From Chlorobiaceae bacterium (GTDB taxonomy: Bacteria > Bacteroidota > Chlorobiia > Chlorobiales > Chlorobiaceae): a DNA stretch of 64,000 nt. Location: the NCBI GenBank assembly GCA_013335405.1, contig JAAXVR010000006.1, positions 1 through 64,000 on the forward strand, in the 5' to 3' direction. Below the pieces are notes generated by a model. That model saw nothing but the letters and a program-made list of their open reading frames with translations. It was not told where the DNA came from and made no database searches. The position numbers and the translations under genes are program-made. This document shows positions 1 through 64,000 of this stretch, piece after piece (the first letter of the stretch is position 1; each line of letters begins with the position of its first letter).

Positions 1-1087
1 CACCGTCGAGCCTGAAAGAGCGGTTATGGTTGAATGTGGACGGAGTCCATTTCACGGTAGTGTGGCAATCTGCACATGAAGCCAGGGATAGACGATGCAT
101 AGAATCATTCGGCTGATCACTTTTATGGCAGCTGAGGCAGTTTTTTCCGGATGCCGCATTGAGCCTGCTGTGATCGAATGAAGCCGGTTTCCAGCTTTTT
201 GTTCCATGGCATGTGCTGCAGTTACCCGACAAGCGCGAGTGGAGCCTGTCGGAAGGCTTGTCGTTGTTATGACAGCTGAGGCAGTTTTTTCCGGATGCCG
301 CATTGAGCCTGCTGTGATCGAATGAAGCCGGTTTCCAGCTTTTTGTTCCATGGCATGTGCTGCAGTTATCCGACAAGCGCGAGTGGAGCCTGTCGGAAGG
401 CTTGTCGCTTTTATGGCAGCTGATGCAGTTTTTTCCGGATGAAGCATTGATCCTGCTGTGATCGAATGAAGCCGGTTTCCAGCGGGATGTGCCGTGGCAT
501 GTGCCGCAGTTATCCGAAAAGCTCGTGTGGAGCTTGTCGGAAGGCCTGTCGCTTTTATGGCAGCTGATGCAGTTTCCGGATGACGCTATGAGGCTGCTGT
601 GATCGAGTACCGCCGGTTTCCATCTCGTTGTGTTATGGCATTGGGCACAGTTGTCCCGGGTAAAACGATGGATAGCATCGCCCGGTTTGTTCCTGTCATG
701 GCAGCTCGTACAATTGTTCCTTTGCTCCTGTGAAATAAGGTCATGACGGAATAACTTGATTGCTTTTTTTGCGTCTGTTCCCTTGTGGTCGGTATGGCAG
801 TCGGTACAGGTATTTGCTCCGAATTTCCCATGAAAAAGGGTTTTTCCGGTATTTGCTTTCCATGGCACGCCTGAAACCCTTTTCAGTCCGATATCGGCCG
901 GTTTGTGGCATGAGATGCATTGAACCGATGCAGCCCCGTTGAAAGGCTGATGACAGCTCAGGCAATCCTTTTTCAACTGACTGTGGGCGTTCAGGAGAGG
1001 CCCTGGATTGAGCAGCAGATCCGGAAAAGAAAGGACAAGCGCTGCGAGGATAATGGCTGAAAGGATGAATACGAAAAGAGGTTTCAT
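1..1087 (-). CDS. Multihaem c-type cytochrome, tandem-repeat type (C-terminus outside window)
   Basis: The reverse strand from the ATG at 1087 reads without a stop to the window edge, at least 362 residues. An N-terminal hydrophobic segment (about residues 4-24) acts as signal or anchor. I count 13 CxxCH haem motifs (CLSCH, CISCH, CTDCH, CTSCH, CAQCH, CGTCH, CSTCH, CADCH). The downstream part is a tandem repeat of about 48 residues, each with two CxxCH motifs and a conserved 'F-D-H-S-R' segment that may supply distal His ligands. It is probably an extracytoplasmic electron carrier working with the b-type membrane protein encoded just upstream (stop at 1092, 4 bases before this start). The substrate is unknown. 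Confidence 0.85.
   Translation of the reverse strand, partial: MKPLFVFILSAIILAALVLSFPDLLLNPGPLLNAHSQLKKDCLSCHQPFNGAASVQCISCHKPADIGLKRVSGVPWKANTGKTLFHGKFGANTCTDCHTDHKGTDAKKAIKLFRHDLISQEQRNNCTSCHDRNKPGDAIHRFTRDNCAQCHNTTRWKPAVLDHSSLIASSGNCISCHKSDRPSDKLHTSFSDNCGTCHGTSRWKPASFDHSRINASSGKNCISCHKSDKPSDRLHSRLSDNCSTCHGTKSWKPASFDHSRLNAASGKNCLSCHNNDKPSDRLHSRLSGNCSTCHGTKSWKPASFDHSRLNAASGKNCLSCHKSDQPNDSMHRLSLASCADCHTTVKWTPSTFNHNRSFRLDG
127..699 (-). repeat. 144-bp tandem repeat inside the cytochrome gene
   Basis: The segment beginning 'ggcagctga' recurs at 127, 271, 415 and 559, spacing exactly 144 bp, then at 700 (spacing 141, one codon shorter). The copies at 127-270 and 271-414 are nearly identical in DNA; the others are more diverged. 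Each unit encodes 48 residues with two haem-binding motifs, so copy-number change adds or removes haem pairs in frame. Confidence 0.85.
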
Positions 1088-1091
1088 GAGG

Positions 1092-1667
1092 TCAACTCCA
1101 GTGAAGGAAAAAAGCGATGCTGGCAATATGCATGATGGTAAGAGCAAGAAGCACTGCCACCAGGGGCATGTGAACGGTTCTCCATTTCTCCAGGGCTTTG
1201 ACGGTCAGTGTATCCCAGTATTTCTGCTGCTCAAGATCGTCTTCAGCTGCGGGTAATCCGGCCAGCTGCAATTTCATTTTCACTTCCGCTTTCACTTTCC
1301 TGAGAAGATACTGCCCGACATGCCCGCTGCCCGTCACTACCAGCATGAATGCCGTTGCAGCCCAGGGCAGGAAGGCGTTGAAATGGATTCCCGAATGAAC
1401 GAGTATCATGAGTGTCCCCACCCAGCCGGCATTGCAGTGAAGTCTGAGGAACATGCCGAGCGCACCGTTTTTAATCACTTTCTTTTTTCTTGCCGAATAG
1501 CCGAAAGATAAAAGAAAAAACAGTGTGCCCGGCACACCGAGGTAGCGGCCAATCCATGCCATATGTGCAACATGGAGGATAGCGTCAAGCGAAAGAGCCG
1601 CAAGTATGAGTAGAAGATAAGAAAGCGAGAGGGGTAAAGCCTTCTGGATCATTACAGATTTCCACAT
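1092..1667 (-). CDS. Membrane b-type cytochrome (cytochrome b561/ferric-reductase-like)
   Basis: This 191-residue protein has about four membrane segments (roughly 10-35, 43-60, 80-115, 165-190). Histidines sit inside or next to them (HVAHMAWIG, LHCNAGW, LVHSGIHF, RTVHMP, MHIAS), a pattern suited to two b haems. It probably passes electrons between the quinone pool and the multihaem cytochrome that follows 4 bases later. The spacing indicates one transcription unit. The family assignment comes from topology and His placement only. Confidence 0.65.
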   Translation of the reverse strand: MWKSVMIQKALPLSLSYLLLILAALSLDAILHVAHMAWIGRYLGVPGTLFFLLSFGYSARKKKVIKNGALGMFLRLHCNAGWVGTLMILVHSGIHFNAFLPWAATAFMLVVTGSGHVGQYLLRKVKAEVKMKLQLAGLPAAEDDLEQQKYWDTLTVKALEKWRTVHMPLVAVLLALTIMHIASIAFFLHWS

Positions 1668-1702
1668 CGTGACATTCGTAACATCATTGATAAAATATTG
1701 AA

Positions 1703-1735
1703 TTCTGCCGGCATGGTTTCCTGTTACCGGCAGAA
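1703..1735 (-). terminator. Hairpin between DUF4405-like gene and cytochrome b gene
   Basis: TTCTGCCGG (1703-1711) and CCGGCAGAA (1727-1735) form a perfect 9-bp stem with a 15-base loop. On the minus strand it is followed by an AT-rich stretch but no clean T-run. It may stop or attenuate the transcript from the gene ending at 1764. Confidence 0.45.
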
Positions 1736-1763
1736 CCAGAAACTGTCATGTTTTGATAAACGC

Positions 1764-2306
1764 CTAATCCCGGTCTCCCTCAGCTTTGCCTGTTCCATCT
1801 GCATTGCCCAGCAATGCGACCAGCAGCTCCTTGTCGTTTTTGCCGTTTTGTTTGGCGATTTCCTGGATTGTCGAAGCCGGGTCTTTAACGATTATGCCGG
1901 TTTTGCCGAGTTCGGCGACAAGATTTTCCGGAGAGTTTTTCATGACAAGCGCCAGGGTTTCCAGAGACGATGATGACAGGGCATAAGCCGACAATTTTCC
2001 AAGCTGTTCCTTGCCGCCTTCGTTTTCTTTTTCACCGAATCCGGGATATACCGACAGCAAGGCAACAAGCACCCCTGTGCCGATGACAGCGGTGGCCGGT
2101 TTGCTTGACAGATATCCGGTGAATTGCTTCCAGTGAAGAACAAGGTGAAGCAGAATACCGGACAGAAGCAGCCAGCTGAGCCATTTGTGGGCAGGTTCCA
2201 CCAGCCCGATTTCAAAATCGAAAAAAAGAAGAAGTCCTGTTACTGCAGAAATGACGAATGCACCTGAAACGAGCGGTGTGGCCAAGGTTTTTACTACTGC
2301 TTTCAT
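1764..2306 (-). CDS. DUF4405-like membrane protein, 180 residues
   Basis: Two N-terminal membrane segments (about 8-30 and 40-58) contain histidines (AHKWLSW, LHLVLHWKQF) typical of DUF4405-type b-haem membrane proteins. A third hydrophobic segment follows near 70-85, then a soluble C-terminus of about 90 residues with Glu/Lys-rich helices. I chose the ATG at 2306. A longer reading frame to 2387 would run into the palindromic repeat, so the extra 27 residues look spurious. It precedes the cytochrome b/c pair and probably belongs to the same redox module. Confidence 0.6.
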   Translation of the reverse strand: MKAVVKTLATPLVSGAFVISAVTGLLLFFDFEIGLVEPAHKWLSWLLLSGILLHLVLHWKQFTGYLSSKPATAVIGTGVLVALLSVYPGFGEKENEGGKEQLGKLSAYALSSSSLETLALVMKNSPENLVAELGKTGIIVKDPASTIQEIAKQNGKNDKELLVALLGNADGTGKAEGDRD

Positions 2307-2323
2307 GATGAGAATGGATTTAT

Positions 2324-2465
2324 GGGCACCTCTATTTATTTGTTCCGAATCACTATCGCTTCGTTGGGCGGTGCTCGAAATCCTCATGTACTACTTGTAC
2401 ACTCCGGTTTCTCCGCTCCGTCCGCCTTGCACTCGTGCTTCTCACGACAATAAATAGAGGTGCCC
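2324..2465. repeat. 142-bp palindromic element with 17-bp perfect terminal inverted repeats (MITE/REP-like)
   Basis: GGGCACCTCTATTTATT at 2324-2340 is exactly inverted at 2449-2465. The centre (2387-2401, TGTAC-N5-GTACA) is also palindromic and falls on the symmetry axis, and the arms between are partly complementary. The RNA could fold into one long hairpin. No coding sequence is carried. It sits in the divergent gap between 2306 and 2755. Confidence 0.75.
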
Positions 2466-2754
2466 TTATGTGAACAAAACACAACGACACCTACGGTATC
2501 GGTTAATCGGTTATAAAGTAGCGCTCCGATTCTTAAAGCAATCTAAACCGGGATTTAAATTACCCTTAAAAATGAGCCGCATAATATGCGTATTATTGTG
2601 ATTGTCATTTGATGACAAATGTGTTGCCGTTGTGGATTTAAGTGATTTTTAAGGTTCACTTCATGCCGGTTTAAGGCGTTCAGAGGTATTATTCAAACGA
2701 ATTAATGATCGTGGTGAATTTATTGACGCTGTTTCATCAAAAAAGGAGAGAACC

Positions 2755-3057
2755 ATGAAGTGCCCGGTATGTTCTACCGTTGATCTGCAACTCACAGTGC
2801 GGCAGAACATTGAAATTGACTATTGCCCCTCATGCAGGGGGATCTGGCTTGACAGGGGAGAACTGGACAAAATTCTGGAACGTTCGATGACCGATACGAC
2901 CATGGGTTATCGCAGCGAACCACGTTTTGAATCCTCACACCAGTCACATCATGGCGGCCACCATGATGATGAACATGACTTTTATATCGATCCAAGAACA
3001 GGAAAAAGAAAAAGGAAAGGCGGGCCGCTTGGATTTTTAGGGGAATTGTTCGATTGA
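2755..3057 (+). CDS. TFIIB-type zinc-ribbon protein, 100 residues
   Basis: The N-terminus MKCPVCST, then CPSCRGIWLDRGELDKI, matches the zf-TFIIB family: a four-Cys zinc ribbon followed by the conserved W-L-D-R-G-E-L. The C-terminus has a His-rich stretch (HQSHHGGHHDDEHD) and a basic tail. A good Shine-Dalgarno (AAGGAGAG) precedes the ATG. Function in the family is unknown; the His run may bind metal, and a CDF metal exporter follows downstream on the same strand. Confidence 0.8.
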   Translation: MKCPVCSTVDLQLTVRQNIEIDYCPSCRGIWLDRGELDKILERSMTDTTMGYRSEPRFESSHQSHHGGHHDDEHDFYIDPRTGKRKRKGGPLGFLGELFD

Positions 3058-3378
3058 AAGCACGTGGTTGATGAGCAATAAAGATTCTCCTGAAGCTGAA
3101 TCATTGATATTTTTTGTCATGGTTTGAACGGATGGTCGTTTTCGCATATCGTGAGTACAAAATAAGCCGTATCGACGTGCGGTAAATAATCGAGCCAACG
3201 GTAGTCAAAAGGCTTGGCGATGCAAGCGCTATTCCCCAATGGTTTACATGCTTTTGAACTGACTGTTTGCCAGTGGGCAGGAGTCGGAAGCGAACTCCGG
3301 TTGAAGGATGGAGGTTGAAAGCAGAATAAAACCGGAATCAAACATATTCACTCATTTAAGAGGCAGAGTAATTTGAAC
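3058..3378. other. Intergenic stretch without recognised gene
   Basis: About 320 bases between the zinc-ribbon gene and the CDF gene. A short minus-strand open frame (3117-3341) has no domain character. I see no strong hairpin or RNA gene. Confidence 0.5.
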
Positions 3379-4374
3379 ATGACCGCGGCAGAACAGAACT
3401 TCAATTATCAGAAAACGATAGCGATTACCGGCGTACTGCTGTTCATCATCAAGATTGTCGCCTGGTATATCACCCAGTCAGTGGCCATCCTGACCGATGC
3501 CCTCGAAAGTACGGTCAACGTGGCCAGTGCTTTTATCGGTCTTTACAGCCTCTATGTATCGGCAAAACCAAGGGACTCCAGCCATCCTTACGGTCATGGC
3601 AAGGTCGAGTTCATATCCGCGGCGATCGAGGGTGCTCTGATATCGGGAGCCGGAGTGCTTATCATCGTCGAGGCGCTGAAAAACCTCGGCAATCCCCATG
3701 CCATCGGAAAGCTCGATTACGGTATCATTCTGATCGGTGTGACGGCAGTAGTCAATTACGTTATCGGAGAAATTGCAGTCAGGAAAGGCCGAAATAACGG
3801 CTCCCTTGCTCTCGTTGCCAGCGGCAAGCACCTGCAGTCCGATACCTGGTCGACCATCGGGATCCTTGTCGGCCTTGTGCTTCTGCTACTGACGGGGCTT
3901 GCCTGGCTTGACAGTGCTGTCGCACTGGTTTTCGCTTTCCTGATTGTTTATACGGGTTTCAGGATTATCCGGGACGCTTTGAGCGGGATCATGGACGAGG
4001 CCGATGAAGAACTGCTGAAAAGCATGGTCGAATTATTGCAGGAAAAGAGAGGGGAAAACTGGATCGATCTCCATAATACAAGGATCATAAAATATGGAAG
4101 CACCCTGCATATCGACTGCCATCTGACCATTCCCTGGTACTTCAATGTTCATGAAGCCCATGCTGAAATCGACAGGCTTGGTTTGCTCGTCAGGGAGGGT
4201 TTCGGAAATATGATCGAGATGTCGGTCCATTCGGACGGCTGCCTTGACTTTTCGTGCGGGATATGCAGCAGGAAAGAGTGCCCGGTAAGGAAAACTCCTT
4301 TTAAAAGAGTGATTGGCTGGACCGTGAAAAATATCTCGGACGACAGGAAGCACAGGTTAATGGACCCGGAGTGA
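3379..4374 (+). CDS. Cation diffusion facilitator (CDF) family metal exporter
   Basis: This 331-residue protein has six predicted membrane segments. The CDF signatures are present: TDALESTVNV in TM2, HPYGHGKVEF in the loop after TM2, and HLQSDTWSTIG (HxxxD) in TM5. The C-terminal cytoplasmic domain (about 205-300) is followed by a Cys-rich tail (CGICSRKECP) that may bind metal. It likely exports Zn, Fe or related divalent ions in exchange for protons. The ATG at 3379 was chosen; a TTG two codons earlier is possible. Confidence 0.85.
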   Translation: MTAAEQNFNYQKTIAITGVLLFIIKIVAWYITQSVAILTDALESTVNVASAFIGLYSLYVSAKPRDSSHPYGHGKVEFISAAIEGALISGAGVLIIVEALKNLGNPHAIGKLDYGIILIGVTAVVNYVIGEIAVRKGRNNGSLALVASGKHLQSDTWSTIGILVGLVLLLLTGLAWLDSAVALVFAFLIVYTGFRIIRDALSGIMDEADEELLKSMVELLQEKRGENWIDLHNTRIIKYGSTLHIDCHLTIPWYFNVHEAHAEIDRLGLLVREGFGNMIEMSVHSDGCLDFSCGICSRKECPVRKTPFKRVIGWTVKNISDDRKHRLMDPE

Positions 4375-4392
4375 ACTTCTCCGTCTGTAAAG

Positions 4393-4412
4393 AACCGTTC
4401 CGACGGTTTTTG
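4393..4412 (+). terminator. Intrinsic terminator after the CDF gene
   Basis: AACCGT-TCCG-ACGGTT, a 6-bp stem with tetraloop, followed by TTT, 18 bases after the CDF stop codon. Confidence 0.65.
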
Positions 4413-4467
4413 TCACTGCAAGCGGGAATAACGATGTTCATGCATCCGGAATCTGCCTCTGACGCCG

Positions 4468-4498
4468 ATTGCCTGATGGTTATTCCGACTCAGGCAAT
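4468..4498 (-). terminator. Hairpin at the end of mscL
   Basis: ATTGCCTGA (4468-4476) and TCAGGCAAT (4490-4498) make a perfect 9-bp stem just past the mscL stop at 4505. There is no clear T-run. Confidence 0.5.
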
Positions 4499-4504
4499 AT
4501 AAGT

Positions 4505-4960
4505 TTACCCCCCGATTTCAGAAGTGCATGCAGGGCACCGGGCAGCTTTTATCGGAACTGTTGTGCAGCAGTAAGGGCATTCCTTCGTTACCGGTGCCTG
4601 CGGGGTAGCCGGTTTTTCCCTTCGCAGCGTATTGATGCCTTTGACAAGCAGGAAGACAGCGAACGCCATGATCAGGAAGCTGATCAGTGAATTGAGGAAA
4701 AGCCCGTACCCGATCGTTACCGCGCCAGCGGCGTGGGCGTCGGCGAGCGATGTGTAAGGGGCGGCGGCTTTCGTTCCTTCCCGGAGGAGAATGTACAGGT
4801 TCGAAAAATCGATTCCTCCGATCAGGAGGCCGAGCGGCGGCATCATGACCTGGGAAACCAGTGCGTTGACAACACTGCCGAAAGCACCGCCGATGATGAT
4901 ACCGACGGCCATATCGATCATGTTGCCTTTCATGGCGAACTCTTTGAACTCTTTGAACAT
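4505..4960 (-). CDS. mscL: Large-conductance mechanosensitive channel MscL
   Basis: The 151-residue protein starts MFKEFKEFAMKGNMIDMAVG, the classic MscL N-terminal helix and TM1 (about 14-40). TM2 is at about 82-109. It opens under membrane tension to release solutes during hypo-osmotic shock. Unusually, the C-terminus ends in a four-Cys ribbon, CPYC at 128-131 and CPAC at 142-145, in place of the usual charged helix end. It stands alone between a CDF gene and a methyltransferase gene. Confidence 0.95.
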   Translation of the reverse strand: MFKEFKEFAMKGNMIDMAVGIIIGGAFGSVVNALVSQVMMPPLGLLIGGIDFSNLYILLREGTKAAAPYTSLADAHAAGAVTIGYGLFLNSLISFLIMAFAVFLLVKGINTLRREKPATPQAPVTKECPYCCTTVPIKAARCPACTSEIGG

Positions 4961-5156
4961 GGTGACTCCTGATTATTGTTGGCGGTCAATGCAATATTCC
5001 ATACCCGGTTTCCGGCTTTCATTCCTGATGGGTAAGTTAGAAAATCCTGGATATTCGGAGTCTTATGCTGTCCGGAGAAGCTGCAATTTTCCGGATAATG
5101 TCAGATTTTCGTAATTATTTCTGCGGTATACGCCTGATGATGGAATGGAGCGGGAA

Positions 5157-5909
5157 ATGACCGGGACGTTTAAGGATTATTTTTCAGATGCATCCCGATC
5201 CTGCCGGGAATTCAGGCCTGATTACCCTGAAGAGCTCTTCCGCCGGCTTGCCGGGATCTCTCCCCGGCGCTGTGCGGCCCTCGATTGCGGTTGCGGGACG
5301 GGACAAGCTTCATCAGGGTTGGCGTTATACTTCCAGAAGGTTTCTGCCGTTGACCCGAGCGCGTCGCAAATAACAAATGCCCTCCCCGATCCGAAAGTGA
5401 CATATCTTTCGGTACCGGCAGAAAAGACGGGGTTTGACAATGAGAGCTTCGATCTTATCATTGCCGCCCAGTCGCTGCACTGGTTCGACCTCGAAAGCTT
5501 CTATCCGGAGGCCAGGCGCCTGGCCTCGGATCGCGCAGTCTTTGCGGCAATCTCTTACGGCCTGTTGTCCGTGGATGCAGAGACCGACAAGGTGCTTGGC
5601 ATGCTTTACCGCGTTGTCCTCGGGCCATACTGGCCGGAGGAACGACGGCATGTCGATGACGGTTACCGCTCTCTTCCGTTTCCGTTCACCGGGATACCGG
5701 TTCCTGTATTCCAGATGCAGGCGCAATGGAGTCTGGACCACTTTCTCGGTTACCTTGCGACCTGGTCGGCAGTCAGGGAGATGAAGTCCAGGACAGGAAG
5801 CGATGCCTTAAGGATGATGGATGCTGAACTGCGGCAGGCTTGGGGAGTATCAGGTGCTATCAGGACTGTTTCATGGCCGCTGCACCTCAGAGTGGGTATC
5901 GTGGAGTGA
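5157..5909 (+). CDS. Class I SAM-dependent methyltransferase, 250 residues
   Basis: SAM-binding motif I is LDCGCGTGQ near residue 40; the acidic ribose-binding residue is in VSAVDPS and motif II/III is in FDLIIAAQSLHWFD. The FRPDYPEELF start and LHWFD segment resemble the Tmt1/trans-aconitate-type Methyltransf_11 group. The substrate cannot be told. The ATG at 5157 has GGAGCGGG upstream; an ATG at 5145 gives 4 more residues. It converges with modC, with 9 bases between stops. Confidence 0.85.
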   Translation: MTGTFKDYFSDASRSCREFRPDYPEELFRRLAGISPRRCAALDCGCGTGQASSGLALYFQKVSAVDPSASQITNALPDPKVTYLSVPAEKTGFDNESFDLIIAAQSLHWFDLESFYPEARRLASDRAVFAAISYGLLSVDAETDKVLGMLYRVVLGPYWPEERRHVDDGYRSLPFPFTGIPVPVFQMQAQWSLDHFLGYLATWSAVREMKSRTGSDALRMMDAELRQAWGVSGAIRTVSWPLHLRVGIVE

Positions 5910-5918
5910 TAAGGGCAT

Positions 5919-6815
5919 TCATAAATCGGCATCATATGCTGTGTGTGTCAGCCTGATGACAACTGGATTGAAGGCTTTTGACGCGACAAGCACCTCGTCT
6001 CCGATCCTGAGGGTTTCCATGTCGTTTTCGGTGAGAACCGCTTCGAACAGTTCATTGCCTGATCCGATTACCGCAAGGTAGATGCAGTCCGCTTTCCTTA
6101 TGCTCAGGATCGTTCCTGCAAAAGAAAATTTGTTGGAAGTGTTTCTGTTCATGAACACTTCCAATGTGTTTCCGCTTCGGATGATCTTTCCGGTTTCCAG
6201 GACAGCCACCCTGTCTGAAAGTTTGAATACCTCCAGTTTGTCATGGGAGACCAGTATGGTTGTGAGGTTGAACGCTTTATGGAGCCTGAGAATTTCGTCC
6301 TGCAGTAGTACCCTGGTTTTCTGATCGAGCGCCGAAAGCGGTTCATCGAGGAGCAGGATTTCCGGTTCCCTCAACACCGCCCGTGCAAGGGCGACACGCT
6401 GTTGCTGACCTCCCGAGAGAGTCGAGGGGTAACGGTCCGCGAGTGCTCCGAGATCGATGAGATCCAGCAGTTCGCCAACTTTACGGGTATTCCTGATGTC
6501 CTGTGCGAATAGCAGGTTTTCCCGGATTGTCATTGTCGGAAAAAGTGAATAATCCTGGAACACAAACCCGATCCTTCGTTTTCGGGCGGGCAGATTGATC
6601 CCCCTGGTGCTGTCGAACCATGTGGCACCGTTGACTTCGACGCATCCGCTTTCGGGTGTAACCAGGCCGGCGAGGATGCGGAGCAGTGTTGTTTTTCCGC
6701 TACCCGATCTCCCATACAGTGTCTGCAACGTTCCCTGTTCGATGCAGAGATCAAGAGAAAGCGTGAAAGGACCCCCGGAACCGGCCAGGTTTTTTTTTAC
6801 ATCGAGACGGATCAT
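5919..6815 (-). CDS. modC: Molybdate ABC transporter ATP-binding protein
   Basis: This 298-residue ABC ATPase has Walker A GRSGSGKTT near residue 35, Q-loop VFQDYSLF, signature LSGGQQQR, Walker B ILLLDEPLSALD and switch His in VSHDKLE. The C-terminal 70 residues form a TOBE/Mop-type domain (SFAGTILSI ... VLVASKAFNPVVIRL), as in ModC. It should energise the ModA/ModB importer encoded on the other strand at 9972-11380. Its start overlaps the stop of the di-TOBE gene by 4 bases, so the two are co-translated. Confidence 0.9.
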   Translation of the reverse strand: MIRLDVKKNLAGSGGPFTLSLDLCIEQGTLQTLYGRSGSGKTTLLRILAGLVTPESGCVEVNGATWFDSTRGINLPARKRRIGFVFQDYSLFPTMTIRENLLFAQDIRNTRKVGELLDLIDLGALADRYPSTLSGGQQQRVALARAVLREPEILLLDEPLSALDQKTRVLLQDEILRLHKAFNLTTILVSHDKLEVFKLSDRVAVLETGKIIRSGNTLEVFMNRNTSNKFSFAGTILSIRKADCIYLAVIGSGNELFEAVLTENDMETLRIGDEVLVASKAFNPVVIRLTHTAYDADL

Positions 6816-7228
6816 GAGTCACAACTCCTGTTTTCAGGAATTGTTTCGAGAGAAAGCTGGCTTGCTTTGATCAGAACCGTCACGGTATCGTTTTCCCTGA
6901 GTTGCAGGTTTTCAAGTGCTATCATGGTGATGATGCTTTGTATCGATCCGGCGGCGCTCTGCAACCCGATATCCGCAAGGATACGCCCGGTGCGGATTTT
7001 TCTGATGATGGCCGGAAAACTGTTGAGGATGGTGGTTTGTGTTGAGGAGCTGTTTGCAATCGAAACTTCGGTTTCCTTGAAAAGAACGTTCACCCGGCAT
7101 CCTTCGGAAACCGAAGAGTCAGGATCGAAAAGCAGCATATACATTGGTATCCCGGACGCGTCGAGTTCGAAGAGGCAGAGCGAGTCCTGCCGTTGGATAC
7201 GGAAGACAGTTGCTGAGAGAACGTTCAT
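6812..7228 (-). CDS. Di-TOBE (Mop-like) molybdate-binding protein
   Basis: The 138-residue protein has two TOBE-like units, about 3-65 and 70-128, the second containing FPAIIRKIRTGRILADIGLQ and VTVLIKASQLSLET. It has no helix-turn-helix and no ATPase part, so it resembles molbindin rather than full ModE. It probably binds molybdate in the cytoplasm as store or sensor. It is the first gene of a two-gene unit with modC, transcribed divergently from the TonB receptor gene. Confidence 0.7.
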   Translation of the reverse strand: MNVLSATVFRIQRQDSLCLFELDASGIPMYMLLFDPDSSVSEGCRVNVLFKETEVSIANSSSTQTTILNSFPAIIRKIRTGRILADIGLQSAAGSIQSIITMIALENLQLRENDTVTVLIKASQLSLETIPENRSCDS

Positions 7229-7477
7229 TGCGGGTTCATGCCATTGGTTGACGGGAAACGGTGGTTATCCGCGAAAAACAGCGGGTCTTGCCTGTTGATG
7301 TCGCATACTGATTTTGAGAAGATGAGTGTTTTTTTTATGAGCCTTAAAATATAAAGCCGTGTGCCTTTTCATTGCTGTACAATAAAGTGAACCACTAAAA
7401 TAATTTGTTTTTTTAATTTCTTTGTGGGATCTTCACTGGTAAAGCTGATGATTACCTAATGATGATGGTGTGTTTTT

Positions 7478-7500
7478 CGTTATGTATCAAGAGTATAACG
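7478..7500. promoter_or_regulatory. ModE-like box 1 (upstream of TonB receptor 1)
   Basis: CGTTAT-N11-ATAACG, perfect half-sites. The ModE consensus half-sites are ATCGnTATA and TATAACGAT; the gap here is 11 instead of the usual 12. It lies in the divergent region between the di-TOBE/modC unit and the receptor gene, so it could act on both. Confidence 0.55.
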
Positions 7501-7570
7501 TTTTGTTACGATAAGTCTTGCGGGCATCGCTCGCACTGCGTTCATGATGAGAGGTTTTTAAGAATCTGAA

Positions 7571-7592
7571 GGGAAACCGGGTTTCCCTCTTT
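7571..7592 (+). terminator. Terminator-like hairpin in the leader of TonB receptor 1
   Basis: GGGAAACC-G-GGTTTCCC, a perfect palindrome, followed by TCTTTTATT, about 50 bases before the receptor start codon. A smaller hairpin (TGCGGGC-ATC-GCTCGCA, from about 7518) lies before it. This could attenuate transcription into the receptor gene. Confidence 0.5.
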
Positions 7593-7602
7593 TATTAACA
7601 AG

Positions 7603-7625
7603 CGTTATTAATTTTGGTTATAACG
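7603..7625. promoter_or_regulatory. ModE-like box 2 (just before TonB receptor 1 start)
   Basis: CGTTAT-N11-ATAACG with perfect half-sites and ATAACGAT on the right. It ends 14 bases before the ATG at 7640, so a bound regulator would block transcription. Confidence 0.5.
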
Positions 7626-7639
7626 ATTAACGTGCACGT

Positions 7640-9880
7640 ATGAAAAAAGTTTTTTTACTCGTTTTTCTTTTCGCTGTCTCTGAACCGCTGATGGCTGCCG
7701 GAGCAGCTCCGGATCCGGAACTGGTCGCGATAAAGGGGGGAAGTTCCGAAGAGATTGTCGTGCAGGGCAGGAAAGGCGATGTTCTTCAGCGGGTCACCGG
7801 CAAGGAATCAGAGGTGCTGAATCCATCCCAGATGTCGGTGTTCAAGGCAATCAACCTGATGCCTTCCCTCAGTCAGGAAAGCGTAGACCCCTGGGGTCTT
7901 GCCGATATTGTCAATTACCATGAAGCTTTCCGTTTCAGGGGTGTGGAAGCGACAGCCGGAGGCGTGCCGGCAACGACCGTCAACGTCGAAGGACTCCCGC
8001 TGACCGGAAGGCCCGGAGGCGGAGCGACCATCTACGACCTAGAGAATTTCAGCAATATCACTATCTCTACCGGAGTCATGCCTGCCTGTGCAGGGCTTGG
8101 CCTTGCCGACGTGGGCGGAAAGATCAACATGGAAATCCGCCGCCCTGAAGATAACTTCGGTTTCCTGCTGAAGCAGAGCATAGGGAGCGACAGCTTCCGC
8201 CGCACCTATCTGCGTGTTGATACCGGTCTGCTGCCTGGTGATGTGAAAGGATTCGTTTCTTTTTCCGATGCATCGGCCGACAAGTGGAAGGGCGAAGGTG
8301 ACAGCAAGAGAACGAATATCATGGCAGGGGTGACGAAACAATTCGGGGAGAACGTGAAACTCGAGACTTTCGTAACCTGCAGCAAAGGGACAATTCATCC
8401 CTATAAATCGTTCAGCTATTCTGAAATCAGCGACCTGGACTATGCGTATACAAACGAATTCGGAACCGATCCCAAGGAATACGATTATTACGATTACAAC
8501 AGAAACGAGTTCGAGGACTGGATGGTGATGGCGAACCTCGAGATCAGGACTGGGGAGCGTTCGACCCTTTCCATCAAGCCCTATTACTGGAGCGATAAAG
8601 GGTATTACCTCGAATCCGTAAAACTAAATAACAGCTCTTCATATAATAAGATAAGAAGATGGGATATCGACCACGACCTGAAGGGAATTCTTGCCGAGTA
8701 CAAAACGTCGGTGGTGGGTACCGATCTCGATATGGGATATCTCTACCATTCACAGACACGTCCCGGACCTCCCAGTTCATGGAAGAACTATAATGTAAAC
8801 AGCAGTACCGGTCAGCTCGCTTTTGACAAATGGTCTCTTCTGTCGAACAATTCGAGCCATGAACTGCATACGCTCTTCATCGAGGGCAAGCACCGGTTCG
8901 GGGATTTCCGGATCGATGGTGGACTGAAATATGTCAACTATACCCTGCCTTCGATTATTACTTACCATACGGCAGGTATCGGAGATGTCAGCCATGATGA
9001 TGCGATTGCAACGAATCCTGCAATTCTGGCTGATTACAGCGCTCCCGAAACGAAGACTTTCAGCCAGGTGTTTCCTGATGTAACGGTGACAAGGTTCATC
9101 AACGATAACCTGTCGCTTTTTGCTGCGTATGGTGAAAACTATGTCACTCACGTCGATATCTATCCCTATTTCATCCAGCAGAGCAGTTATTTTCTCGGAC
9201 ATTCCCCTGAAATTACATTCCAGCAGCTCTGGGACAGGAAGGTGATGGAAATATCGAAGAATTTCGAGCTTGGCGTCCATGCGAAAGGAAGCAACTGGAG
9301 TCTGGTCCCGACCATTTATTATACGCGGCATAACAACAAGCAGGCGGTTCTTTTCGATGAAGCGCTGAACGCTTACTATCCCATGAACAATGCGGAAGCC
9401 GAAGGGTACGGGTTCGAAGTGGAAGGCGAATACAAGCCAGTCGAAAACCTCAGGCTGTACGGTTCGTTTTCGTGGAACAAATTCTATTTCTCGCAGGATA
9501 TCCTTTCTGACCAGACGAACAGCTCAATCCCTGTCAAGGGGAGTCAGGTTCCGGATGCGCCGGAGTTTCTTGCGAAAGGGATGGTCAGCGTTAAAGCGGG
9601 GGAATTTACCATCACACCGATTGCAAGATATACCTCGGTCCGTTACGGTGACGTTCTGCACAAGGAAAAGATAGACGCAACGACGCTTTTTGATCTCGAT
9701 CTCACCTGGAGCAGTTCGATGTTCGGATTTAAAAAAGTCGATTGTTCACTCTCTTTCCTGAACATATTCGACAAGAAATATGTGAGTCTGATCAGCACTT
9801 CCGACTACAAGACATTGAAAACCTCGTACCTGCCCGGTGCTCCGTTCACTCTGATGGCTACGGTTTCGTTCCATTACTGA
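7640..9880 (+). CDS. TonB-dependent outer-membrane receptor, probably for molybdate or a molybdate complex
   Basis: The 746-residue protein has a signal peptide of about 19 residues, a TonB box (SEEIVVQG) near residue 35, a plug domain with PATTVNVEGLPLTGRPGG, and a beta-barrel ending in aromatic FHY, the usual outer-membrane targeting end. The molybdate role is inferred from context only: modA-modB lie directly downstream on the same strand and ModE-like boxes lie upstream. Siderophore-type or other metal complexes are alternatives. Confidence 0.8.
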   Translation: MKKVFLLVFLFAVSEPLMAAGAAPDPELVAIKGGSSEEIVVQGRKGDVLQRVTGKESEVLNPSQMSVFKAINLMPSLSQESVDPWGLADIVNYHEAFRFRGVEATAGGVPATTVNVEGLPLTGRPGGGATIYDLENFSNITISTGVMPACAGLGLADVGGKINMEIRRPEDNFGFLLKQSIGSDSFRRTYLRVDTGLLPGDVKGFVSFSDASADKWKGEGDSKRTNIMAGVTKQFGENVKLETFVTCSKGTIHPYKSFSYSEISDLDYAYTNEFGTDPKEYDYYDYNRNEFEDWMVMANLEIRTGERSTLSIKPYYWSDKGYYLESVKLNNSSSYNKIRRWDIDHDLKGILAEYKTSVVGTDLDMGYLYHSQTRPGPPSSWKNYNVNSSTGQLAFDKWSLLSNNSSHELHTLFIEGKHRFGDFRIDGGLKYVNYTLPSIITYHTAGIGDVSHDDAIATNPAILADYSAPETKTFSQVFPDVTVTRFINDNLSLFAAYGENYVTHVDIYPYFIQQSSYFLGHSPEITFQQLWDRKVMEISKNFELGVHAKGSNWSLVPTIYYTRHNNKQAVLFDEALNAYYPMNNAEAEGYGFEVEGEYKPVENLRLYGSFSWNKFYFSQDILSDQTNSSIPVKGSQVPDAPEFLAKGMVSVKAGEFTITPIARYTSVRYGDVLHKEKIDATTLFDLDLTWSSSMFGFKKVDCSLSFLNIFDKKYVSLISTSDYKTLKTSYLPGAPFTLMATVSFHY

Positions 9881-9913
9881 TATGCTTTCTTCGTGTTCTT
9901 TCTCTCGTGTGTG

Positions 9914-9945
9914 CTCCCGGCAGGTTCAGACGCCGGGAGTTGTTT
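9914..9945 (+). terminator. Terminator between TonB receptor 1 and modA
   Basis: CTCCCGGC (9914-9921) and GCCGGGAG (9932-9939) form a perfect 8-bp stem followed by TTGTTT. If partial, it would lower modAB relative to the receptor. Confidence 0.55.
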
Positions 9946-9971
9946 CCGGATATCATTAAAGGTTATCAGAA

Positions 9972-10700
9972 ATGCAGAAGAAGTTCCTGTCGTTTTGCGC
10001 TCTCATCGTTTCGCTTTTCCTTACCGCTTCGCTTCGTGCCGAAACCATAACGATTGCTGCCGGTGCGGGATACAAGAGGCCTCTTATGGAGATTGCGGAA
10101 AAATTCGAAAAAAAGACCGGCAATCATGTGGATGCTGTTTTCGGGCACATGCAGCAGATTCTTTCCCAGGCGCAGATGACCGGGCAGGTCTCGGTCATTT
10201 TCGGTGACCGGAGTTTTTTCGACAGATCCACCATCGGTTTCGTATCGTATTATCCTGTGGGAAAAGGAACGCTCGTGCTTGCGTGGCGCAAGGGGCTGAG
10301 CCTGAACAGTATCGATGACCTGCGGCGAAAGAGTTTTTCCAGAGTTGCTCTGGCCGATGAGAAAAAGGCGATTTACGGGCATGCCGCCGCCGAATTCCTG
10401 AAAAAATCCGGGTTGTCACGATCGATACAGGGAAAGCTCATTGTCGTTGCAACCGTACCTCAGGTTTCTGCATATCTTGAAACAGGAGAAGTTGACGCCG
10501 GGTTCATCAACGTAACCGACGCTATCGGAATCCATGAACATATAGGGGGTTACCTTCCTGTCCGCCAGTCTTTCTATACACCGATCCACATCGAGGCGGG
10601 TGTTGTCACCGGTTTCGAAAACCAGGCAGTGGTCAAGGCATTCCTGAAATTCATGCAGGAAAAAGAGTGCCTTGCGGTTCTCAGGTATTACGGACTCTGA
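9972..10700 (+). CDS. modA: Molybdate ABC transporter substrate-binding protein
   Basis: This 242-residue secreted protein has a signal peptide (about 1-23, ending LRAE) and the ModA-like fold: ITIAAGAGYKRPLMEIAEKFEKKTG at the start, VIFGDRSFFD, YPVGKGTLVLAWRKG, and the late VDAGFINVTDA loop. It captures molybdate or tungstate in the periplasm for ModB/ModC. The N-terminal 'GAGYKRP' departs from the usual 'AASLTDA', so it belongs to a divergent branch and oxyanion preference is uncertain. Its stop overlaps the modB start (TGATG). Confidence 0.85.
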   Translation: MQKKFLSFCALIVSLFLTASLRAETITIAAGAGYKRPLMEIAEKFEKKTGNHVDAVFGHMQQILSQAQMTGQVSVIFGDRSFFDRSTIGFVSYYPVGKGTLVLAWRKGLSLNSIDDLRRKSFSRVALADEKKAIYGHAAAEFLKKSGLSRSIQGKLIVVATVPQVSAYLETGEVDAGFINVTDAIGIHEHIGGYLPVRQSFYTPIHIEAGVVTGFENQAVVKAFLKFMQEKECLAVLRYYGL

Positions 10701-11380
10701 TGGAACACGCTCTGCATATACTTTCAGGCAGCGGTATAACCGGTCCTCTCCTGCTCACGGCTGAAACTTCGGTTGTAACCCTTCTGCTTCACCTGGCAGC
10801 AGGGGTTACTGCCGGATATCTTTTCACCTGCAAAAGGAACCCGTTTATCTCCTTTGCCGATGCGATTATCACCCTGCCTCTGGTTTTCCCTCCCATTGCT
10901 ACCGGCTTCCTGCTTCTTATGCTTCTCGGAAGGAATGGCCTGATCGGCGCGCCTTTGCTCTCTTTTGGGACGGCCATCATCTTCAGCAAATCCGGCGTTT
11001 TCATCGCATCGTTCATCGCAGGGCTGCCGCTTGTCGTGAAATCCGTCCAGGCTGCTGTGGAGGGGGTGAACCCTTCACTTATCGAGGCGGCCTGGACACT
11101 GGGAAAAAACAGGCTTCAGACCTATCGTTTCGTGGTGCTGCCATCCATCAGCCGTGCGCTGATTGCCGGACTCATTCTTTCACTGGGGCGTTCGCTAGGG
11201 GAGGTCGGCATCACGCTCATGCTCGGGGGTAATATCATAGGGAAGACCGAGACGGTATCACTCGCCGTCTATAACGCTGTATTCGAGGGAAATTTTGAAA
11301 AAGCGGCACTGCTTTCCGTTCTGCTCGGAGCAGTATCGATCGCGCTGTTTTATGCTTTGCGAAAATTCAGCAGGAACTGA
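10700..11380 (+). CDS. modB: Molybdate ABC transporter permease
   Basis: This 226-residue protein has five or six membrane segments and the BPD_transp_1 EAA loop (LIEAAWTLGKNRLQTYRFVVLP), followed by GRSLGEVGITLMLGGN, as in ModB/CysT-type permeases. The start chosen is the ATG at 10700, which shares one base with the modA stop. It forms the inner-membrane channel for the ModA-ModC importer. modC is not in this operon; it lies divergently at 5919-6815. Confidence 0.9.
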   Translation: MEHALHILSGSGITGPLLLTAETSVVTLLLHLAAGVTAGYLFTCKRNPFISFADAIITLPLVFPPIATGFLLLMLLGRNGLIGAPLLSFGTAIIFSKSGVFIASFIAGLPLVVKSVQAAVEGVNPSLIEAAWTLGKNRLQTYRFVVLPSISRALIAGLILSLGRSLGEVGITLMLGGNIIGKTETVSLAVYNAVFEGNFEKAALLSVLLGAVSIALFYALRKFSRN

Positions 11381-11522
11381 CCATGTGCGGTTTCAGCTGC
11401 CGCGATCACATATGTTTATTAACGGACGAGGCCGTGCGTTGATGATAGTGGCTTTCGGGTGTACCTTTTTGCACGGCAATATGCTGTTTTGAATGTTCAG
11501 TAAACTGTCCGGAACTGTTTCA

Positions 11523-11550
11523 ATCGTTATGTCATAATGAATATAACGAT
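11523..11550. promoter_or_regulatory. ModE-like box 3 (upstream of TonB receptor 2)
   Basis: ATCGTTAT-N12-ATAACGAT: 8-base arms perfectly inverted with the 12-base gap of the ModE consensus. It lies 109 bases before the receptor start at 11659. This is the best match of the set. Confidence 0.7.
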
Positions 11551-11658
11551 AGGAAACAGCAAAAAGGTGAAAGGGCAAGTGAGCGGGAAAATCGGCGATC
11601 AATACGATTTGCTTTTTGTTATCCATTTCAATTTCAATCATTTAACGTATTCCCAACA

Positions 11659-13578
11659 ATGAAAAACAGATCCAGTAAACTGCTCATGCTTCTTGCGCTG
11701 CTGAGCTCTGCAGCCTGTCCCGAGCTCTATGCCGGTCCATCTTCATTGAATGGAGGTCAGTCGGAGGAAATTGTCGTTACCGCTACACTCAATGAAACTC
11801 CTGTTTCGAAAGTACCGGCGGCAGTCGAGGTGATCGAGAGAAAGGAAATCACCGAAAGCGGAGCCGCAACGCTCTCCGATGTGCTGACTGAAGCCCAGAG
11901 CATCACCCTCGAACCCTCGAACGGCAGGATAAGCGTGGCCAGGCTGCGCGGTCTCGGAAGCAGGAACACACTCGTTCTCGTCGACGGCATGCGAATGTAC
12001 AGCGGCTTCCAGGGATTGCTCGACTTGGGCGAAATCCCTGCCGGCCTGATCGAGAGGATCGAAATTATCCGCGGCTCGGGTTCAGCCCTTTACGGGAGCG
12101 ATGCGGTCGGGGGTGTCATCAACATCATTACCAGGAAACCTTCGAAGGATTTTCACGCCGGACTGAACATCTCTACCGGCCAGAGCACCTACGGTGAGGC
12201 AGGCAGTATCAATACGAACGCATATGTCAGCGGTATCGAGGGAAAGCTCGGGTATGTCATTTCCGGAACCTATAACAACAGGGACCGCTATGACAGGGAC
12301 AGGAGCGACCTTGTGACGGACGGTGACGACAGGCTTTTTGCCGGATATTCCACGGCGTTGAATTACCAGCTGACACAAGGGGTGAACATGTCGTTCGGCA
12401 TCAATTACGCCGATACGAAACTCGAAGGAATTCGTTATACAAGTAACGTGTACAAGAACAGGACGGTCAATGCCGATCGACTTTTCGGTTATATTGGCCT
12501 GGATATCGATACCGGTAAAGATTCCAGACTGACACTTCGCACATGGAAATCCGACTATGACTGGCAATCGGATATGCAGCCGATTGCCGGAGGTGCTGTG
12601 GAAACGACATCGGTCGATGTCGATACCAACCAGTACGAAGGCCGCTGGACGGCAACGCTCGCAGAAAACCACCGGATCACGACCGGTTTCGAGTACACTA
12701 CCGAAGACAGGGTGGACACTGCTGATAAAAGCATACCGCATAATGTCCATAACTTCGGGGCATTCCTCCAGGATGAAGTGCAGCTTGCCGAACCATTCGG
12801 TCTGGTAGTCGGAGCGAGATATGACGAGCATTCCGATTTCGGAAGCGCGTTCAGCCCCAAAGTCGGCGCCTGGCTCAAACTCAATGAACATCTGCGCCTG
12901 AGGGGTTCCTACGGCGAGGGCTTCAGGGCGCCAACGGTCTGGGAACTTTATATCGGATCGCCATTTACCAACAACAAGAAAATAATAGCAAATCCTGAAC
13001 TCGATGCCGAGAAATCCCGTTCCTATGAAATCGGTGCGGATGGGAAGTGGGGCACGTTTATCTGCGGTATCACCGCTTTCAGGAACGATATGCGTGATAT
13101 GATCAGTGAAGTGCCAGTTGTAAACAAACCAAAAACCTATGATCTGAAAAACATTTCCAGGGCAATGACCAGAGGCATTGAAATTACTACCGGGATCAGA
13201 TTGCCATACGGCTTCACCCTTTCCGATGAAGTGACATTTCTCGATACCGAAGATCTGAGCACCGGCAATGAGCTGCTGTTCGTTCCTGATGCGGCAAACA
13301 CCGTCAAGCTCGCCTGTAAGGGAGGAAAAGGATTCAGCGGCAATATCAGGGTGGTTACGACTGGTCGGCAATGGACAGAAGAGAGTAACACAAGAATCCG
13401 GACAGATCCCTATACGCTTGTCAACTGCTACCTTGGGAAAAAGGTGAACAGCAATGCGGAACTGTTTGTCGGTGTCGACAACATCTTCAATGTCGATGCC
13501 AATGCGGCATATGGCAACAGCGGCGGTGCAGGTTCCACGGGAACATATTTCTATGGCGGCATCATGTGCACCTTGTAA
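11659..13578 (+). CDS. TonB-dependent outer-membrane receptor 2 (BtuB/CirA-like)
   Basis: The 639-residue protein has a signal peptide of about 25 residues, TonB box SEEIVVTAT, plug domain (VPAAVEVIERKEI ... RLRGLGSRNTLVLVDGMRM ... IEIIRGSGSALYGSDAVGGVINIIT) and a C-terminal barrel with FRAPTVWELY and a TonB_dep_Rec end. Plug motifs are those of siderophore/cobalamin receptors. A strong ModE-like box precedes the gene, so uptake of molybdate or a metal chelate under Mo control is the working inference. Confidence 0.82.
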   Translation: MKNRSSKLLMLLALLSSAACPELYAGPSSLNGGQSEEIVVTATLNETPVSKVPAAVEVIERKEITESGAATLSDVLTEAQSITLEPSNGRISVARLRGLGSRNTLVLVDGMRMYSGFQGLLDLGEIPAGLIERIEIIRGSGSALYGSDAVGGVINIITRKPSKDFHAGLNISTGQSTYGEAGSINTNAYVSGIEGKLGYVISGTYNNRDRYDRDRSDLVTDGDDRLFAGYSTALNYQLTQGVNMSFGINYADTKLEGIRYTSNVYKNRTVNADRLFGYIGLDIDTGKDSRLTLRTWKSDYDWQSDMQPIAGGAVETTSVDVDTNQYEGRWTATLAENHRITTGFEYTTEDRVDTADKSIPHNVHNFGAFLQDEVQLAEPFGLVVGARYDEHSDFGSAFSPKVGAWLKLNEHLRLRGSYGEGFRAPTVWELYIGSPFTNNKKIIANPELDAEKSRSYEIGADGKWGTFICGITAFRNDMRDMISEVPVVNKPKTYDLKNISRAMTRGIEITTGIRLPYGFTLSDEVTFLDTEDLSTGNELLFVPDAANTVKLACKGGKGFSGNIRVVTTGRQWTEESNTRIRTDPYTLVNCYLGKKVNSNAELFVGVDNIFNVDANAAYGNSGGAGSTGTYFYGGIMCTL

Positions 13579-13629
13579 AACTTTATCGTACCTTGCCTTT
13601 ACCTTTTATCAACCTTGAACTTTCAAGCA

Positions 13630-14028
13630 ATGGTTCTGTTTAAAAAATCGTGTTTTATCATTGCATTTCTGTCATTCGCGGTCGGCTCACTTCATGCCGC
13701 ACCTGCTTCGTCGGAGGGCAGGCTGCTGTATGACAGGCATTGCAGCGTGTGCCACTCGATGGCCCCTCCTCCGAAATCGGCTCCCCCGATTATCGGTATT
13801 TCTCTTCATTATCGCGAGGCTTTCAGCGACAGGGGAAAAGGGGTGAAACACATGGCGGAGTTCATGAAAAAACCGGATGCAAAAAACTCGAAGCTCGAAG
13901 CTGCCGCTACAACAAGGTTCGGTCTCATGCCCGCCATGTCGCTTTCCGACAAGGAACTTGCAATTGTTGCGGGCTGGGTGTGGGACAGTCACGACCCGAA
14001 TTTCAGATTACCGGGAAACTGTAAATAA
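13630..14028 (+). CDS. Small secreted c-type cytochrome, 132 residues
   Basis: A signal peptide (about 1-25) is followed by one haem motif, CSVCHSM, near residue 38, and a distal Met candidate in LMPAMSLSD, which fits a class I mono-haem cytochrome c. The segment between is Pro-rich (APPPKSAPPIIGIS). The ATG at 13630 was chosen; a TTG at 13615 would add five residues. It follows receptor 2 by 51 bases and could be co-transcribed, but a link to metal uptake is not evident. Confidence 0.8.
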   Translation: MVLFKKSCFIIAFLSFAVGSLHAAPASSEGRLLYDRHCSVCHSMAPPPKSAPPIIGISLHYREAFSDRGKGVKHMAEFMKKPDAKNSKLEAAATTRFGLMPAMSLSDKELAIVAGWVWDSHDPNFRLPGNCK

Positions 14029-14062
14029 CAGCAAAGAACGTTCATCATGGGTTTGCAGGACA

Positions 14063-14096
14063 ATCCCCCGGTGGTAAAGTGATCACCGGGGGATTG
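14063..14096. terminator. Hairpin between convergent genes
   Basis: AATCCCCCGGTG and CACCGGGGGATT form a perfect 12-bp stem between the cytochrome c stop and the stop of the ABC ATPase gene on the other strand. There is no strong T-run; it may serve both directions. Confidence 0.6.
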
Positions 14097-14129
14097 AGCA
14101 TGTATGACAAACCAGACGTACCGGGTTCT

Positions 14130-15128
14130 TCACTCGGCATCTTCAATCAGCTCACCGCTCCTGAGTCTTGTGCGCAGAGCCATCAGTCTGTTGTCGAGCG
14201 CTTCGAGCATCGCAAGGTTCGTTTTTTCTTTTTCGGTTGTGCGCAGTACCTTGTGTATTCCGCCGTTCCGGATGACGAGCCGCTGTTCAGCCATGAGGGC
14301 AAGGATCGGATCGTGAGTAGCCATCAGCACGATTTTTTCATTCCTGACCAGGAGTGAAAGTGCTTTTTTCCTGTCGATGCCTGCATTTTCAATTTCGTCG
14401 ATCAGCACCACCGGGGAAGAACTGAGAAATGCCGTGTCGGCGATCATCAGTGCTCTCGACTGTCCACCCGAAAGGGAGGTGACCGGGGTTTCAGCCTTGA
14501 ACTGTTCCCCTGCGAGCAGGTTTGCCTGTGCGATAATCTCTCCGACCACTTCTGCGCCATTGCCGATCATGCGGCTTTCGGCGTGCAGGGCAACAAAATC
14601 GGCGACTGTGGTATCCATCACGAAATTCATATTCTGCGAAAGCTGTGCGACCAGTTTGTATTCGAGGGAGAAGCGCAGGTCCGGGTCGGGAACCTCCCCG
14701 TTTACCAGGATTGCCCGGCCGGTAGGCGTGTCGCGTTGAGCCATCCACTCGATATCAGCCAGCAGGCGGCTTTTTCCGGAACCTGTCGGTCCGACGATAC
14801 TGGTGACCGAACCACGGACGAGGGTAAGGCTCATATCTTCAGACTTTCCGCTCTTGTCGTGACCTCCGATTATCGTAATATCGTTCACTGGCGGCAGTCT
14901 GCTGTTCAACGTTTCGTGTCTCTGCCTGATGAACCCTTCAATCTGTTCCAGCAGGCCTGATCGGTCGATACCCAGATCCTCGTAGGTTTCTTCCGGAAGA
15001 GATTCAAGAAAGGCCCTGAGGGAGAGGGCGGGGTTATCGGGAACAAGCCCGTAATCCTGAAAAATACCCGACAGTTCAGGTGCCCCGGTGATGAGATCTT
15101 CTATTTTCTGTTCATACCATACGGTCAT
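14130..15128 (-). CDS. Stand-alone ABC-type ATPase with DUF1858/ScdA-like N-terminus
   Basis: Of 332 residues, the first 75 or so (EDLITGAPELSGIFQDYGL ...) resemble DUF1858/ScdA-N helical domains. The ATPase part has Walker A GPTGSGKS (113-120), signature LSGGQ (219-223), Walker B VVLIDEIENAG (from 240) and switch His (272). The Walker B has DEIE where transporters usually have DEP. No membrane permease is encoded nearby. The start overlaps the GTPase stop by 4 bases. Role unknown; metal-cofactor handling is an inference from the operon and the ModE-like box upstream of it. Confidence 0.75.
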   Translation of the reverse strand: MTVWYEQKIEDLITGAPELSGIFQDYGLVPDNPALSLRAFLESLPEETYEDLGIDRSGLLEQIEGFIRQRHETLNSRLPPVNDITIIGGHDKSGKSEDMSLTLVRGSVTSIVGPTGSGKSRLLADIEWMAQRDTPTGRAILVNGEVPDPDLRFSLEYKLVAQLSQNMNFVMDTTVADFVALHAESRMIGNGAEVVGEIIAQANLLAGEQFKAETPVTSLSGGQSRALMIADTAFLSSSPVVLIDEIENAGIDRKKALSLLVRNEKIVLMATHDPILALMAEQRLVIRNGGIHKVLRTTEKEKTNLAMLEALDNRLMALRTRLRSGELIEDAE

Positions 15129-15823
15129 GAAGCGCTCTCCTGAATTTTTATCCTTTTGATGTTTCCGAGCTGGAATTCCATGCCGATCCTTGTTTCCCCC
15201 AGGCAGTATGAACATAATGCCGCGGGCATGGAAAAACGCAGACGTTCTCCTTCGAGATTGACCGTTTCAGGGGCTTTTTCGAACTGGGAAGCGAGCTCGC
15301 TTGCCCCCTGACCGGTGATGCCGTTGATATGCATGATCCTTGCCTTCGGATTCGCCCTCCTCACCTGGAATGCGAACACCTCCCGTTCTGCCTGTGAGAC
15401 GATGTCGCCTTTCGTGATGACGACGATATCGGCGTATTTGAGCATCGGTCCGATCTTTTTCGGGGTTGTCGCCCCCATGAGGTTGTCAATGACACAGACG
15501 GCGAGAACTCCCTTGATATGCGGAGCGCAACGGTTGCAGAGACCTGCGCTTTCGGAAAGCAGAATGTCGAGCCCGAGCTCGATGCCCCACGTGAGGCATT
15601 CCTCGATATTGCTGACGAAGTAGTGATCCGGACAGAGGTTTCCGGAGAGTCCCGTCTGGACAGGTATTCCGAGGGATTTGAATCGAACGTCGTCATCGGT
15701 GCTGAGACAGTCGTATTTCAGCGCTCCGGTCCGCAGGCCAGCCGTTTTCAGGGATTTAATGACGCCGGCGAGCACAGCTGTTTTTCCCGATGATGGAGGT
15801 CCGGATATGGTGACAAGTTTCAT
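15125..15823 (-). CDS. HypB/UreG/MobB-like SIMIBI GTPase with two CxxC pairs
   Basis: The 232-residue protein has P-loop GPPSSGKT (8-15), an ESAGLCNRC segment (91-99) and guanine-specificity TKGD (137-140), as in the nickel-insertase GTPases HypB and UreG. Cysteine pairs at C96/C99 and C204/C207 could bind metal. Such GTPases load metals into enzymes or handle cofactors. It is the middle gene of a three-gene unit with the binding-protein homologue and the ABC ATPase. No hydrogenase or urease gene is in the window, so a different target is likely. Confidence 0.8.
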   Translation of the reverse strand: MKLVTISGPPSSGKTAVLAGVIKSLKTAGLRTGALKYDCLSTDDDVRFKSLGIPVQTGLSGNLCPDHYFVSNIEECLTWGIELGLDILLSESAGLCNRCAPHIKGVLAVCVIDNLMGATTPKKIGPMLKYADIVVITKGDIVSQAEREVFAFQVRRANPKARIMHINGITGQGASELASQFEKAPETVNLEGERLRFSMPAALCSYCLGETRIGMEFQLGNIKRIKIQESAS

Positions 15824-15856
15824 GATGGAAATGTTACGAAATGATTGAATGCATGT

Positions 15857-16927
15857 TCAGGTCCGGAAAACGTCCGGTCCGAGACCCTTTTTCAGTTCAA
15901 CATCGAGCTCGGCGACCAGTTCTTCATAGTCGTTGTTCATAAGGTATTCCCAGGAAGGGTAACTGAAGGGCTGCGACCAGTCGAACTCGTCAGCAAGGAA
16001 GAAATCACCCCTGCGCAGCGCATGCCTGATCGTCGCACTGTGCAGAAAATTGACGAGAGGCCGGCACTCTTCCATTCGTGATGTCTTGACATACATCAGC
16101 ATTGGTGCCAGGACAGGTCCATCCTCGAATTCGAGGATGGCGGCCTGTTTTTTCGATGGCATCTGGACGGTTGCGGCATTTGGCAGCAGGTTGAACGGGG
16201 TGCGGCGTGGTTCCGATGAATCGAGTCTTTTCAGTACCTCGGCGAAATGCCAGACGTTGCGGATGTTTCCTGCAAAATCGATGACGGCGTTTTTGCCGAG
16301 TTGTTCCCTGAGAACGAGAAGGAGAGCCGCAATGCTTGCCTTGCCGTTATATCCGTGGACCGTGATAAGGTCTTTATAGCGCGGATTGACAAGATCGGTC
16401 CAGCGGTGCGGGTAGGGAACGGCAGTTTTGAGCGAGAGATCGCAGACGATGCTCCACTGGCCGATGCTGAAAATGCCGATATTGTTTTCCGTTGCAATTT
16501 TTTTGTATGCATCGGGCATTTTTCCCAGCGCGGCTTCGCTGGTGATCCCGGTATAGATGCCGGAATCGATGAACCGTTTTTTAAAACCTTTTGACAAAAC
16601 GGTGTGAAGACCTGCCGCAATCATTATTTCGGGAATTTCTTCTTCGCTTTCCGCTGCTTTCAGTTCACCTTCGATTCCCTTCGAATCCCCGTCGAGCAGC
16701 ATGGGAGAATAGATCGGCACTGTGTGGGAACTGTTGTAGCGTTCGGCAAATTCACCGATCACCATTTTTACCACTACCTTGAGCGGGCAGGGCATATTCA
16801 TGTAGAGGTTGATCGCCCCTTTTTTCAGGAGCGGGATGCCGTTTCCCGTTGATTTTTTTGTCAGCGGAGTACTGCAGGTCGCAATGACGGTTCCGTCCCT
16901 GTCCTTTCTGTCGAACGACTTCATCAT
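15857..16927 (-). CDS. Substrate-binding-protein homologue without signal peptide
   Basis: This 356-residue protein has the bilobal type II periplasmic-binding fold by sequence pattern (MNMPCPLKVVV, RWTDLVNPRYKDLITVHGYNG, LEFEDGPVLAPMLMYV), similar to Fe3+/oxyanion binding proteins. The N-terminus is charged (MMKSFDRKDRDG) with no hydrophobic segment, so it should stay in the cytoplasm. An upstream ATG at 16981 with GAGG before it adds 18 polar residues and still no signal. It heads the unit with the GTPase and ATPase. A ModE-like box lies 230 bases upstream. Confidence 0.7.
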   Translation of the reverse strand: MMKSFDRKDRDGTVIATCSTPLTKKSTGNGIPLLKKGAINLYMNMPCPLKVVVKMVIGEFAERYNSSHTVPIYSPMLLDGDSKGIEGELKAAESEEEIPEIMIAAGLHTVLSKGFKKRFIDSGIYTGITSEAALGKMPDAYKKIATENNIGIFSIGQWSIVCDLSLKTAVPYPHRWTDLVNPRYKDLITVHGYNGKASIAALLLVLREQLGKNAVIDFAGNIRNVWHFAEVLKRLDSSEPRRTPFNLLPNAATVQMPSKKQAAILEFEDGPVLAPMLMYVKTSRMEECRPLVNFLHSATIRHALRRGDFFLADEFDWSQPFSYPSWEYLMNNDYEELVAELDVELKKGLGPDVFRT

Positions 16928-17158
16928 GGTTCTGTTTCTGGTTGAGCGGTTTCCGGTTCCTTCATTCCCTTTCGGGAACATGGTGTAAGAACCTCGTCGA
17001 CTTCTTTTCCGGAAAGCTCTCGGTGATAGAAAATGCTGAAATATCCTTTTGTCGCCTGCCTTCCCTTATCTTTCCGGGCCGCACCCCTGTGTTCTCCTGC
17101 CCCGAACCGGTCCGGCATTGCGTTTCCCGTTTGTTTTCCTGGATACCGGCGAAATCAA

Positions 17159-17184
17159 TCGCTATCCATATTGTTCTATAACGG
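17159..17184. promoter_or_regulatory. ModE-like box 4 (upstream of the binding-protein/GTPase/ATPase unit)
   Basis: ATCGCTAT-N12-ATAACG. The left arm matches the consensus ATCGnTAT and the gap is the canonical 12. It lies between the start of the three-gene unit (minus strand) and the decayed methyltransferase (plus strand), and could act on either. Confidence 0.55.
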
Positions 17185-17309
17185 GTCCCATGAAAATAAC
17201 AGCGCTGTCTTTCAAATGTATATGAAACACATGAAAAAACAAGGATTTGGTGTTAGTTTGTATAATAAATTTAAAATAAGTGGCCGTATTATATTCATTG
17301 TTTAGGTTG

Positions 17310-17333
17310 CGTTCGGTTTTCTTTATTATAACG
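17310..17333. promoter_or_regulatory. Weak ModE-like site before the methyltransferase pseudogene
   Basis: CGTTCG-N12-ATAACG: right arm perfect, left arm 4 of 6, correct 12-base gap. It lies 5 bases before the first ATG of the decayed gene. Confidence 0.3.
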
Positions 17334-17337
17334 GTCC

Positions 17338-17775
17338 TTGAAAAAAGCGGAGAATCCCATGTACACCATGAATGCCGGAGAGTACCATGAAAAGGTCATG
17401 AAGGGCTTATTCAGAAAGTTGTATCCTGTTTTCGCCGGGCAGATCGTAACCCCGAACCGGTATAACTTCCGGCCACTGTCTCGATCTTGGGGGGGCCGGG
17501 CATGCCTGGCATCTCGATTGCGAAAATCACCGATCTGAGGGGTAACGGTTGCAGGCCCGATGGATGCGTGCGTCGAACTTGCCATGGAGAATATTCTCGA
17601 ACACGGCGTCGGGAAGAGGGTAAACGCGATGAAGGGTTTCGCCGGGTCACTGCCTCTTGACGACAGTATTGCAGATTTTGTGATAAACCGGGGTTCGATA
17701 TTGTTCCGGGAAGATCAGGAAAAGGGATTTAACCGTTGTTCCGGTATCGAGCGCTGTGGCATAGCTCCGGCTCTT
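17338..17775 (+). pseudogene. Decayed class I SAM-dependent methyltransferase
   Basis: Fragments of one methyltransferase are found in different frames: MYTMNAGEYHEKVMKGLFRK from 17359; CLDLGG at about 17477-17494; PGMPGISIAKITDL at about 17496-17537; and VTVAGPMDACVELAMENIL through SIADFVINRGSILF from about 17541. At least three frameshifts separate them, one at a run of seven G (17489-17495) and one at 17537-17542. The 3' end is scrambled where a 'YRVL.GGIA' motif would be expected. The SAM motif is thus split and the gene cannot make the full enzyme unless sequencing errors are to blame. Confidence 0.75.
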
Positions 17776-17823
17776 TCCGTGCATCGGCAAAGAACATCTG
17801 TCTTTGAAGGTCATTCGAACCCT

Positions 17824-18759
17824 TCATTTTTTTGTGAGAAACAGGGCCATAAGTGAAAAAACGAAGAGGTTTGCAACCACCTGGACAAGCATCGATTGAT
17901 TTCTGCGCTGGTAGAGTTCATCCAGTCCCAGGGAACCGATAACCGTGTAATCGCCGTAAATCTTGTAGATGTACAGCGATTTTCTGCCGCCGATGTTTTC
18001 GACAAACGATCCTTCCGGTCCTCTGAAGGCCTTTTCTGAGAACCCGAACGAAGTCACGTTCCTTCCGATAAACCTGCCATCCGTACTGCTCAGTACTTTT
18101 CCGTCAAGGTCCGTGACGATGATCGTTCCTGTTTGCCTTATCCTGTAACCATCGGCAACTTTCCTGATGTCTGCGGCGGCAAGGGCTCGATAAAGCCTTT
18201 CGGGCTTGTAGCCGATCTGCACGATACCCGGCTCGTCCAGGCGGGCTACACCGGTGTACTGGAACATCGCGCCTTTTTCGATGCCCTTCGGCATCGGCTG
18301 CTGGGCAAGTTTGAAATCCTTGTAGTAGATTGCCAGAAGGAATGGTTTCGACTGTGGATCGGAAGCATAATTGTACCCGATGTAACGGTGAATCGTGCTG
18401 CCTGTGAGGATGCCTTCCTTGTCGCTCACGTGCAGCTCGTCGACATCGAGGAGTCTGCGTATCTCTTCGAGTTTCTGTTCATTGTGGATGAGGGAAGGAT
18501 CCTGTTGTATCATGAACGAAAAAGCGCGGGCTTTTGCAATGGACTGGGCGTCGGATTCGAGCCTGAGGGTGTAGAGGGTCTGGTCGTTCTGCCTGATTTC
18601 ACCCGCGATATGATGCATGCTGATGTTGATGAGGTTGCGTCCGCTGTTCCTGGCATGCTGGCTGAGCATCATCCAGGAAATGAAGAGCGATGAGAGCAGG
18701 ACCGCAAGTATGATGGATAACTGGATTACGCGGAGCTTGTCTTTTACGGGTATCTTCAT
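17824..18759 (-). CDS. Membrane-anchored Cache-type sensor without output domain
   Basis: The 311-residue protein has a membrane segment at about 12-32, a periplasmic region of about 250 residues with double-Cache features (RLLDVDELHVSDKEGI, GTIIVTDLDGKVLSSTDGRFIGRNV, YTVIGSLGLDELYQRRN) and a second membrane segment at the very end. No HAMP, kinase or chemotaxis domain follows; it stops 4 residues after the second segment. It follows the two ABC genes of the export cluster by 53 bases on the same strand. It may be a truncated receptor or a regulatory subunit of the exporter. Confidence 0.7.
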   Translation of the reverse strand: MKIPVKDKLRVIQLSIILAVLLSSLFISWMMLSQHARNSGRNLINISMHHIAGEIRQNDQTLYTLRLESDAQSIAKARAFSFMIQQDPSLIHNEQKLEEIRRLLDVDELHVSDKEGILTGSTIHRYIGYNYASDPQSKPFLLAIYYKDFKLAQQPMPKGIEKGAMFQYTGVARLDEPGIVQIGYKPERLYRALAAADIRKVADGYRIRQTGTIIVTDLDGKVLSSTDGRFIGRNVTSFGFSEKAFRGPEGSFVENIGGRKSLYIYKIYGDYTVIGSLGLDELYQRRNQSMLVQVVANLFVFSLMALFLTKK

Positions 18760-18812
18760 GTTGTTTCTCTGTTTCCCTGATTGAAGAGGCTACTCTTGTG
18801 CCGGTCTGTCTT

Positions 18813-21005
18813 TCATGCGATCTGGCGGGTTGCCAGTTTTCTGAAGAAGCTCCCCTGCGCCATAAGTTCTTCATAGGTCCCCTGCTCGACGATACGACCG
18901 TCGTCGAGGCAGTAAATCCTGTCGGCATTGCGTATGGTGCTGAGCCTGTGGGCTATCACGATCCTTGTCGATTTGAGTTTTTCAAGGCTGTCGCTGATTA
19001 TCTCCTGCGTATGGTTGTCCAGAGCGCTTGTCGCTTCATCGAAAAAAATCATTGCAGGTTTGCGTACCATGGCTCCCGCAATCAGCAACCTCTGTTTCTG
19101 CCCCCCCGAGACGGTTTCGCATCTTTCGCTTATGATGGTATACATGCCCATCGGCATTTTTCTTATATCCTCTTCGATCCCGGCCATCCTTGCAGCTTCC
19201 CATGCATCGTCAACCGTCAGGGCGGACGATCCGGTGATGGTGTTCAGAACAAAGCCCGGCTGGAGCTGGGCATTCTGCAGAACCACGCCTGTCTGGCGAC
19301 GGACTGCCTGCACGTTGAGGGTGGAAAGGTCGATACCATCGTAAAATACCGTTCCGGTACCAGGTTTTTCAAAACCGAGGAGGAGGCGCATCAACGTGGA
19401 TTTTCCGGATCCTGACGTCCCGACGATCGCTATGAATTCTCCCGGTTCCGCCTTGATATCGATGTCATGGAGGATTTGAGGCCCGTCCTCGTCATAGCTG
19501 AAATTAACTCCCCTCAGTTCTATCCGTCCCTGGAGCCGTTCAGGCCGGGTTCTGGTACGGGTGGTTTCAGGGAGTGCCTCAAGAACAGGTTTGATGCGTT
19601 CGTAGAGAGGAATGACATCGAGGCTGCCGATAATGGCCATCGTCGACTGCAGCAGAGCGGTCTGAAAAACGGTGAATGCCGAAGTGAACGCGATGAAAGA
19701 ACCGCAGCTGAGATGTTCCCCAGTCATCATGCTTCCTGCTGAAAAAATTATGACACCGAGGGCAATGACGGGAAACGATGCCGTCGTGACGGCAAGCAGG
19801 TTCTGTATTCTTCCCGCACTGAACATCAGGCTGCGTTCCACTTTGTACTTTGAAGCCCACTGTGCGAAAGCATGCTTTTCACTTCCGGTGATTCTGATTT
19901 TGGCAATTCCCGTCAGCAGGCTGCCGAGAAGTCCTGAAATATCGCCGCGTGTTGCGACTGCGAGTTTTTTTATCACCAGCTGTCGATAGCTCGCCCATAC
20001 GGTGCCGACGATGAGTGTACCGGTCAGGGCCGCTGCTACGAGGGCGAGTTTCCAGCTGTAGCAGAAAAGGAGGAAGAAATTCATGAAACCGAACACCATT
20101 CCGAGGAATACGGTCAGCACTGCAGTGCTGAGCACTTCCCTGATCTGTGATATGCCGAGTATGCGGGTCGCAAGGTCACCGGAGGAAAATTCCCTGAAAA
20201 ACGAACTTGGAAGGTTGAGAAGACGGTCGATAAAAGCAGGCTGGAGCCTGATGTCGAGACGGGATTGCACACGCATCACCAGAATCTGGCGGGCAAGTTC
20301 GAACCCGCATGAGGCAAAAACGCTGGCTGCCAGGATCATCGAAAGTTGCAGCAACTGCTCACCGGACGATTGCGGGATGACAGAGTCGAAAAGGATCCCG
20401 GTAAGGATCGGAACGAGAAGTCCGATGGCAGAGCCGGTTATACCGAAAAGGATGATAATCCAGAGATCGGTCCTGCTTCCGGATATTCCGTAACGGACGA
20501 TATCTCCGAAATGAAGGATCTTCTGGGGGAAAGGGCGGTAGAAGGTCCATGCGTTTTCATGATCGATTTCCTCCTGCAGTTTCTGATCCAGAACGAGTAC
20601 CTCTTTTGTTCCCGGATCGATCATTCGGTAGCCTTTTGCGTCGCGAATGAGGGCTACGGGATTTCCTGAACGGCTGCGGTATGCAAGTATGGGGCCGTTT
20701 TCATGCAGCCACCAGTCTCCGTTTCTGCTGAGGTTTACCCTGCGTATGCGAACCCCCGAATAGCGGCAGATTGTCTGCAGAGGATCTTCATGGGTAACCT
20801 CCGTTTCCCGGTCGGGTTTGCTGATGGCGATATGCGAAGCATTCCCCACCAGCATGCAGGCGGCGAACAGAGGATCGGAACCATCTGCGTGAGTGTCGCT
20901 CTCTTTCAGCAGTATTTCCGACAATCCTTCGAGCGCATTTCGGTAACGCTCCTGCTGAAAGCGGTTTTTTTCAGTGAACCGTTTTCCTGAACTTTCTGCT
21001 GCCAT
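18813..21005 (-). CDS. NHLP-type bacteriocin export ABC transporter, permease/ATPase without peptidase
   Basis: This 730-residue protein has an N-terminal region of about 160 residues without Cys-protease motifs, an ABC exporter membrane domain (about 175-460) and a nucleotide-binding domain with VGTSGSGKST, VSGGQKQR, IFFDEATSALD and IAHRLSTIR. Architecture and partners match the second ABC subunit of the NHLM (nitrile-hydratase-leader microcin) export system. It probably forms a heterodimer with the peptidase-bearing ABC protein encoded 71 bases upstream. Confidence 0.82.
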   Translation of the reverse strand: MAAESSGKRFTEKNRFQQERYRNALEGLSEILLKESDTHADGSDPLFAACMLVGNASHIAISKPDRETEVTHEDPLQTICRYSGVRIRRVNLSRNGDWWLHENGPILAYRSRSGNPVALIRDAKGYRMIDPGTKEVLVLDQKLQEEIDHENAWTFYRPFPQKILHFGDIVRYGISGSRTDLWIIILFGITGSAIGLLVPILTGILFDSVIPQSSGEQLLQLSMILAASVFASCGFELARQILVMRVQSRLDIRLQPAFIDRLLNLPSSFFREFSSGDLATRILGISQIREVLSTAVLTVFLGMVFGFMNFFLLFCYSWKLALVAAALTGTLIVGTVWASYRQLVIKKLAVATRGDISGLLGSLLTGIAKIRITGSEKHAFAQWASKYKVERSLMFSAGRIQNLLAVTTASFPVIALGVIIFSAGSMMTGEHLSCGSFIAFTSAFTVFQTALLQSTMAIIGSLDVIPLYERIKPVLEALPETTRTRTRPERLQGRIELRGVNFSYDEDGPQILHDIDIKAEPGEFIAIVGTSGSGKSTLMRLLLGFEKPGTGTVFYDGIDLSTLNVQAVRRQTGVVLQNAQLQPGFVLNTITGSSALTVDDAWEAARMAGIEEDIRKMPMGMYTIISERCETVSGGQKQRLLIAGAMVRKPAMIFFDEATSALDNHTQEIISDSLEKLKSTRIVIAHRLSTIRNADRIYCLDDGRIVEQGTYEELMAQGSFFRKLATRQIA

Positions 21006-21076
21006 GGTATCGTTTTATTGTGCCACAGAATATGCGGCTTCATTTTTTTTGTTTTTCTGAGGCATCGCTGCAGGAT

Positions 21077-23257
21077 CTACCCTTTTGCGACAAGTTCCGC
21101 ATAGGCTCCGCCAGATGCCATGAGCGACGCATGAGTACCACGCTCAACGACTTTGCCGGAATCGAGGACGATAATCTCGTCGCAGTCACGGATAGTGCTC
21201 AGCCGATGGGCTACGATCAGGCATGAGCAACCGCGCTTGCGGATATTCCCGTCGATGATTTTTTCAGTTGCAGGGTCCAGCGCGCTTGTCGCTTCGTCAA
21301 GTATCAGGATCGAAGGATCCTGCGAAAGTGCCCTTGCAATTTCAATCCGCTGTCGCTGACCGCCGCTGAAGTTCCTTCCCCCCTCTCCGAGAATGCACTG
21401 GTATCCCCCTGTCCTCGCAACGATCACATCGTGGATGGCCGCATCCCTGGCTGCCCGGGTTATCTCTTCATGAGGCATCGTCAGATCCCACATGGCGATA
21501 TTTTCAGCTATCGTTCCTTCGAAAAGGCTTATTTCCTGGTCAACCATGCTTATCGCAGCCGCAAGCTGTTTGCGGGGAATATGCTTTCTCGGCATGCCAT
21601 CGAAGAGCACATTTCCCGACCATGGTTCATAAAGTCCTGCAACAAGTCTTGCTATGGTCGATTTCCCCGATCCGGAGCTTCCGACCAGCGCTATCCGGTC
21701 GCCGGGCTTGAGTTTCAGGGAAAAATTTTCAATCAGCGGCGGCTCAAGGAGAGTGTAGCCGAAGCTGACGTTGTTCAGTTCGATCCTTCCTTCCAGTTTC
21801 CTGACTTCACCGGAATCTCCAGCATCCTCATCCCCGGCAAGTTCGCAATCGTTGTCCATGACATCGTCGAGACGCTGCAAGCCAGCCTCGGTATCCTGAA
21901 GTTTCTCGGCGAGGCCGACCATCTGGTTCACAGGGGCGAGGAACGAAAGCATGAGGCTCTGGAATGCGACCAGCATTCCAGTCGTGAGGTTTCCTTCCAT
22001 GACCCGCAAGCCTCCCAGGGTGAGAATGGCGACGTTTCCGATCGACTGGAGAAAGGGCGGCAGGGCAAGCAGGAATATGGTCGTGGTCTGGAGCTGCTGA
22101 CGACCGGTAACCATGTCAGCGAACAGCCCGGCCCACCGTGAAAAGAAATCCTGTTCATTTCCCGAAGCTTTGAGGCTTTCTATGGTCCTGATTCCATAGA
22201 AGGTTGTTCCCATGAGCTTTCCGTTATCATGCAGGAACTTCCTGTTCAGACTGGCGCGTTTTCTCGATACATAGAAGAGGGCTGATGAGTTGAGAAGTGC
22301 GATGCCGACAGCACCAAACGTGAGGATGAGATCATACCTGAGCATGAGCAACGCGTAGAAGACGATCAGCAGGACATTCAGCGATCTGGTAGAAAGTTCT
22401 CCGGCAAGCATTGACGAAACCTGGTCGTTCAACTGGACGCGGTTTGATATTTCGCCTGCCTGACGCATGGTGAAAAATCGCATCGGCAGGGCGAACACAT
22501 GATTGAAGAATCGTGCCGAAGAAACAAGGGCAAGTTTTGTTTCGGCCCGGAGGATACAGTTCTGCTGAAGCCAGGTCAGTATCCCTTGCAGAAAGGCTGT
22601 CAGCAGCATGCCGACAAGGAGCGGCTGTATCCAGCCGGAAGTTTCCTTCACAAGGACATAATCGATGTAGATCCTCAGGAACGATGGTACCAGAAGGCCG
22701 GGAACGACAAGAAGGATGCTTGCGAGTATGATGAAGGCCAGCGGCTTTTCCATACCGGGCACTCTTTTTTTCAGCGCCTCGGAAAGTCGGAATGGCTGTC
22801 CGCCGGGCTTGAACGAAGCGGTTTTTTCGAGAGTGACAGCAATCCCGGAATAAGAGTCGCTGAACTCCTTCGGTGTCACTTTTCTTTGTCCGGACGCAGG
22901 ATCGTTGATATAATAATGTCCTTTCCTGAAACCCTCGAATACCACGAAATGGTACATGTTCCAGAAGAGGATCATCGGAAGATTCTTTCTGTGGAGGTCA
23001 TCGAGGTCCAGCCGGCACCCTTTCGCCTCGATACCGTATTTTCCGGCTGCCTTCATGATGTTGCTCGCCTTGCTGCCGTCGCGGGAAACCCCGCAGTCAG
23101 CGCGGAGCTGTTCAAGGGGGACATGGAGGCCGAATGAAGCAAGGACCATACCGAGTGATGCCGCCCCGCATTCGGTCGCTTCCATCTGGAGTACAGTCGG
23201 TGTCTTGACCCGCGCTTCGTCCCAAAGCTTTTCTGATGGAAAGAGCATGAAGCTCAT
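21077..23257 (-). CDS. NHLP-type bacteriocin export ABC transporter with C39 peptidase
   Basis: The 726-residue protein has three parts: a C39 peptidase (catalytic Cys 30 in QMEATECGAASLGM, His 103, Asp 119), an ABC exporter membrane domain (about 170-450) and an ATPase domain (VGSSGSGKST, FSGGQRQR, ILILDEATSALD, VAHRLSTI). It should cut a double-glycine-type leader and export the peptide. The ATG at 23257 was chosen because GGAGG sits 8 bases upstream; a longer frame from a GTG at 23338 lacks such a site. Confidence 0.88.
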   Translation of the reverse strand: MSFMLFPSEKLWDEARVKTPTVLQMEATECGAASLGMVLASFGLHVPLEQLRADCGVSRDGSKASNIMKAAGKYGIEAKGCRLDLDDLHRKNLPMILFWNMYHFVVFEGFRKGHYYINDPASGQRKVTPKEFSDSYSGIAVTLEKTASFKPGGQPFRLSEALKKRVPGMEKPLAFIILASILLVVPGLLVPSFLRIYIDYVLVKETSGWIQPLLVGMLLTAFLQGILTWLQQNCILRAETKLALVSSARFFNHVFALPMRFFTMRQAGEISNRVQLNDQVSSMLAGELSTRSLNVLLIVFYALLMLRYDLILTFGAVGIALLNSSALFYVSRKRASLNRKFLHDNGKLMGTTFYGIRTIESLKASGNEQDFFSRWAGLFADMVTGRQQLQTTTIFLLALPPFLQSIGNVAILTLGGLRVMEGNLTTGMLVAFQSLMLSFLAPVNQMVGLAEKLQDTEAGLQRLDDVMDNDCELAGDEDAGDSGEVRKLEGRIELNNVSFGYTLLEPPLIENFSLKLKPGDRIALVGSSGSGKSTIARLVAGLYEPWSGNVLFDGMPRKHIPRKQLAAAISMVDQEISLFEGTIAENIAMWDLTMPHEEITRAARDAAIHDVIVARTGGYQCILGEGGRNFSGGQRQRIEIARALSQDPSILILDEATSALDPATEKIIDGNIRKRGCSCLIVAHRLSTIRDCDEIIVLDSGKVVERGTHASLMASGGAYAELVAKG

Positions 23258-23399
23258 CCGCAGGTTCCTCCAGGTGTTTGGTTGATCAGAGGTTCTTGCC
23301 GGTCTTTCATGGCAGTTGCAAGTCGGTTTGAAAGACACTCCTGCAGTTCGGTCGCTCCTGTTCCTTTGAATGTCTTTTCCGACACTGCCTGAATGCGTT

Positions 23400-24521
23400 T
23401 CACGATCCGGTTTCGCCGGCCATGAATTTTTTCAGCGAAGGAATGACCAGGGCGATCGGGGCCTGGTCTTCAATAACGATTTTACCCTTGCAGAGAATCC
23501 CCGAGGTTATCGTCGTTTTCGGATCTCTGCCGGAACTCCACCTGAAACCGCTCTTGCTGGACGGGTCCCTCAGAAGCCTGACAGCTACTTTGTAGGGAGG
23601 ATTTCCGGATACGAAATTCCTTGCAAGACCCTCGTTTCTGATGTCCGCGGCTATCGATTGTTCAGAAACAGGGTATTCGCTCACATAACGGACTTTTCCG
23701 ACGACATAGCCATACTCCTCTGGTTTTACCGTCGACAGTGCCACGTATACCTCCATGCCTTTGCTGATCTTTTTCGCATTGCCCGATGATACATAGAGGT
23801 CGAGTTTTATATCCTGCGGGCTGTTATTGTTGAATGGCTCAGCCTGGAGCAGTTCGAATCCGGGTGATACCTCCTGCCCGTTCGTTGCCTTGACTTCTGT
23901 AACCATGCCGGTGAACGGGGAGATTACCGCAGAACGCCACTTGTAATTTTCCCTCGATATTTCAAGTTTCCGTGCGGCACCGGCAAGGTCGTTGTCGAGC
24001 GTGTAAAGTTTGTTTTTCTGCTCCACGAGCGATTGTTCGATAGAAGTTTCCGCTTCGTTACCGGCGCGTCTTCCAAGACGCAGCCGTTGCAGTTTCTGCA
24101 GTTTTTCCTCCAGTACAGCGATCCGCTTTTTGAGGAATGAACGTTTTTCTGACTGGTGGGAAGAGAGGAATTCATAGGCAGAGAAAGCGGAAAGAAATTC
24201 CTGCTTCAGTTCCGGTTGTTCAATGATCGCAAGGATTTCGCCTTCCTGGATCGCCTGGCCGTCCTTTACCGAGAAATCGGTTACGATACCGGTGGATCGG
24301 GCTGCGATAGACTGGACGCTTCCGGTATTCATGGTGATTCCCTGCCCTTCTGCCGTCGTCTCGATTTTTCCGTAGATCCCCCAGATGAGCACCGCAAGGA
24401 TGAAAACTGAAGCGGACAGCAGAGCGATCCACCCTTTCCGGTCAGTTACCGGCATCAGGCGGTCGAGGTCATCTGGCGAACTGAGCTTTTTCAGGGCTTC
24501 CTTTCTGAACTCGATGGTCAT
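23400..24521 (-). CDS. NHLP-type HlyD-family membrane-fusion adaptor
   Basis: This 373-residue protein starts with a short cytoplasmic part (KEALKKLSSPDDLDRLMPV, a pattern typical of NHLM adaptors), one membrane segment at about 33-52, then a lipoyl-type half (GITMNTGSVQSIAARSTGIVTDFSVKDGQAIQEGEILAII), a coiled-coil hairpin (about 110-190) and the returning lipoyl strand (SPFTGMVTEVKATNGQEVSPGFELL). It should bridge the ABC pair across the periplasm. It is the first gene of the export cluster. The ATG at 24521 was chosen; a TTG further up adds an unlikely 43 residues. Confidence 0.85.
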   Translation of the reverse strand: MTIEFRKEALKKLSSPDDLDRLMPVTDRKGWIALLSASVFILAVLIWGIYGKIETTAEGQGITMNTGSVQSIAARSTGIVTDFSVKDGQAIQEGEILAIIEQPELKQEFLSAFSAYEFLSSHQSEKRSFLKKRIAVLEEKLQKLQRLRLGRRAGNEAETSIEQSLVEQKNKLYTLDNDLAGAARKLEISRENYKWRSAVISPFTGMVTEVKATNGQEVSPGFELLQAEPFNNNSPQDIKLDLYVSSGNAKKISKGMEVYVALSTVKPEEYGYVVGKVRYVSEYPVSEQSIAADIRNEGLARNFVSGNPPYKVAVRLLRDPSSKSGFRWSSGRDPKTTITSGILCKGKIVIEDQAPIALVIPSLKKFMAGETGS

Positions 24522-24848
24522 TGAGGAACAGGTGGACAGGATATATGCAAGCTGCTGCAAAAGCGGGTTTTCTGATGCCCCCCCCGTCAGGAATGATGAA
24601 TTTGCAGTCTTTTTTTGGTGTAATTTATTGCACGATATTTTTAATACCAAACATTCCGGTCAGTATCTGTTTGAAAGCATGAGGCCCTGGTCCTGCTACC
24701 ACACCCTTTTTTTATTCCCATAAGTACGGGATTCATCTTTTCAATGCATGCTTTTGCTTCAATTCAAAGGCGATGATGGTCTGCGTTTGATGTTCGTTAA
24801 AAAATCACCCTGCCTGTCCGGTCCGCAAGATACAGGTGTATTTTAGTA
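24522..24848. other. Gap upstream of the export cluster; no precursor peptide recognised
   Basis: Peptide precursors with Nif11 or nitrile-hydratase-like leaders are often next to such exporters. Here I see none in either strand; a 31-codon frame (24641-24736, minus) has no leader character and no ribosome site. Confidence 0.5.
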
Positions 24849-24878
24849 AAAAAACCGCAATATAGTACGGTTTTTTTA
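24849..24878. terminator. Bidirectional terminator after uspA
   Basis: AAAAAAACCG-N10-CGGTTTTTTT: stem of about 10 bp with an A-run on one side and a T-run on the other. It ends the uspA transcript (minus strand). Confidence 0.75.
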
Positions 24879-24927
24879 TGCACACGAAACAGAGAGATGG
24901 GCATATTCCTCAAAAGGGCAGCTGTTC

Positions 24928-25395
24928 TTACTTCCCGTCTATGAACTCTTTCTCGCCGCTCTTGACAATGAGTACAGGACAATCAGACCGGCGAATGACC
25001 GCATCGGCCACGCTTCCCATGATGAGCCGGTTCAGCCCTTTCCTGCCATGGGAGCCCATGATGATGAAGTTGGCGTTCAGTTTCGAAGCTTTCTCGAGGA
25101 TGATATCCGCGGCTTTTCCTGTTTCCATTGTTCCGTCTACCTTCACCCCCTCGGAAAGCAAGGAGTTTTTCAGAGCGTTGAGGTCCTTTTCGGCAGCTTT
25201 TTCGAGTACCTCCTCAATTTCCACATAGTTCAACGACGTATCGACCGGCGGCATCGGTACCGGTTCAACGATATGGAGCAGGAAGATAGATGCCCCTGTG
25301 GCTGCAGCGAATTCCCTGGCATATTTGATTGCCATCAGTGAAGCATCGGAGAAATCCACCGGGCAGAGGATGGTTGTGATCTTGAACATGGCCAT
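24928..25395 (-). CDS. Universal stress protein, UspA family
   Basis: The 155-residue single Usp domain runs from ITTILCPVDFSDASLMAIKYA at the start to the ATP-binding signature GSHGRKGLNRLIMGSVADAVIRRSDCPVLIV near the end, the G-2x-G-9x-G-S/T motif of nucleotide-binding Usps. It is cytoplasmic and probably responds to starvation or redox stress. The start is the ATG at 25395 or 25389. It is a single gene, divergent from thpR. Confidence 0.92.
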   Translation of the reverse strand: MAMFKITTILCPVDFSDASLMAIKYAREFAAATGASIFLLHIVEPVPMPPVDTSLNYVEIEEVLEKAAEKDLNALKNSLLSEGVKVDGTMETGKAADIILEKASKLNANFIIMGSHGRKGLNRLIMGSVADAVIRRSDCPVLIVKSGEKEFIDGK

Positions 25396-25598
25396 GCAGT
25401 TTTGATTCCTGTTTTCCGGGCAGCCTGGCCGGAGATCACGTGAAATGGTAACCCCGGCAGCTTCTGAATTCAAGATACTCAATTACTGTCGTTATCATGT
25501 TCACTACATACCCGGAAATTTGTCGATGAATTGATTTATGCGGGACTTTCCCTAATTTCAGGGTAAAAGGAAGGCTGCTCGATCGTAAAAGCCTCTTT

Positions 25599-26156
25599 AT
25601 GGGAAAAACAAGGGTATTTGTCGGTATTCCGGCAGAGGAACATTTGATCGAAGAGGTTCTCGAATTCCGGAAACGGCATGCAGGGCTCCGTGTCCGCTGG
25701 ATCGAGCCGGAAAACCTGCATATTACCGTCATTCCTCCCTGGGAGTCAGAAAATCCCTCTGCCGTTTACGGGGTTCTCTGCACGACAGCTTCAGGTAATG
25801 CAGCCTCCGAAGCTGTTTTCACCAGCGTAAAACCCGGGCCTGTTCAATCAAAGCCCCGCCTGGTCTGGGCTACCGGAGATGCTCCTCCTTTTTTCGGCAG
25901 ACTGCGCGATGAACTTCATACAGGTCTGCAGGTTGCCGCCGAAGACTATCGACCGTATCTGCTTCATCTGACGATTGCGCGCGTAAGGCAGAACGAACGG
26001 TATGACCTGATACGGATGAAGTTCGATGAGCCGGTAGCATGGGCCGCCGTATTCAGGAAGCTCTGCCTGTTTGAATCCCTATTGAAACCTTCAGGAGCAG
26101 AGTACAGGGTTTTGTTTGAAGTCCCTTTCGGAATGAAAAACACAGGGGAGCCGTGA
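25599..26156 (+). CDS. thpR: RNA 2',3'-cyclic phosphodiesterase (LigT/2H family)
   Basis: The 185-residue protein has the two HxTx catalytic motifs of 2H phosphoesterases: HITV at about 42-45 and HLTI at about 127-130, with VFVGIPAEEH at the N-terminus. The enzyme opens 2',3'-cyclic phosphates on RNA ends to 2'-phosphates. The stop is one base before the next gene's start, so it is probably co-transcribed with the secreted protein downstream. Confidence 0.9.
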   Translation: MGKTRVFVGIPAEEHLIEEVLEFRKRHAGLRVRWIEPENLHITVIPPWESENPSAVYGVLCTTASGNAASEAVFTSVKPGPVQSKPRLVWATGDAPPFFGRLRDELHTGLQVAAEDYRPYLLHLTIARVRQNERYDLIRMKFDEPVAWAAVFRKLCLFESLLKPSGAEYRVLFEVPFGMKNTGEP

Positions 26157-26157
26157 A

Positions 26158-26610
26158 ATGAAACTGAACCGAAATTTTATTCTCGCCGCTTTTTTTCTGA
26201 CGATAATCATCCCGGTCTGCTTGCCGGTTGCGGCTGTTGACGGAAAACCGCCTGAAACATATTCGCCCGCTCCCGGCAGCAGGGAGCGCAGGGCTATTCT
26301 CGATGCCATGCGCTTCAAGGTGAAGGAACTGCATGAGCTCGATGTGATTTTCGTTGTGAAATCCATGAAGGTCTGCAATGGATGGGCCTGGGTGCATACG
26401 CTTCCCCGGTCGAAGGCCGGAAGCGGCCGGTATGAGGATTTTTATGCTCTTCTGCACAGAAATGAGGGCAGGTGGATCATTGCGGAAATTCCCTGCACGG
26501 AGCCTGACAATCCGGACTGCATGGACAGTCCGGGATATTTCAGGAAGCTTGCTGGACGTTTTCCCGCTCTTCCGATGGAAATTCTTCCTGAAAAAAACAC
26601 AAACCGCTGA
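26158..26610 (+). CDS. Secreted protein of unknown function, 150 residues
   Basis: A cleavable signal peptide (about 1-26) is followed by a small domain with VIFVVKSMKVCNGWAWVHTLPRS and FYALLHRNEGRWIIAEIPC. The alternating hydrophobic strands and the 'W-W-I-I-A-E' close are reminiscent of NTF2-like or SH3-like secreted domains, which is only a pattern impression. Three Cys in the mature part could form disulphides. It is tightly coupled to thpR upstream; another secreted protein follows at 26680. Confidence 0.65.
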   Translation: MKLNRNFILAAFFLTIIIPVCLPVAAVDGKPPETYSPAPGSRERRAILDAMRFKVKELHELDVIFVVKSMKVCNGWAWVHTLPRSKAGSGRYEDFYALLHRNEGRWIIAEIPCTEPDNPDCMDSPGYFRKLAGRFPALPMEILPEKNTNR

Positions 26611-26679
26611 GGATTGTTTCTCGAGCAACCGGTTCGAAGTCAGGTCTCTGTGTTTTCAAAATGGAAAGGAGACGAAGTC

Positions 26680-27405
26680 ATGCTCAATGCTGTATCTCTT
26701 ATCGTTATTCTGCTGGCTGTATTTTCTCCGGCAGGCAATGCTTCTCCACTGTCCGGTGCTGCGTTCTCATCGCTCTCGAAAGAACAGCAAAACAGCCTGT
26801 TCATCAATAGTTTAGAGCAGTTGCATGCCTGTCCGGGCGATACGGTCAGGCTGGGGATCAAGGCGATGAATTTCCATAGCATTCCGCCTATGGCCGGTAT
26901 TCCGGTCGATATACAGGCAACGTGGCAGGTCTGGCCGGTATCAGGCACGGCAGTCGATCAGCAACGCGCTCTTCTCGTTGTCAGTCGTGAAGTCAACGAT
27001 GGAACACGGTTCACCATACGTGCAAAGATCAGTGAAAAGGGGGTCGTAAAGAAGAATACCCTCTATATCCATACCAGGGAAAGAAACCCGTTTGCCGGGA
27101 ACTGGCGCGAAGAGGGCGGCAATATCGGAGAGCTTTACATTCATCCCGACCGCAGATTTTCGCTTACGGTCCATCCGTTCGAAGTCTACAGGGATTACTG
27201 GGGTCATGTTACCTATGACCTGAAAAAGAAAACCATTGCGTTCACGATTGAGGGCGGCAATAAACAGCCGGACGATTGTGATCTGAAAGGAACGTTCCGG
27301 TTCCTGAAAGATGGATCTCTCTCGATCAGAGGAATATATTTCGGAACAATCGTCAGGGAGGATTCCTTCCGGCGATCATATCTTTTCAGGAAAGCCGGCC
27401 GTTGA
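26680..27405 (+). CDS. Secreted protein of unknown function, 241 residues
   Basis: AGGAGA lies 8 bases before the ATG at 26680, which fixes the start. The signal peptide is about 1-20 (ends GNASP). The mature part begins with a segment that looks like a beta-sandwich (VRLGIKAMNFHSIPPMAGIPVDIQATWQVW) and ends in a second beta-rich half with GNWREEGGNIGELYIHPDRRFSLTVHPFEVYRDYWGHV and a repeat-like GTFRFLKDGSLSIRGIYFG. The second half looks like a lipocalin-type or 'GxW' sheet domain. I do not recognise the family. Confidence 0.6.
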   Translation: MLNAVSLIVILLAVFSPAGNASPLSGAAFSSLSKEQQNSLFINSLEQLHACPGDTVRLGIKAMNFHSIPPMAGIPVDIQATWQVWPVSGTAVDQQRALLVVSREVNDGTRFTIRAKISEKGVVKKNTLYIHTRERNPFAGNWREEGGNIGELYIHPDRRFSLTVHPFEVYRDYWGHVTYDLKKKTIAFTIEGGNKQPDDCDLKGTFRFLKDGSLSIRGIYFGTIVREDSFRRSYLFRKAGR

Positions 27406-27763
27406 AGGCGATTCGTCCATCGACAGGAAAACCTCGTAGAGAGCGTGCGGGATAGCTTCAGCAAGCGTTTTCTTGTGCTCATTGTACTCCGGATTCGTGT
27501 TTGGCAAAATAAAATCGTACTATGCTGACGTTTTACAGTGCGTGGTGAATATGCTAAGAAAGGACGTACGGAAAACGCCGGGGATGATTCATGTCCCGGG
27601 ATTCCGTCGTTTGTGACGAAACGATGGCGGCCGATATTGTCGCTTTTCGGCCCGGATGTTTTCGGTTGATGAGAACTCTTCTTCATTTTTTTCTTTCCTG
27701 CATTGCTGCCACCCCTGCTTCAGGCGGGGTTTTTTCAATCAATGACCGGAACAGAAAACCATA
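27406..27763 (+). promoter_or_regulatory. Long leader of deaD ending in a terminator-like hairpin
   Basis: About 360 bases without a gene. ACCCC-TGCTTCAGGC-GGGGT (27711-27730) followed by six T lies 28 bases before the deaD ATG, the shape of an intrinsic terminator inside the leader. Another hairpin (TCGTTT-N6-AAACGA) lies near 27608-27626. This suggests attenuation control of the helicase gene. Confidence 0.45.
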
Positions 27764-29554
27764 ATGACCGAACATCAGACTATACCTGCGGATTTTCGCA
27801 GCCTCGAGCTGCCGGAACCACTTATGAAAGTGCTTGAAGAGGTAGGATATGAAAATCCGACACCGATTCAGGCCCAGACAATTCCATTGATTCTCGAAGG
27901 CCGGGATGTTGTCGGACAGGCTCAGACCGGGACCGGCAAAACAGCTGCTTTCGCTCTTCCCATACTTTCCAACATCAGGCTTGCCCAGACCGAACCGCAG
28001 GCGCTCGTGCTTGCACCGACACGGGAACTGGCCATTCAGGTTGCCGAAGCCTTCCAGCGTTATGCCGAGCACCTTAAAGGGTTTCATGTGGTACCCATCT
28101 ACGGGGGCCAGGATTACGGAATCCAGCTCCGCATGCTCAAAAGGGGAGTCCATGTCGTGGTCGGAACCCCGGGGAGGGTCATGGACCACATGCGACGGGG
28201 ATCCCTCAATCTTGCCTCCCTGCAGTGTCTTGTGCTCGACGAGGCAGACGAGATGCTTCGCATGGGATTTATCGACGATGTCGAATGGATCCTCGAGCAG
28301 ACCCCGAAAGAGAGGCAGGTTGCTCTTTTCTCAGCGACTATGCCGGCCCAGATTCGCCGCATAGCCCAGAAATATCTGAACAATCCGGCTGAAATTACCA
28401 TCCAGAAAAAAACCGCGACCGTCGAGACCATCCGACAGCGCTACTGGATTGTCGGCGGGAGCCACAAGCTCGATATACTGACCCGAATCCTCGAATTCGA
28501 GCCGTTTGACGGCATACTCATTTTCGTGCGCACGAAGACGATGACGCTTGAACTTGCTGAAAAGCTTCAGGCCCGAGGTTACGGCGCTGCCGCCCTGAAC
28601 GGTGATATGCCTCAGAATCAGCGCGAAAGGACCGTCGATCAGCTGAAGGACGGAACCCTCAGTATCGTTATCGCAACTGATGTCGCCGCCAGAGGTCTTG
28701 ATGTCGAACGCATCAGCCACGTGATCAACTACGATATTCCATCCGATACGGAATCCTATGTTCACCGCATCGGACGAACCGGCAGGGCGGGACGCAGCGG
28801 AGAGGCAATCCTTTTCGTCTCTCCCAGGGAAAAAAACATGCTTTATGCCATCGAGAAGGCGACGCGCAGCCGGATAGAACTGATGGAACTGCCTTCAACC
28901 GAAGTGATCAATGACAGGAGGGTTTCGAAGTTCAACCAGCGGATCACGGACAGGATCGCTGCCGAGGATCTCGGCTTTTACAGCAATCTTGTCGAGCAAT
29001 ACTGCCATGAACACGATGTTCCGGTTCTCGATGCGGCCGCAGCACTTGCTTCCCTGCTTCAGGGCGATACGCCTCTCCTGTTGTCGAACAAGCCCGAAAA
29101 GACACGGCAGTACGAAGAACGCAGCGGATCCGAACGGGATCGCCGCCCGCTGAGGGAAAAGGGGACAGAGAAAAGGAAAGCCAGGACCGAAAGCTACGGG
29201 GAAGAGCGCAAGGAACGATACAGACTTGAAGTCGGAAGCGCGCATGGCGTGAAAGCCGGCAACATTCTCGGAGCCATTCTCAACGAGATAGGACTCGATC
29301 CTGAATCGGTCGGCCAGATCTCCATTCAGGACTCCTTCAGTACGGTCGAACTGCCGCAGGGCATGCCTGCGGATGTGTTCCATGAGCTTCGGAAAGTCAG
29401 GGTCTGCGGTCGCCAGTTGCGGTTGTCCAAAATAGAGGAAGAGGAGCGTTTTACGCCTTATGGTCCGAAAAAAGCGGCAAAGAAACCCGTCAAGGCTACG
29501 AAAGATGCAGGTTTCTTCACCGGTCCAGTGCATAAAAAGAAGCGCAAGGGCTGA
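27764..29554 (+). CDS. deaD: DEAD-box RNA helicase, DeaD/CsdA type
   Basis: The 596-residue protein carries the full motif set: Q motif TPIQAQ, motif I AQTGTGKT, PTRELA, TPGR, DEAD (VLDEADEML), SAT, and motif VI HRIGRTGRAGR. After the helicase core (about 1-375) comes a charged linker (about 445-485) and a DbpA-type RNA-binding domain (about 485-560) with a basic tail. It unwinds RNA in ribosome assembly, decay and cold adaptation. A terminator-like hairpin in its leader hints at attenuation. Confidence 0.95.
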   Translation: MTEHQTIPADFRSLELPEPLMKVLEEVGYENPTPIQAQTIPLILEGRDVVGQAQTGTGKTAAFALPILSNIRLAQTEPQALVLAPTRELAIQVAEAFQRYAEHLKGFHVVPIYGGQDYGIQLRMLKRGVHVVVGTPGRVMDHMRRGSLNLASLQCLVLDEADEMLRMGFIDDVEWILEQTPKERQVALFSATMPAQIRRIAQKYLNNPAEITIQKKTATVETIRQRYWIVGGSHKLDILTRILEFEPFDGILIFVRTKTMTLELAEKLQARGYGAAALNGDMPQNQRERTVDQLKDGTLSIVIATDVAARGLDVERISHVINYDIPSDTESYVHRIGRTGRAGRSGEAILFVSPREKNMLYAIEKATRSRIELMELPSTEVINDRRVSKFNQRITDRIAAEDLGFYSNLVEQYCHEHDVPVLDAAAALASLLQGDTPLLLSNKPEKTRQYEERSGSERDRRPLREKGTEKRKARTESYGEERKERYRLEVGSAHGVKAGNILGAILNEIGLDPESVGQISIQDSFSTVELPQGMPADVFHELRKVRVCGRQLRLSKIEEEERFTPYGPKKAAKKPVKATKDAGFFTGPVHKKKRKG

Positions 29555-29609
29555 TGCGATCCGGATATGGAAGGGTGATGATTATCGTATATTGAGGGTA
29601 AAGGGGCGA

Positions 29610-29631
29610 GAGACCGGATCTGTCCGGTCTC
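29610..29631 (+). terminator. Hairpin after deaD
   Basis: GAGACCGGA-TCTG-TCCGGTCTC, perfect 9-bp stem with tetraloop, 56 bases after the deaD stop. The following sequence has only a short T-run. Confidence 0.6.
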
Positions 29632-29666
29632 GATGCCGTTTTCGATGACTTTACCCGGAGCACACC

Positions 29667-31070
29667 ATGGAACTCCAGTTTTACGGTGCAACAGAAAGGG
29701 TTACCGGCTCCTGCCATATACTCAGGACCTCCGGCCTCACGATCCTCGTCGACTGCGGTTTGATCCAGGGGACAAAAGAGGAGGAAGCCCTCAATCGTTC
29801 CCCGTTTCCTTTCGATCCTTCGTCGCTCGATGCCGTTCTGCTGAGCCACGGCCACATAGACCATTCCGGCCGCCTCCCGCTGCTCGTGAAATACGGCTTC
29901 AGAGGCCCTGTCTATACCCAGCAGGCAACTGTTGATCTTTGCAGGATACTGCTGCTCGACTCTGCATCACTTGCCGAGAACGATGCGGCATACAGGAGGA
30001 AGAACCCGCAGACACGCAGGGACCTTCACGCAGAGCCGCTGTACACGCGACAAGACGCATTGCGGTCGCTGGAAAAACTTGAGGGTATTCCTTACGATGC
30101 GAAAAAAAAGATCCTGCCCGGCGTTTCGGTCTGTTTCCGGGACGCAGGGCATATTCTCGGTTCCGCGTGTGTCGAAGTGTGGCTGGAGGAAGGGGGAATA
30201 ACCAGGAAACTGGTTTTCAGCGGCGATCTTGGACAGTATGACAGCCCGATACTTAAGGATCCCGAGGCCATAGGGGAAGCTGATGCCGTGATTGTTGAAA
30301 GCACATATGGCGACAGGCTTCACAGGGCATTCGACCTCACCCTTTCCGAAATAGGGGGGATTTTAAGCTCGGCCTGCGACAGGTGCGGCAACATCCTTAT
30401 TCCCGCGTTCGCCATCGGCCGCAGCCAGGAACTTCTCTACCTTTTTGCGAAGAATGCCGATACATGGGGGCTCAACCGCTGGCAGGTCTACCTCGACAGC
30501 CCCATGGCCATCGAGGCGAGCAGAATCTACTGGGACTATCCCGAACTCTATGACGAGGAAGCCCTGTTATTCCGCAACGCCGTGAAAGGGATGCCGGTCC
30601 TGAAAAACCTCCATCTTACCCCAAGGGTCGAGCAGTCGCAGGCAATCAACTCCAGGAGGAGCGGCGCCATCATCATAGCCGGAAGCGGCATGTGCAACGG
30701 CGGCAGGATTCTTCACCACCTCAAGCACAACGTCAACCGTCCTGAATGCTCAGTTCTTGTCACCGGCTACCAGGCTGAAGGTACCCTCGGAAGGCAGCTT
30801 GTCGATGGTGCAGAAAACATTACGATCCACGGCAAGGCATTTCCCGTCAAAGCTGCGCTGCATACTGTCGGGGGACTTTCGGCGCATGGAGATCAGGAAG
30901 ACATGCTGCGCTGGCTCGGTGGTTTCCGGAGCCGCCCGAAAGTTTTTGTTGTTCATGGAGACGAGGGCGTGAAGAAGATTTTCCGGGAGGTCATCGAAGC
31001 GAAACTGCATTTCGACGTATCGATTCCCCTTGCAGGAGAGGTCATCGATCTTGCAGTGCTGCAGAAGTGA
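29667..31070 (+). CDS. Beta-CASP metallo-beta-lactamase-fold RNA nuclease (CPSF/RNase J-like)
   Basis: The 467-residue protein has the zinc motif HGHIDH (61-66) and further ligands in DAGHILGSA and SGDLGQ. The beta-CASP part shows VESTYGDR, IPAFAIGRSQELLY, SGMCNGGRI and the final His in GGLSAHGDQEDM. This is the bacterial 'RNA-specificity' group of CPSF73 homologues, probably an RNA exo- or endonuclease. It follows the RNA helicase gene, which supports a role in RNA processing. Confidence 0.9.
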   Translation: MELQFYGATERVTGSCHILRTSGLTILVDCGLIQGTKEEEALNRSPFPFDPSSLDAVLLSHGHIDHSGRLPLLVKYGFRGPVYTQQATVDLCRILLLDSASLAENDAAYRRKNPQTRRDLHAEPLYTRQDALRSLEKLEGIPYDAKKKILPGVSVCFRDAGHILGSACVEVWLEEGGITRKLVFSGDLGQYDSPILKDPEAIGEADAVIVESTYGDRLHRAFDLTLSEIGGILSSACDRCGNILIPAFAIGRSQELLYLFAKNADTWGLNRWQVYLDSPMAIEASRIYWDYPELYDEEALLFRNAVKGMPVLKNLHLTPRVEQSQAINSRRSGAIIIAGSGMCNGGRILHHLKHNVNRPECSVLVTGYQAEGTLGRQLVDGAENITIHGKAFPVKAALHTVGGLSAHGDQEDMLRWLGGFRSRPKVFVVHGDEGVKKIFREVIEAKLHFDVSIPLAGEVIDLAVLQK

Positions 31071-31223
31071 CCGGATAACGGTCGTAAATGTGACTTTTTC
31101 GGAAAAGCTTCATTCCGGGCTTGCCAGTCCGGCTTATGTTGATATTTTATCGATGTTTCGATGAGCCGCTTGCTGGCAACAAGGCTGCAGGCGGCTTTTA
31201 ACGTTGTCAATCAGGTGTTACCC

Positions 31224-31700
31224 ATGGTATATTCATTCACTGAAATAGTTCCCGTCCTGCAGACTGCAATCGGCCCGATGATTCTCATTTCGGGTCTCGG
31301 TCTTCTTCTCCTTACCATGACCAACAGGCTCGGAAGGATCATTGATCGCTCACGGGCCCTTCTCGACGATCTCGAATCCAACCCGGAGCATTACGTCCTT
31401 CGGATCAACAGGGAGGTTTCCATTCTCTGGAAACGAGCCAGATATATCAGGACCGCTATCCTGCTTGCCTGCCTGACCTGTTTCGGGGCTTCAATTCTGA
31501 TCATTCTGCTTTTTCTCGGTGCATTCGCCAATCTCGATCTTCCGATGGTAATTGTCGTGATATTCATTGCGAGCATGTGCTGCCTGAGCGCATCCCTGAT
31601 CTTCTTTTTCGTGGATATCAACCTGAGTCTTGAAGCCTTCAGGATAGAGATGGAGAGCCATGACCGGAAAAGGCTGATCATGGAAACAAGGGAGTCCTGA
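31224..31700 (+). CDS. DUF2721 family membrane protein
   Basis: This 158-residue protein has a first membrane segment (about 10-30) followed by MTNRLGRIIDRSRALLDDLE, the family's conserved region, and two more membrane segments (about 75-100 and 107-128). Function is unknown. The ATG at 31224 has AGGTG upstream; an earlier ATG at 31161 would add 21 residues without a ribosome site. It is a single gene, convergent with xerD. Confidence 0.75.
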   Translation: MVYSFTEIVPVLQTAIGPMILISGLGLLLLTMTNRLGRIIDRSRALLDDLESNPEHYVLRINREVSILWKRARYIRTAILLACLTCFGASILIILLFLGAFANLDLPMVIVVIFIASMCCLSASLIFFFVDINLSLEAFRIEMESHDRKRLIMETRES

Positions 31701-31767
31701 ACCAATTGACCGGGGTGAACAGAATCAGTTGCCTGCCGGAATTCCCTTCGGGCTCATCCGCTCCTGT

Positions 31768-32676
31768 TCATCCTCTCGGGTGGAATGTCCTGTGCACTTC
31801 CTTGATGAACGACCTGTCGATATGGGTGTAAATCTGGGTAGTGGTGATTGAACTGTGACCCAGCATCTCCTGTACCGATCGCAGGTCTGCGCCTCCTTCG
31901 AGGAGGTGGGTGGCGAAACTGTGGCGGAAGGTATGCGGACTAATCTCTTTTTCTATTCCCGCCAGAACGGCATACTGCCGAACGATATTGAAAATACCCA
32001 TCCGTGAAAGTTTTTTTCCCCTTGCATTGAGGAAAATATAATCTTCAGAATCACGAGTGGTGAGGGTGATACGCAGTTCGTTTACGTAGCGGGTGGTCCA
32101 TTCGATGGCCGAACGTCCCACAGGAACGAGCCGTTCCCTGGAGCCCTTGCCGAAAATCCTTGCGAATCCCGAGTCGAAATAGAGGTTTTGCTGCCTCAGG
32201 TTGACAAGTTCGCTTACCCTTACCCCGGTAGCGTAAAGGAACTCGAGTATCGCCTTGTCCCGGAGATGGAATGTACCTCGTGGATCCTGTCGCAAGGGCG
32301 CATCGAGGAGTCGCAGGGTTGCATCCGTTGAGAGTACGGCGGGAAGGTAGTGCGCCTTTTTTGGCTGGTGCAGGTTATCCGCCGGATTTGACTCGAGAAT
32401 CCGTTCCCGGACGAGAAACTTGTGGAATGACCGGATAGCTGAAACGTTCCGGGCAAGAGAACTTGCCTCGAGACCGATCCGGTAGAGTTCCGTGATGAAT
32501 TCCTGCACATCGGAAGGTAGTATGCCGGTCAGTTCCCTCTTGCGGTCCTGCATGAAAAACAGGTAGCGTTCGAGATCGTTTCGGTAAGAGAGGCTGGTGT
32601 TTTCAGAAAAATTCCTCTCGATGCGGAGATGGTTCAGGAAGCCTTCGAGTACGCTCCTGTATCGGTCATCAAGCAT
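31768..32676 (-). CDS. xerD: Tyrosine recombinase XerC/XerD
   Basis: The 302-residue protein has an N-terminal SAM-like core-binding domain (about 5-90) and a catalytic domain with Arg in TGVRVSEL, HTFRHSFATHLL (His, Arg), LGHSSITTTQIYTH and nucleophile Tyr 283. It resolves chromosome dimers at dif together with a partner recombinase. Naming it XerD rather than XerC is uncertain. No transposon or phage genes lie next to it, so a housekeeping role is likely. Confidence 0.88.
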   Translation of the reverse strand: MLDDRYRSVLEGFLNHLRIERNFSENTSLSYRNDLERYLFFMQDRKRELTGILPSDVQEFITELYRIGLEASSLARNVSAIRSFHKFLVRERILESNPADNLHQPKKAHYLPAVLSTDATLRLLDAPLRQDPRGTFHLRDKAILEFLYATGVRVSELVNLRQQNLYFDSGFARIFGKGSRERLVPVGRSAIEWTTRYVNELRITLTTRDSEDYIFLNARGKKLSRMGIFNIVRQYAVLAGIEKEISPHTFRHSFATHLLEGGADLRSVQEMLGHSSITTTQIYTHIDRSFIKEVHRTFHPRG

Positions 32677-32844
32677 ACCTTTGCATGGTGGCGGATGTTT
32701 GAATAAAGAGAAAGATACAATAAAAATCGGACCGATCGGCGGCAGCAGTTCTGTTTTTCTCTTTGTAAAATGCGTATAAAAAGCGTATATTAATCCTGAT
32801 TGAAGCCGGTTATTCTCATTACAAGATTCAACCAGGAGGCGCCA

Positions 32845-33594
32845 ATGGGCAGGATAAAACCTCAGGGGGGCTATCGCGATCTGCGAGGCTTTCAGATAGC
32901 CATGGTAATCTATGATGCGACCTGGTGGTTCTGTGAACGATACCTTGAAGCTCGTTCGCGAATGAGTGACCAGATGATTCAGGCTGCCAGAAGCTGTCGT
33001 CAGAATATTGCGGAAGGAAGCAGAGCATCTGCAACCTCATCACCGAACGAATTACGTCTGGTCAATGTGGCGCGTTCCAGTCTGGAAGAGTTGCTCCTTG
33101 ATTTCGAGGACTTCCTTCGCCACCGTCAAATACCGCAATGGGCACCAGACTCGCCCGAAGCGATGGAGGTGAGGAGAATCGGGAGGGCAGATCATTCCGA
33201 TCAGTCGTCTGACCGAAACTCCGATGAGATCCGTTATTCCCTCTATGTTCGCTGGCTTGATCACGCTGAAGCTGCGATCAGGGCCAATACCATCATATGC
33301 CTGATCCATCAGGCCAATGTTCAGCTTGATCGTCAGATTGAAGCCCTTGAACGCGAGCTCATCGGGGAGGCTGGATACAGTGAGCAACTTGCAGCCGCCC
33401 GGCCTGCAGAGCGCAGCAGAAAGAAAAATCAGGCGGATCCCGGCGATCAGTCCAATCGGACCGATTCACCTCCAAACTGTCCGAAATGTGGCAAACCGAT
33501 GTTCATGCGAACCGCAAGAAACGGGAAAAACGCAGGCAGGCAATTCTGGGGGTGCCCCGGCTATCCTGAATGCAAAGGGATCGCAGATGTCTGA
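32845..33594 (+). CDS. Four-helix-bundle protein with C-terminal topoisomerase-type zinc ribbon
   Basis: The 249-residue protein starts like the 23S rRNA intervening-sequence four-helix-bundle family (GGYRDLRGFQIAMVIYDAT, QAARSCRQNIAEGSRAS, LEELLLDFEDFL) and ends with CPKCGKPMFMRTA...FWGCPGYPECKG, the zf-C4 ribbon of topoisomerase I tails. A charged linker (about 180-210) joins them. AGGAGG sits before the ATG at 32845, which fixes the start. It probably binds nucleic acid; function unknown. Confidence 0.8.
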   Translation: MGRIKPQGGYRDLRGFQIAMVIYDATWWFCERYLEARSRMSDQMIQAARSCRQNIAEGSRASATSSPNELRLVNVARSSLEELLLDFEDFLRHRQIPQWAPDSPEAMEVRRIGRADHSDQSSDRNSDEIRYSLYVRWLDHAEAAIRANTIICLIHQANVQLDRQIEALERELIGEAGYSEQLAAARPAERSRKKNQADPGDQSNRTDSPPNCPKCGKPMFMRTARNGKNAGRQFWGCPGYPECKGIADV

Positions 33595-33635
33595 GGGATG
33601 TATGGAATTATTATCCCCCCGAAAAAACTGTCGGA

Positions 33636-34973
33636 TCACTCCGGTTTTTTCCTGAACCGCTGGCAGAATCCGCCGTCAAAGCCCGGAAGATCTCCTGGAA
33701 GAGTGAGGAGTGAGCCGTTTATTTCCGCTTCTTTCCGGAACCGTTCCGGCAGTCCGCTGCAATCGGTATCGATTTCGAACTCCGGATGCCTCTCGAGGAA
33801 TGATTTCATCTGGAGAGCATTTTCTTCAGGTTCGACAGAACAGGTGGCATATACCATGATCCCCTCCGGACGAAGCATTGTTGCTGCATGGTCGAGCAGT
33901 TCCCTCTGCAGGATTGTGAGTTCACGGAGCTTGTCCCCGTTCAGCTTCCAGCGGAGTTCACCCCGTCGGCCAAGCACGCCGCTACCGCTGCAGGGAGCAT
34001 CGAGCAGAATGAAGCCGGGCTGTTGTTCAGGCTGAAATATCCTTGCATCGGCAGCTCTGGTTTCAATGATGGAAATTCCGAGCGCCCGGGCGTGGTTTGC
34101 AAGTTTCAGCAGTTTCTGTTCGTAGAGGTCGAGGGAGGTTATCGATCCCTTGTTGCCCATCATTTCAGCCAGCAGGGTGGACTTGCCCCCGGGTGCCGCA
34201 CACAAGTCGAGCACTGTGCTTCCGGGGAAAGGGTTCAGGAGAAGGCAGGCAAGAGCTTGTGTCGGGTTCTGCACCGACAGGAGACCTTCGTTGAGAGATG
34301 TCTCGAATACGCTGAAATCTCCTGAAAAAAAGAAATGATCAAGCGGGCACTCTTCGCGGTCTATCCCGGAGAACAGGGGGTTTGATAAAAAATCCGCAGC
34401 GGTGGTTTTCAGGCGGTTGGTCCTGAAGCCGAAAAGGGGAGGCCTGTTGTCGTATTCGAGCATGCAACGGCATTTCTCTCTGCCGTAAGAAAGCAGCCAG
34501 CGTTCGACAAGCCATCGGGGGTGAGAGAAAAGGATCGATAATTTCTCCGCCTCCTCTTTCTCCCGGAGCCATTCGTCGAGTCGGACGCTGTCGGTATTGA
34601 TTTTACGAAGGACGCCGTTGACCAGTTTCGCCATCCGTTCGCCCTTGTATTTCCGTGCGAGTTTCACACATTCGTTCACGGCAGCCCAACCAGGCACCTT
34701 GTCGTGGTAAAGGAGCTGGAATGTTCCTATCCTCAGGATGTTAAGCAATACCGGCGCGGCTTTTGCAATATCGTGGTGATAGAACCTGCCGATGACGAAA
34801 TCGAGCAGGATCCGGTATCGCAGAACACCATAGACAATACTGGTGGCAAGTGCGCGGTCATTGCGTTCCATGGTATTCTCCCGCAGGGCCTGGTGCAGCA
34901 GGGTGTCGGATTTCGATCTGCCTGCATCGGTGGCCTGGAGGACCCTGAGGGCCAGTTCCCGAGCGTTTGTCAT
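33636..34973 (-). CDS. rsmB: 16S rRNA m5C967 methyltransferase RsmB
   Basis: The 445-residue protein has a NusB-like N-terminal domain (about 1-135) and a SAM-dependent rRNA methyltransferase domain. SAM motif LDLCAAPGGKST, catalytic Cys in DAPCSGSG and the second Cys in YATCSVEPEEN are all present, as in RsmB/Fmu. It methylates C967 of 16S rRNA. It is transcribed away from the metY riboswitch region, sharing the gap upstream. Confidence 0.92.
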   Translation of the reverse strand: MTNARELALRVLQATDAGRSKSDTLLHQALRENTMERNDRALATSIVYGVLRYRILLDFVIGRFYHHDIAKAAPVLLNILRIGTFQLLYHDKVPGWAAVNECVKLARKYKGERMAKLVNGVLRKINTDSVRLDEWLREKEEAEKLSILFSHPRWLVERWLLSYGREKCRCMLEYDNRPPLFGFRTNRLKTTAADFLSNPLFSGIDREECPLDHFFFSGDFSVFETSLNEGLLSVQNPTQALACLLLNPFPGSTVLDLCAAPGGKSTLLAEMMGNKGSITSLDLYEQKLLKLANHARALGISIIETRAADARIFQPEQQPGFILLDAPCSGSGVLGRRGELRWKLNGDKLRELTILQRELLDHAATMLRPEGIMVYATCSVEPEENALQMKSFLERHPEFEIDTDCSGLPERFRKEAEINGSLLTLPGDLPGFDGGFCQRFRKKPE

Positions 34974-35083
34974 GGTGATAAGGATTGGCTGGTTTTTCTA
35001 ACGTGCTTTTTTCAGGTGACTTGTAAAATAGCATTCCCTGTAGTATGTTATTTGAACTATATGTTCTTTTATTTGTTTTCAAG

Positions 35084-36596
<1,513 letters not shown>

Positions 36597-36600
36597 GAGC

Positions 36601-37677
36601 ATGAAAGAATATACCGGGCTACTATCTGAAAAAACGATGTTTTTCGAGTCGGACGAACCTTATCGCTGCGAACTCGGAGGAAGCCTTCCATCCCTGCAGT
36701 TGGCATACAGGACATGGGGGACTCTTAACGACCGGAGGGACAACGTTATCCTTGTCTGTCACGCATTGACCGGTTCAGCAGATGCCGACGTCTGGTGGGA
36801 AGGGTTGTTTTCAACCGGCGGGGCATTTGACGCATCCCGTGATTTCATTATCTGCAGCAATGTGCTTGGCAGCTGTTACGGAACTACCGGTCCGGTTTCG
36901 ATAAATCCCCTGTCAGGCCGGCACTACGGTCCTGATTTTCCGCTCATCACTATTCGCGACATGGTCCATGTGCAGCGCAGGCTTCTTGCATCGCTTGGTA
37001 TAGAAAAGGTTAAACTCGCCGTCGGCGCTTCACTGGGAGGCATGCAGGTGCTCGAATGGGGATTTCTCTATCCCGATCTTGTCGAGGCACTGATGCCGAT
37101 GGGCGCATCGGGACGCCATTCCGCATGGTGCATCGCCCAGAGCGAAGCCCAGCGCCAGGCGATCTATGCAGATCGTGACTGGAACAACGGATGGTACAGT
37201 GAAGATCTTCCCCCCGCACGAGGCCTTGCCGCCGCGAGGATGATGGCCATGTGCAGCTACAGGAGTTACGAAAATTTCCGGACCAGATTTGGCCGGGAAC
37301 TTCAGCACGGGACTTCCTTCAAAGCGGAAAGTTACCTCCACCACCAGGGCCGGAAGCTTGTCGAGCGGTTCGATGCGAATACCTACGTAACACTCACGAA
37401 AGCAATGGACATGCACGATCTTGCAAGGGGCAGGGGAGTCTATGAAGAGGTGCTGGGGAGCATGCGGTTACCCGTGGAGATACTCTCGATCTCTACCGAT
37501 GTGCTTTATCCGAAGGAAGAGCAGGAAGAGCTTGCGAAGTACATGCCGAATTCAAGGTTGCTCTATCTCCATGAACCATACGGCCATGACGCTTTCCTGA
37601 TCGATGTGGAAACGGTAAGCCGTATGGTGAGGGAGTTTCTGGACCGAAGAGCCCTCGAGGCTCATCCGGCTGCCTGA
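36601..37677 (+). CDS. metX: Homoserine O-acetyltransferase
   Basis: This 358-residue alpha/beta-hydrolase-fold enzyme has the nucleophile elbow [12 protein letters not shown] (Ser), Asp in [11 protein letters not shown] and His in YGHDAFLID, as in MetX. It makes O-acetylhomoserine, the substrate of MetY encoded just upstream. Both are under the SAM-I riboswitch. Its 3' end overlaps the convergent serS by 16 bases. Confidence 0.93.
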
Positions 37678-38954
37678 GCGATTTCGGTGAACCCGGTATA
37701 GGGTTGCAGAACTTCTGGAACGCGGACAGATCCATCCGGAGTCTGGTAGTGTTCAAGGATCGAAACCATGAGGCGCGATGTCGCAAGGCCCGAGCCGTTC
37801 AGTGTATGGACGAACTCGGGTTTCGACTTGCTGTCGGGTTTGAAGCGGATATTGGCACGTCTTGCCTGGTAATCCTCGAAATTCGAGCAGCTCGATGCTT
37901 CGAGGTATTTTCCTTCAGCAGGTGACCAGACTTCGATATCATAGCATTTCGCTGCATTTGCGCTGATATCTCCGCTGCAGAGCAACAGCACTCTGTAGGG
38001 GATTTTCAGTGCAATGAGGATCGCTTCCGCGTTTTCCCTGATTTCCTCGAGCGCTTCGTAGGAGTTTTCAGGCCTGGTGAATTTCACCATCTCCACCTTG
38101 TTGAACTGGTGCACCCTGAGGAACCCCCGGGTATCTTTTCCATAGCTGCCGGCTTCCCTCCGGAAACAGGCCGAGTATGCTGCATAGGAGATCGGCAGAG
38201 CTTTCGCATCCAGCATTTCATCGCGGTGCAGGTTTGTGACCGGTACTTCGGCAGTGGGAATGGCGTAGAGGTCGTCTTCCTGCATGTAATATACCTGGTC
38301 GGCAAATTTTGGCCACTGGCCGGTTCCCCTCAGCGATTCCCGATTGACGAAGAAAGGCGGAAATATCTCGGTGTACCCTTTCGAGGTGTGGTGATCGAGC
38401 ATGAAGTTGATCAGCGATCTTTCAAGCCGGGCGCCTTTTCCGGTATAGACCGGGAATCCTGCGCCGGTGATTTTCGCACCCCTTTCGAAATCAAGGATGC
38501 CGAGCGATTTTCCAAGCTCAAGGTGGTTTTTCAGCTTGAAGTCAAGAGCGTGGCTGAACTCGACAGGGTCTTTGAAAACCTGGTTTTCATCTGCCGTACG
38601 GCCTGTCGGGACCGATTGATGAAGCTTGTTCGGCAATCCGAGGAGAATGGATTCCATCTCGGTTTCGAGTTCCGCAAGAGTGGCGTCCATTCCGGTGATT
38701 TCATCGGAAACGGCTTTCATCTTCAGAATCAGTTCGCCATCCGGGCCGTTTCCATTTTTCTTTCTGTCTGCGATTTCTTTTGATACCCTGTTTCGAAGGG
38801 CTTTCAGGTCATCGGAATGCTGGACGAGTTCCCTGCGCTTCCTGTCGAGTTCGAGAAGCCGGGCAACTTTTGGGATTTCGGAGGAAAGCAGCCTTTTGTG
38901 CAGCATCTCTTCGATCACCGTCGGATTCTGGCGGAAAACATTGATATCAAGCAT
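37662..38954 (-). CDS. serS: Seryl-tRNA synthetase
   Basis: The 430-residue class II synthetase has an N-terminal coiled-coil tRNA-binding arm (about 25-105), motif 2 [21 protein letters not shown], and motif 3 [19 protein letters not shown]. The length is normal. It is followed in the same direction upstream by the yqeY-like gene (22 bases), which suggests a shared transcript. Confidence 0.96.
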
Positions 38955-38976
38955 GGTATGTGTGTAATGAAGAGGG

Positions 38977-39435
38977 TTAAGCTGACAGCAGCGACTTGAC
39001 GATTTCCTGCACTTTGTTTCCGTCGGTTTTACCTTTAAGAGCCTTCATGGCCTCGCCCATGACCCTGCCAATATCTTTCATGGAAGCAGCGCCTGTCCTC
39101 GTGACGATTTCTGCGATGACCGACCGGACCTCCTCGTCTGACATCGGGGCAGGAAGGTACTCTTCAATCAGGGAAAGCTCCTTTTTTTCGATATCGGCAA
39201 GATCGTGACGATTACCAGCGGTGAACTGTTCGATGGCGTCGCGGCGTTTTTTCGCGAGGCTCGACAGTACTTCGATTTCCTGCTCAGCCGTAAGCACAGC
39301 CTTTCCGGCGACGCGGATCGACACCTCTTTTTCGAGGAGTCCCGCACGGATCGAGCGGATTGCGTTAAGGCGATCCTTGTCTCCGCTCTTCATGGTATCT
39401 TTAAGGTCCTGGTCTATTTTTTCTTTCAGGCTCAT
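38977..39435 (-). CDS. YqeY/GatB-like protein
   Basis: The 152-residue protein matches the YqeY family: [29 protein letters not shown] at the start and the GatB-tail-like [17 protein letters not shown] ... [18 protein letters not shown]. It resembles the tRNA-binding tail of amidotransferase subunit GatB but stands alone. It probably binds tRNA; exact role unknown. It lies 22 bases before serS. Confidence 0.9.
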
Positions 39436-39521
39436 GGTGAATTGCTCAAAGGGTTTTCAAAAGAAAAGTATCGGAAAATACAGGAAAAAAAGCGGCTTTC
39501 CCACAGACACTTCGGCTTTGT

Positions 39522-40253
39522 TCAGTCATTGATGTCTCCGCCGACCGGTCTGAAAACAAGCTCTTCCGTGACGGTTCTTCCCGGCTGCAGGTAGGACTGT
39601 ACAACTGGCCCGGAGATGTCCTCCGGCATCATCATGAGGTTCTGCATTTCCTCGGGGACCTCTCCCCACATCGGCGTGAAAACGGCGCCGGGCATGACGT
39701 TGGTGATCCTGACATTGCATTCCCTCGCATACAGCCGGATCACCTCGACCAGCCCATGCTGGGCGAATTTCGACATGCAGTAGATCGCGGAACTCCTGAA
39801 AGCCTTTTCGGCGGCAACGGATGTGATAAAGAAGATATGTCCCGAGCGCTGTTTCTGCATGATTCCGAAAACGTTCTGGGTCAGGAAGAAGGTGCCGTTC
39901 ACATTGGTTGCCATCGTATAGTGCAGGTCTTCCCCGGTGAATTCACCGAAAGCCTTGAAGCGTCCGACGCCCGCGTTGTTGACAAGGCAGTCGATATGGC
40001 CGAATTTCACCATAACGTCCCGGACAATCTCTTCCATCAGCGCTGTCTTCGCTATGTCAGCCTCGTAAATCACTGTTTCCGCTCCGAGTGTCCGGCACTC
40101 TGCAGCCAGATCCTCCAGATCGGTCATGGTCCTCGATATGAGGACGAGGAGCGGTTCAAAACCTGCATTGTTGCGGGTTGCCTTCGCGAAATCAAGCGCT
40201 ATGGATTTTCCTATTCCCTTTCCTGCGCCTGTTATGATGATGACATGTTTCAT
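39522..40253 (-). CDS. Sepiapterin reductase, short-chain dehydrogenase family
   Basis: The 243-residue SDR has the cofactor motif TGAGKGIGKSIA near the N-terminus, NNAGVG, and catalytic Ser in ITSVAAEKAF with Y-x-x-x-K in YCMSKFAQ. From memory it closely resembles the Chlorobaculum tepidum sepiapterin reductase, including the VMPGAVFTPMWG and MMMPEDI segments. Those enzymes make L-threo-tetrahydrobiopterin for pterin glycosides. The ATG at 40253 with AGGG upstream is the likely start. Confidence 0.85.
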   Translation of the reverse strand: MKHVIIITGAGKGIGKSIALDFAKATRNNAGFEPLLVLISRTMTDLEDLAAECRTLGAETVIYEADIAKTALMEEIVRDVMVKFGHIDCLVNNAGVGRFKAFGEFTGEDLHYTMATNVNGTFFLTQNVFGIMQKQRSGHIFFITSVAAEKAFRSSAIYCMSKFAQHGLVEVIRLYARECNVRITNVMPGAVFTPMWGEVPEEMQNLMMMPEDISGPVVQSYLQPGRTVTEELVFRPVGGDIND

Positions 40254-40397
40254 ATTCTGCCCTGAAAAAAAATTATTGAAAGAGTAAAAATTTATCCTTT
40301 TATCCGGGAATTTCTGGTTTTTTTGATTCACAATTGTTACATTTATAGCTGGAGTGAAATAATCGAGAAAAACATATATTTAAGTGTAAGTCGTTCC

Positions 40398-40427
40398 CGG
40401 ACGCATTTACCGAGACAATCGTGCGTC
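40398..40427 (+). promoter_or_regulatory. Inverted repeat in the cold-shock gene leader
   Basis: GGACGCA (40398-40404) and TGCGTCC (40421-40427) form a perfect 7-bp stem with a 16-base loop, 44 bases before the ATG of the cold-shock gene. It could be a structured thermosensitive leader element. Confidence 0.35.
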
Positions 40428-40470
40428 CAGTACGCCCTGTTTTATCAATTGATTAATCCCTGATGTTAAC

Positions 40471-40728
40471 ATGGCAAGAAGTAAAGTGAAATGGTTTGAC
40501 GGCAAAAAAGGCTACGGCTTTATTTTGAACCCGGATGGCGGAGAGGATATTTTCGTCCACTTTTCAGCCATCGTATCCGAACAGAGCTTCAAGGTGCTGA
40601 ACCAGGATGCCGAGGTGGATTTTGAACTGGACAAGACGCAGAAAGGGCTCCAGGCAAAAAACGTCCGCGAGATCCCTGTAATGACCATTGAGGTATGCGA
40701 GCCGGTCAGCGCCGAATCAGCAGGCTGA
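40471..40728 (+). CDS. Cold-shock domain protein (CspA family)
   Basis: The 85-residue protein has the two RNA-binding motifs of the cold-shock domain, RNP1 KGYGFI and RNP2 DIFVHF, preceded by KVKWFDGKKG. A tail of about 18 residues rich in acidic and small residues follows the domain. It acts as an RNA chaperone and probably partners with the DeaD helicase. It is a single gene with a leader of more than 200 bases. Confidence 0.93.
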   Translation: MARSKVKWFDGKKGYGFILNPDGGEDIFVHFSAIVSEQSFKVLNQDAEVDFELDKTQKGLQAKNVREIPVMTIEVCEPVSAESAG

Positions 40729-40896
40729 AGAACAGGCCTACCCCCAAGGAAGCCTAGCAAATAAAGAACTTTTATCACAGACAAGAAACAGTAAGAGGCA
40801 GCAGACACTGCTCTTGTGCGGTTTTTACGCCTTTTCTTGCATGTGTGGGGCTTTGCTTTTTTTTTCAGCACCTCCTGATCGCTGTCCGACAGGAAT

Positions 40897-41568
40897 TCAG
40901 CCAAGCAGGGAGTTTTCCCGGAAACTGAACCAGTCTGTTTTGCCGATGATGATATGGTCGAGCAGTTCTATCTGGATGATGGCTCCTGCCTGTTTCAGGA
41001 GGTTTGTCACCTGCCTGTCGGCATTGCTTGGTTCGACGTCGCCCGACGGATGGTTGTGCACGAGGATGATGGCGTGCGAGCTCTCTCTGATTGCGGCCTT
41101 GAAAACTTCCCTGGGGTGTATGAGTGAAGCGTTCAGCGTTCCTACCGAGACCAGTTCGTTTTTGACGACCTGGTTTCTGGTGTTCAGGTGAAGCACGAAC
41201 AGATGTTCTTTCGTTTCGTCCGGCACCCTTCCGTCCATGTATTCGAAGACGTCTCGTGCCGCATGGATTTTTCTGTTGAAGTTGCGGTTATGGTTCACCC
41301 TGCGGTTGAGTTCGAAAACCGAGACGATCTGCATTGCCCTCGCACTGCCGATACCGTTTATCTGCTGAAGTTCTGCTATCGATACGTCGGGAAGTTTATC
41401 GAGACCGAAACGGGCTATAATTTCGTTGCAGGTATCGATGATGTTGCTGCTTTTCGTTCCTGATCGCAGGATAAGCGCAAGCAGTTCTGCCGGGCTCAGT
41501 GACTGCGGCCCGGAGCGGAGGAATCTTTCCCTTGGCCTGTTATCCGGATCGATGTCATGGAGCCTCAT
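40897..41568 (-). CDS. radC: RadC-like JAB/MPN-domain protein
   Basis: The 223-residue protein has an N-terminal helix-hairpin-helix part ([18 protein letters not shown]) and the JAB metal motif H-N-H-P-S-G-D-x-x-P-S-x-x-D at about 172-185 with the upstream Glu in the [16 protein letters not shown] region. Despite its name, a role in DNA repair is doubtful; the biochemical activity of the family is not settled. It is a single gene, minus strand. Confidence 0.93.
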
Positions 41569-41681
41569 GAGTACGGTATTTTCGTTTCTATCCCCCCCCT
41601 GTCAATGAGGTGCGTAAAAATTAAGTATAATAAAAAAACGGTAAAGGAAAAAAACAGGGGGTGGGGAAGATGCCTGGAGAT

Positions 41682-41710
41682 AAAAAAAGCGGCACTGGAA
41701 AGGTGCCGCC
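41682..41710 (-). terminator. Terminator of the ilv-leu-cimA operon
   Basis: GTGCCGC (41703-41709) pairs with GCGGCAC (41689-41695) around a 7-base loop. On the minus strand it is followed by seven T. It lies 34 bases past the cimA stop and closes the nine-gene operon. Confidence 0.85.
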
Positions 41711-41743
41711 GTACGTGAAGGAATGAAGAAGCTGAAATGCGGG

Positions 41744-43336
41744 TCAGACTGCATGCAGGGTCGATTTGCCGAGGTACAGATGGTAGTTGATGCTGTCCTT
41801 GAGCGCCTGGAGGCTCGCTTCGATAATGTTTGTTGAAACACCCACCGTCCCCCAGGTTGTGCGGCCATTTCCCGTTTCGATCAGCACCCGTACTTTCGCG
41901 CTGGTTCCTCGTTTTTCCTCGAGGACACGAACTTTGTAATCGACGAGTCGTACGGACCTGATTTCGGGGTAGAAACGGGTCAATGCTTTGCGCAGTGCCT
42001 TGTCGAGCGCATTGACAGGACCGTCGCCATCGGCGGCGGTCAGTTCCACATCGTTTCCAACCTGTACCTTGAGGATTGCCTGGTCGACGTTTTTCGAATC
42101 TTTTCCGGACTCGATATGCACCTTGGTTTCAAGTACCTCGAAAAAGGGAGTGAAATTGCCGAGTTCCTGCTGAAGGATAAGCTCGAAGGATGCTTCTGCG
42201 CCGTCGAACTGGTAGCCCCTGTGCTCGAGTTCCTTGATGTTGTGCACGATCTTTTTGAATACATCGCTTTTTTCAGGGATCGTGATTCCGAGCTCCTGTG
42301 CCTTGTAGCGGATGTTGCTCTGTCCTGAAAGTTCCGATACCAGTACCCTCTGCCGGTTGCCGACAAGTGCTGGGTCGATGTGTTCGTAGAGGGAGCTCTC
42401 TTTCATGACAGCGCTGACATGGATTCCTCCCTTGTGGGCGAACGCCGACTTTCCGACGAAAGGAGCTTTCGTGTTCGGGGGAAGGTTGAGGATCTCGTAA
42501 ACATAGTTCGAGAGCAGCGTCAGCTGGGCAAGATGCTCGACAAAGGTGAAACGGCCCTGGAGCTTGAGGATGATGTTGGGAATGATGCTGACCAGGTTCG
42601 CGTTGCCGCACCGTTCGCCTATTCCGTTTATGGTTCCCTGGATATGCGTTGCACCGGCAACAACCGCGGCTATGGAATTCGCGACGGCGAGGTCGCTGTC
42701 GTTATGGCAGTGGATGCCGACCGGAACAGTGCTCACACCGAGAACGTCCGTAACGATTTCCCCGACTTCCTGGGGAAGCGTGCCGCCATTCGTATCGCAC
42801 AGGATGATCCTCGTTGCTCCGGCCTCAATGGCCGAGCGGACCATCTTCAGCGCAAACTCTCGGTCGCTTTTATATCCGTCGAAGAAATGTTCCGCGTCAA
42901 AAAAGACTTCACGGCCTTCTTTTTTCAGGAAAGCTACCGATTTATGGATAAGCTCGGCATTTTCCTCGTCAGAAATGCCGAGACCCTTTTTGGAATGGGC
43001 GTTCCATGTCTTGCCGAAAATGGTGACGACAGGTGTTTCGGAGCGAACGAGCCCTGTAAGGTTGGGATCGTTTTCAATGGCCGTAGACAGACGTGCGGTC
43101 GAGCCGAACGAACAGAGCTTCGAATGCCGGAGGTGCAGGCTTCGGGCCTTGCTGAAAAACTCTTCGTCTTTCGGATTGCTGCTCGGCCAGCCGCCTTCGA
43201 TGAAATCCATGCCGAACTCGTCGAGTTTTTCGGCGATGAGCAGCTTGTCCTGCACCGACAGGGTGATGTGCTCACCCTGGGTGCCGTCGCGGAGCGTCGT
43301 GTCGTAAAGTTCTGTAAGCTTTGCGCCTTTGGTCAT
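41744..43336 (-). CDS. cimA: (R)-citramalate synthase
   Basis: The 530-residue protein has the HMGL-like catalytic domain with LYDTTLRDGTQGEHITLSVQDK and HCHNDSDLAVANS metal-binding motifs, and a C-terminal LeuA-type allosteric domain (about 390-520). TLRDGTQ..HIT rather than TLRDGEQSPG separates it from LeuA. It condenses pyruvate and acetyl-CoA into citramalate, giving isoleucine without threonine. It is the last gene of the operon, 1 base from leuD. Confidence 0.92.
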   Translation of the reverse strand: MTKGAKLTELYDTTLRDGTQGEHITLSVQDKLLIAEKLDEFGMDFIEGGWPSSNPKDEEFFSKARSLHLRHSKLCSFGSTARLSTAIENDPNLTGLVRSETPVVTIFGKTWNAHSKKGLGISDEENAELIHKSVAFLKKEGREVFFDAEHFFDGYKSDREFALKMVRSAIEAGATRIILCDTNGGTLPQEVGEIVTDVLGVSTVPVGIHCHNDSDLAVANSIAAVVAGATHIQGTINGIGERCGNANLVSIIPNIILKLQGRFTFVEHLAQLTLLSNYVYEILNLPPNTKAPFVGKSAFAHKGGIHVSAVMKESSLYEHIDPALVGNRQRVLVSELSGQSNIRYKAQELGITIPEKSDVFKKIVHNIKELEHRGYQFDGAEASFELILQQELGNFTPFFEVLETKVHIESGKDSKNVDQAILKVQVGNDVELTAADGDGPVNALDKALRKALTRFYPEIRSVRLVDYKVRVLEEKRGTSAKVRVLIETGNGRTTWGTVGVSTNIIEASLQALKDSINYHLYLGKSTLHAV

Positions 43337-43337
43337 A

Positions 43338-43904
43338 TCAGCCCTGGGCCATTAAGTTTTCCTGCCTTGCGTAGGCAAAGATGCCGCCTGCCTTGACGAT
43401 GCTGAAGACATCGCCGAGCGGGTTGAGCTTGTAAAGGGTTTCTGTCGTGAGGTTCTCCACCGTGTTCGCCCCGATGTCGATTTTCAGCTCGTCGCCGGTT
43501 TTCACGATCCGGTTGAGGTGCTCCGCGGTTTCATAAGGAATGACGAAACCGCCGTCGACGCAGTTGCGGTAGAATATCCTCGCGTAGGATTCCGCGATGA
43601 TCGCTTTTGCACCTGCGACCTTGAGGGAGAACGGGGCGTGTTCCCTTGACGAACCGCAGCCAAAGTTCGGTCCGGCCACGATGATGGAATATTCGGATTC
43701 GAACGCGCCGTCCTTTACGAACGGGACGTTGCCTTCCGGCAGCCCGCCTTCCGGAAGAGGTACGCCCGAAAGGGCATACTTGCCGTACATTTTCACCTCT
43801 TCCGGTCTGGAAAGACTGTAAACGAGGTGCTCGGCCGGGATGATCTGGTCGGTATCGATATTTTTGCCTAACACGTAGGCTTTTCCCTGAATGATGGTTT
43901 CCAT
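43338..43904 (-). CDS. leuD: Isopropylmalate isomerase small subunit
   Basis: The 188-residue protein has the aconitase swivel domain with GKNIDTDQIIPAEHL at the start and FGCGSSREHAP, the substrate-specificity loop region. With LeuC it converts 2-isopropylmalate to 3-isopropylmalate and probably also citramalate to methylmalate in the isoleucine branch. It lies between leuC and cimA. Confidence 0.94.
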   Translation of the reverse strand: METIIQGKAYVLGKNIDTDQIIPAEHLVYSLSRPEEVKMYGKYALSGVPLPEGGLPEGNVPFVKDGAFESEYSIIVAGPNFGCGSSREHAPFSLKVAGAKAIIAESYARIFYRNCVDGGFVIPYETAEHLNRIVKTGDELKIDIGANTVENLTTETLYKLNPLGDVFSIVKAGGIFAYARQENLMAQG

Positions 43905-43959
43905 TGCTGTATGTTATCTTACAAGTTCTTTCTGAGCATTGTGCTTATCCCTTCAACGT

Positions 43960-45255
43960 TCAGAGGAAATCCCTCGGATCGGTGAGTTTGCCGGTAACTG
44001 CCGAAGCGGCCGCAGTAAGCGGTGAAGAGAGATAGACGCCGGCGTGCTTGCTGCCCATACGTCCAGGGAAGTTACGGTTCGTGGTGGAAACCACGATGTC
44101 GTTGTCGACCGAACGTCCCACGGTGTCCGCAGGCCCGCCGAGACAGGCCGCGCATGAGGGCAGCGCGATGCTGCATCCGGCATTTTCGAATATCGATTTC
44201 AGCGTTTCACCCTGATACGTTTCGCATTCCAGGTCCTGCATGACCTTGACCGTTGCAGGAACGATATTGGTCAGGACCGATACTTTCCTTCCTTTCAGGA
44301 TTTTAGCTGCCAGCATGAAGTCTTCGAGTTTGCCTCCGGTGCAGGAGCCGATATAGGACTTCGTGATTTTCGTACCCTGCACGCTTCTGACCGTTGCCCT
44401 GTTGTCGGGGCTGTGCGGCTGCGCGACGACTGGTTCGAGCTCACGCACATTGTAGCGGTACTTGCTGTGGTACCGAGCGCCGGGATCACTCCGGAAGATC
44501 TCGTACGGTTTCGTTGTCTTCGATCGTACATAGGCTTCAGTGATGCTGTCCGCCGCGATGATGCCGTTCATGCCGCCTGCTTCGATGGCCATGTTGGTGA
44601 GCGTCATCCGCTCTTCCATCGGCAGCGAGAAGACCGCTTCTCCATCGAACTCCATGGCGCGGTAGGTGGCTCCGTCGGTTCCGATGTCGCCGAGGATCTG
44701 CAGGATCAGGTCCTTGGCCGTCAGATATTCCGGCATTTCGCCGTCGAAGGTGAAGAGCATCGATTCGGGCACTTTTTCCCACAGCTTTCCGGTTCCGAGG
44801 ATGAACGCCGCGTCGGTATTGCCGATGCCGGTACCGAACATGCCGAACGCACCCGAGGTACAGGTATGCGAATCGGTACCGAAGAGTACGGTGCCGGGCA
44901 GGTTGAACCCTTCCTCGGCAAGAGCGACATGGCAGACTCCCTTGTAACGATCGGTGCCGACATCATAGTAGTTCGGAAGCCCCTGCTCACCTGCGAACTG
45001 CCTGAGCAGGTCGATGTTGCGGTGCGCATGCTCGTTGGCCGTGAAAATATAATGGTCGGGCAGGACCACGACCTTTTCCGGGTCCCATACTTTTGCATCC
45101 GGACCGAACTCCTCCTTGAAGATATCGAAAGTCGGAGGTCCGCAGACATCATGAGTCAGCAGTATATCGACGTTCAGCCAGACATTCTCTCCGGCATCAA
45201 CGAATTTCCGGTTTGCCGCTCTGGCAAGGATTTTCTGGGTTATAGTCTGTTCCAT
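43960..45255 (-). CDS. leuC: Isopropylmalate isomerase large subunit
   Basis: The 431-residue protein has the aconitase fold with 4Fe-4S ligands in IGSCTGGKLEDF and PSCAACLGG, and DSHTCTSGAFG early on. The length, shorter than the enterobacterial LeuC (about 465), fits the archaeal/Chlorobi-type LeuC, homoaconitase-like subfamily. It works with LeuD. It follows leuA by 6 bases. Confidence 0.94.
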   Translation of the reverse strand: MEQTITQKILARAANRKFVDAGENVWLNVDILLTHDVCGPPTFDIFKEEFGPDAKVWDPEKVVVLPDHYIFTANEHAHRNIDLLRQFAGEQGLPNYYDVGTDRYKGVCHVALAEEGFNLPGTVLFGTDSHTCTSGAFGMFGTGIGNTDAAFILGTGKLWEKVPESMLFTFDGEMPEYLTAKDLILQILGDIGTDGATYRAMEFDGEAVFSLPMEERMTLTNMAIEAGGMNGIIAADSITEAYVRSKTTKPYEIFRSDPGARYHSKYRYNVRELEPVVAQPHSPDNRATVRSVQGTKITKSYIGSCTGGKLEDFMLAAKILKGRKVSVLTNIVPATVKVMQDLECETYQGETLKSIFENAGCSIALPSCAACLGGPADTVGRSVDNDIVVSTTNRNFPGRMGSKHAGVYLSSPLTAAASAVTGKLTDPRDFL

Positions 45256-45261
45256 GATACT

Positions 45262-46830
45262 TTACACACCGTTGTCTTTTGTTTCGGAAATAATGTTCTG
45301 GTTGTGAAGCCTTCGCAGGCCAAGGGCTTGCAGGTAAGCTTTTGCGCTGGCTTCGATAATGTCGGTCGATACTCCTCTTCCGTTGAAGGAGGTATTGCCG
45401 TCCCTGATACGCACGAGGGCTTCGCCGAGGGCCTGTCTTCCTGCCGTAGCCGAACGCACGCTATAGGTGTTTACCATCGACTCGATACCGAGCGCCCTTT
45501 CAATAGCCCTGAAACAGGCGTCAACCGGTCCGTCTCCGGTGGCGGATTCTTCATGCACCAGGCTGCCTTCCGTAATCCTGACGGTTGCGGTCGGGATCGA
45601 CGCGGTTCCGCTGTTGATATGCATGTAGTCAAGCCCGTAGGTCCCGCCCGGTCTGCCGAGTTCGTCTCCCATGAGTACGCGCAGGTCGTCGTCGTAGACT
45701 TCCTTTTTCTTGTCGGCTATATCCAGAAAACGGCGGTAGACCGTTTCGAGTTCCTGTTCGCTCAGTTTGTATCCCAGGGAGAGCAGTCTGGCCTGGAGTC
45801 CATGTTTACCGGAATGGCGGCCAAGCACGATGCTTGTCTCAGGTACGCCAACCGATTGCGGTGTCATGACTTCGTAGGTTTCACGGCTTTTCAGCATGCC
45901 ATCCTGGTGGATGCCGGATTCGTGCGCGAAGGCGTTGTCGCCGACAATTGCCTTGTTCGGCTGGATGATGATGCCGGTGAAGGCCGAGACCATGCGGCTG
46001 GTGTTGTAAATTTCTTCGGTTACGATTCCTGTCCGGAAATGGTGCAGGTCGCCGCGGACCTTCAGAGCCATAACAATCTCTTCCAGCGAAGCGTTGCCGG
46101 CACGTTCGCCGATGCCGTTCACCGTGCATTCGATCTGCCGTGCTCCGTTTTCGATGGCGCTGAGGGAGTTGGCGACGGCGAGGCCGAGATCGTTATGACA
46201 GTGGACGCTGACGATGGCATTGCCGATGTTCGGCACCTCCGCGATGAGCTTTGCGATTTTGCAGCCGAATTCCGATGGCCAGGTGTAACCGGTCGTATCG
46301 GGGATATTCACTGTAGTGGCCCCGGCATCGATGACTGCCGCTATGATTTCCGCAAGGTAAGCGGGATCTGTCCTTCCGGCATCTTCAGCGGAAAACTCCA
46401 CATCGGGCGTAAGGGTTTTTGCAAACGTCACGGCGTCGACCGCCATGCGGAGCACAATCCGTCGTTTTTCCTCAAGGCTTCTGCCATAGCGCTCGCTCGC
46501 GAACTTGCCGAGAATGTGGATATCGGATGTGCTGATGAAGGTATGGATGCGCGGTCTGCGCGCGTCCATCAGAGCTTTCCATGCTGCGGCGATATCATTT
46601 TCCACCGCACGGGCGAGGGCAGCAATGACGGTTTGTGATTCGGAACAGATCCTCTGCACCGCCTCGAGCTGCAGGGGGGAAGAAGCAGGGAAACCGGCCT
46701 CTATGATGTCCACACCGAGCTTTTCGAGCTGGCGGGCAATCTCCACCTTTTCCTGAACATTCAGTGAGGCGCCCGGGGATTGCTCACCGTCGCGCAGCGT
46801 CGTATCGAAAACCAGGATTTTTTCTCTCAC
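45262..46830 (-). CDS. leuA: 2-isopropylmalate synthase
   Basis: The catalytic HMGL-like domain starts ILVFDTTLRDGEQSPGASL and has HCHNDLGLAVANS and NGIGERAGNA; the C-terminal LeuA dimer/regulatory domain (about 385-515) should bind leucine for feedback inhibition. I prefer the GTG at 46830, preceded by GGAAGG and 22 bases after the leuB stop, giving 522 residues. An ATG at 46881 inside leuB adds 17 residues without a ribosome site. The enzyme condenses acetyl-CoA with 2-ketoisovalerate. Confidence 0.93.
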   Translation of the reverse strand: MREKILVFDTTLRDGEQSPGASLNVQEKVEIARQLEKLGVDIIEAGFPASSPLQLEAVQRICSESQTVIAALARAVENDIAAAWKALMDARRPRIHTFISTSDIHILGKFASERYGRSLEEKRRIVLRMAVDAVTFAKTLTPDVEFSAEDAGRTDPAYLAEIIAAVIDAGATTVNIPDTTGYTWPSEFGCKIAKLIAEVPNIGNAIVSVHCHNDLGLAVANSLSAIENGARQIECTVNGIGERAGNASLEEIVMALKVRGDLHHFRTGIVTEEIYNTSRMVSAFTGIIIQPNKAIVGDNAFAHESGIHQDGMLKSRETYEVMTPQSVGVPETSIVLGRHSGKHGLQARLLSLGYKLSEQELETVYRRFLDIADKKKEVYDDDLRVLMGDELGRPGGTYGLDYMHINSGTASIPTATVRITEGSLVHEESATGDGPVDACFRAIERALGIESMVNTYSVRSATAGRQALGEALVRIRDGNTSFNGRGVSTDIIEASAKAYLQALGLRRLHNQNIISETKDNGV

Positions 46831-46852
46831 GTTACCTTCCGCCTCTGTTGTG

Positions 46853-47911
46853 TCAGGCGCCAAGGTGCCTGACGATTGCATTCGTCATATCTGTTGTCGA
46901 AACACTCTTATCACCCGGATTCGCTATATCGGCAGTCCTGATTCCGGATGCCAGCGTTTTTTCGATCGCGCTGTGGATCTCCGCCGCGATTTCCGGTCTG
47001 CGGAAGCTGTGCTCGAACATCATGGCCAGCGATGCGATTGTCGCGATCGGATTGGCGATGTTTTTTCCTGCTATGTCAGGAGCGCTGCCGTGGATCGGTT
47101 CGTAAAGGGCGTGAATCGTTCCTATGCTTGCCGATGGCAGCATACCGAGGCTGCCGGTGATCATGCCTGCGATGTCGCTGAGAATGTCGCCGAAGAGGTT
47201 GCCGGTCACGATGACGTCGAACTGCTTCGGATTGCGGACGATCTGCATTGCGGCATTGTCGACATACATATCGCTCAGTTCCACATCCTGATACTCCTGG
47301 TGTACCTCGTGCACGACGTTTCTCCAGAACTGGGAAACTTCGAGCACATTGGCCTTGTCGATCGACATGACCCTGCCGGTACGCTTGCGGGCTGCTTCGA
47401 AAGCAAGCCTTGCGATGCGTTCGACCTCGTAGCGCTCGTAGACCATGGTGTTCCAGCCCCGGTTTTCGTCGAACCCGCGGGGCTGGCCGAAATAGATGCC
47501 GCCCGTGAGCTCGCGGAACACGAGAAAGTCGGTTCCGCCGACCACTTCGGCCTTGAGCGACGATGCGTCGAGCAGTGCGTCGTAGACCTTTGCAGGCCTG
47601 AGGTTCGCGAACAGCTCGAGCTCCTTGCGGATTTTCAGGAGCGCTGCCTCCGGTTTCTTTTCGTGAGGGAGGTTTTCCCATCTGGGGCCGCCTACAGCGC
47701 CGAGCAGGACCGCATCGCAGTTCCTGCATGCTTCAAGCGTGGCCTCGGTGAGCATTTCTCCATGCAGATCGTACGAAGCTCCTCCGAAAGGGTGTTCCTC
47801 GACCGAGATTTCCAGACCGTGCTTTTCTGCAACTTTGCCGAGGACCTCGAGGGCCCCCGCGACAACTTCCGGGCCGATACCGTCGCCCGGGATCGATACT
47901 ATTCTGTACAT
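46853..47911 (-). CDS. leuB: 3-isopropylmalate dehydrogenase
   Basis: The 352-residue protein starts MYRIVSIPGDGIGPEVV and has the NAD/metal region VTGNLFGDILSDIAGMITGSLGMLPSASIG and the adenine-binding segment EPIHGSAPDIAGKNIANPIA. It oxidises and decarboxylates 3-isopropylmalate. The ATG at 47911 (GGGAG upstream) lies 16 bases after the ilvC stop. Confidence 0.95.
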   Translation of the reverse strand: MYRIVSIPGDGIGPEVVAGALEVLGKVAEKHGLEISVEEHPFGGASYDLHGEMLTEATLEACRNCDAVLLGAVGGPRWENLPHEKKPEAALLKIRKELELFANLRPAKVYDALLDASSLKAEVVGGTDFLVFRELTGGIYFGQPRGFDENRGWNTMVYERYEVERIARLAFEAARKRTGRVMSIDKANVLEVSQFWRNVVHEVHQEYQDVELSDMYVDNAAMQIVRNPKQFDVIVTGNLFGDILSDIAGMITGSLGMLPSASIGTIHALYEPIHGSAPDIAGKNIANPIATIASLAMMFEHSFRRPEIAAEIHSAIEKTLASGIRTADIANPGDKSVSTTDMTNAIVRHLGA

Positions 47912-47927
47912 GATGCTCCCGTCCTTC

Positions 47928-48920
47928 TTATTTCCTGACAAGCCAGCTCATCATTTCGCGGAGTTTCGCGCCGACTTTTTCGATCGGGTGGCCGCTGTTC
48001 TCCTTTCTGAGTACGGAAAGGTTTTTGTACCCTCCGTTGCATTCGTCGATGAACTCTTTCGCGAAACGTCCGTCCTGCACTTCGGCAAGGATTTTCTTCA
48101 TTTCCGCCTTGACTGCCGGGGTAATCAGGCGGGGTCCGCGGGTCATGCCGCCATATTCGGCAGTATCGCTGACCGAGTAATTCATCCTCGACAGGCCGCC
48201 TTCATAGTAGAGGTCGACGATGAGCTTCAGTTCATGCATGCATTCGAAATAGGCGAGTTCTTCCGGGTAACCAGCTTCGACAAGCGTTTCGAATCCTGCC
48301 TTGATCAGTTCCGCGGAACCGCCGCAGAGCACGGCCTGCTCGCCGAACAGGTCGGTTTCGGTTTCATTCTTTATGGTTGTCTCGATAACGCCGGCCTTGG
48401 TGCCGCCGAGGCCTTTGGCCCATGCGAGCGCCTGCTGTTTCGCTTCACCGGTGAAATCCTGGTGCACGGCGATGAGGCAAGGTACGCCGTTACCTTCGGT
48501 GAAGGTGCGGCGGACGAGGTGCCCGGGGCTTTTCGGCGCGATCATGATGACGTTTATCGTTTCAGGAGGCACGATCTGCTTGTAATGGATATTGAAGCCA
48601 TGCGCGAAAGCGAGCGTGTTGCCCGGAACAAGGTTCGGGAGGATCTCGTTTTCATAAATGGTTTTCTGGTACTGGTCGGGCAGGAGCACCATGACGATGT
48701 CGGCCCATTTCACCGCGTCGGCTACCGTATCGACCTTGAGGCCGGCTTCCCTCGCCTTCGCACAGGATGAGCTGTCCGGGCGAAGGCCCACACAGACATT
48801 CATTCCACTGTCCTTGAGGTTCAGGGCATGAGCATGGCCCTGGCTGCCGTATCCCAGCACCGCTATATTTTTTCCCTGGAGATAACCGAGATCGGCATCC
48901 TGCTCATAATAGACGTTCAT
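47928..48920 (-). CDS. ilvC: Ketol-acid reductoisomerase, class I
   Basis: The 330-residue, short (class I) enzyme has the nucleotide-binding loop [15 protein letters not shown] and the C-terminal knotted domain with [14 protein letters not shown] and SDTAEYGG. It performs isomerisation and NAD(P)H reduction in valine and isoleucine synthesis. The ATG at 48920 begins [11 protein letters not shown]; a longer frame adds 25 unlikely residues. Confidence 0.96.
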
Positions 48921-48954
48921 CTTCAAATAGTTTAAATTGATTGATATAAACAGT

Positions 48955-49431
48955 TTATTCTCCCCGGTGTATCGCGACAACGCCGGAACGGGCAAGCTCC
49001 TTTATTCCGTAGGGCTTGAAGATATCGATGGACGTATTGATTTTGTCCGGAGAACCGATGACCTCAATAGTAATGGATTTTTGCTTGATATCCACGACTT
49101 TTCCTTTAAAAACGTTGATAAGCTCGAAAATCTCGTGCTGGGTGCTTTTGCTGAGTTTCAGCGTCATCAGGAGCAGCTCCCTTTCGACGTGCGGCTGCCT
49201 TGTAAGGTCAGTGACCTTGATGGTATCGATGAGCCGGTTGAGCTGCTTGAGCACCTGGTTGATGATCTGGTCGTCACCCCTGGTCACGATCGTCATCCGC
49301 GAGATTTCAGGGTCTTCGGTTTCACCGATGGAGATGCTTTCCAGGTTGAACCCGCGGGCGCTGAACATGGCCGCAACGCGATTCAGGGAGCCGAACCTGT
49401 TTTCGACGAGAACGGAAATGATGTGCTTCAT
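48955..49431 (-). CDS. ilvH: Acetolactate synthase small (regulatory) subunit
   Basis: The 158-residue protein has an N-terminal ACT domain ([34 protein letters not shown]) and an ALS small-subunit C-terminal domain. It binds valine and controls IlvB. The start is the ATG at 49431, 8 bases after the ilvB stop; one 4 codons earlier overlaps that stop. Confidence 0.95.
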
Positions 49432-49439
49432 AGTTCGAT

Positions 49440-51161
49440 TCAAACCATTGTTTTAGGGTTTAACCTTGCAAGGAGCATATCCGAAATCGCTCCTCCCGCA
49501 GGCACCATCGGGAAAACCATATCTTTTCTGACAACCCTGCAGTCGACAAGGACCGGACCCTCGTTGTAGTCGAGGGCGATTTTGATCGCTTTCTTCGCGT
49601 TTTCAGGGTTGTCGGCCATCAGGGCCTTGCATCCGAACGCTTCGGCAAGTTTGACAAAATCCGGATTGCTGTCGCCGAGGTCGGTGAAAGAGTACTTCTC
49701 CTTGTGGAACAGCTCCTGCCACTGGCGAACCATCCCCAGATAACTGTTGTTGATCAGGAATATTTTGACAGGTATTCTGTTGTAGACCGCCGTGACAAGC
49801 TCCTGGATGTTCATCATGAACCCTCCGTCTCCGCAGAACAGCACGACGGGGCGGTCGGTGATGCCGAACGCCGCGCCGATGGCGGCAGGAAGGCCGTAGC
49901 CCATGGTGCCGAGCCCACCGCTCGATATGATGGAGCGTGGATTCATGAACGTGTAGAACTGACTCGTCCACATCTGGTGCTGGCCGACATCGGTCACGAC
50001 AACGGCATTACCGGCGGTCTCTTTGGAAACTTCCTCGATCACGAACTCGGTTTTCAGCGAGTCCGGTTCGAGTGAATAGCTGAGCGGGCATTTTTTGCGC
50101 CACTTCTCTATTTCGGCAAGCCAGGATTCGTGGCCTTCCGTTTTTTCCGGCATCTCCTCAAGGAGTGTTGCGAGGAAGTCCTTCGAATCGCCGACTATCG
50201 GCAGGTCAACCTTGATATTCTTGTCGACGTTGGTCGGGTCGATATCGTTGTGGATCTTGTATGCCTGCGTCGCGAAAGCGTCGATTTTTCCGGTGACCCT
50301 GTCGTCGAAGCGGGCACCGACCGCGATGAGGAGGTCGCAGTTGTTGACCGACTGGTTCGCCCAGTAGGTGCCGTGCATGCCGAGCATGCCCATGCTCAGC
50401 GGATGGTTGCCCGGAAAGGCGCCCAGTCCCTGAAGGGTCATGGTGACCGGAATATTGTACCTGACGGCGAGTGTCCGAAGCTCTTCCGATGCTTCCGCCG
50501 TGATGACGCCGCCTCCGACATAGAGCAGCGGACGTTTTGCCTTCGCGATTTTATGCGCTGCCTTTTCGACCTGGTTCTTGTGGCATTTGAACGTCGGTTT
50601 GAAGCCGCGGATTTCAACGGTTTCCGGCCACTCGAAAGGGCATGTGGCTGCAAGGACGTCTTTCGGCATGTCGACGACAACCGGTCCGGGCCTGCCAGTC
50701 GTGGCAAGGTAAAATGCCTTGCGGATGGTGATTGCCAGCTCCCTGACATCCTTGACCAGGAAATTGTGCTTCGTGATCGGCCTGGTGATGCCGACGATAT
50801 CGGCTTCCTGGAATGCGTCGTTGCCGATCAGCGAGCTCGGGACCTGTCCGGTGAACACAACAATCGGGGACGAGTCCATGTAGGCGTTTGCGATCCCGGT
50901 GACGGTATTGGTCGCGCCGGGTCCGGACGTGACGAGGACGACGCCGGGCTTGCCTGTCGCGCGGGCGTAGCCCTCTGCCATGTGGGTCGCGCCCTGTTCG
51001 TGGCGGACAAGAATATGCCGGATGTCTTCGATGTCGTGAAGCGTTTCGTAGACTTTCAGCAGCGAACCTCCGGGATACCCGAAAATATATTCGACGTTTT
51101 CACGCCGCAGGCATTCGAAAAAAATTTCCGAACCATTCAGTATCTGGCCTGTATTGTGCAT
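49440..51161 (-). CDS. ilvB: Acetolactate synthase large subunit
   Basis: The 573-residue ThDP enzyme has the N-terminal pyrimidine-binding part (YIFGYPGGSLL, HEQGATHMAEGYARATGKPG), a central FAD-type domain and the ThDP motif GDGGFMMNIQELVTA...KIFLINN. It makes acetolactate and acetohydroxybutyrate. It lies 22 bases after ilvD. Confidence 0.96.
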   Translation of the reverse strand: MHNTGQILNGSEIFFECLRRENVEYIFGYPGGSLLKVYETLHDIEDIRHILVRHEQGATHMAEGYARATGKPGVVLVTSGPGATNTVTGIANAYMDSSPIVVFTGQVPSSLIGNDAFQEADIVGITRPITKHNFLVKDVRELAITIRKAFYLATTGRPGPVVVDMPKDVLAATCPFEWPETVEIRGFKPTFKCHKNQVEKAAHKIAKAKRPLLYVGGGVITAEASEELRTLAVRYNIPVTMTLQGLGAFPGNHPLSMGMLGMHGTYWANQSVNNCDLLIAVGARFDDRVTGKIDAFATQAYKIHNDIDPTNVDKNIKVDLPIVGDSKDFLATLLEEMPEKTEGHESWLAEIEKWRKKCPLSYSLEPDSLKTEFVIEEVSKETAGNAVVVTDVGQHQMWTSQFYTFMNPRSIISSGGLGTMGYGLPAAIGAAFGITDRPVVLFCGDGGFMMNIQELVTAVYNRIPVKIFLINNSYLGMVRQWQELFHKEKYSFTDLGDSNPDFVKLAEAFGCKALMADNPENAKKAIKIALDYNEGPVLVDCRVVRKDMVFPMVPAGGAISDMLLARLNPKTMV

Positions 51162-51183
51162 AGTTTCTTCTTTTAATAGGATT

Positions 51184-52878
51184 TCAGATTTCACATGAAA
51201 CAGGATTTTTCAGCACGGCACCGGTGTTCGCCGACGTTACCAGTTTCGCATACCTTGCAAGGTAACCCTTTCTGATTTTCGGCTCGAAATCTTTCAGCGA
51301 AGCGAGCCTCTCCTCGATTTCCCGATCCGAAAGCTCCATCGAAATGCTTCTCAGAGGGATGTCGATGGTAACCATGTCGCCGTTGCGCAGGGCAGCGATC
51401 GGGCCCTTGTCGGCAGCTTCCGGGGATACGTGGCCGACACACGCGCCACGGGAGCCGCCGGAAAAACGGCCATCGGTGATAAGCGCTACGGATTCTCCGA
51501 GGCCTCGTCCCATGATTGCGCTTGTAGGGGAGAGCATCTCCGGCATTCCCGGCCCGCCTTTCGGTCCTTCGTAGCGGATCACCACAACGTCGCCGGTTTT
51601 CACGTCGCCTTCCATGATACCTTTGATCGCATCGTCCTGACAGTCGTACACCTTAGCCGGGCCTGTGTGTTTCATCATTTCAGGAGCGACCGCTCCGGTT
51701 TTCACCACGGCACCCTGCGGCGCGAGATTGCCGTAAAGTACAGCGAGGCCTCCTGTCGCCGAATAGGGTTCATCGATGCTTCTGATGATCCTGCGGTCCG
51801 TCACTTCCGCATCGGCAATGTTTTCGCCGAGGGTTTTCCCTGTTACGGTCATCGCCGAAAGATCGAGCAGTCCCTCGACCCGGGAGAGCTCCCGGAGGAT
51901 TGCCGATACGCCGCCTGCGCGGTCGACGTCCTCGATATGGACGTCCATTGTGGCCGGGCTGACCTTGCAGATATACGGCGTTTTTGCCGAAAGCCCGTTC
52001 AGTTCGGCAAAGTCGAAATCGAGTTCGGCTTCCGTGGCTATCGCAAGGGAGTGGAGGATGGTGTTGGTACTTCCACCCATCGCGAAATCAAGGGCAAATG
52101 CATTCAGGAGCGCTTTCCGGGTAAGGATGTCTCTCGGTTTCAAATTTTCGTTCACCAGTCCGACGATACGTCGGGAAGCCTTCCTGACGAGTTCGTTGCG
52201 CCTCGGATCTTCGGCGAGGATGGTGCCGTTGCCGGGCAGCGCGAACCCGAGCGCCTCGCACAGGCAGTTCATCGAGTTGGCCGTGAACATACCCGAACAG
52301 GATCCGCATCCCGGGCATGCGTTGTCTTCGTAAGATTCCAGCTCGCTATCGCTGATATTGCCGGCGCTGTACTGGCCGACCGCCTCGAAAACCGAGATCA
52401 GGTCGACGGTTTTGCCCGAAGGGATGTGGCCGGCCTTCATGGGACCACCGGAAACGAAAATGACGGGAATGTTGATGCGAAGCGCTGCCATCATCATTCC
52501 CGGGGTGATCTTGTCGCAGTTCGGAATACAGACCAGGCCGTCGAGACGGTGTGCTTCTGCGACGGTTTCCACACTGTCGGCGATGAGTTCGCGGCTGGCC
52601 AGCGAGTATCGCATTCCGATATGCCCCATCGCGATGCCGTCGCACACCCCTATGGTATTGAACTCGAATGGAATGCCCCCGGCCTTGCGGACCTCTTCCC
52701 TGGCTATTCTGCCCAGTTCCTGCAGATGGGTGTGGCCGGGTATCAGCTCGTTGAAGGAATTGCAGATGCCGATGAACGGTTTGGAGAAATCGTTTTTCGA
52801 GGAAATGCAGCCTGTCGCTTTCAGCAGGCTGCGGTGCGGCGCTTTTTCAAAGCCTTTTTTTATGGTGTCAGATCTCAT
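51184..52878 (-). CDS. ilvD: Dihydroxy-acid dehydratase
   Basis: This 564-residue protein of the IlvD/Edd family has Fe-S ligands in [12 protein letters not shown] and [18 protein letters not shown], and [19 protein letters not shown] near the C-terminus. It produces the 2-keto acids for valine and isoleucine. It is the first gene of the nine-gene operon. The ATG at 52878 is the natural start; a TTG 9 codons earlier is possible. Confidence 0.95.
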
Positions 52879-52905
52879 TGCGGTAACATTGAATTTTTTA
52901 GGCAA

Positions 52906-52990
52906 TTAACAATAAATCCCCGGCAGCGCCGTTCCCGAAGCCACTGAGTTGAGTAATCTGAAAGGTGGAAATGGACTTGGGACCGGCTCT
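52906..52990 (-). promoter_or_regulatory. Candidate attenuator structures before ilvD
   Basis: On the minus strand, CGGC-GCT-GCCG (52921-52931) followed by GGGGATTTATT is a weak terminator-like hairpin. The same bases can instead pair with AGCCGGTCCC (complement at 52979-52988) through GGGAACGGCGCT, giving two exclusive folds. They lie directly after the stop of the candidate leader peptide. Confidence 0.35.
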
Positions 52991-52995
52991 GAAAA

Positions 52996-53208
52996 TCAGA
53001 GTACGAGAATGCTTACCTGTGAAAGTACAACAGGAATGATTCTTTCGATCCCGGAAACGATGGAGTTCGAAGCAAGCTCTGCATGAGCGCTTGAGGCGGT
53101 GCGGCAAGGTGCCGCACTTGCGGTGAAACGGCTGCCGGCGGTAAAACTGTATGAATCAGATGCGGACATTGAAGCGAACAGGTTTCTTGCAGTAAGAAAA
53201 CAAAACAT
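52996..53208 (-). CDS. Candidate Ile/Val/Leu-rich leader peptide of the ilv operon
   Basis: An open frame of 57-70 codons (ATG at 53169 or 53208) ends RIIPVVLSQVSILVL before its stop; 10 of the last 14 residues are Ile, Val or Leu, the three products of the operon. A 6-bp hairpin (CTCTGA-AAA-TCAGAG, 52987-53001) covers the stop and an 8-bp hairpin (53099-53117) lies inside the frame. This is the layout of an attenuation leader. It is long for one and has no clear ribosome site, so it remains a candidate. Confidence 0.4.
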   Translation of the reverse strand: MFCFLTARNLFASMSASDSYSFTAGSRFTASAAPCRTASSAHAELASNSIVSGIERIIPVVLSQVSILVL

Positions 53209-53375
53209 GCAAGCAATTTATAGTGAAACTACAATTAAAACAAAAACAAAAAAAAATACCGGGCTCCCGGGTTTTGCTGTTTAAACTGAAGAGTTAAAAT
53301 GATATTTTTTCATGCAACGAAGATGCTGTACTGTGCCGTTTTTACATTAAAAAAAACAACTAACACAACTGAGCC

Positions 53376-54959
53376 ATGCTGACCCTTCAAGCTCCATTGC
53401 CGCAAGATGTTCCGGCATTTCTGCTCACTATTTCCCTTGTTCTCCTCTTTGTGCTCCTTGCGGAACTGCTCACGAGGAAATTCAGCGTGAATACTCTCGT
53501 TGCCAGGAAAGTCGTTCATCTGACCATCGGCGTCGCCATATTTTTTCTGCCGGACTATTTCCATTCGAATTTCTATCCGGCACTGGCAGCACTGTCCCTG
53601 CTCGTCATTGGTGCTCTGAATCTCAAATTCGGGTGGTTCAGGGCGCTGCTCGCCGGCCACGGAGGCAGCGGCGACCGGCCAGATGCAGTAAAAAGCTACG
53701 GTTCGATCTATTTCCCCCTCATTTTTCTTCTGCAGATCCTTCTTCTCTGGGAGTCTCACAAATGGATGCTGCAACTTTCGATGCTCGTCATGGGCGCAGG
53801 TGATTCGCTTGCCGGACTGGTCGGCAGCTCGGTAGGCAGAAAGCATATCGAGCACCTGACGAAAAGCCCGAAGACCATCGAGGGATCTGTTACCATGTTC
53901 CTGAGCTCGTTCATTCTTCTTGCATCCGGCCTCCTGTTTTTCAGCGGGAGCTTCAGCGGAGGGCTCGCCGGAAAACCGCTGCTGATCGTCCTTGCTCTTG
54001 CCCTCCTTCTCGCGCTTGTCGCTACCGCTGTCGAAGCGATGCTCTCGCATGGTCTCGACAACTTTTTCATCCCGGCCTCCATATCGTATTTCCTCTATGT
54101 TCTCGAATCGAACCAGACCGTACTTCCGGAGGGGTTCCTCCTGGGAGGGCTTTTCGCGTTCCTTCTGGCGGTCTTCTCTATCAAAGTCAAGTTTCTCAAC
54201 AACAGCGGCGCTACGGCTCTTTTTCTTCTCGGTACAACGGTATTCGGTATCGGCGGGCTGACCTGGACGGTGCCTCTGCTTACTTTTTATCTGCTTTCCT
54301 CGGTTCTGTCGAAGCTCGGCAAGAAAAGAAAGGCGAAATTCGATCTTGTTTTCGAAAAAGGTTCACAGCGCGATGCCGGGCAGGTTTACGCCAACGGCGG
54401 AATAGCATGGATACTCATGATCATTTTCTCCCTGACGAACGACCCTGCGATATTTTTCGCTTACCTCGGCACACTCGCGGCAGTCCAGGCAGATACCTGG
54501 GCGACCGAAATCGGAACCATGTGGCCGAACCCGAAAGCATGGCTCGTTACCACGTTCAGGGAGGTTCCTGTTGGTACCTCGGGCGGGGTTTCCGTTCCCG
54601 GAACAGCCGGGGCGTTCATCGGTTCGCTGTTTATCTGCGCAAGTTCGGTACTTATGAACGTGGAGTGGGTCATGTCGTTCGGCGTTGTTCAGTCGCTGCT
54701 GCTTATCGGTTTTTCCGGCCTTCTTGCGAGCCTTGTGGACAGTTTTTTTGGAGCAACGGTACAGGCTCAGTATTTTGACCCCATCAGGGAAAAGGTGACC
54801 GAACGCACCCACAGTGTCGCACCGGACGGCGTTCTGGTTGAGAACAGGCTGCTCAAGGGTGTGCCTTTCATCAACAATGATCTTGTCAACACGTTCTGCG
54901 CCATTTCGGGTTCGGCGCTTGCATACCTCGTGATCGAGAACCTGCAGTTTTTTCAATGA
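53376..54959 (+). CDS. Fusion of phytol-kinase-like (VTE5) and DUF92 (VTE6-like) domains
   Basis: The 527-residue protein is almost all membrane. The N-terminal half (about 1-250) has dolichol/phytol-kinase motifs: RKVVHLTIG, GAGDSLAGLVGSSVG and KTIEGSVTMF. The C-terminal half (about 265-527) is DUF92: QRDAGQVYANGG, VQADTWATEIGTMW, VPVGTSGGVSVPG, VDSFFGATVQAQ. In plants VTE5 phosphorylates phytol and VTE6 phytyl-phosphate. One protein could therefore make phytyl-diphosphate from salvaged phytol for chlorophyll, quinone or tocopherol synthesis. It precedes tolQ by 25 bases. Confidence 0.8.
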   Translation: MLTLQAPLPQDVPAFLLTISLVLLFVLLAELLTRKFSVNTLVARKVVHLTIGVAIFFLPDYFHSNFYPALAALSLLVIGALNLKFGWFRALLAGHGGSGDRPDAVKSYGSIYFPLIFLLQILLLWESHKWMLQLSMLVMGAGDSLAGLVGSSVGRKHIEHLTKSPKTIEGSVTMFLSSFILLASGLLFFSGSFSGGLAGKPLLIVLALALLLALVATAVEAMLSHGLDNFFIPASISYFLYVLESNQTVLPEGFLLGGLFAFLLAVFSIKVKFLNNSGATALFLLGTTVFGIGGLTWTVPLLTFYLLSSVLSKLGKKRKAKFDLVFEKGSQRDAGQVYANGGIAWILMIIFSLTNDPAIFFAYLGTLAAVQADTWATEIGTMWPNPKAWLVTTFREVPVGTSGGVSVPGTAGAFIGSLFICASSVLMNVEWVMSFGVVQSLLLIGFSGLLASLVDSFFGATVQAQYFDPIREKVTERTHSVAPDGVLVENRLLKGVPFINNDLVNTFCAISGSALAYLVIENLQFFQ

Positions 54960-54984
54960 ACCATCGAATTAAGCCGTAATTGTC

Positions 54985-55641
<657 letters not shown>

Positions 55642-55658
55642 CAGGAGGAGAGTGGTTT

Positions 55659-56081
55659 ATGATGGTTTCCCGCAAGGGCAGGTTGATGAGCGATATCAAC
55701 GTGACGCCATTCGTCGATGTCATGCTCGTCCTGCTCATCATTTTCATGGTGACGGCTCCGATGATGTCGCACGGCGTCAAGGTCGATACTCCCCAGACAT
55801 CGCACGAGCGCATGGATGTCGATGAAAGGGCGGTAATCATCAGTGTGGATGCCTCACGGCGAGTGTTCATCAACAAGTATCAGCTCGATGCATCAGAAGT
55901 CCGCGAGCGCCTTCCGACCATTCTTGACGTCAAGCGGACGAGGGAGGTTTACCTGAAAGCCGACAAATCCCTGCCTTACGGAGTTGTGATGGATGTCATG
56001 GCCCAGATTCGTGATGCCGGCATAGAAGTTATCGGGATGGTGACACAGCCGGCTTCCCTTGAAAAGGATGCAGGCAGATAA
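55659..56081 (+). CDS. tolR: TolR/ExbD-type protein
   Basis: The 140-residue protein has a short N-terminal cytoplasmic part, a single membrane segment with the conserved Asp in INVTPFVDVMLVLLIIFMV, and a periplasmic ExbD/TolR domain (about 45-135). It forms the proton-driven motor with TolQ. AGGAGGAG sits before the ATG, 17 bases after tolQ. Confidence 0.93.
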   Translation: MMVSRKGRLMSDINVTPFVDVMLVLLIIFMVTAPMMSHGVKVDTPQTSHERMDVDERAVIISVDASRRVFINKYQLDASEVRERLPTILDVKRTREVYLKADKSLPYGVVMDVMAQIRDAGIEVIGMVTQPASLEKDAGR

Positions 56082-56090
56082 GAACGAAGC

Positions 56091-56906
56091 ATGAAAAAAG
56101 GCCTCTACCCTTTCCGGACGGATAGAAAATTTTATGTATGGATTGCCTCCGCCGCCGCGATGCATCTCCTTGTTTTCTTTCTTGCCCTTGCCCTTCTGAT
56201 ATGGGAGTCCGGCAGGCATGTGAGGACGAGGGTGGTGAACGTTACTTTTGTTTCGTTGCCGGGAAGCGGGGGTGCTCAGGAAATTTCGGAGCCTGGCCAG
56301 AAAACTGCTGCTGAAAGTTCAGAAACGGAAACAGAGGCCCTGCCGAAACCACAACCGGCCGAACAGGTTTCTGAAGTATCGAAGAAAAAAATTCCCGAAG
56401 AGCCGCAGAAAACAAAACCGGCGGATCTGACCAGGACCCTCGAGCGCCTGAAACAGAATGTCGACCGTGCCACGCGGCAGACTCCCTCTTCACTGAACAA
56501 TGCGCTTGCCGCCCTCAAACAGAAAGTCAACTCCCAGGGATCAGCCGGAGGGACGGGGCAGGGAAGCGGATCAGGCCGGGGGGGGATGGGCAGCGGTTTC
56601 GGGAACGGAGGAACGGCTGATCCATACAAGGCCCAGCTCGCCATGATCATCCAGAGAAACTGGGAGTTTTCGAAGCACATGATGAGAAGCAGTTCCGACA
56701 TGGAGGTCTATGTACGCATCAATATCCTTCCTGATGGAACAATCCGCGAGATTGTCTACGACAGACGGGCATCGAGCGAATACCTCAATATGTCTGTGAA
56801 AAAAGCCCTCGAAAAATCCTCTCCGCTTCCCGGTTTACCGAAAGGCCAGGGCAATCCCGACCTCTGGATCGGTTTTGTCTTTACGCCTGAAGGGATCGAG
56901 AGATAA
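56091..56906 (+). CDS. tolA: TolA/TonB-like energy-transducing protein
   Basis: The 271-residue protein has an N-terminal membrane segment (about 18-40), a Pro/Lys/Glu-rich linker (about 65-125), a Gly-rich stretch (about 150-180) and a TonB-C/TolA-C domain (AQLAMIIQRNWEFSKHMM ... VYVRINILPDGTIREIVYDR). The linker is shorter than in enterobacterial TolA. It connects the TolQR motor with TolB/Pal. It lies 9 bases after tolR. Confidence 0.87.
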   Translation: MKKGLYPFRTDRKFYVWIASAAAMHLLVFFLALALLIWESGRHVRTRVVNVTFVSLPGSGGAQEISEPGQKTAAESSETETEALPKPQPAEQVSEVSKKKIPEEPQKTKPADLTRTLERLKQNVDRATRQTPSSLNNALAALKQKVNSQGSAGGTGQGSGSGRGGMGSGFGNGGTADPYKAQLAMIIQRNWEFSKHMMRSSSDMEVYVRINILPDGTIREIVYDRRASSEYLNMSVKKALEKSSPLPGLPKGQGNPDLWIGFVFTPEGIER

Positions 56907-57199
56907 CAGTTTCGTCAGAAGATGTCGCTATTCATTGGTTTTCTCGTTATTGAACGATTGCAGACACGAAACTGTTCTCTTTTAAAAGAAAAAGAGACGG
57001 TCGGGATTAAAAAGCCTGTTTATTTTTTAGTATATGGTTGTATTGCTTATATTTGCCTATGTCAGGAATTGGAATACAAGGTAATTGCAGGCAAACAGAT
57101 CCCATGGGAGCATCCTCTTTTTTATCGGGATGTTTCACAATAGCCCTTGTTCCGGGCTTTCTCCAGTTCCCTCCAATATTAAAGCGTTACGGTGTGCAT

Positions 57200-58516
57200 A
57201 TGCGATCAATGAGAAAAGCTGTATACGGCCTGGTATTATTGTTTCTCTGTCTTGTTTCAATCCCTGCGGGGCTTTCAGCTGCTGAAACAGGCGAGTATAT
57301 CGCGATTAGAAAGGAAGGATCCGGCAAAATCGCCATTGTACTGCAGAAGCCCGATGCCAGGGGGAAGAGGGAGACAGGATGGGCACAGAACCTTGATACG
57401 GTCATCCATGATGGCCTTTCCTTTACCGGCCTGTTCAGCATTTTACCGGCCCCGCTGAACATTTTCGACACCACCGATCCCAAGAATCCCGTACTCAATT
57501 TCGGCGCATTGAATTCAGTCGGTTCGGAAATTTATGCGGGAGGTGCGGTTACCAGACAATCCGGAGCGGTCGTTCTTGATATGACGGTTTACGAGACCCT
57601 GTCCGCCAGACAGATCCTGAAGAAAACCTACACCGGAAGCGAAGAGCAGATCCGTTCGATCGGACAGGCTTTCTGTGCCGACCTTGTGGAACTTCTTACA
57701 GGAAAAAAATCGGTTTTCGGGACAAGGATTGCGTTCGTTTCAAGCAAAACCGGTTCCAAGGAGCTGTACGAATGTGACTTTGACGGTCAGAACGTTGTGC
57801 AGATGACATCATCGCGATCCATCTCCCTGACTCCGGCCTATTCTCCTGACGGAAGGTATATCGCCTGGACTGATTTCACCCTGGGCCGTCCGAATCTATT
57901 CATCAGGAACCGTGCCGACAATACCTCTGTTGCGGCAAGCAGGAATGGGGTAAGCATCGATCCCGGATGGCGGAATGGCAGCGAAGTGGCAACAACCCTC
58001 TCTTTCGAAGGCGATCAGGAGATCTATCTGGTCAGACTCGACGGCTCGATTGCCCAGAGGGTAACCAGGAGCAGGGGAATAGACGTTTCTCCGACCTTTT
58101 CTCCCGATGGTTCCAGAATGGCGTTTGTTTCTTCGAGGAACGGACTTCCACAGATATTTGTTCAGGAGATGGGTTCAGGCGCAGTCAAACGCCTTACGTT
58201 CAGCGGAAGGTACAATACACAGCCATCGTGGTCCCCTCTCGGCGATAAAATCGCATATACGACATGGGAAAATAGCGGTGAAATAAATATATTCGTTATA
58301 AAGCCTGACGGGACTGGATTGGTTAAGCTCACGAGCAGATCTCGTGAAAACGAATCTCCATCCTGGTCCCCTGATGGTGACATGATTGTTTTCACATCGA
58401 ACAGAGACGGCAGGAAGAAAATATTTGTTATGAACGCAACAGGTGAGAATCAGAGGCCTTTATTGCAGATGGATGGTGAGCAGATGCAGCCGTCGTGGTC
58501 ATTATTCCGGAAGTAG
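57200..58516 (+). CDS. tolB: Tol-Pal system beta-propeller protein TolB
   Basis: The 438-residue protein has a signal peptide (about 1-25), a TolB N-terminal domain (about 28-160) and a six-bladed propeller of WD40-like repeats (TPAYSPDGRYIAW, SPTFSPDGSRMAFVSSR, QPSWSPLGDKIAYT, SPSWSPDGDMIVFTSNRDG). It sits in the periplasm and binds Pal. The ATG at 57200 was chosen since upstream codons encode no signal sequence. 293 bases separate it from tolA. Confidence 0.93.
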   Translation: MRSMRKAVYGLVLLFLCLVSIPAGLSAAETGEYIAIRKEGSGKIAIVLQKPDARGKRETGWAQNLDTVIHDGLSFTGLFSILPAPLNIFDTTDPKNPVLNFGALNSVGSEIYAGGAVTRQSGAVVLDMTVYETLSARQILKKTYTGSEEQIRSIGQAFCADLVELLTGKKSVFGTRIAFVSSKTGSKELYECDFDGQNVVQMTSSRSISLTPAYSPDGRYIAWTDFTLGRPNLFIRNRADNTSVAASRNGVSIDPGWRNGSEVATTLSFEGDQEIYLVRLDGSIAQRVTRSRGIDVSPTFSPDGSRMAFVSSRNGLPQIFVQEMGSGAVKRLTFSGRYNTQPSWSPLGDKIAYTTWENSGEINIFVIKPDGTGLVKLTSRSRENESPSWSPDGDMIVFTSNRDGRKKIFVMNATGENQRPLLQMDGEQMQPSWSLFRK

Positions 58517-58556
58517 TAACTTTCTTTTTTTTGAAAAACCTTAAAAAGGGGGAAAA

Positions 58557-59012
58557 ATGAGAAGCGCAAAAACCTTGATGAAAGGCCTTATCATACCATC
58601 GATGCTCTTCCTGGGAGCATGCTGCTGTGAAAAAGAAGTCGTGCCGCCGCCACCGCCGCCACCGCCACCGCCGCCGGTAGTCAACCCGCTCGGTGATATT
58701 TTCTACGATTTCGACAAATCCGAGCTTCGTATGGATGCAGTCACTCAGCTGAAGACCAACGCTGACTGGATGGCAGCCAATGGATCGAGGATCGTTATCA
58801 TTGAAGGTCATTGCGACGAAAGGGGCACCAACGAATACAACCTTGCCCTTGGCGAGCGCCGTGCAAACAGCGCCAGGGATTACATGGTGAACCTGGGTGT
58901 ACCGTCAACACGCATGAAGACCGTCAGCTATGGTGAAGAAAGACCGTTCGCAGCTGGCCATGATGAAGAATCATGGGCTCAGAACAGAAGGGCACATTTC
59001 CTTCCCGAGTAA
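58557..59012 (+). CDS. pal: Peptidoglycan-associated lipoprotein, copy 1
   Basis: The 151-residue protein has a lipobox (FLGAC) near residue 23, a run of eleven prolines just after it, and an OmpA-C domain ([16 protein letters not shown] ... [20 protein letters not shown]) that binds peptidoglycan. It anchors the outer membrane to the wall and pairs with TolB. AGGGGGA lies before the ATG. The 'CCC' after the lipobox Cys is unusual. Confidence 0.93.
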
Positions 59013-59034
59013 TTTCCCGGCTTCCATGACATCC

Positions 59035-59069
59035 AAGGGGCAGGCAAGTCGGTTGCTTGCCCCTTTTTT
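59035..59069 (+). terminator. Terminator between the two pal genes
   Basis: AAGGGGCAGGCAA pairs with TTGCTTGCCCCTT (one G-U) around GTCGG, followed by TTTTTT. Good intrinsic terminator. Confidence 0.85.
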
Positions 59070-59093
59070 ATTTAATTAAAATGCTATGACCCT

Positions 59094-59588
59094 ATGAAAA
59101 AAGAGATTATAAACGGTGTGCTGGTATTAGCCCTGATAGCGACAGCGGGATGTTCATCAAGCGACAAGGCGACTTCAGGGGGAAGCATGGCTGAACAGCC
59201 GGTAACTTCTACCGGACCCGCCATCAAGACCGGTTATGGATTCGATCAGTGGCAGCAGGGTCCGCTGGGAGATGTGTTTTATGATTTCGACAGCGCTGAT
59301 CTCAGTCCGGAAGCGGAACAGCAGCTCAAGGACAATGCTGCCTGGCTTGAGAGCAATCCCCGGAACAATACGACAATCGAGGGGCATTGCGATTCGAGAG
59401 GGACATCCGAGTACAACATCGCCCTTGGGGACCGCCGCAGTTCAACGGCCAGGGAGTATCTTGTCAGGCTTGGAATTTCCCCGTCGCGTATGCAGACAGT
59501 ATCATTCGGTGAAGAGCGTCCTTTTGATTCCGGTGAGAATGAAGATGCCTGGTCAAAAAACAGGCGCGCACATTTTATCGTGAAATAG
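59094..59588 (+). CDS. pal: Peptidoglycan-associated lipoprotein, copy 2
   Basis: The 164-residue protein has a lipobox ATAGC near residue 20, a Ser/Thr/Gly linker, then an OmpA-C domain ([20 protein letters not shown] ... [20 protein letters not shown] ... [26 protein letters not shown]). It is clearly a paralogue of copy 1 but has a different linker (no Pro run). A terminator precedes it, so it may have its own promoter and expression. Confidence 0.92.
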
Positions 59589-59601
59589 TCATCCGATTTC
59601 C

Positions 59602-59628
59602 TTATGCCGGTTCCGGGGACCGGCATAA
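59602..59628 (+). terminator. Hairpin between pal copy 2 and cpoB
   Basis: TTATGCCGGT-TCCGGGG-ACCGGCATAA, perfect 10-bp stem directly after the stop. No T-run, so it may be a processing or stability element instead. Confidence 0.5.
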
Positions 59629-59666
59629 GAGCGTATAAGGACCAATGATGATCAAACCATGCAACC

Positions 59667-60416
59667 ATGAATACAAAACCACGACACTTATTTCTTCTTT
59701 CGTTCCTTGCTCTTGCCGCCTGTGCTTCACAGGAGGATCTCGTCGTCGTCAGGGAGGATGTTCAGAAAGTCAAGAGCCAGACGGCCGGTTCATACTCGGA
59801 TATACAGCAGCTTCGAGATGAGGTGGCCCGTCTGCAGGGGCAGGTGAATGAGATGACGCACATCAATGCCGATAAGTTCAGGCGGCTGGGCGTGGAGGAT
59901 TCCCTTCTTGTCCACAAGGTTGACGAACTTGATTCCAGGCTGCAGAAAATAGAACAGTACCTTGCTGTCGGCACTGTCGTCACGAGCGCGCCACCGCAGA
60001 TTCAGACGGTTAAACCTCCGGAAGCACCCAACAAGCCGGCCCCGGCGCCTCTCATCGATTCAGCTCTCTTCAGGGATGGTGTCGACAAGCTTTCAGGGAA
60101 AAAATATACCGCAGCCCGGGAAAGCTTCACGACGCTTCTTCAGAAATATCCCAAGTCCGAACTTGTCCCGAATGCCCAGTTCAACATCGGCGAAAGTTAT
60201 TTCAGTGAGAAATCCTATGAGAAAGCCATCCTGGAGTACCAGGTCGTCATAGAAAAATATCCTAAAAGCAGCAAACGTTCTGCAGCTCTGTACAAACAAG
60301 CCGTCGCTTTCGAGATGATAGGGGATGAAGAGAATGCCAGGACAAGGTACAGGGATATTGTCAAGCTTTACCCGAAATCTTCCGAAGCTGCTCTCGCGAG
60401 TAAAAAGCTGAAATAA
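59667..60416 (+). CDS. cpoB: Tol-Pal system protein CpoB/YbgF
   Basis: The 249-residue protein has a lipobox-like LAAC at residue 16-19, an N-terminal coiled coil (about 25-90), a Pro-rich linker and TPR repeats (ALFRDGVDKLSGKKYTAARESF, NAQFNIGESYFSEKSYEKAILEYQ, AALYKQAVAFEMIGDEENARTRY). CpoB coordinates cell-wall synthesis with outer-membrane constriction. E. coli CpoB is periplasmic; this one looks lipid-anchored. Confidence 0.9.
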   Translation: MNTKPRHLFLLSFLALAACASQEDLVVVREDVQKVKSQTAGSYSDIQQLRDEVARLQGQVNEMTHINADKFRRLGVEDSLLVHKVDELDSRLQKIEQYLAVGTVVTSAPPQIQTVKPPEAPNKPAPAPLIDSALFRDGVDKLSGKKYTAARESFTTLLQKYPKSELVPNAQFNIGESYFSEKSYEKAILEYQVVIEKYPKSSKRSAALYKQAVAFEMIGDEENARTRYRDIVKLYPKSSEAALASKKLK

Positions 60417-60464
60417 TCCGCTTCAGGGTCTTGTCGGGAAAGCTCGACGCAAAGTTGTCGGACA

Positions 60465-60522
60465 GAAAAAAACAGAGAAGCCATGCGATCCTTATGCAGG
60501 TAACCGCACGGCTTCTCTGTTT
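60465..60522. terminator. Strong bidirectional terminator
   Basis: AACAGAGAAGCCATGCG and CGCACGGCTTCTCTGTT pair over 16 of 17 positions, with an A-run before and TTTTC after. It ends the tol-pal region and the converging hypothetical gene. Confidence 0.85.
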
Positions 60523-60573
60523 TCAGAGGTATAATGGCTATTCCCAAGTCTTTTCCGGCAAGTCGAACGGGGC

Positions 60574-61008
60574 TTATTTGAAAAATTCGTCAAGGGTATA
60601 GGTTCGTCTGTCAATTTCAACAGAAAGCTGGCGGTGCAGCGAATCATAAAAGACGGGGATATCCCTCATTGTCCATTTGATACCGCGTTTATCGAAATCG
60701 ATAACGTAGCGATTTTCATTGTCAAGAATTTTCTGCGACAGGTTTATACCGATGTCCGGCTGTGTTGATAGAACGTACAGTTCGATCTCGCCGGAAATGA
60801 CTTTATCGACGATTCCCTTTGTTGGAAGGAGAGAACGCCGCCCTGAAGCGGGGCTTATCCTCAGGTCAAGTTTCCCCTTATTGTCCCTTTTTGCCGACGT
60901 GATGAAATATTTTTCCGCTTTATGAACTGCATTGCCTGACCAGGGGCCTGAAGTACTTACCCTGACCTGGTTTTTTGCGGTGTCCGGACGGCTGAGCTGT
61001 GGTTGCAT
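60574..61008 (-). CDS. Protein of unknown function, 144 residues
   Basis: I do not recognise the family. It has no signal peptide or membrane segment. A basic N-terminal half ([21 protein letters not shown]) is followed by [49 protein letters not shown] and an end [15 protein letters not shown]. Composition and ending suggest a folded cytoplasmic protein. The ATG at 61008 is used; a TTG 8 codons earlier is possible. It lies between cpoB (convergent) and dnaK (same strand, beyond a terminator). Confidence 0.6.
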
Positions 61009-61093
61009 CGTTTGCAGGGTTAAAATTTCCAATTATAACACAAACGGGCGGTCTGCCTCTATAGTGTTCAAGTTACCAAAACAGGCAGAAATA

Positions 61094-61121
61094 ACAAAGG
61101 GATTCCTGTGAATCCCCTTGT
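61094..61121 (-). terminator. Terminator after dnaK
   Basis: ACAAAGGGATTC and GAATCCCCTTGT pair over 11 of 12 positions with loop CTGT, 28 bases past the dnaK stop; the minus-strand tail is T-rich. Confidence 0.7.
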
Positions 61122-61148
61122 CATTGTCGCGTCTTTCGGTTGCGTTAT

Positions 61149-63062
61149 TTACTTGTTGTTGCCGTCGATAACCTCGTACTCGGCATTCTGTACCTCACCG
61201 TCACCGCCGGCTTTGCTGCTTCCACCGGAAGGCGCTCCCTCGTCTCCTTGCGGTGCTCCGGGTCCCTGAGACTGGTAAAGCTGGGATGCGATGTCGTTCC
61301 ATTCCTTGTTGAGCTGCTCCATCGCATCCTTGATCGATTCGATCGTGCCGTTTTTGTAGGCTTCCTTAAGTTTTTCAAGTGCCCCTTCGAGCGAGCCTTT
61401 CTTGTCGGACGGAATTTTATCTCCAAGATCCTTAAGCTGTTTTTCCGTGCTGAAAATCAGCGAGTCAGCCGTGTTCCTGGTATCGATATCTTCTTTCCTT
61501 TTCTGGTCTTCAGCGGCATGAGCCTTTGCGTCCTGCTTCATTTTTTCGACTTCGGCATCGCTGAGCTTGCTGCTGGACTCTATCTTGATGCTCTGTTCCT
61601 TTCCGGTTGCCTTGTCTTTGGCGGATACGTTAAGGATGCCGTTGGAGTCGATATCGAAAGTGACTTCGATCTGCGGCAGGCCTCTCGGTGCCGGAGGAAT
61701 GTCTCCAAGATGGAATCGTCCGAGCGTCTTGTTGTCGTTTGCCATCGGACGTTCACCCTGCAGAACATGAACTTCGACGGAAGTCTGGTTGTCGGCAGCT
61801 GTCGAGAAGACCTCCTGTTTTCTTGTCGGAATAGTCGTATTCGCGTCGATGAGTTTTGTCATGACGCCGCCGAGTGTTTCAATACCGAGCGAGAGGGGGG
61901 TGACGTCAAGAAGGAGGACATCGGTCACGTCCCCTTTCAGGACTCCTCCCTGAATAGCTGCTCCGATGGCGACAACTTCGTCGGGGTTTACGCTCTTGTT
62001 CGGTTCCCTGCCGAAAAACTCCTTCACAAGAGCCTGGACTTTCGGTATGCGGGTAGAACCGCCGACGAGCACGACTTCATCGATCTCTTTGATGTCGAGT
62101 TTGGAATTTTTCACTGCGCGATGACAGGGATCGAGAAGCTTGTCGAACAGGTCTGCACAAATCGCTTCGAATTTGGCGCGGGTCAGATTAACGACAAGGT
62201 GCTTCGGACCTTCCTGTGTTGCGGTGATGAACGGGAGGTTTATTTCCGTGTCGGTCCTCGAAGAAAGTTCGATTTTTGCTTTTTCTGCGGCTTCCTTGAG
62301 GCGCTGAAGGGCAATAGGATCTTTGCGCAGGTCGATTCCTTCCTGTTTTTTGAATTCATCGGCAAGGAAGTCGATGATTTTCTGATCGAAGTCATCGCCG
62401 CCGAGGTGCGTGTCTCCATCGGTGGATTTGACCTCGAAAACACCATCTCCGAGTTCGAGGATGGAAATGTCGAACGTTCCTCCGCCAAGATCGAAAACCG
62501 CAACCTTCTCGTTTTCCCTGGTTTTGTCAAGTCCGTAGGCGAGGGCTGCAGCCGTCGGTTCGTTGATGATCCTCTTGACGTCGAGTCCTGCGATACGGCC
62601 AGCATCTTTCGTTGCCTGTCTCTGGGCGTCGTTGAAATATGCAGGAACAGTGATGACTGCCTCGGTAACCTTTTCTCCAAGGAAATCTTCTGCAGTCTGC
62701 TTCATTTTCTGCAGGATCATGGCTGAAATTTCCTGAGGTGAGTAAATCTTGTCATTGATTTTTACCCTTGCCTCACCGTTTTCGTTGACCACATCGTAAG
62801 GCGCTATTTTCTTTTCGTTTGGGACCTCGTCGTATTTGCGCCCCATGAACCGCTTGATGGAAAAGATGGTGTTCCTCGGATTGGTGATGGCCTGCCTTTT
62901 CGCTGCCTGGCCTACCAGCCGGTCACCGGTTTTGGTAAGACCTATGATAGACGGAGTGGTCCTGTTGCCTTCGGAGTTTTCGATTACCGTCGGCTGTGTA
63001 CCCTGCATCACTGCCACGCAGGAGTTTGTTGTGCCGAGGTCGATACCGATAATTTTACCCAT
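61149..63062 (-). CDS. dnaK: Chaperone DnaK (Hsp70)
   Basis: The 637-residue Hsp70 starts [18 protein letters not shown] and has [16 protein letters not shown], the linker region [21 protein letters not shown], the substrate-binding domain and a helical lid, ending in a Gly-rich tail with [12 protein letters not shown]. It refolds proteins with DnaJ and GrpE, which are not in this window. Hsp20 lies 71 bases upstream in the same direction, so one heat-shock transcript is possible. Confidence 0.98.
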
Positions 63063-63133
63063 TGTTAATTTCCTTTTTTTGATGTTACGTGTATCCGGGC
63101 CGGCAGTTTCAGCCAGACCCGGATTCTGAGCGT

Positions 63134-63532
63134 TCAGCTGATGGTTATTTCTTTTGTTTTTTTCACCGGGACGGCTTTCGGAAGGCTTACATGCAGAATG
63201 CCGTTGTCAAACTCAGCGGTGATATGTTCCTGATCGATCATTTCCCCGAGATTGAAGCTGCGGGAAAAACTTCCGTATGTCCTTTCAATCCGGTGATAGT
63301 TTTTTCTCGATTCATCCGTTTCCTGTTTTCTTTCTGCCTTGATGGTAAGCATGTCTTCCTCGATATTCAGCGCAATATTCTCTTTGGTGATTCCCGGGAG
63401 TTCCGCATCGATATGGAAAGCGCTGTCATCTTCTGAAATGTCGACCTTGAATGCCGGAGCGGAGGGCATCTGGGCGCCTGACCAGATATCGTCGAACAGT
63501 TTGAGAGGGTCTTTCGATAATTTTACAAGCAT
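63134..63532 (-). CDS. Small heat-shock protein, Hsp20 family
   Basis: The 132-residue protein has an alpha-crystallin domain (about 30-120): [40 protein letters not shown] and the closing [11 protein letters not shown] short basic tail with an I-x-I-like KEITIS ends it. It is an ATP-independent holdase probably working with DnaK encoded downstream. Confidence 0.93.
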
Positions 63533-63861
63533 GGTTTTTCTCCTTACTGGATAGATCGGTTTTCTGTTTCTCTAAAAGCGTCGCGATTTTTTCATTCGCT
63601 ATTAAAGAAAATACAAATACCATGCCAATGGCATTTATCCCGTGTATCGGCTTAAAAGTCTGACATAAATGTGTAGTGTGTGGTGAAAATGTCAGATATA
63701 TTGCCGGACATCTGGTAAAAATGTCACAATGCATGCAAGTGGAACTATCATGAAGAAAAAAGAATGAAGTCGGATGGCTTTGATCCCGGTATAAACAGAC
63801 GTACGTGCCCGTAATCAGGTTTCCTTGCCAGGAGAATCCGAAATGGAATAGGGGAGCGGGT
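63533..63861. promoter_or_regulatory. Upstream region of hsp20 with inverted repeats
   Basis: About 330 bases without a gene. TCTGACAT (63659-63666) is perfectly inverted at 63689-63696 (ATGTCAGA), with another ATGTCAC at 63721. The smaller palindrome ATGCC-AAT-GGCAT (63622-63634) lies closer to the gene. No CIRCE (HrcA) element is seen. Confidence 0.35.
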
Positions 63862-63999
63862 TCAGGCTGAAAGGCTCGAATTAATTTTCTGTATCCAGCT
63901 GAGACGGTCCTGAAGATTTTCAACGACACTTTTCGATATGAGGTAGAAAGCACACACGATGCTTTCGTCAGCGATGCGGTAATAACATTTCAGGCCTTC
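63862..63999 (-). CDS. C-terminus of an ArsR-family-like regulator (start outside window)
   Basis: The last 45 codons of a minus-strand gene: [23 protein letters not shown], then a coiled-coil-like end ([21 protein letters not shown]). The strand 'G-x-x-x-Y-Y-R-I' followed by a helix with 'V-C-x-x-Y' is the wing and last helix of ArsR/SmtB winged-helix repressors. What it binds cannot be told from this part. Confidence 0.5.
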
Positions 64000-64000
64000 T

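Follow-up and report, generated by a model that had tools for sequence, protein, structure and literature searches.

Molybdate is thought to pass porins, and TonB-dependent outer-membrane receptors normally serve the uptake of vitamin B12 or iron. Green sulfur bacteria with the genes described here carry a molybdenum nitrogenase cluster and live in sulfidic water, where molybdenum may be scarce and thiolated. For two other metals, energised uptake of the scarce metal has been described: OprC (copper) and MnoT (manganese) are induced when the respective metal is low (PMC8602904). MolA of H. influenzae is a molybdate-binding protein according to a title cited in PMC11734730, and the published ModE consensus reads CGNTATATA-N6-TATATANCG (PMC545781). 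Our literature search returned no report of a TonB-dependent molybdenum receptor; a 2003 study of ModE sites in green sulfur bacteria by Studholme and Pau may list some of the boxes.

Gene order and receptor identity

The window, the whole stretch of 64,000 nucleotides of Chlorobiaceae DNA analysed, contains the two ORFs for TonB-dependent receptors claimed in the earlier note: receptor 1 (TBDT1, 7640–9880, forward strand, TonB box EEIVV near residue 38) and the CirA/BtuB-like receptor 2 (TBDT2, 11659–13578, forward strand, TonB box EEIVVTA). That receptor 1 lies immediately 5′ of modAB was borne out by gene order and profile matches. ModA (9972–10700, forward), a molybdate-binding protein, reached 104.8 bits against TIGR01256 (cut-off 62.5), and the ModB permease (10700–11380, forward), whose start overlaps the modA stop, 173.8 bits against TIGR02141, just below the cut-off of 182.6. 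Divergent from these genes, on the reverse strand, are those for a Mop/TOBE molybdate-binding protein (6812–7228; PF03459, E 1.2e-8; TIGR00638 Mop below cut-off) and, overlapping with it, a ModC-like ABC ATPase (5919–6815), whose best NCBIfam model was modC_ABC with 216.6 bits, below the cut-off of 285.

On the 3′ side of receptor 2, a small c-type cytochrome is encoded (13615–14028, forward; PF13442), as is also the case downstream of TBDT2 in other genomes. A conserved trio on the reverse strand follows, consisting of a soluble ABC ATPase (ABC2, 14130–15215; PF00005), a CobW/HypB-type GTPase (15125–15823; PF02492; 78–96% identity in relatives) and an SBP_bac_6 binding protein (15857–16981; PF13343, E 1.2e-57), in which no obvious signal peptide was found by eye. 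No plasmid match was found for the trio. A SAM methyltransferase remnant (17359–17760, forward; tblastn 46%, E 7e-29) is interrupted by an in-frame stop; in relatives, its counterpart forms part of the full operon. No gene near the receptors of the window encodes a MolA-like protein or a FecCD permease.

A third TonB-dependent receptor, TBDT3, absent from the earlier note, was observed on contig C1 beside nif, modA, modE and Moco genes; it is supported by Pfam and carries the TonB box GEITV. TBDT1 had no match in Pfam. Its N-terminus aligned at 33% over 185 aa with TBDT3, in which Pfam recognises a plug, and the 50 best PDB matches listed for its AlphaFold2 model (pLDDT 70, pTM 0.74) were all TonB-dependent transporters; this model replaces an earlier one of low confidence, and its plug part is still modelled at low confidence. 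TBDT1 is thereby predicted to adopt the plug and large β-barrel fold of this family. In TBDT2 both the Pfam plug (PF07715) and the TonB-dependent barrel (PF00593) scored well over cut-off, and the best PDB match was CirA (1.4e-40).

The proposal that the receptors belong to different subtypes agrees with our tree, where TBDT1, TBDT2 and TBDT3 occupy three separate clades, all outside the E. coli siderophore and B12 receptor branches. TBDT2 was rejected as BtuB, as it scored 238 bits against the BtuB family model (cut-off 599.7) and a receptor on contig C24 groups with BtuB instead (support 83). Membership in the CirA/FepA catecholate clade was likewise rejected, TBDT2 being placed outside the CirA and FepA pair and reaching 159 bits against the CirA family model (cut-off 745). 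One TonB was found in the genome (C33:40896), and an ExbD-like ORF adjoins its gene as read by eye.

ModE-like boxes and their conservation

ModE-like boxes at both receptor genes, noticed earlier, were recovered as three palindromes against 0.01 expected; the expectation for ModE-type boxes was 0.01–0.03 per window. One (CGTTAT-N11-ATAACG, 7478–7500) lies between mop-modC and receptor 1, one (7603–7625) ends 15 bp 5′ of the receptor 1 start codon and one (11525–11548) is located upstream of receptor 2. The window palindromes agree with the published ModE consensus in the outer half-sites. Another box, absent from the earlier note, was observed by the neighbouring operon, upstream of the trio (CGCTAT-N12-ATAACG, 17160–17183); the same trio operon in L042 is preceded by a perfect ModE-type box. 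A candidate at 11253 was discarded as a regulatory site, since it lies inside modB and is probably due to chance.

Genome-wide, only five perfect CGTTAT-N-ATAACG sites were present, all of them at most 200 bp upstream of receptor 1, 2 or 3, compared with none for a control pattern. When two mismatches were allowed, the search yielded 118 sites and its control 85, which was too noisy for use. ModE itself is encoded in the genome; the protein has two Mop/TOBE domains and a ModE HTH domain that scored over cut-off.

In related Chlorobia, a box with at most one mismatch precedes 26 of 29 receptor-1, 23 of 27 receptor-3 and 12 of 18 receptor-2 orthologues, often beginning 35–45 bp ahead of the start codon; in T2para, the sister clade of TBDT2, it was found at none of four. 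Over 982 kb, 100 box sites were counted compared with about 4 in the reversed-sequence control. From the promoter box conserved in relatives, receptors 1, 2 and 3 are predicted members of the ModE regulon. In relatives, ModE-type boxes were also present upstream of nif and molybdoenzyme-type genes, so that control by ModE is in itself no proof of a molybdenum ligand.

The neighbourhood is conserved as well. At 28 of 30 TBDT1 loci modA, modB or modE is nearby, at 21 of 30 nifB, and in several genomes without TBDT1 the position adjoining nifB is occupied by TBDT3. The full operon of other Chlorobia comprises the box, a methylase, TBDT3, a FecCD permease, an ATPase, a methyltransferase, a MolA-like protein, the trio, TBDT2 and the cytochrome, and includes a uroporphyrinogen methyltransferase-like gene and the CobW-type GTPase. 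Its MolA-like protein matched H. influenzae MolA (HI1472) at 1.7e-13 compared with 5e-4 for BtuF.

The earlier note had favoured molybdenum over iron or cobalamin as the regulating nutrient, and on this point it stood. No cobalamin riboswitch was found in the window, the only one in the genome being at the C24 receptor gene, the likely BtuB, and the best Fur box matches at the receptors, with 6–7 mismatches of 19, were not convincing. With the riboswitch absent and the Fur matches poor, iron or cobalamin regulation is unsupported.

Beyond Chlorobia, a MolABC-like importer of the type seen in the Chlorobia operon is encoded downstream of distant TBDT1 relatives on methanotroph plasmids. ModE-like sites upstream of three methanotroph TBDT1 relatives need a 7-base spacer and 3 mismatches of 16; a link to ModE is suggestive only, because such matches arise more readily where AT-rich promoters lie in GC-rich DNA. 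Next to the OB3b relative of TBDT1 are genes for FecR and a sigma factor, which are typical of iron uptake. Desulfobacterota hold TBDT1 homologues (45–48%), in whose neighbourhoods neither a modABC link nor a ModE box was found; one neighbourhood holds a PBP_like gene, a type found in molybdopterin proteins. In Shinella, a MolA-like homologue lies among glp, a molybdopterin-binding protein gene and modA.

Proposed uptake route and possible ligands

Regulation, neighbourhood and conservation give good support to the original idea of molybdenum-dedicated, ModE-controlled receptors, and we consider it likely that TBDT1–3 are ModE-controlled outer-membrane importers of molybdenum (possibly also tungsten) species. 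At low molybdenum, ModE would leave the boxes and the receptors would be made. A receptor might then capture the scarce molybdenum species at the cell surface, and TonB, engaging the receptor's TonB box, would drive it into the periplasm. Having reached ModA in oxyanion form, the metal would be carried into the cell by ModB together with ModC, mainly for nitrogenase; in related Chlorobia the MolABC-like importer may offer an alternative inner-membrane step. Judged from the genes and their order, receptors, boxes and neighbours together suggest dedicated, energy-driven molybdenum uptake in a nitrogen-fixing cell.

As to the ligand, we lean slightly towards a foreign molybdenum chelate first and (thio)molybdate itself second. 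Import of a chelated complex from other microbes (a xeno-molybdophore), similar to siderophore piracy, is a real possibility, if somewhat short of an even chance. The catecholate receptor CirA is nearest to TBDT2 in the PDB, which is a weak catecholate hint, relatives use an inner-membrane importer of the FecCD type, a chelate class, and molybdenum-binding compounds of Azotobacter are available for uptake (PMC3440940). However, the adjacent importer here is ModAB, which serves bare oxyanions, and we saw no genes for a chelator at the receptor loci. Moreover, the closely matching H. influenzae MolA binds molybdate, going by the title cited in PMC11734730, so that an importer of the FecCD type does not necessarily imply a chelate. 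Three NRPS condensation domains are encoded on contig C29; a self-made molybdophore from this NRPS could not be linked to the receptors, because we noticed neither a receptor nor an exporter nor a ModE box in its surroundings.

Direct binding of thiomolybdate or molybdate, as OprC binds copper and MnoT manganese, is plausible to a somewhat lesser degree. Porins should let molybdate cross, the sequence revealed no binding site, and the model is of medium confidence. Yet bare metal-ion uptake via TonB is known for OprC and MnoT (PMC8602904), oxygen in molybdate gives way to sulfur when sulfide is present (PMC3528336), the sulfidic Lake Cadagno holds less than 10 nM molybdenum (PMC8346585), and modAB follows TBDT1.

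It is unlikely that the receptors are of an iron-siderophore, cobalamin or other tetrapyrrole type under incidental ModE control, for example to supply iron for nitrogenase. The resemblance of TBDT2 to CirA and BtuB, the uroporphyrinogen methyltransferase-like gene and CobW-type GTPase of the relatives' operon and the FecR gene beside the OB3b relative would fit such a role, but the lack of a riboswitch and of a convincing Fur box, the mod linkage of TBDT1 loci and the MolA-like partner argue against it. That the boxes are chance palindromes of AT-rich promoters in an accidental neighbourhood is hardly credible given their conserved position and their excess over both the reversed-sequence and the genome control.

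If the receptors import molybdenum, leakage of molybdate through porins is an incomplete view, the list of TonB-dependent substrates gains a new metal, and the supply of molybdenum nitrogenase in Proterozoic-like waters becomes a testable question. More tentatively, TBDT1–3 might be the first receptors of the TonB-dependent kind to be dedicated to molybdenum. The conserved set to which they belong, with its MolABC-like importer, methyltransferase, CobW-type GTPase and soluble ABC ATPase, might form a full route for uptake and processing of a molybdenum complex. Methanotrophs, in which members of the TBDT1 family are paired with such an importer, would then take this route beyond Chlorobia.

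Comparison with known systems

TBDT2 shares plug, barrel and TonB box with CirA/FepA and BtuB of E. coli (similarity 1e-40 to 1e-28), but forms its own clade, lies far below the family cut-offs and has a ModE box in place of a riboswitch or Fur box. With OprC and MnoT the proposed receptors have energised uptake of a scarce metal in common, whereas metal and regulator differ; OprC is also among the fold matches of TBDT1, at about 12–13% identity. The likeness to the H2-T6SS ModA-IcmP system of P. aeruginosa lies in an outer-membrane protein acting in molybdate uptake with ModA (PMC8602904). H. influenzae MolABC (HI1470-1472) resembles the MolA-like binding protein and FecCD permease of the relatives' operon; in contrast, the window has ModAB and ModC-like genes, and the operons here include TonB receptors. 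Finally, the box architecture is the same as in the E. coli-type ModE regulon, but while the site listed in PMC545781 precedes a mod operon, the main targets here are outer-membrane receptors.

Receptor genes and their surroundings

The window lies on contig C5 of a 2.47 Mb genome in 62 contigs, whose close relatives bear the names Chlorobium, Chlorobaculum and Pelodictyon (Chlorobiaceae). On the plus strand, the first TonB-dependent receptor gene (TBDT1, 7640-9880), modA, modB, the second receptor gene (TBDT2, 11659-13578) and the gene of a small c-type cytochrome follow one another, which agrees with the earlier note in placing receptor 1 immediately 5' of modAB. The minus strand carries modC-like and Mop/TOBE genes to the left of TBDT1 and, further right, a trio of genes (14130-16981), whose products are a soluble ABC ATPase, a GTPase of the CobW/HypB type and a binding protein of the SBP_bac_6 family. 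This trio is highly conserved and travels with the receptors; its SBP_bac_6 protein has no obvious signal peptide, and a role as molybdenum chaperone is possible. The window also contains an NHLP-type bacteriocin export system (18813-24650; two ABC subunits and an HlyD-like protein, all above family cut-off) and a SAM riboswitch (RF00162, 35084-35190).

Outside the window, a third receptor preceded by a ModE-type box, TBDT3, was located on contig C1 (locus L006, 10277-12271). It is flanked by nifB on one side and, on the other, by a gene row in which a molybdopterin-oxidoreductase-like gene is accompanied by modE, a second modA gene and Moco genes (moaA, moaC-mog, moeA, mobAB; names assigned by eye from translations). 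In total the genome encodes seven TonB-dependent receptors, TBDT1 counted in, and one TonB; a TonB box is present in TBDT1, TBDT2 and TBDT3.

A quick maximum-likelihood tree separated the three into distinct groups, so that the two window receptors are indeed of different subtypes, as had been proposed. TBDT1 clustered solely with its own Desulfobacterota homologues on a long branch, and TBDT2 was placed near CirA, FepA and BtuB but outside them; these deep placements are unsure because of the long branches. The genome's likely BtuB, a receptor on contig C24 with a cobalamin riboswitch, grouped with BtuB (support 83). A second AlphaFold2 model of TBDT1 (pLDDT 70, pTM 0.74) matched PqqU, PiuA, FecA, Fiu, FoxA and OprC about equally (12-15% identity), and its fold therefore names no ligand.

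ModE-type boxes in the genome and across Chlorobia

The palindrome CGTTAT-N-ATAACG occurs three times in the window (7478, 7603 and 11525) versus 0.01 expected. The form CGNTAT-N12-ATANCG added a site at 17160, 5' of the trio, and one within modB, which is probably a chance match; the spacing of this N12 form is that of the published E. coli-type ModE consensus, ATCGNTATATA-N6-TATATANCGAT (PMC545781). Genome-wide, just five perfect sites were found (control pattern: none), all at most 200 bp upstream of TBDT1, TBDT2 or TBDT3, and the ModE-like boxes reported earlier at both window receptor genes were recovered.

Among 98 Chlorobia genomes searched, TBDT1 was present in about 32 and TBDT3 in 27; 22 had TBDT2 or a near relative of it. 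Where 300 bp or more of upstream sequence was available, a perfect CGNTAT-N11/12-ATANCG box lay within 1 kb upstream of TBDT1 in 26/29, TBDT3 in 23/27 and TBDT2 in 12/18, the last count excluding duplicate rows from split matches and four rows of the T2para sister clade (box in 0/4). Allowing one mismatch, every scored case of the three receptors had a box. Across 982 kb there were 100 sites versus 4 when the sequence was reversed. The box often starts 35-45 bp ahead of the start codon of the receptor orthologues, a position that would suit repression. By manual count, 28/30 TBDT1 loci have modA, modB or modE alongside the receptor gene (at a distance of about 2 kb for modE in L069), and 21/30 have nifB within about 4 kb. 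Elsewhere in the class, perfect boxes stand 5' of nifH-like, nifA-like, modE, Mop-modC, cytochrome c and uroporphyrinogen-methyltransferase-like genes, some of these names being read by eye from sequence. In many Chlorobia (L118, L121, L127, L231) the uroporphyrinogen-III-methyltransferase-like gene (PF00590) immediately follows a ModE box or forms part of the operon that the box precedes. One TBDT3 orthologue (G040:C39:9032-11011) carries an in-frame TAA.

A fuller operon in relatives

Several genomes of a second genus and the more distant G086 hold a fuller operon of varying membership: ModE box, methylase, TBDT3, FecCD permease, ATPase, SAM methyltransferase, periplasmic binding protein, trio, TBDT2 and cytochrome c. 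Of this operon the window retains TBDT2, the cytochrome and the trio; the methyltransferase, intact in the relatives' full operon, survives here as a remnant interrupted by a stop (17359-17760). In Desulfosarcina cetonica, a homologue of this methyltransferase is encoded two genes downstream of the TBDT1 homologue.

Two methanotrophs, Methylosinus sp. C49 and Methylocystis sp. MJC1, carry distant TBDT1 relatives (28-29%) on plasmids. Behind them come genes for a binding protein, FecCD permease and ATPase akin to those of the Chlorobia operon. These loci (L243, L244) combine a MolABC-like importer with weak ModE-like sites at the cluster's two ends. In Shinella, a MolA-like homologue adjoins glp, a molybdopterin-binding protein gene and modA.

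Candidate ligands and known systems

Regulation and gene neighbours, as read from sequence, point to a link of TBDT1-TBDT3 to molybdenum. The ligand may be a molybdenum chelate, in keeping with the kinship of TBDT2 to CirA and the FecCD type of the inner-membrane partner. No gene for a self-made chelator linked to the receptor system was found; a three-gene NRPS on contig C29 (L112, 41311-52198; three condensation domains, a thioesterase-like end and a PPTase-like ORF) is unlinked to it, and neither a receptor nor a ModE box was noticed nearby. Alternatively, the ligand may be (thio)molybdate: MolA itself binds molybdate, ModAB transports bare oxyanions, and TonB transporters for bare metals are known (PMC8602904). 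Control of the receptors by iron or by cobalamin was checked and is unsupported.

The literature searched, with partial coverage, contained no report of a TonB-dependent receptor for molybdenum; in P. aeruginosa, the outer-membrane protein IcmP has already been tied to molybdate uptake (PMC8602904). The binding protein of the fuller operon matches H. influenzae MolA (HI1472) at E 1.7e-13, far better than BtuF, and HI1472 is also matched by the binding protein of Methylosinus sp. C49 (E 1.6e-14).
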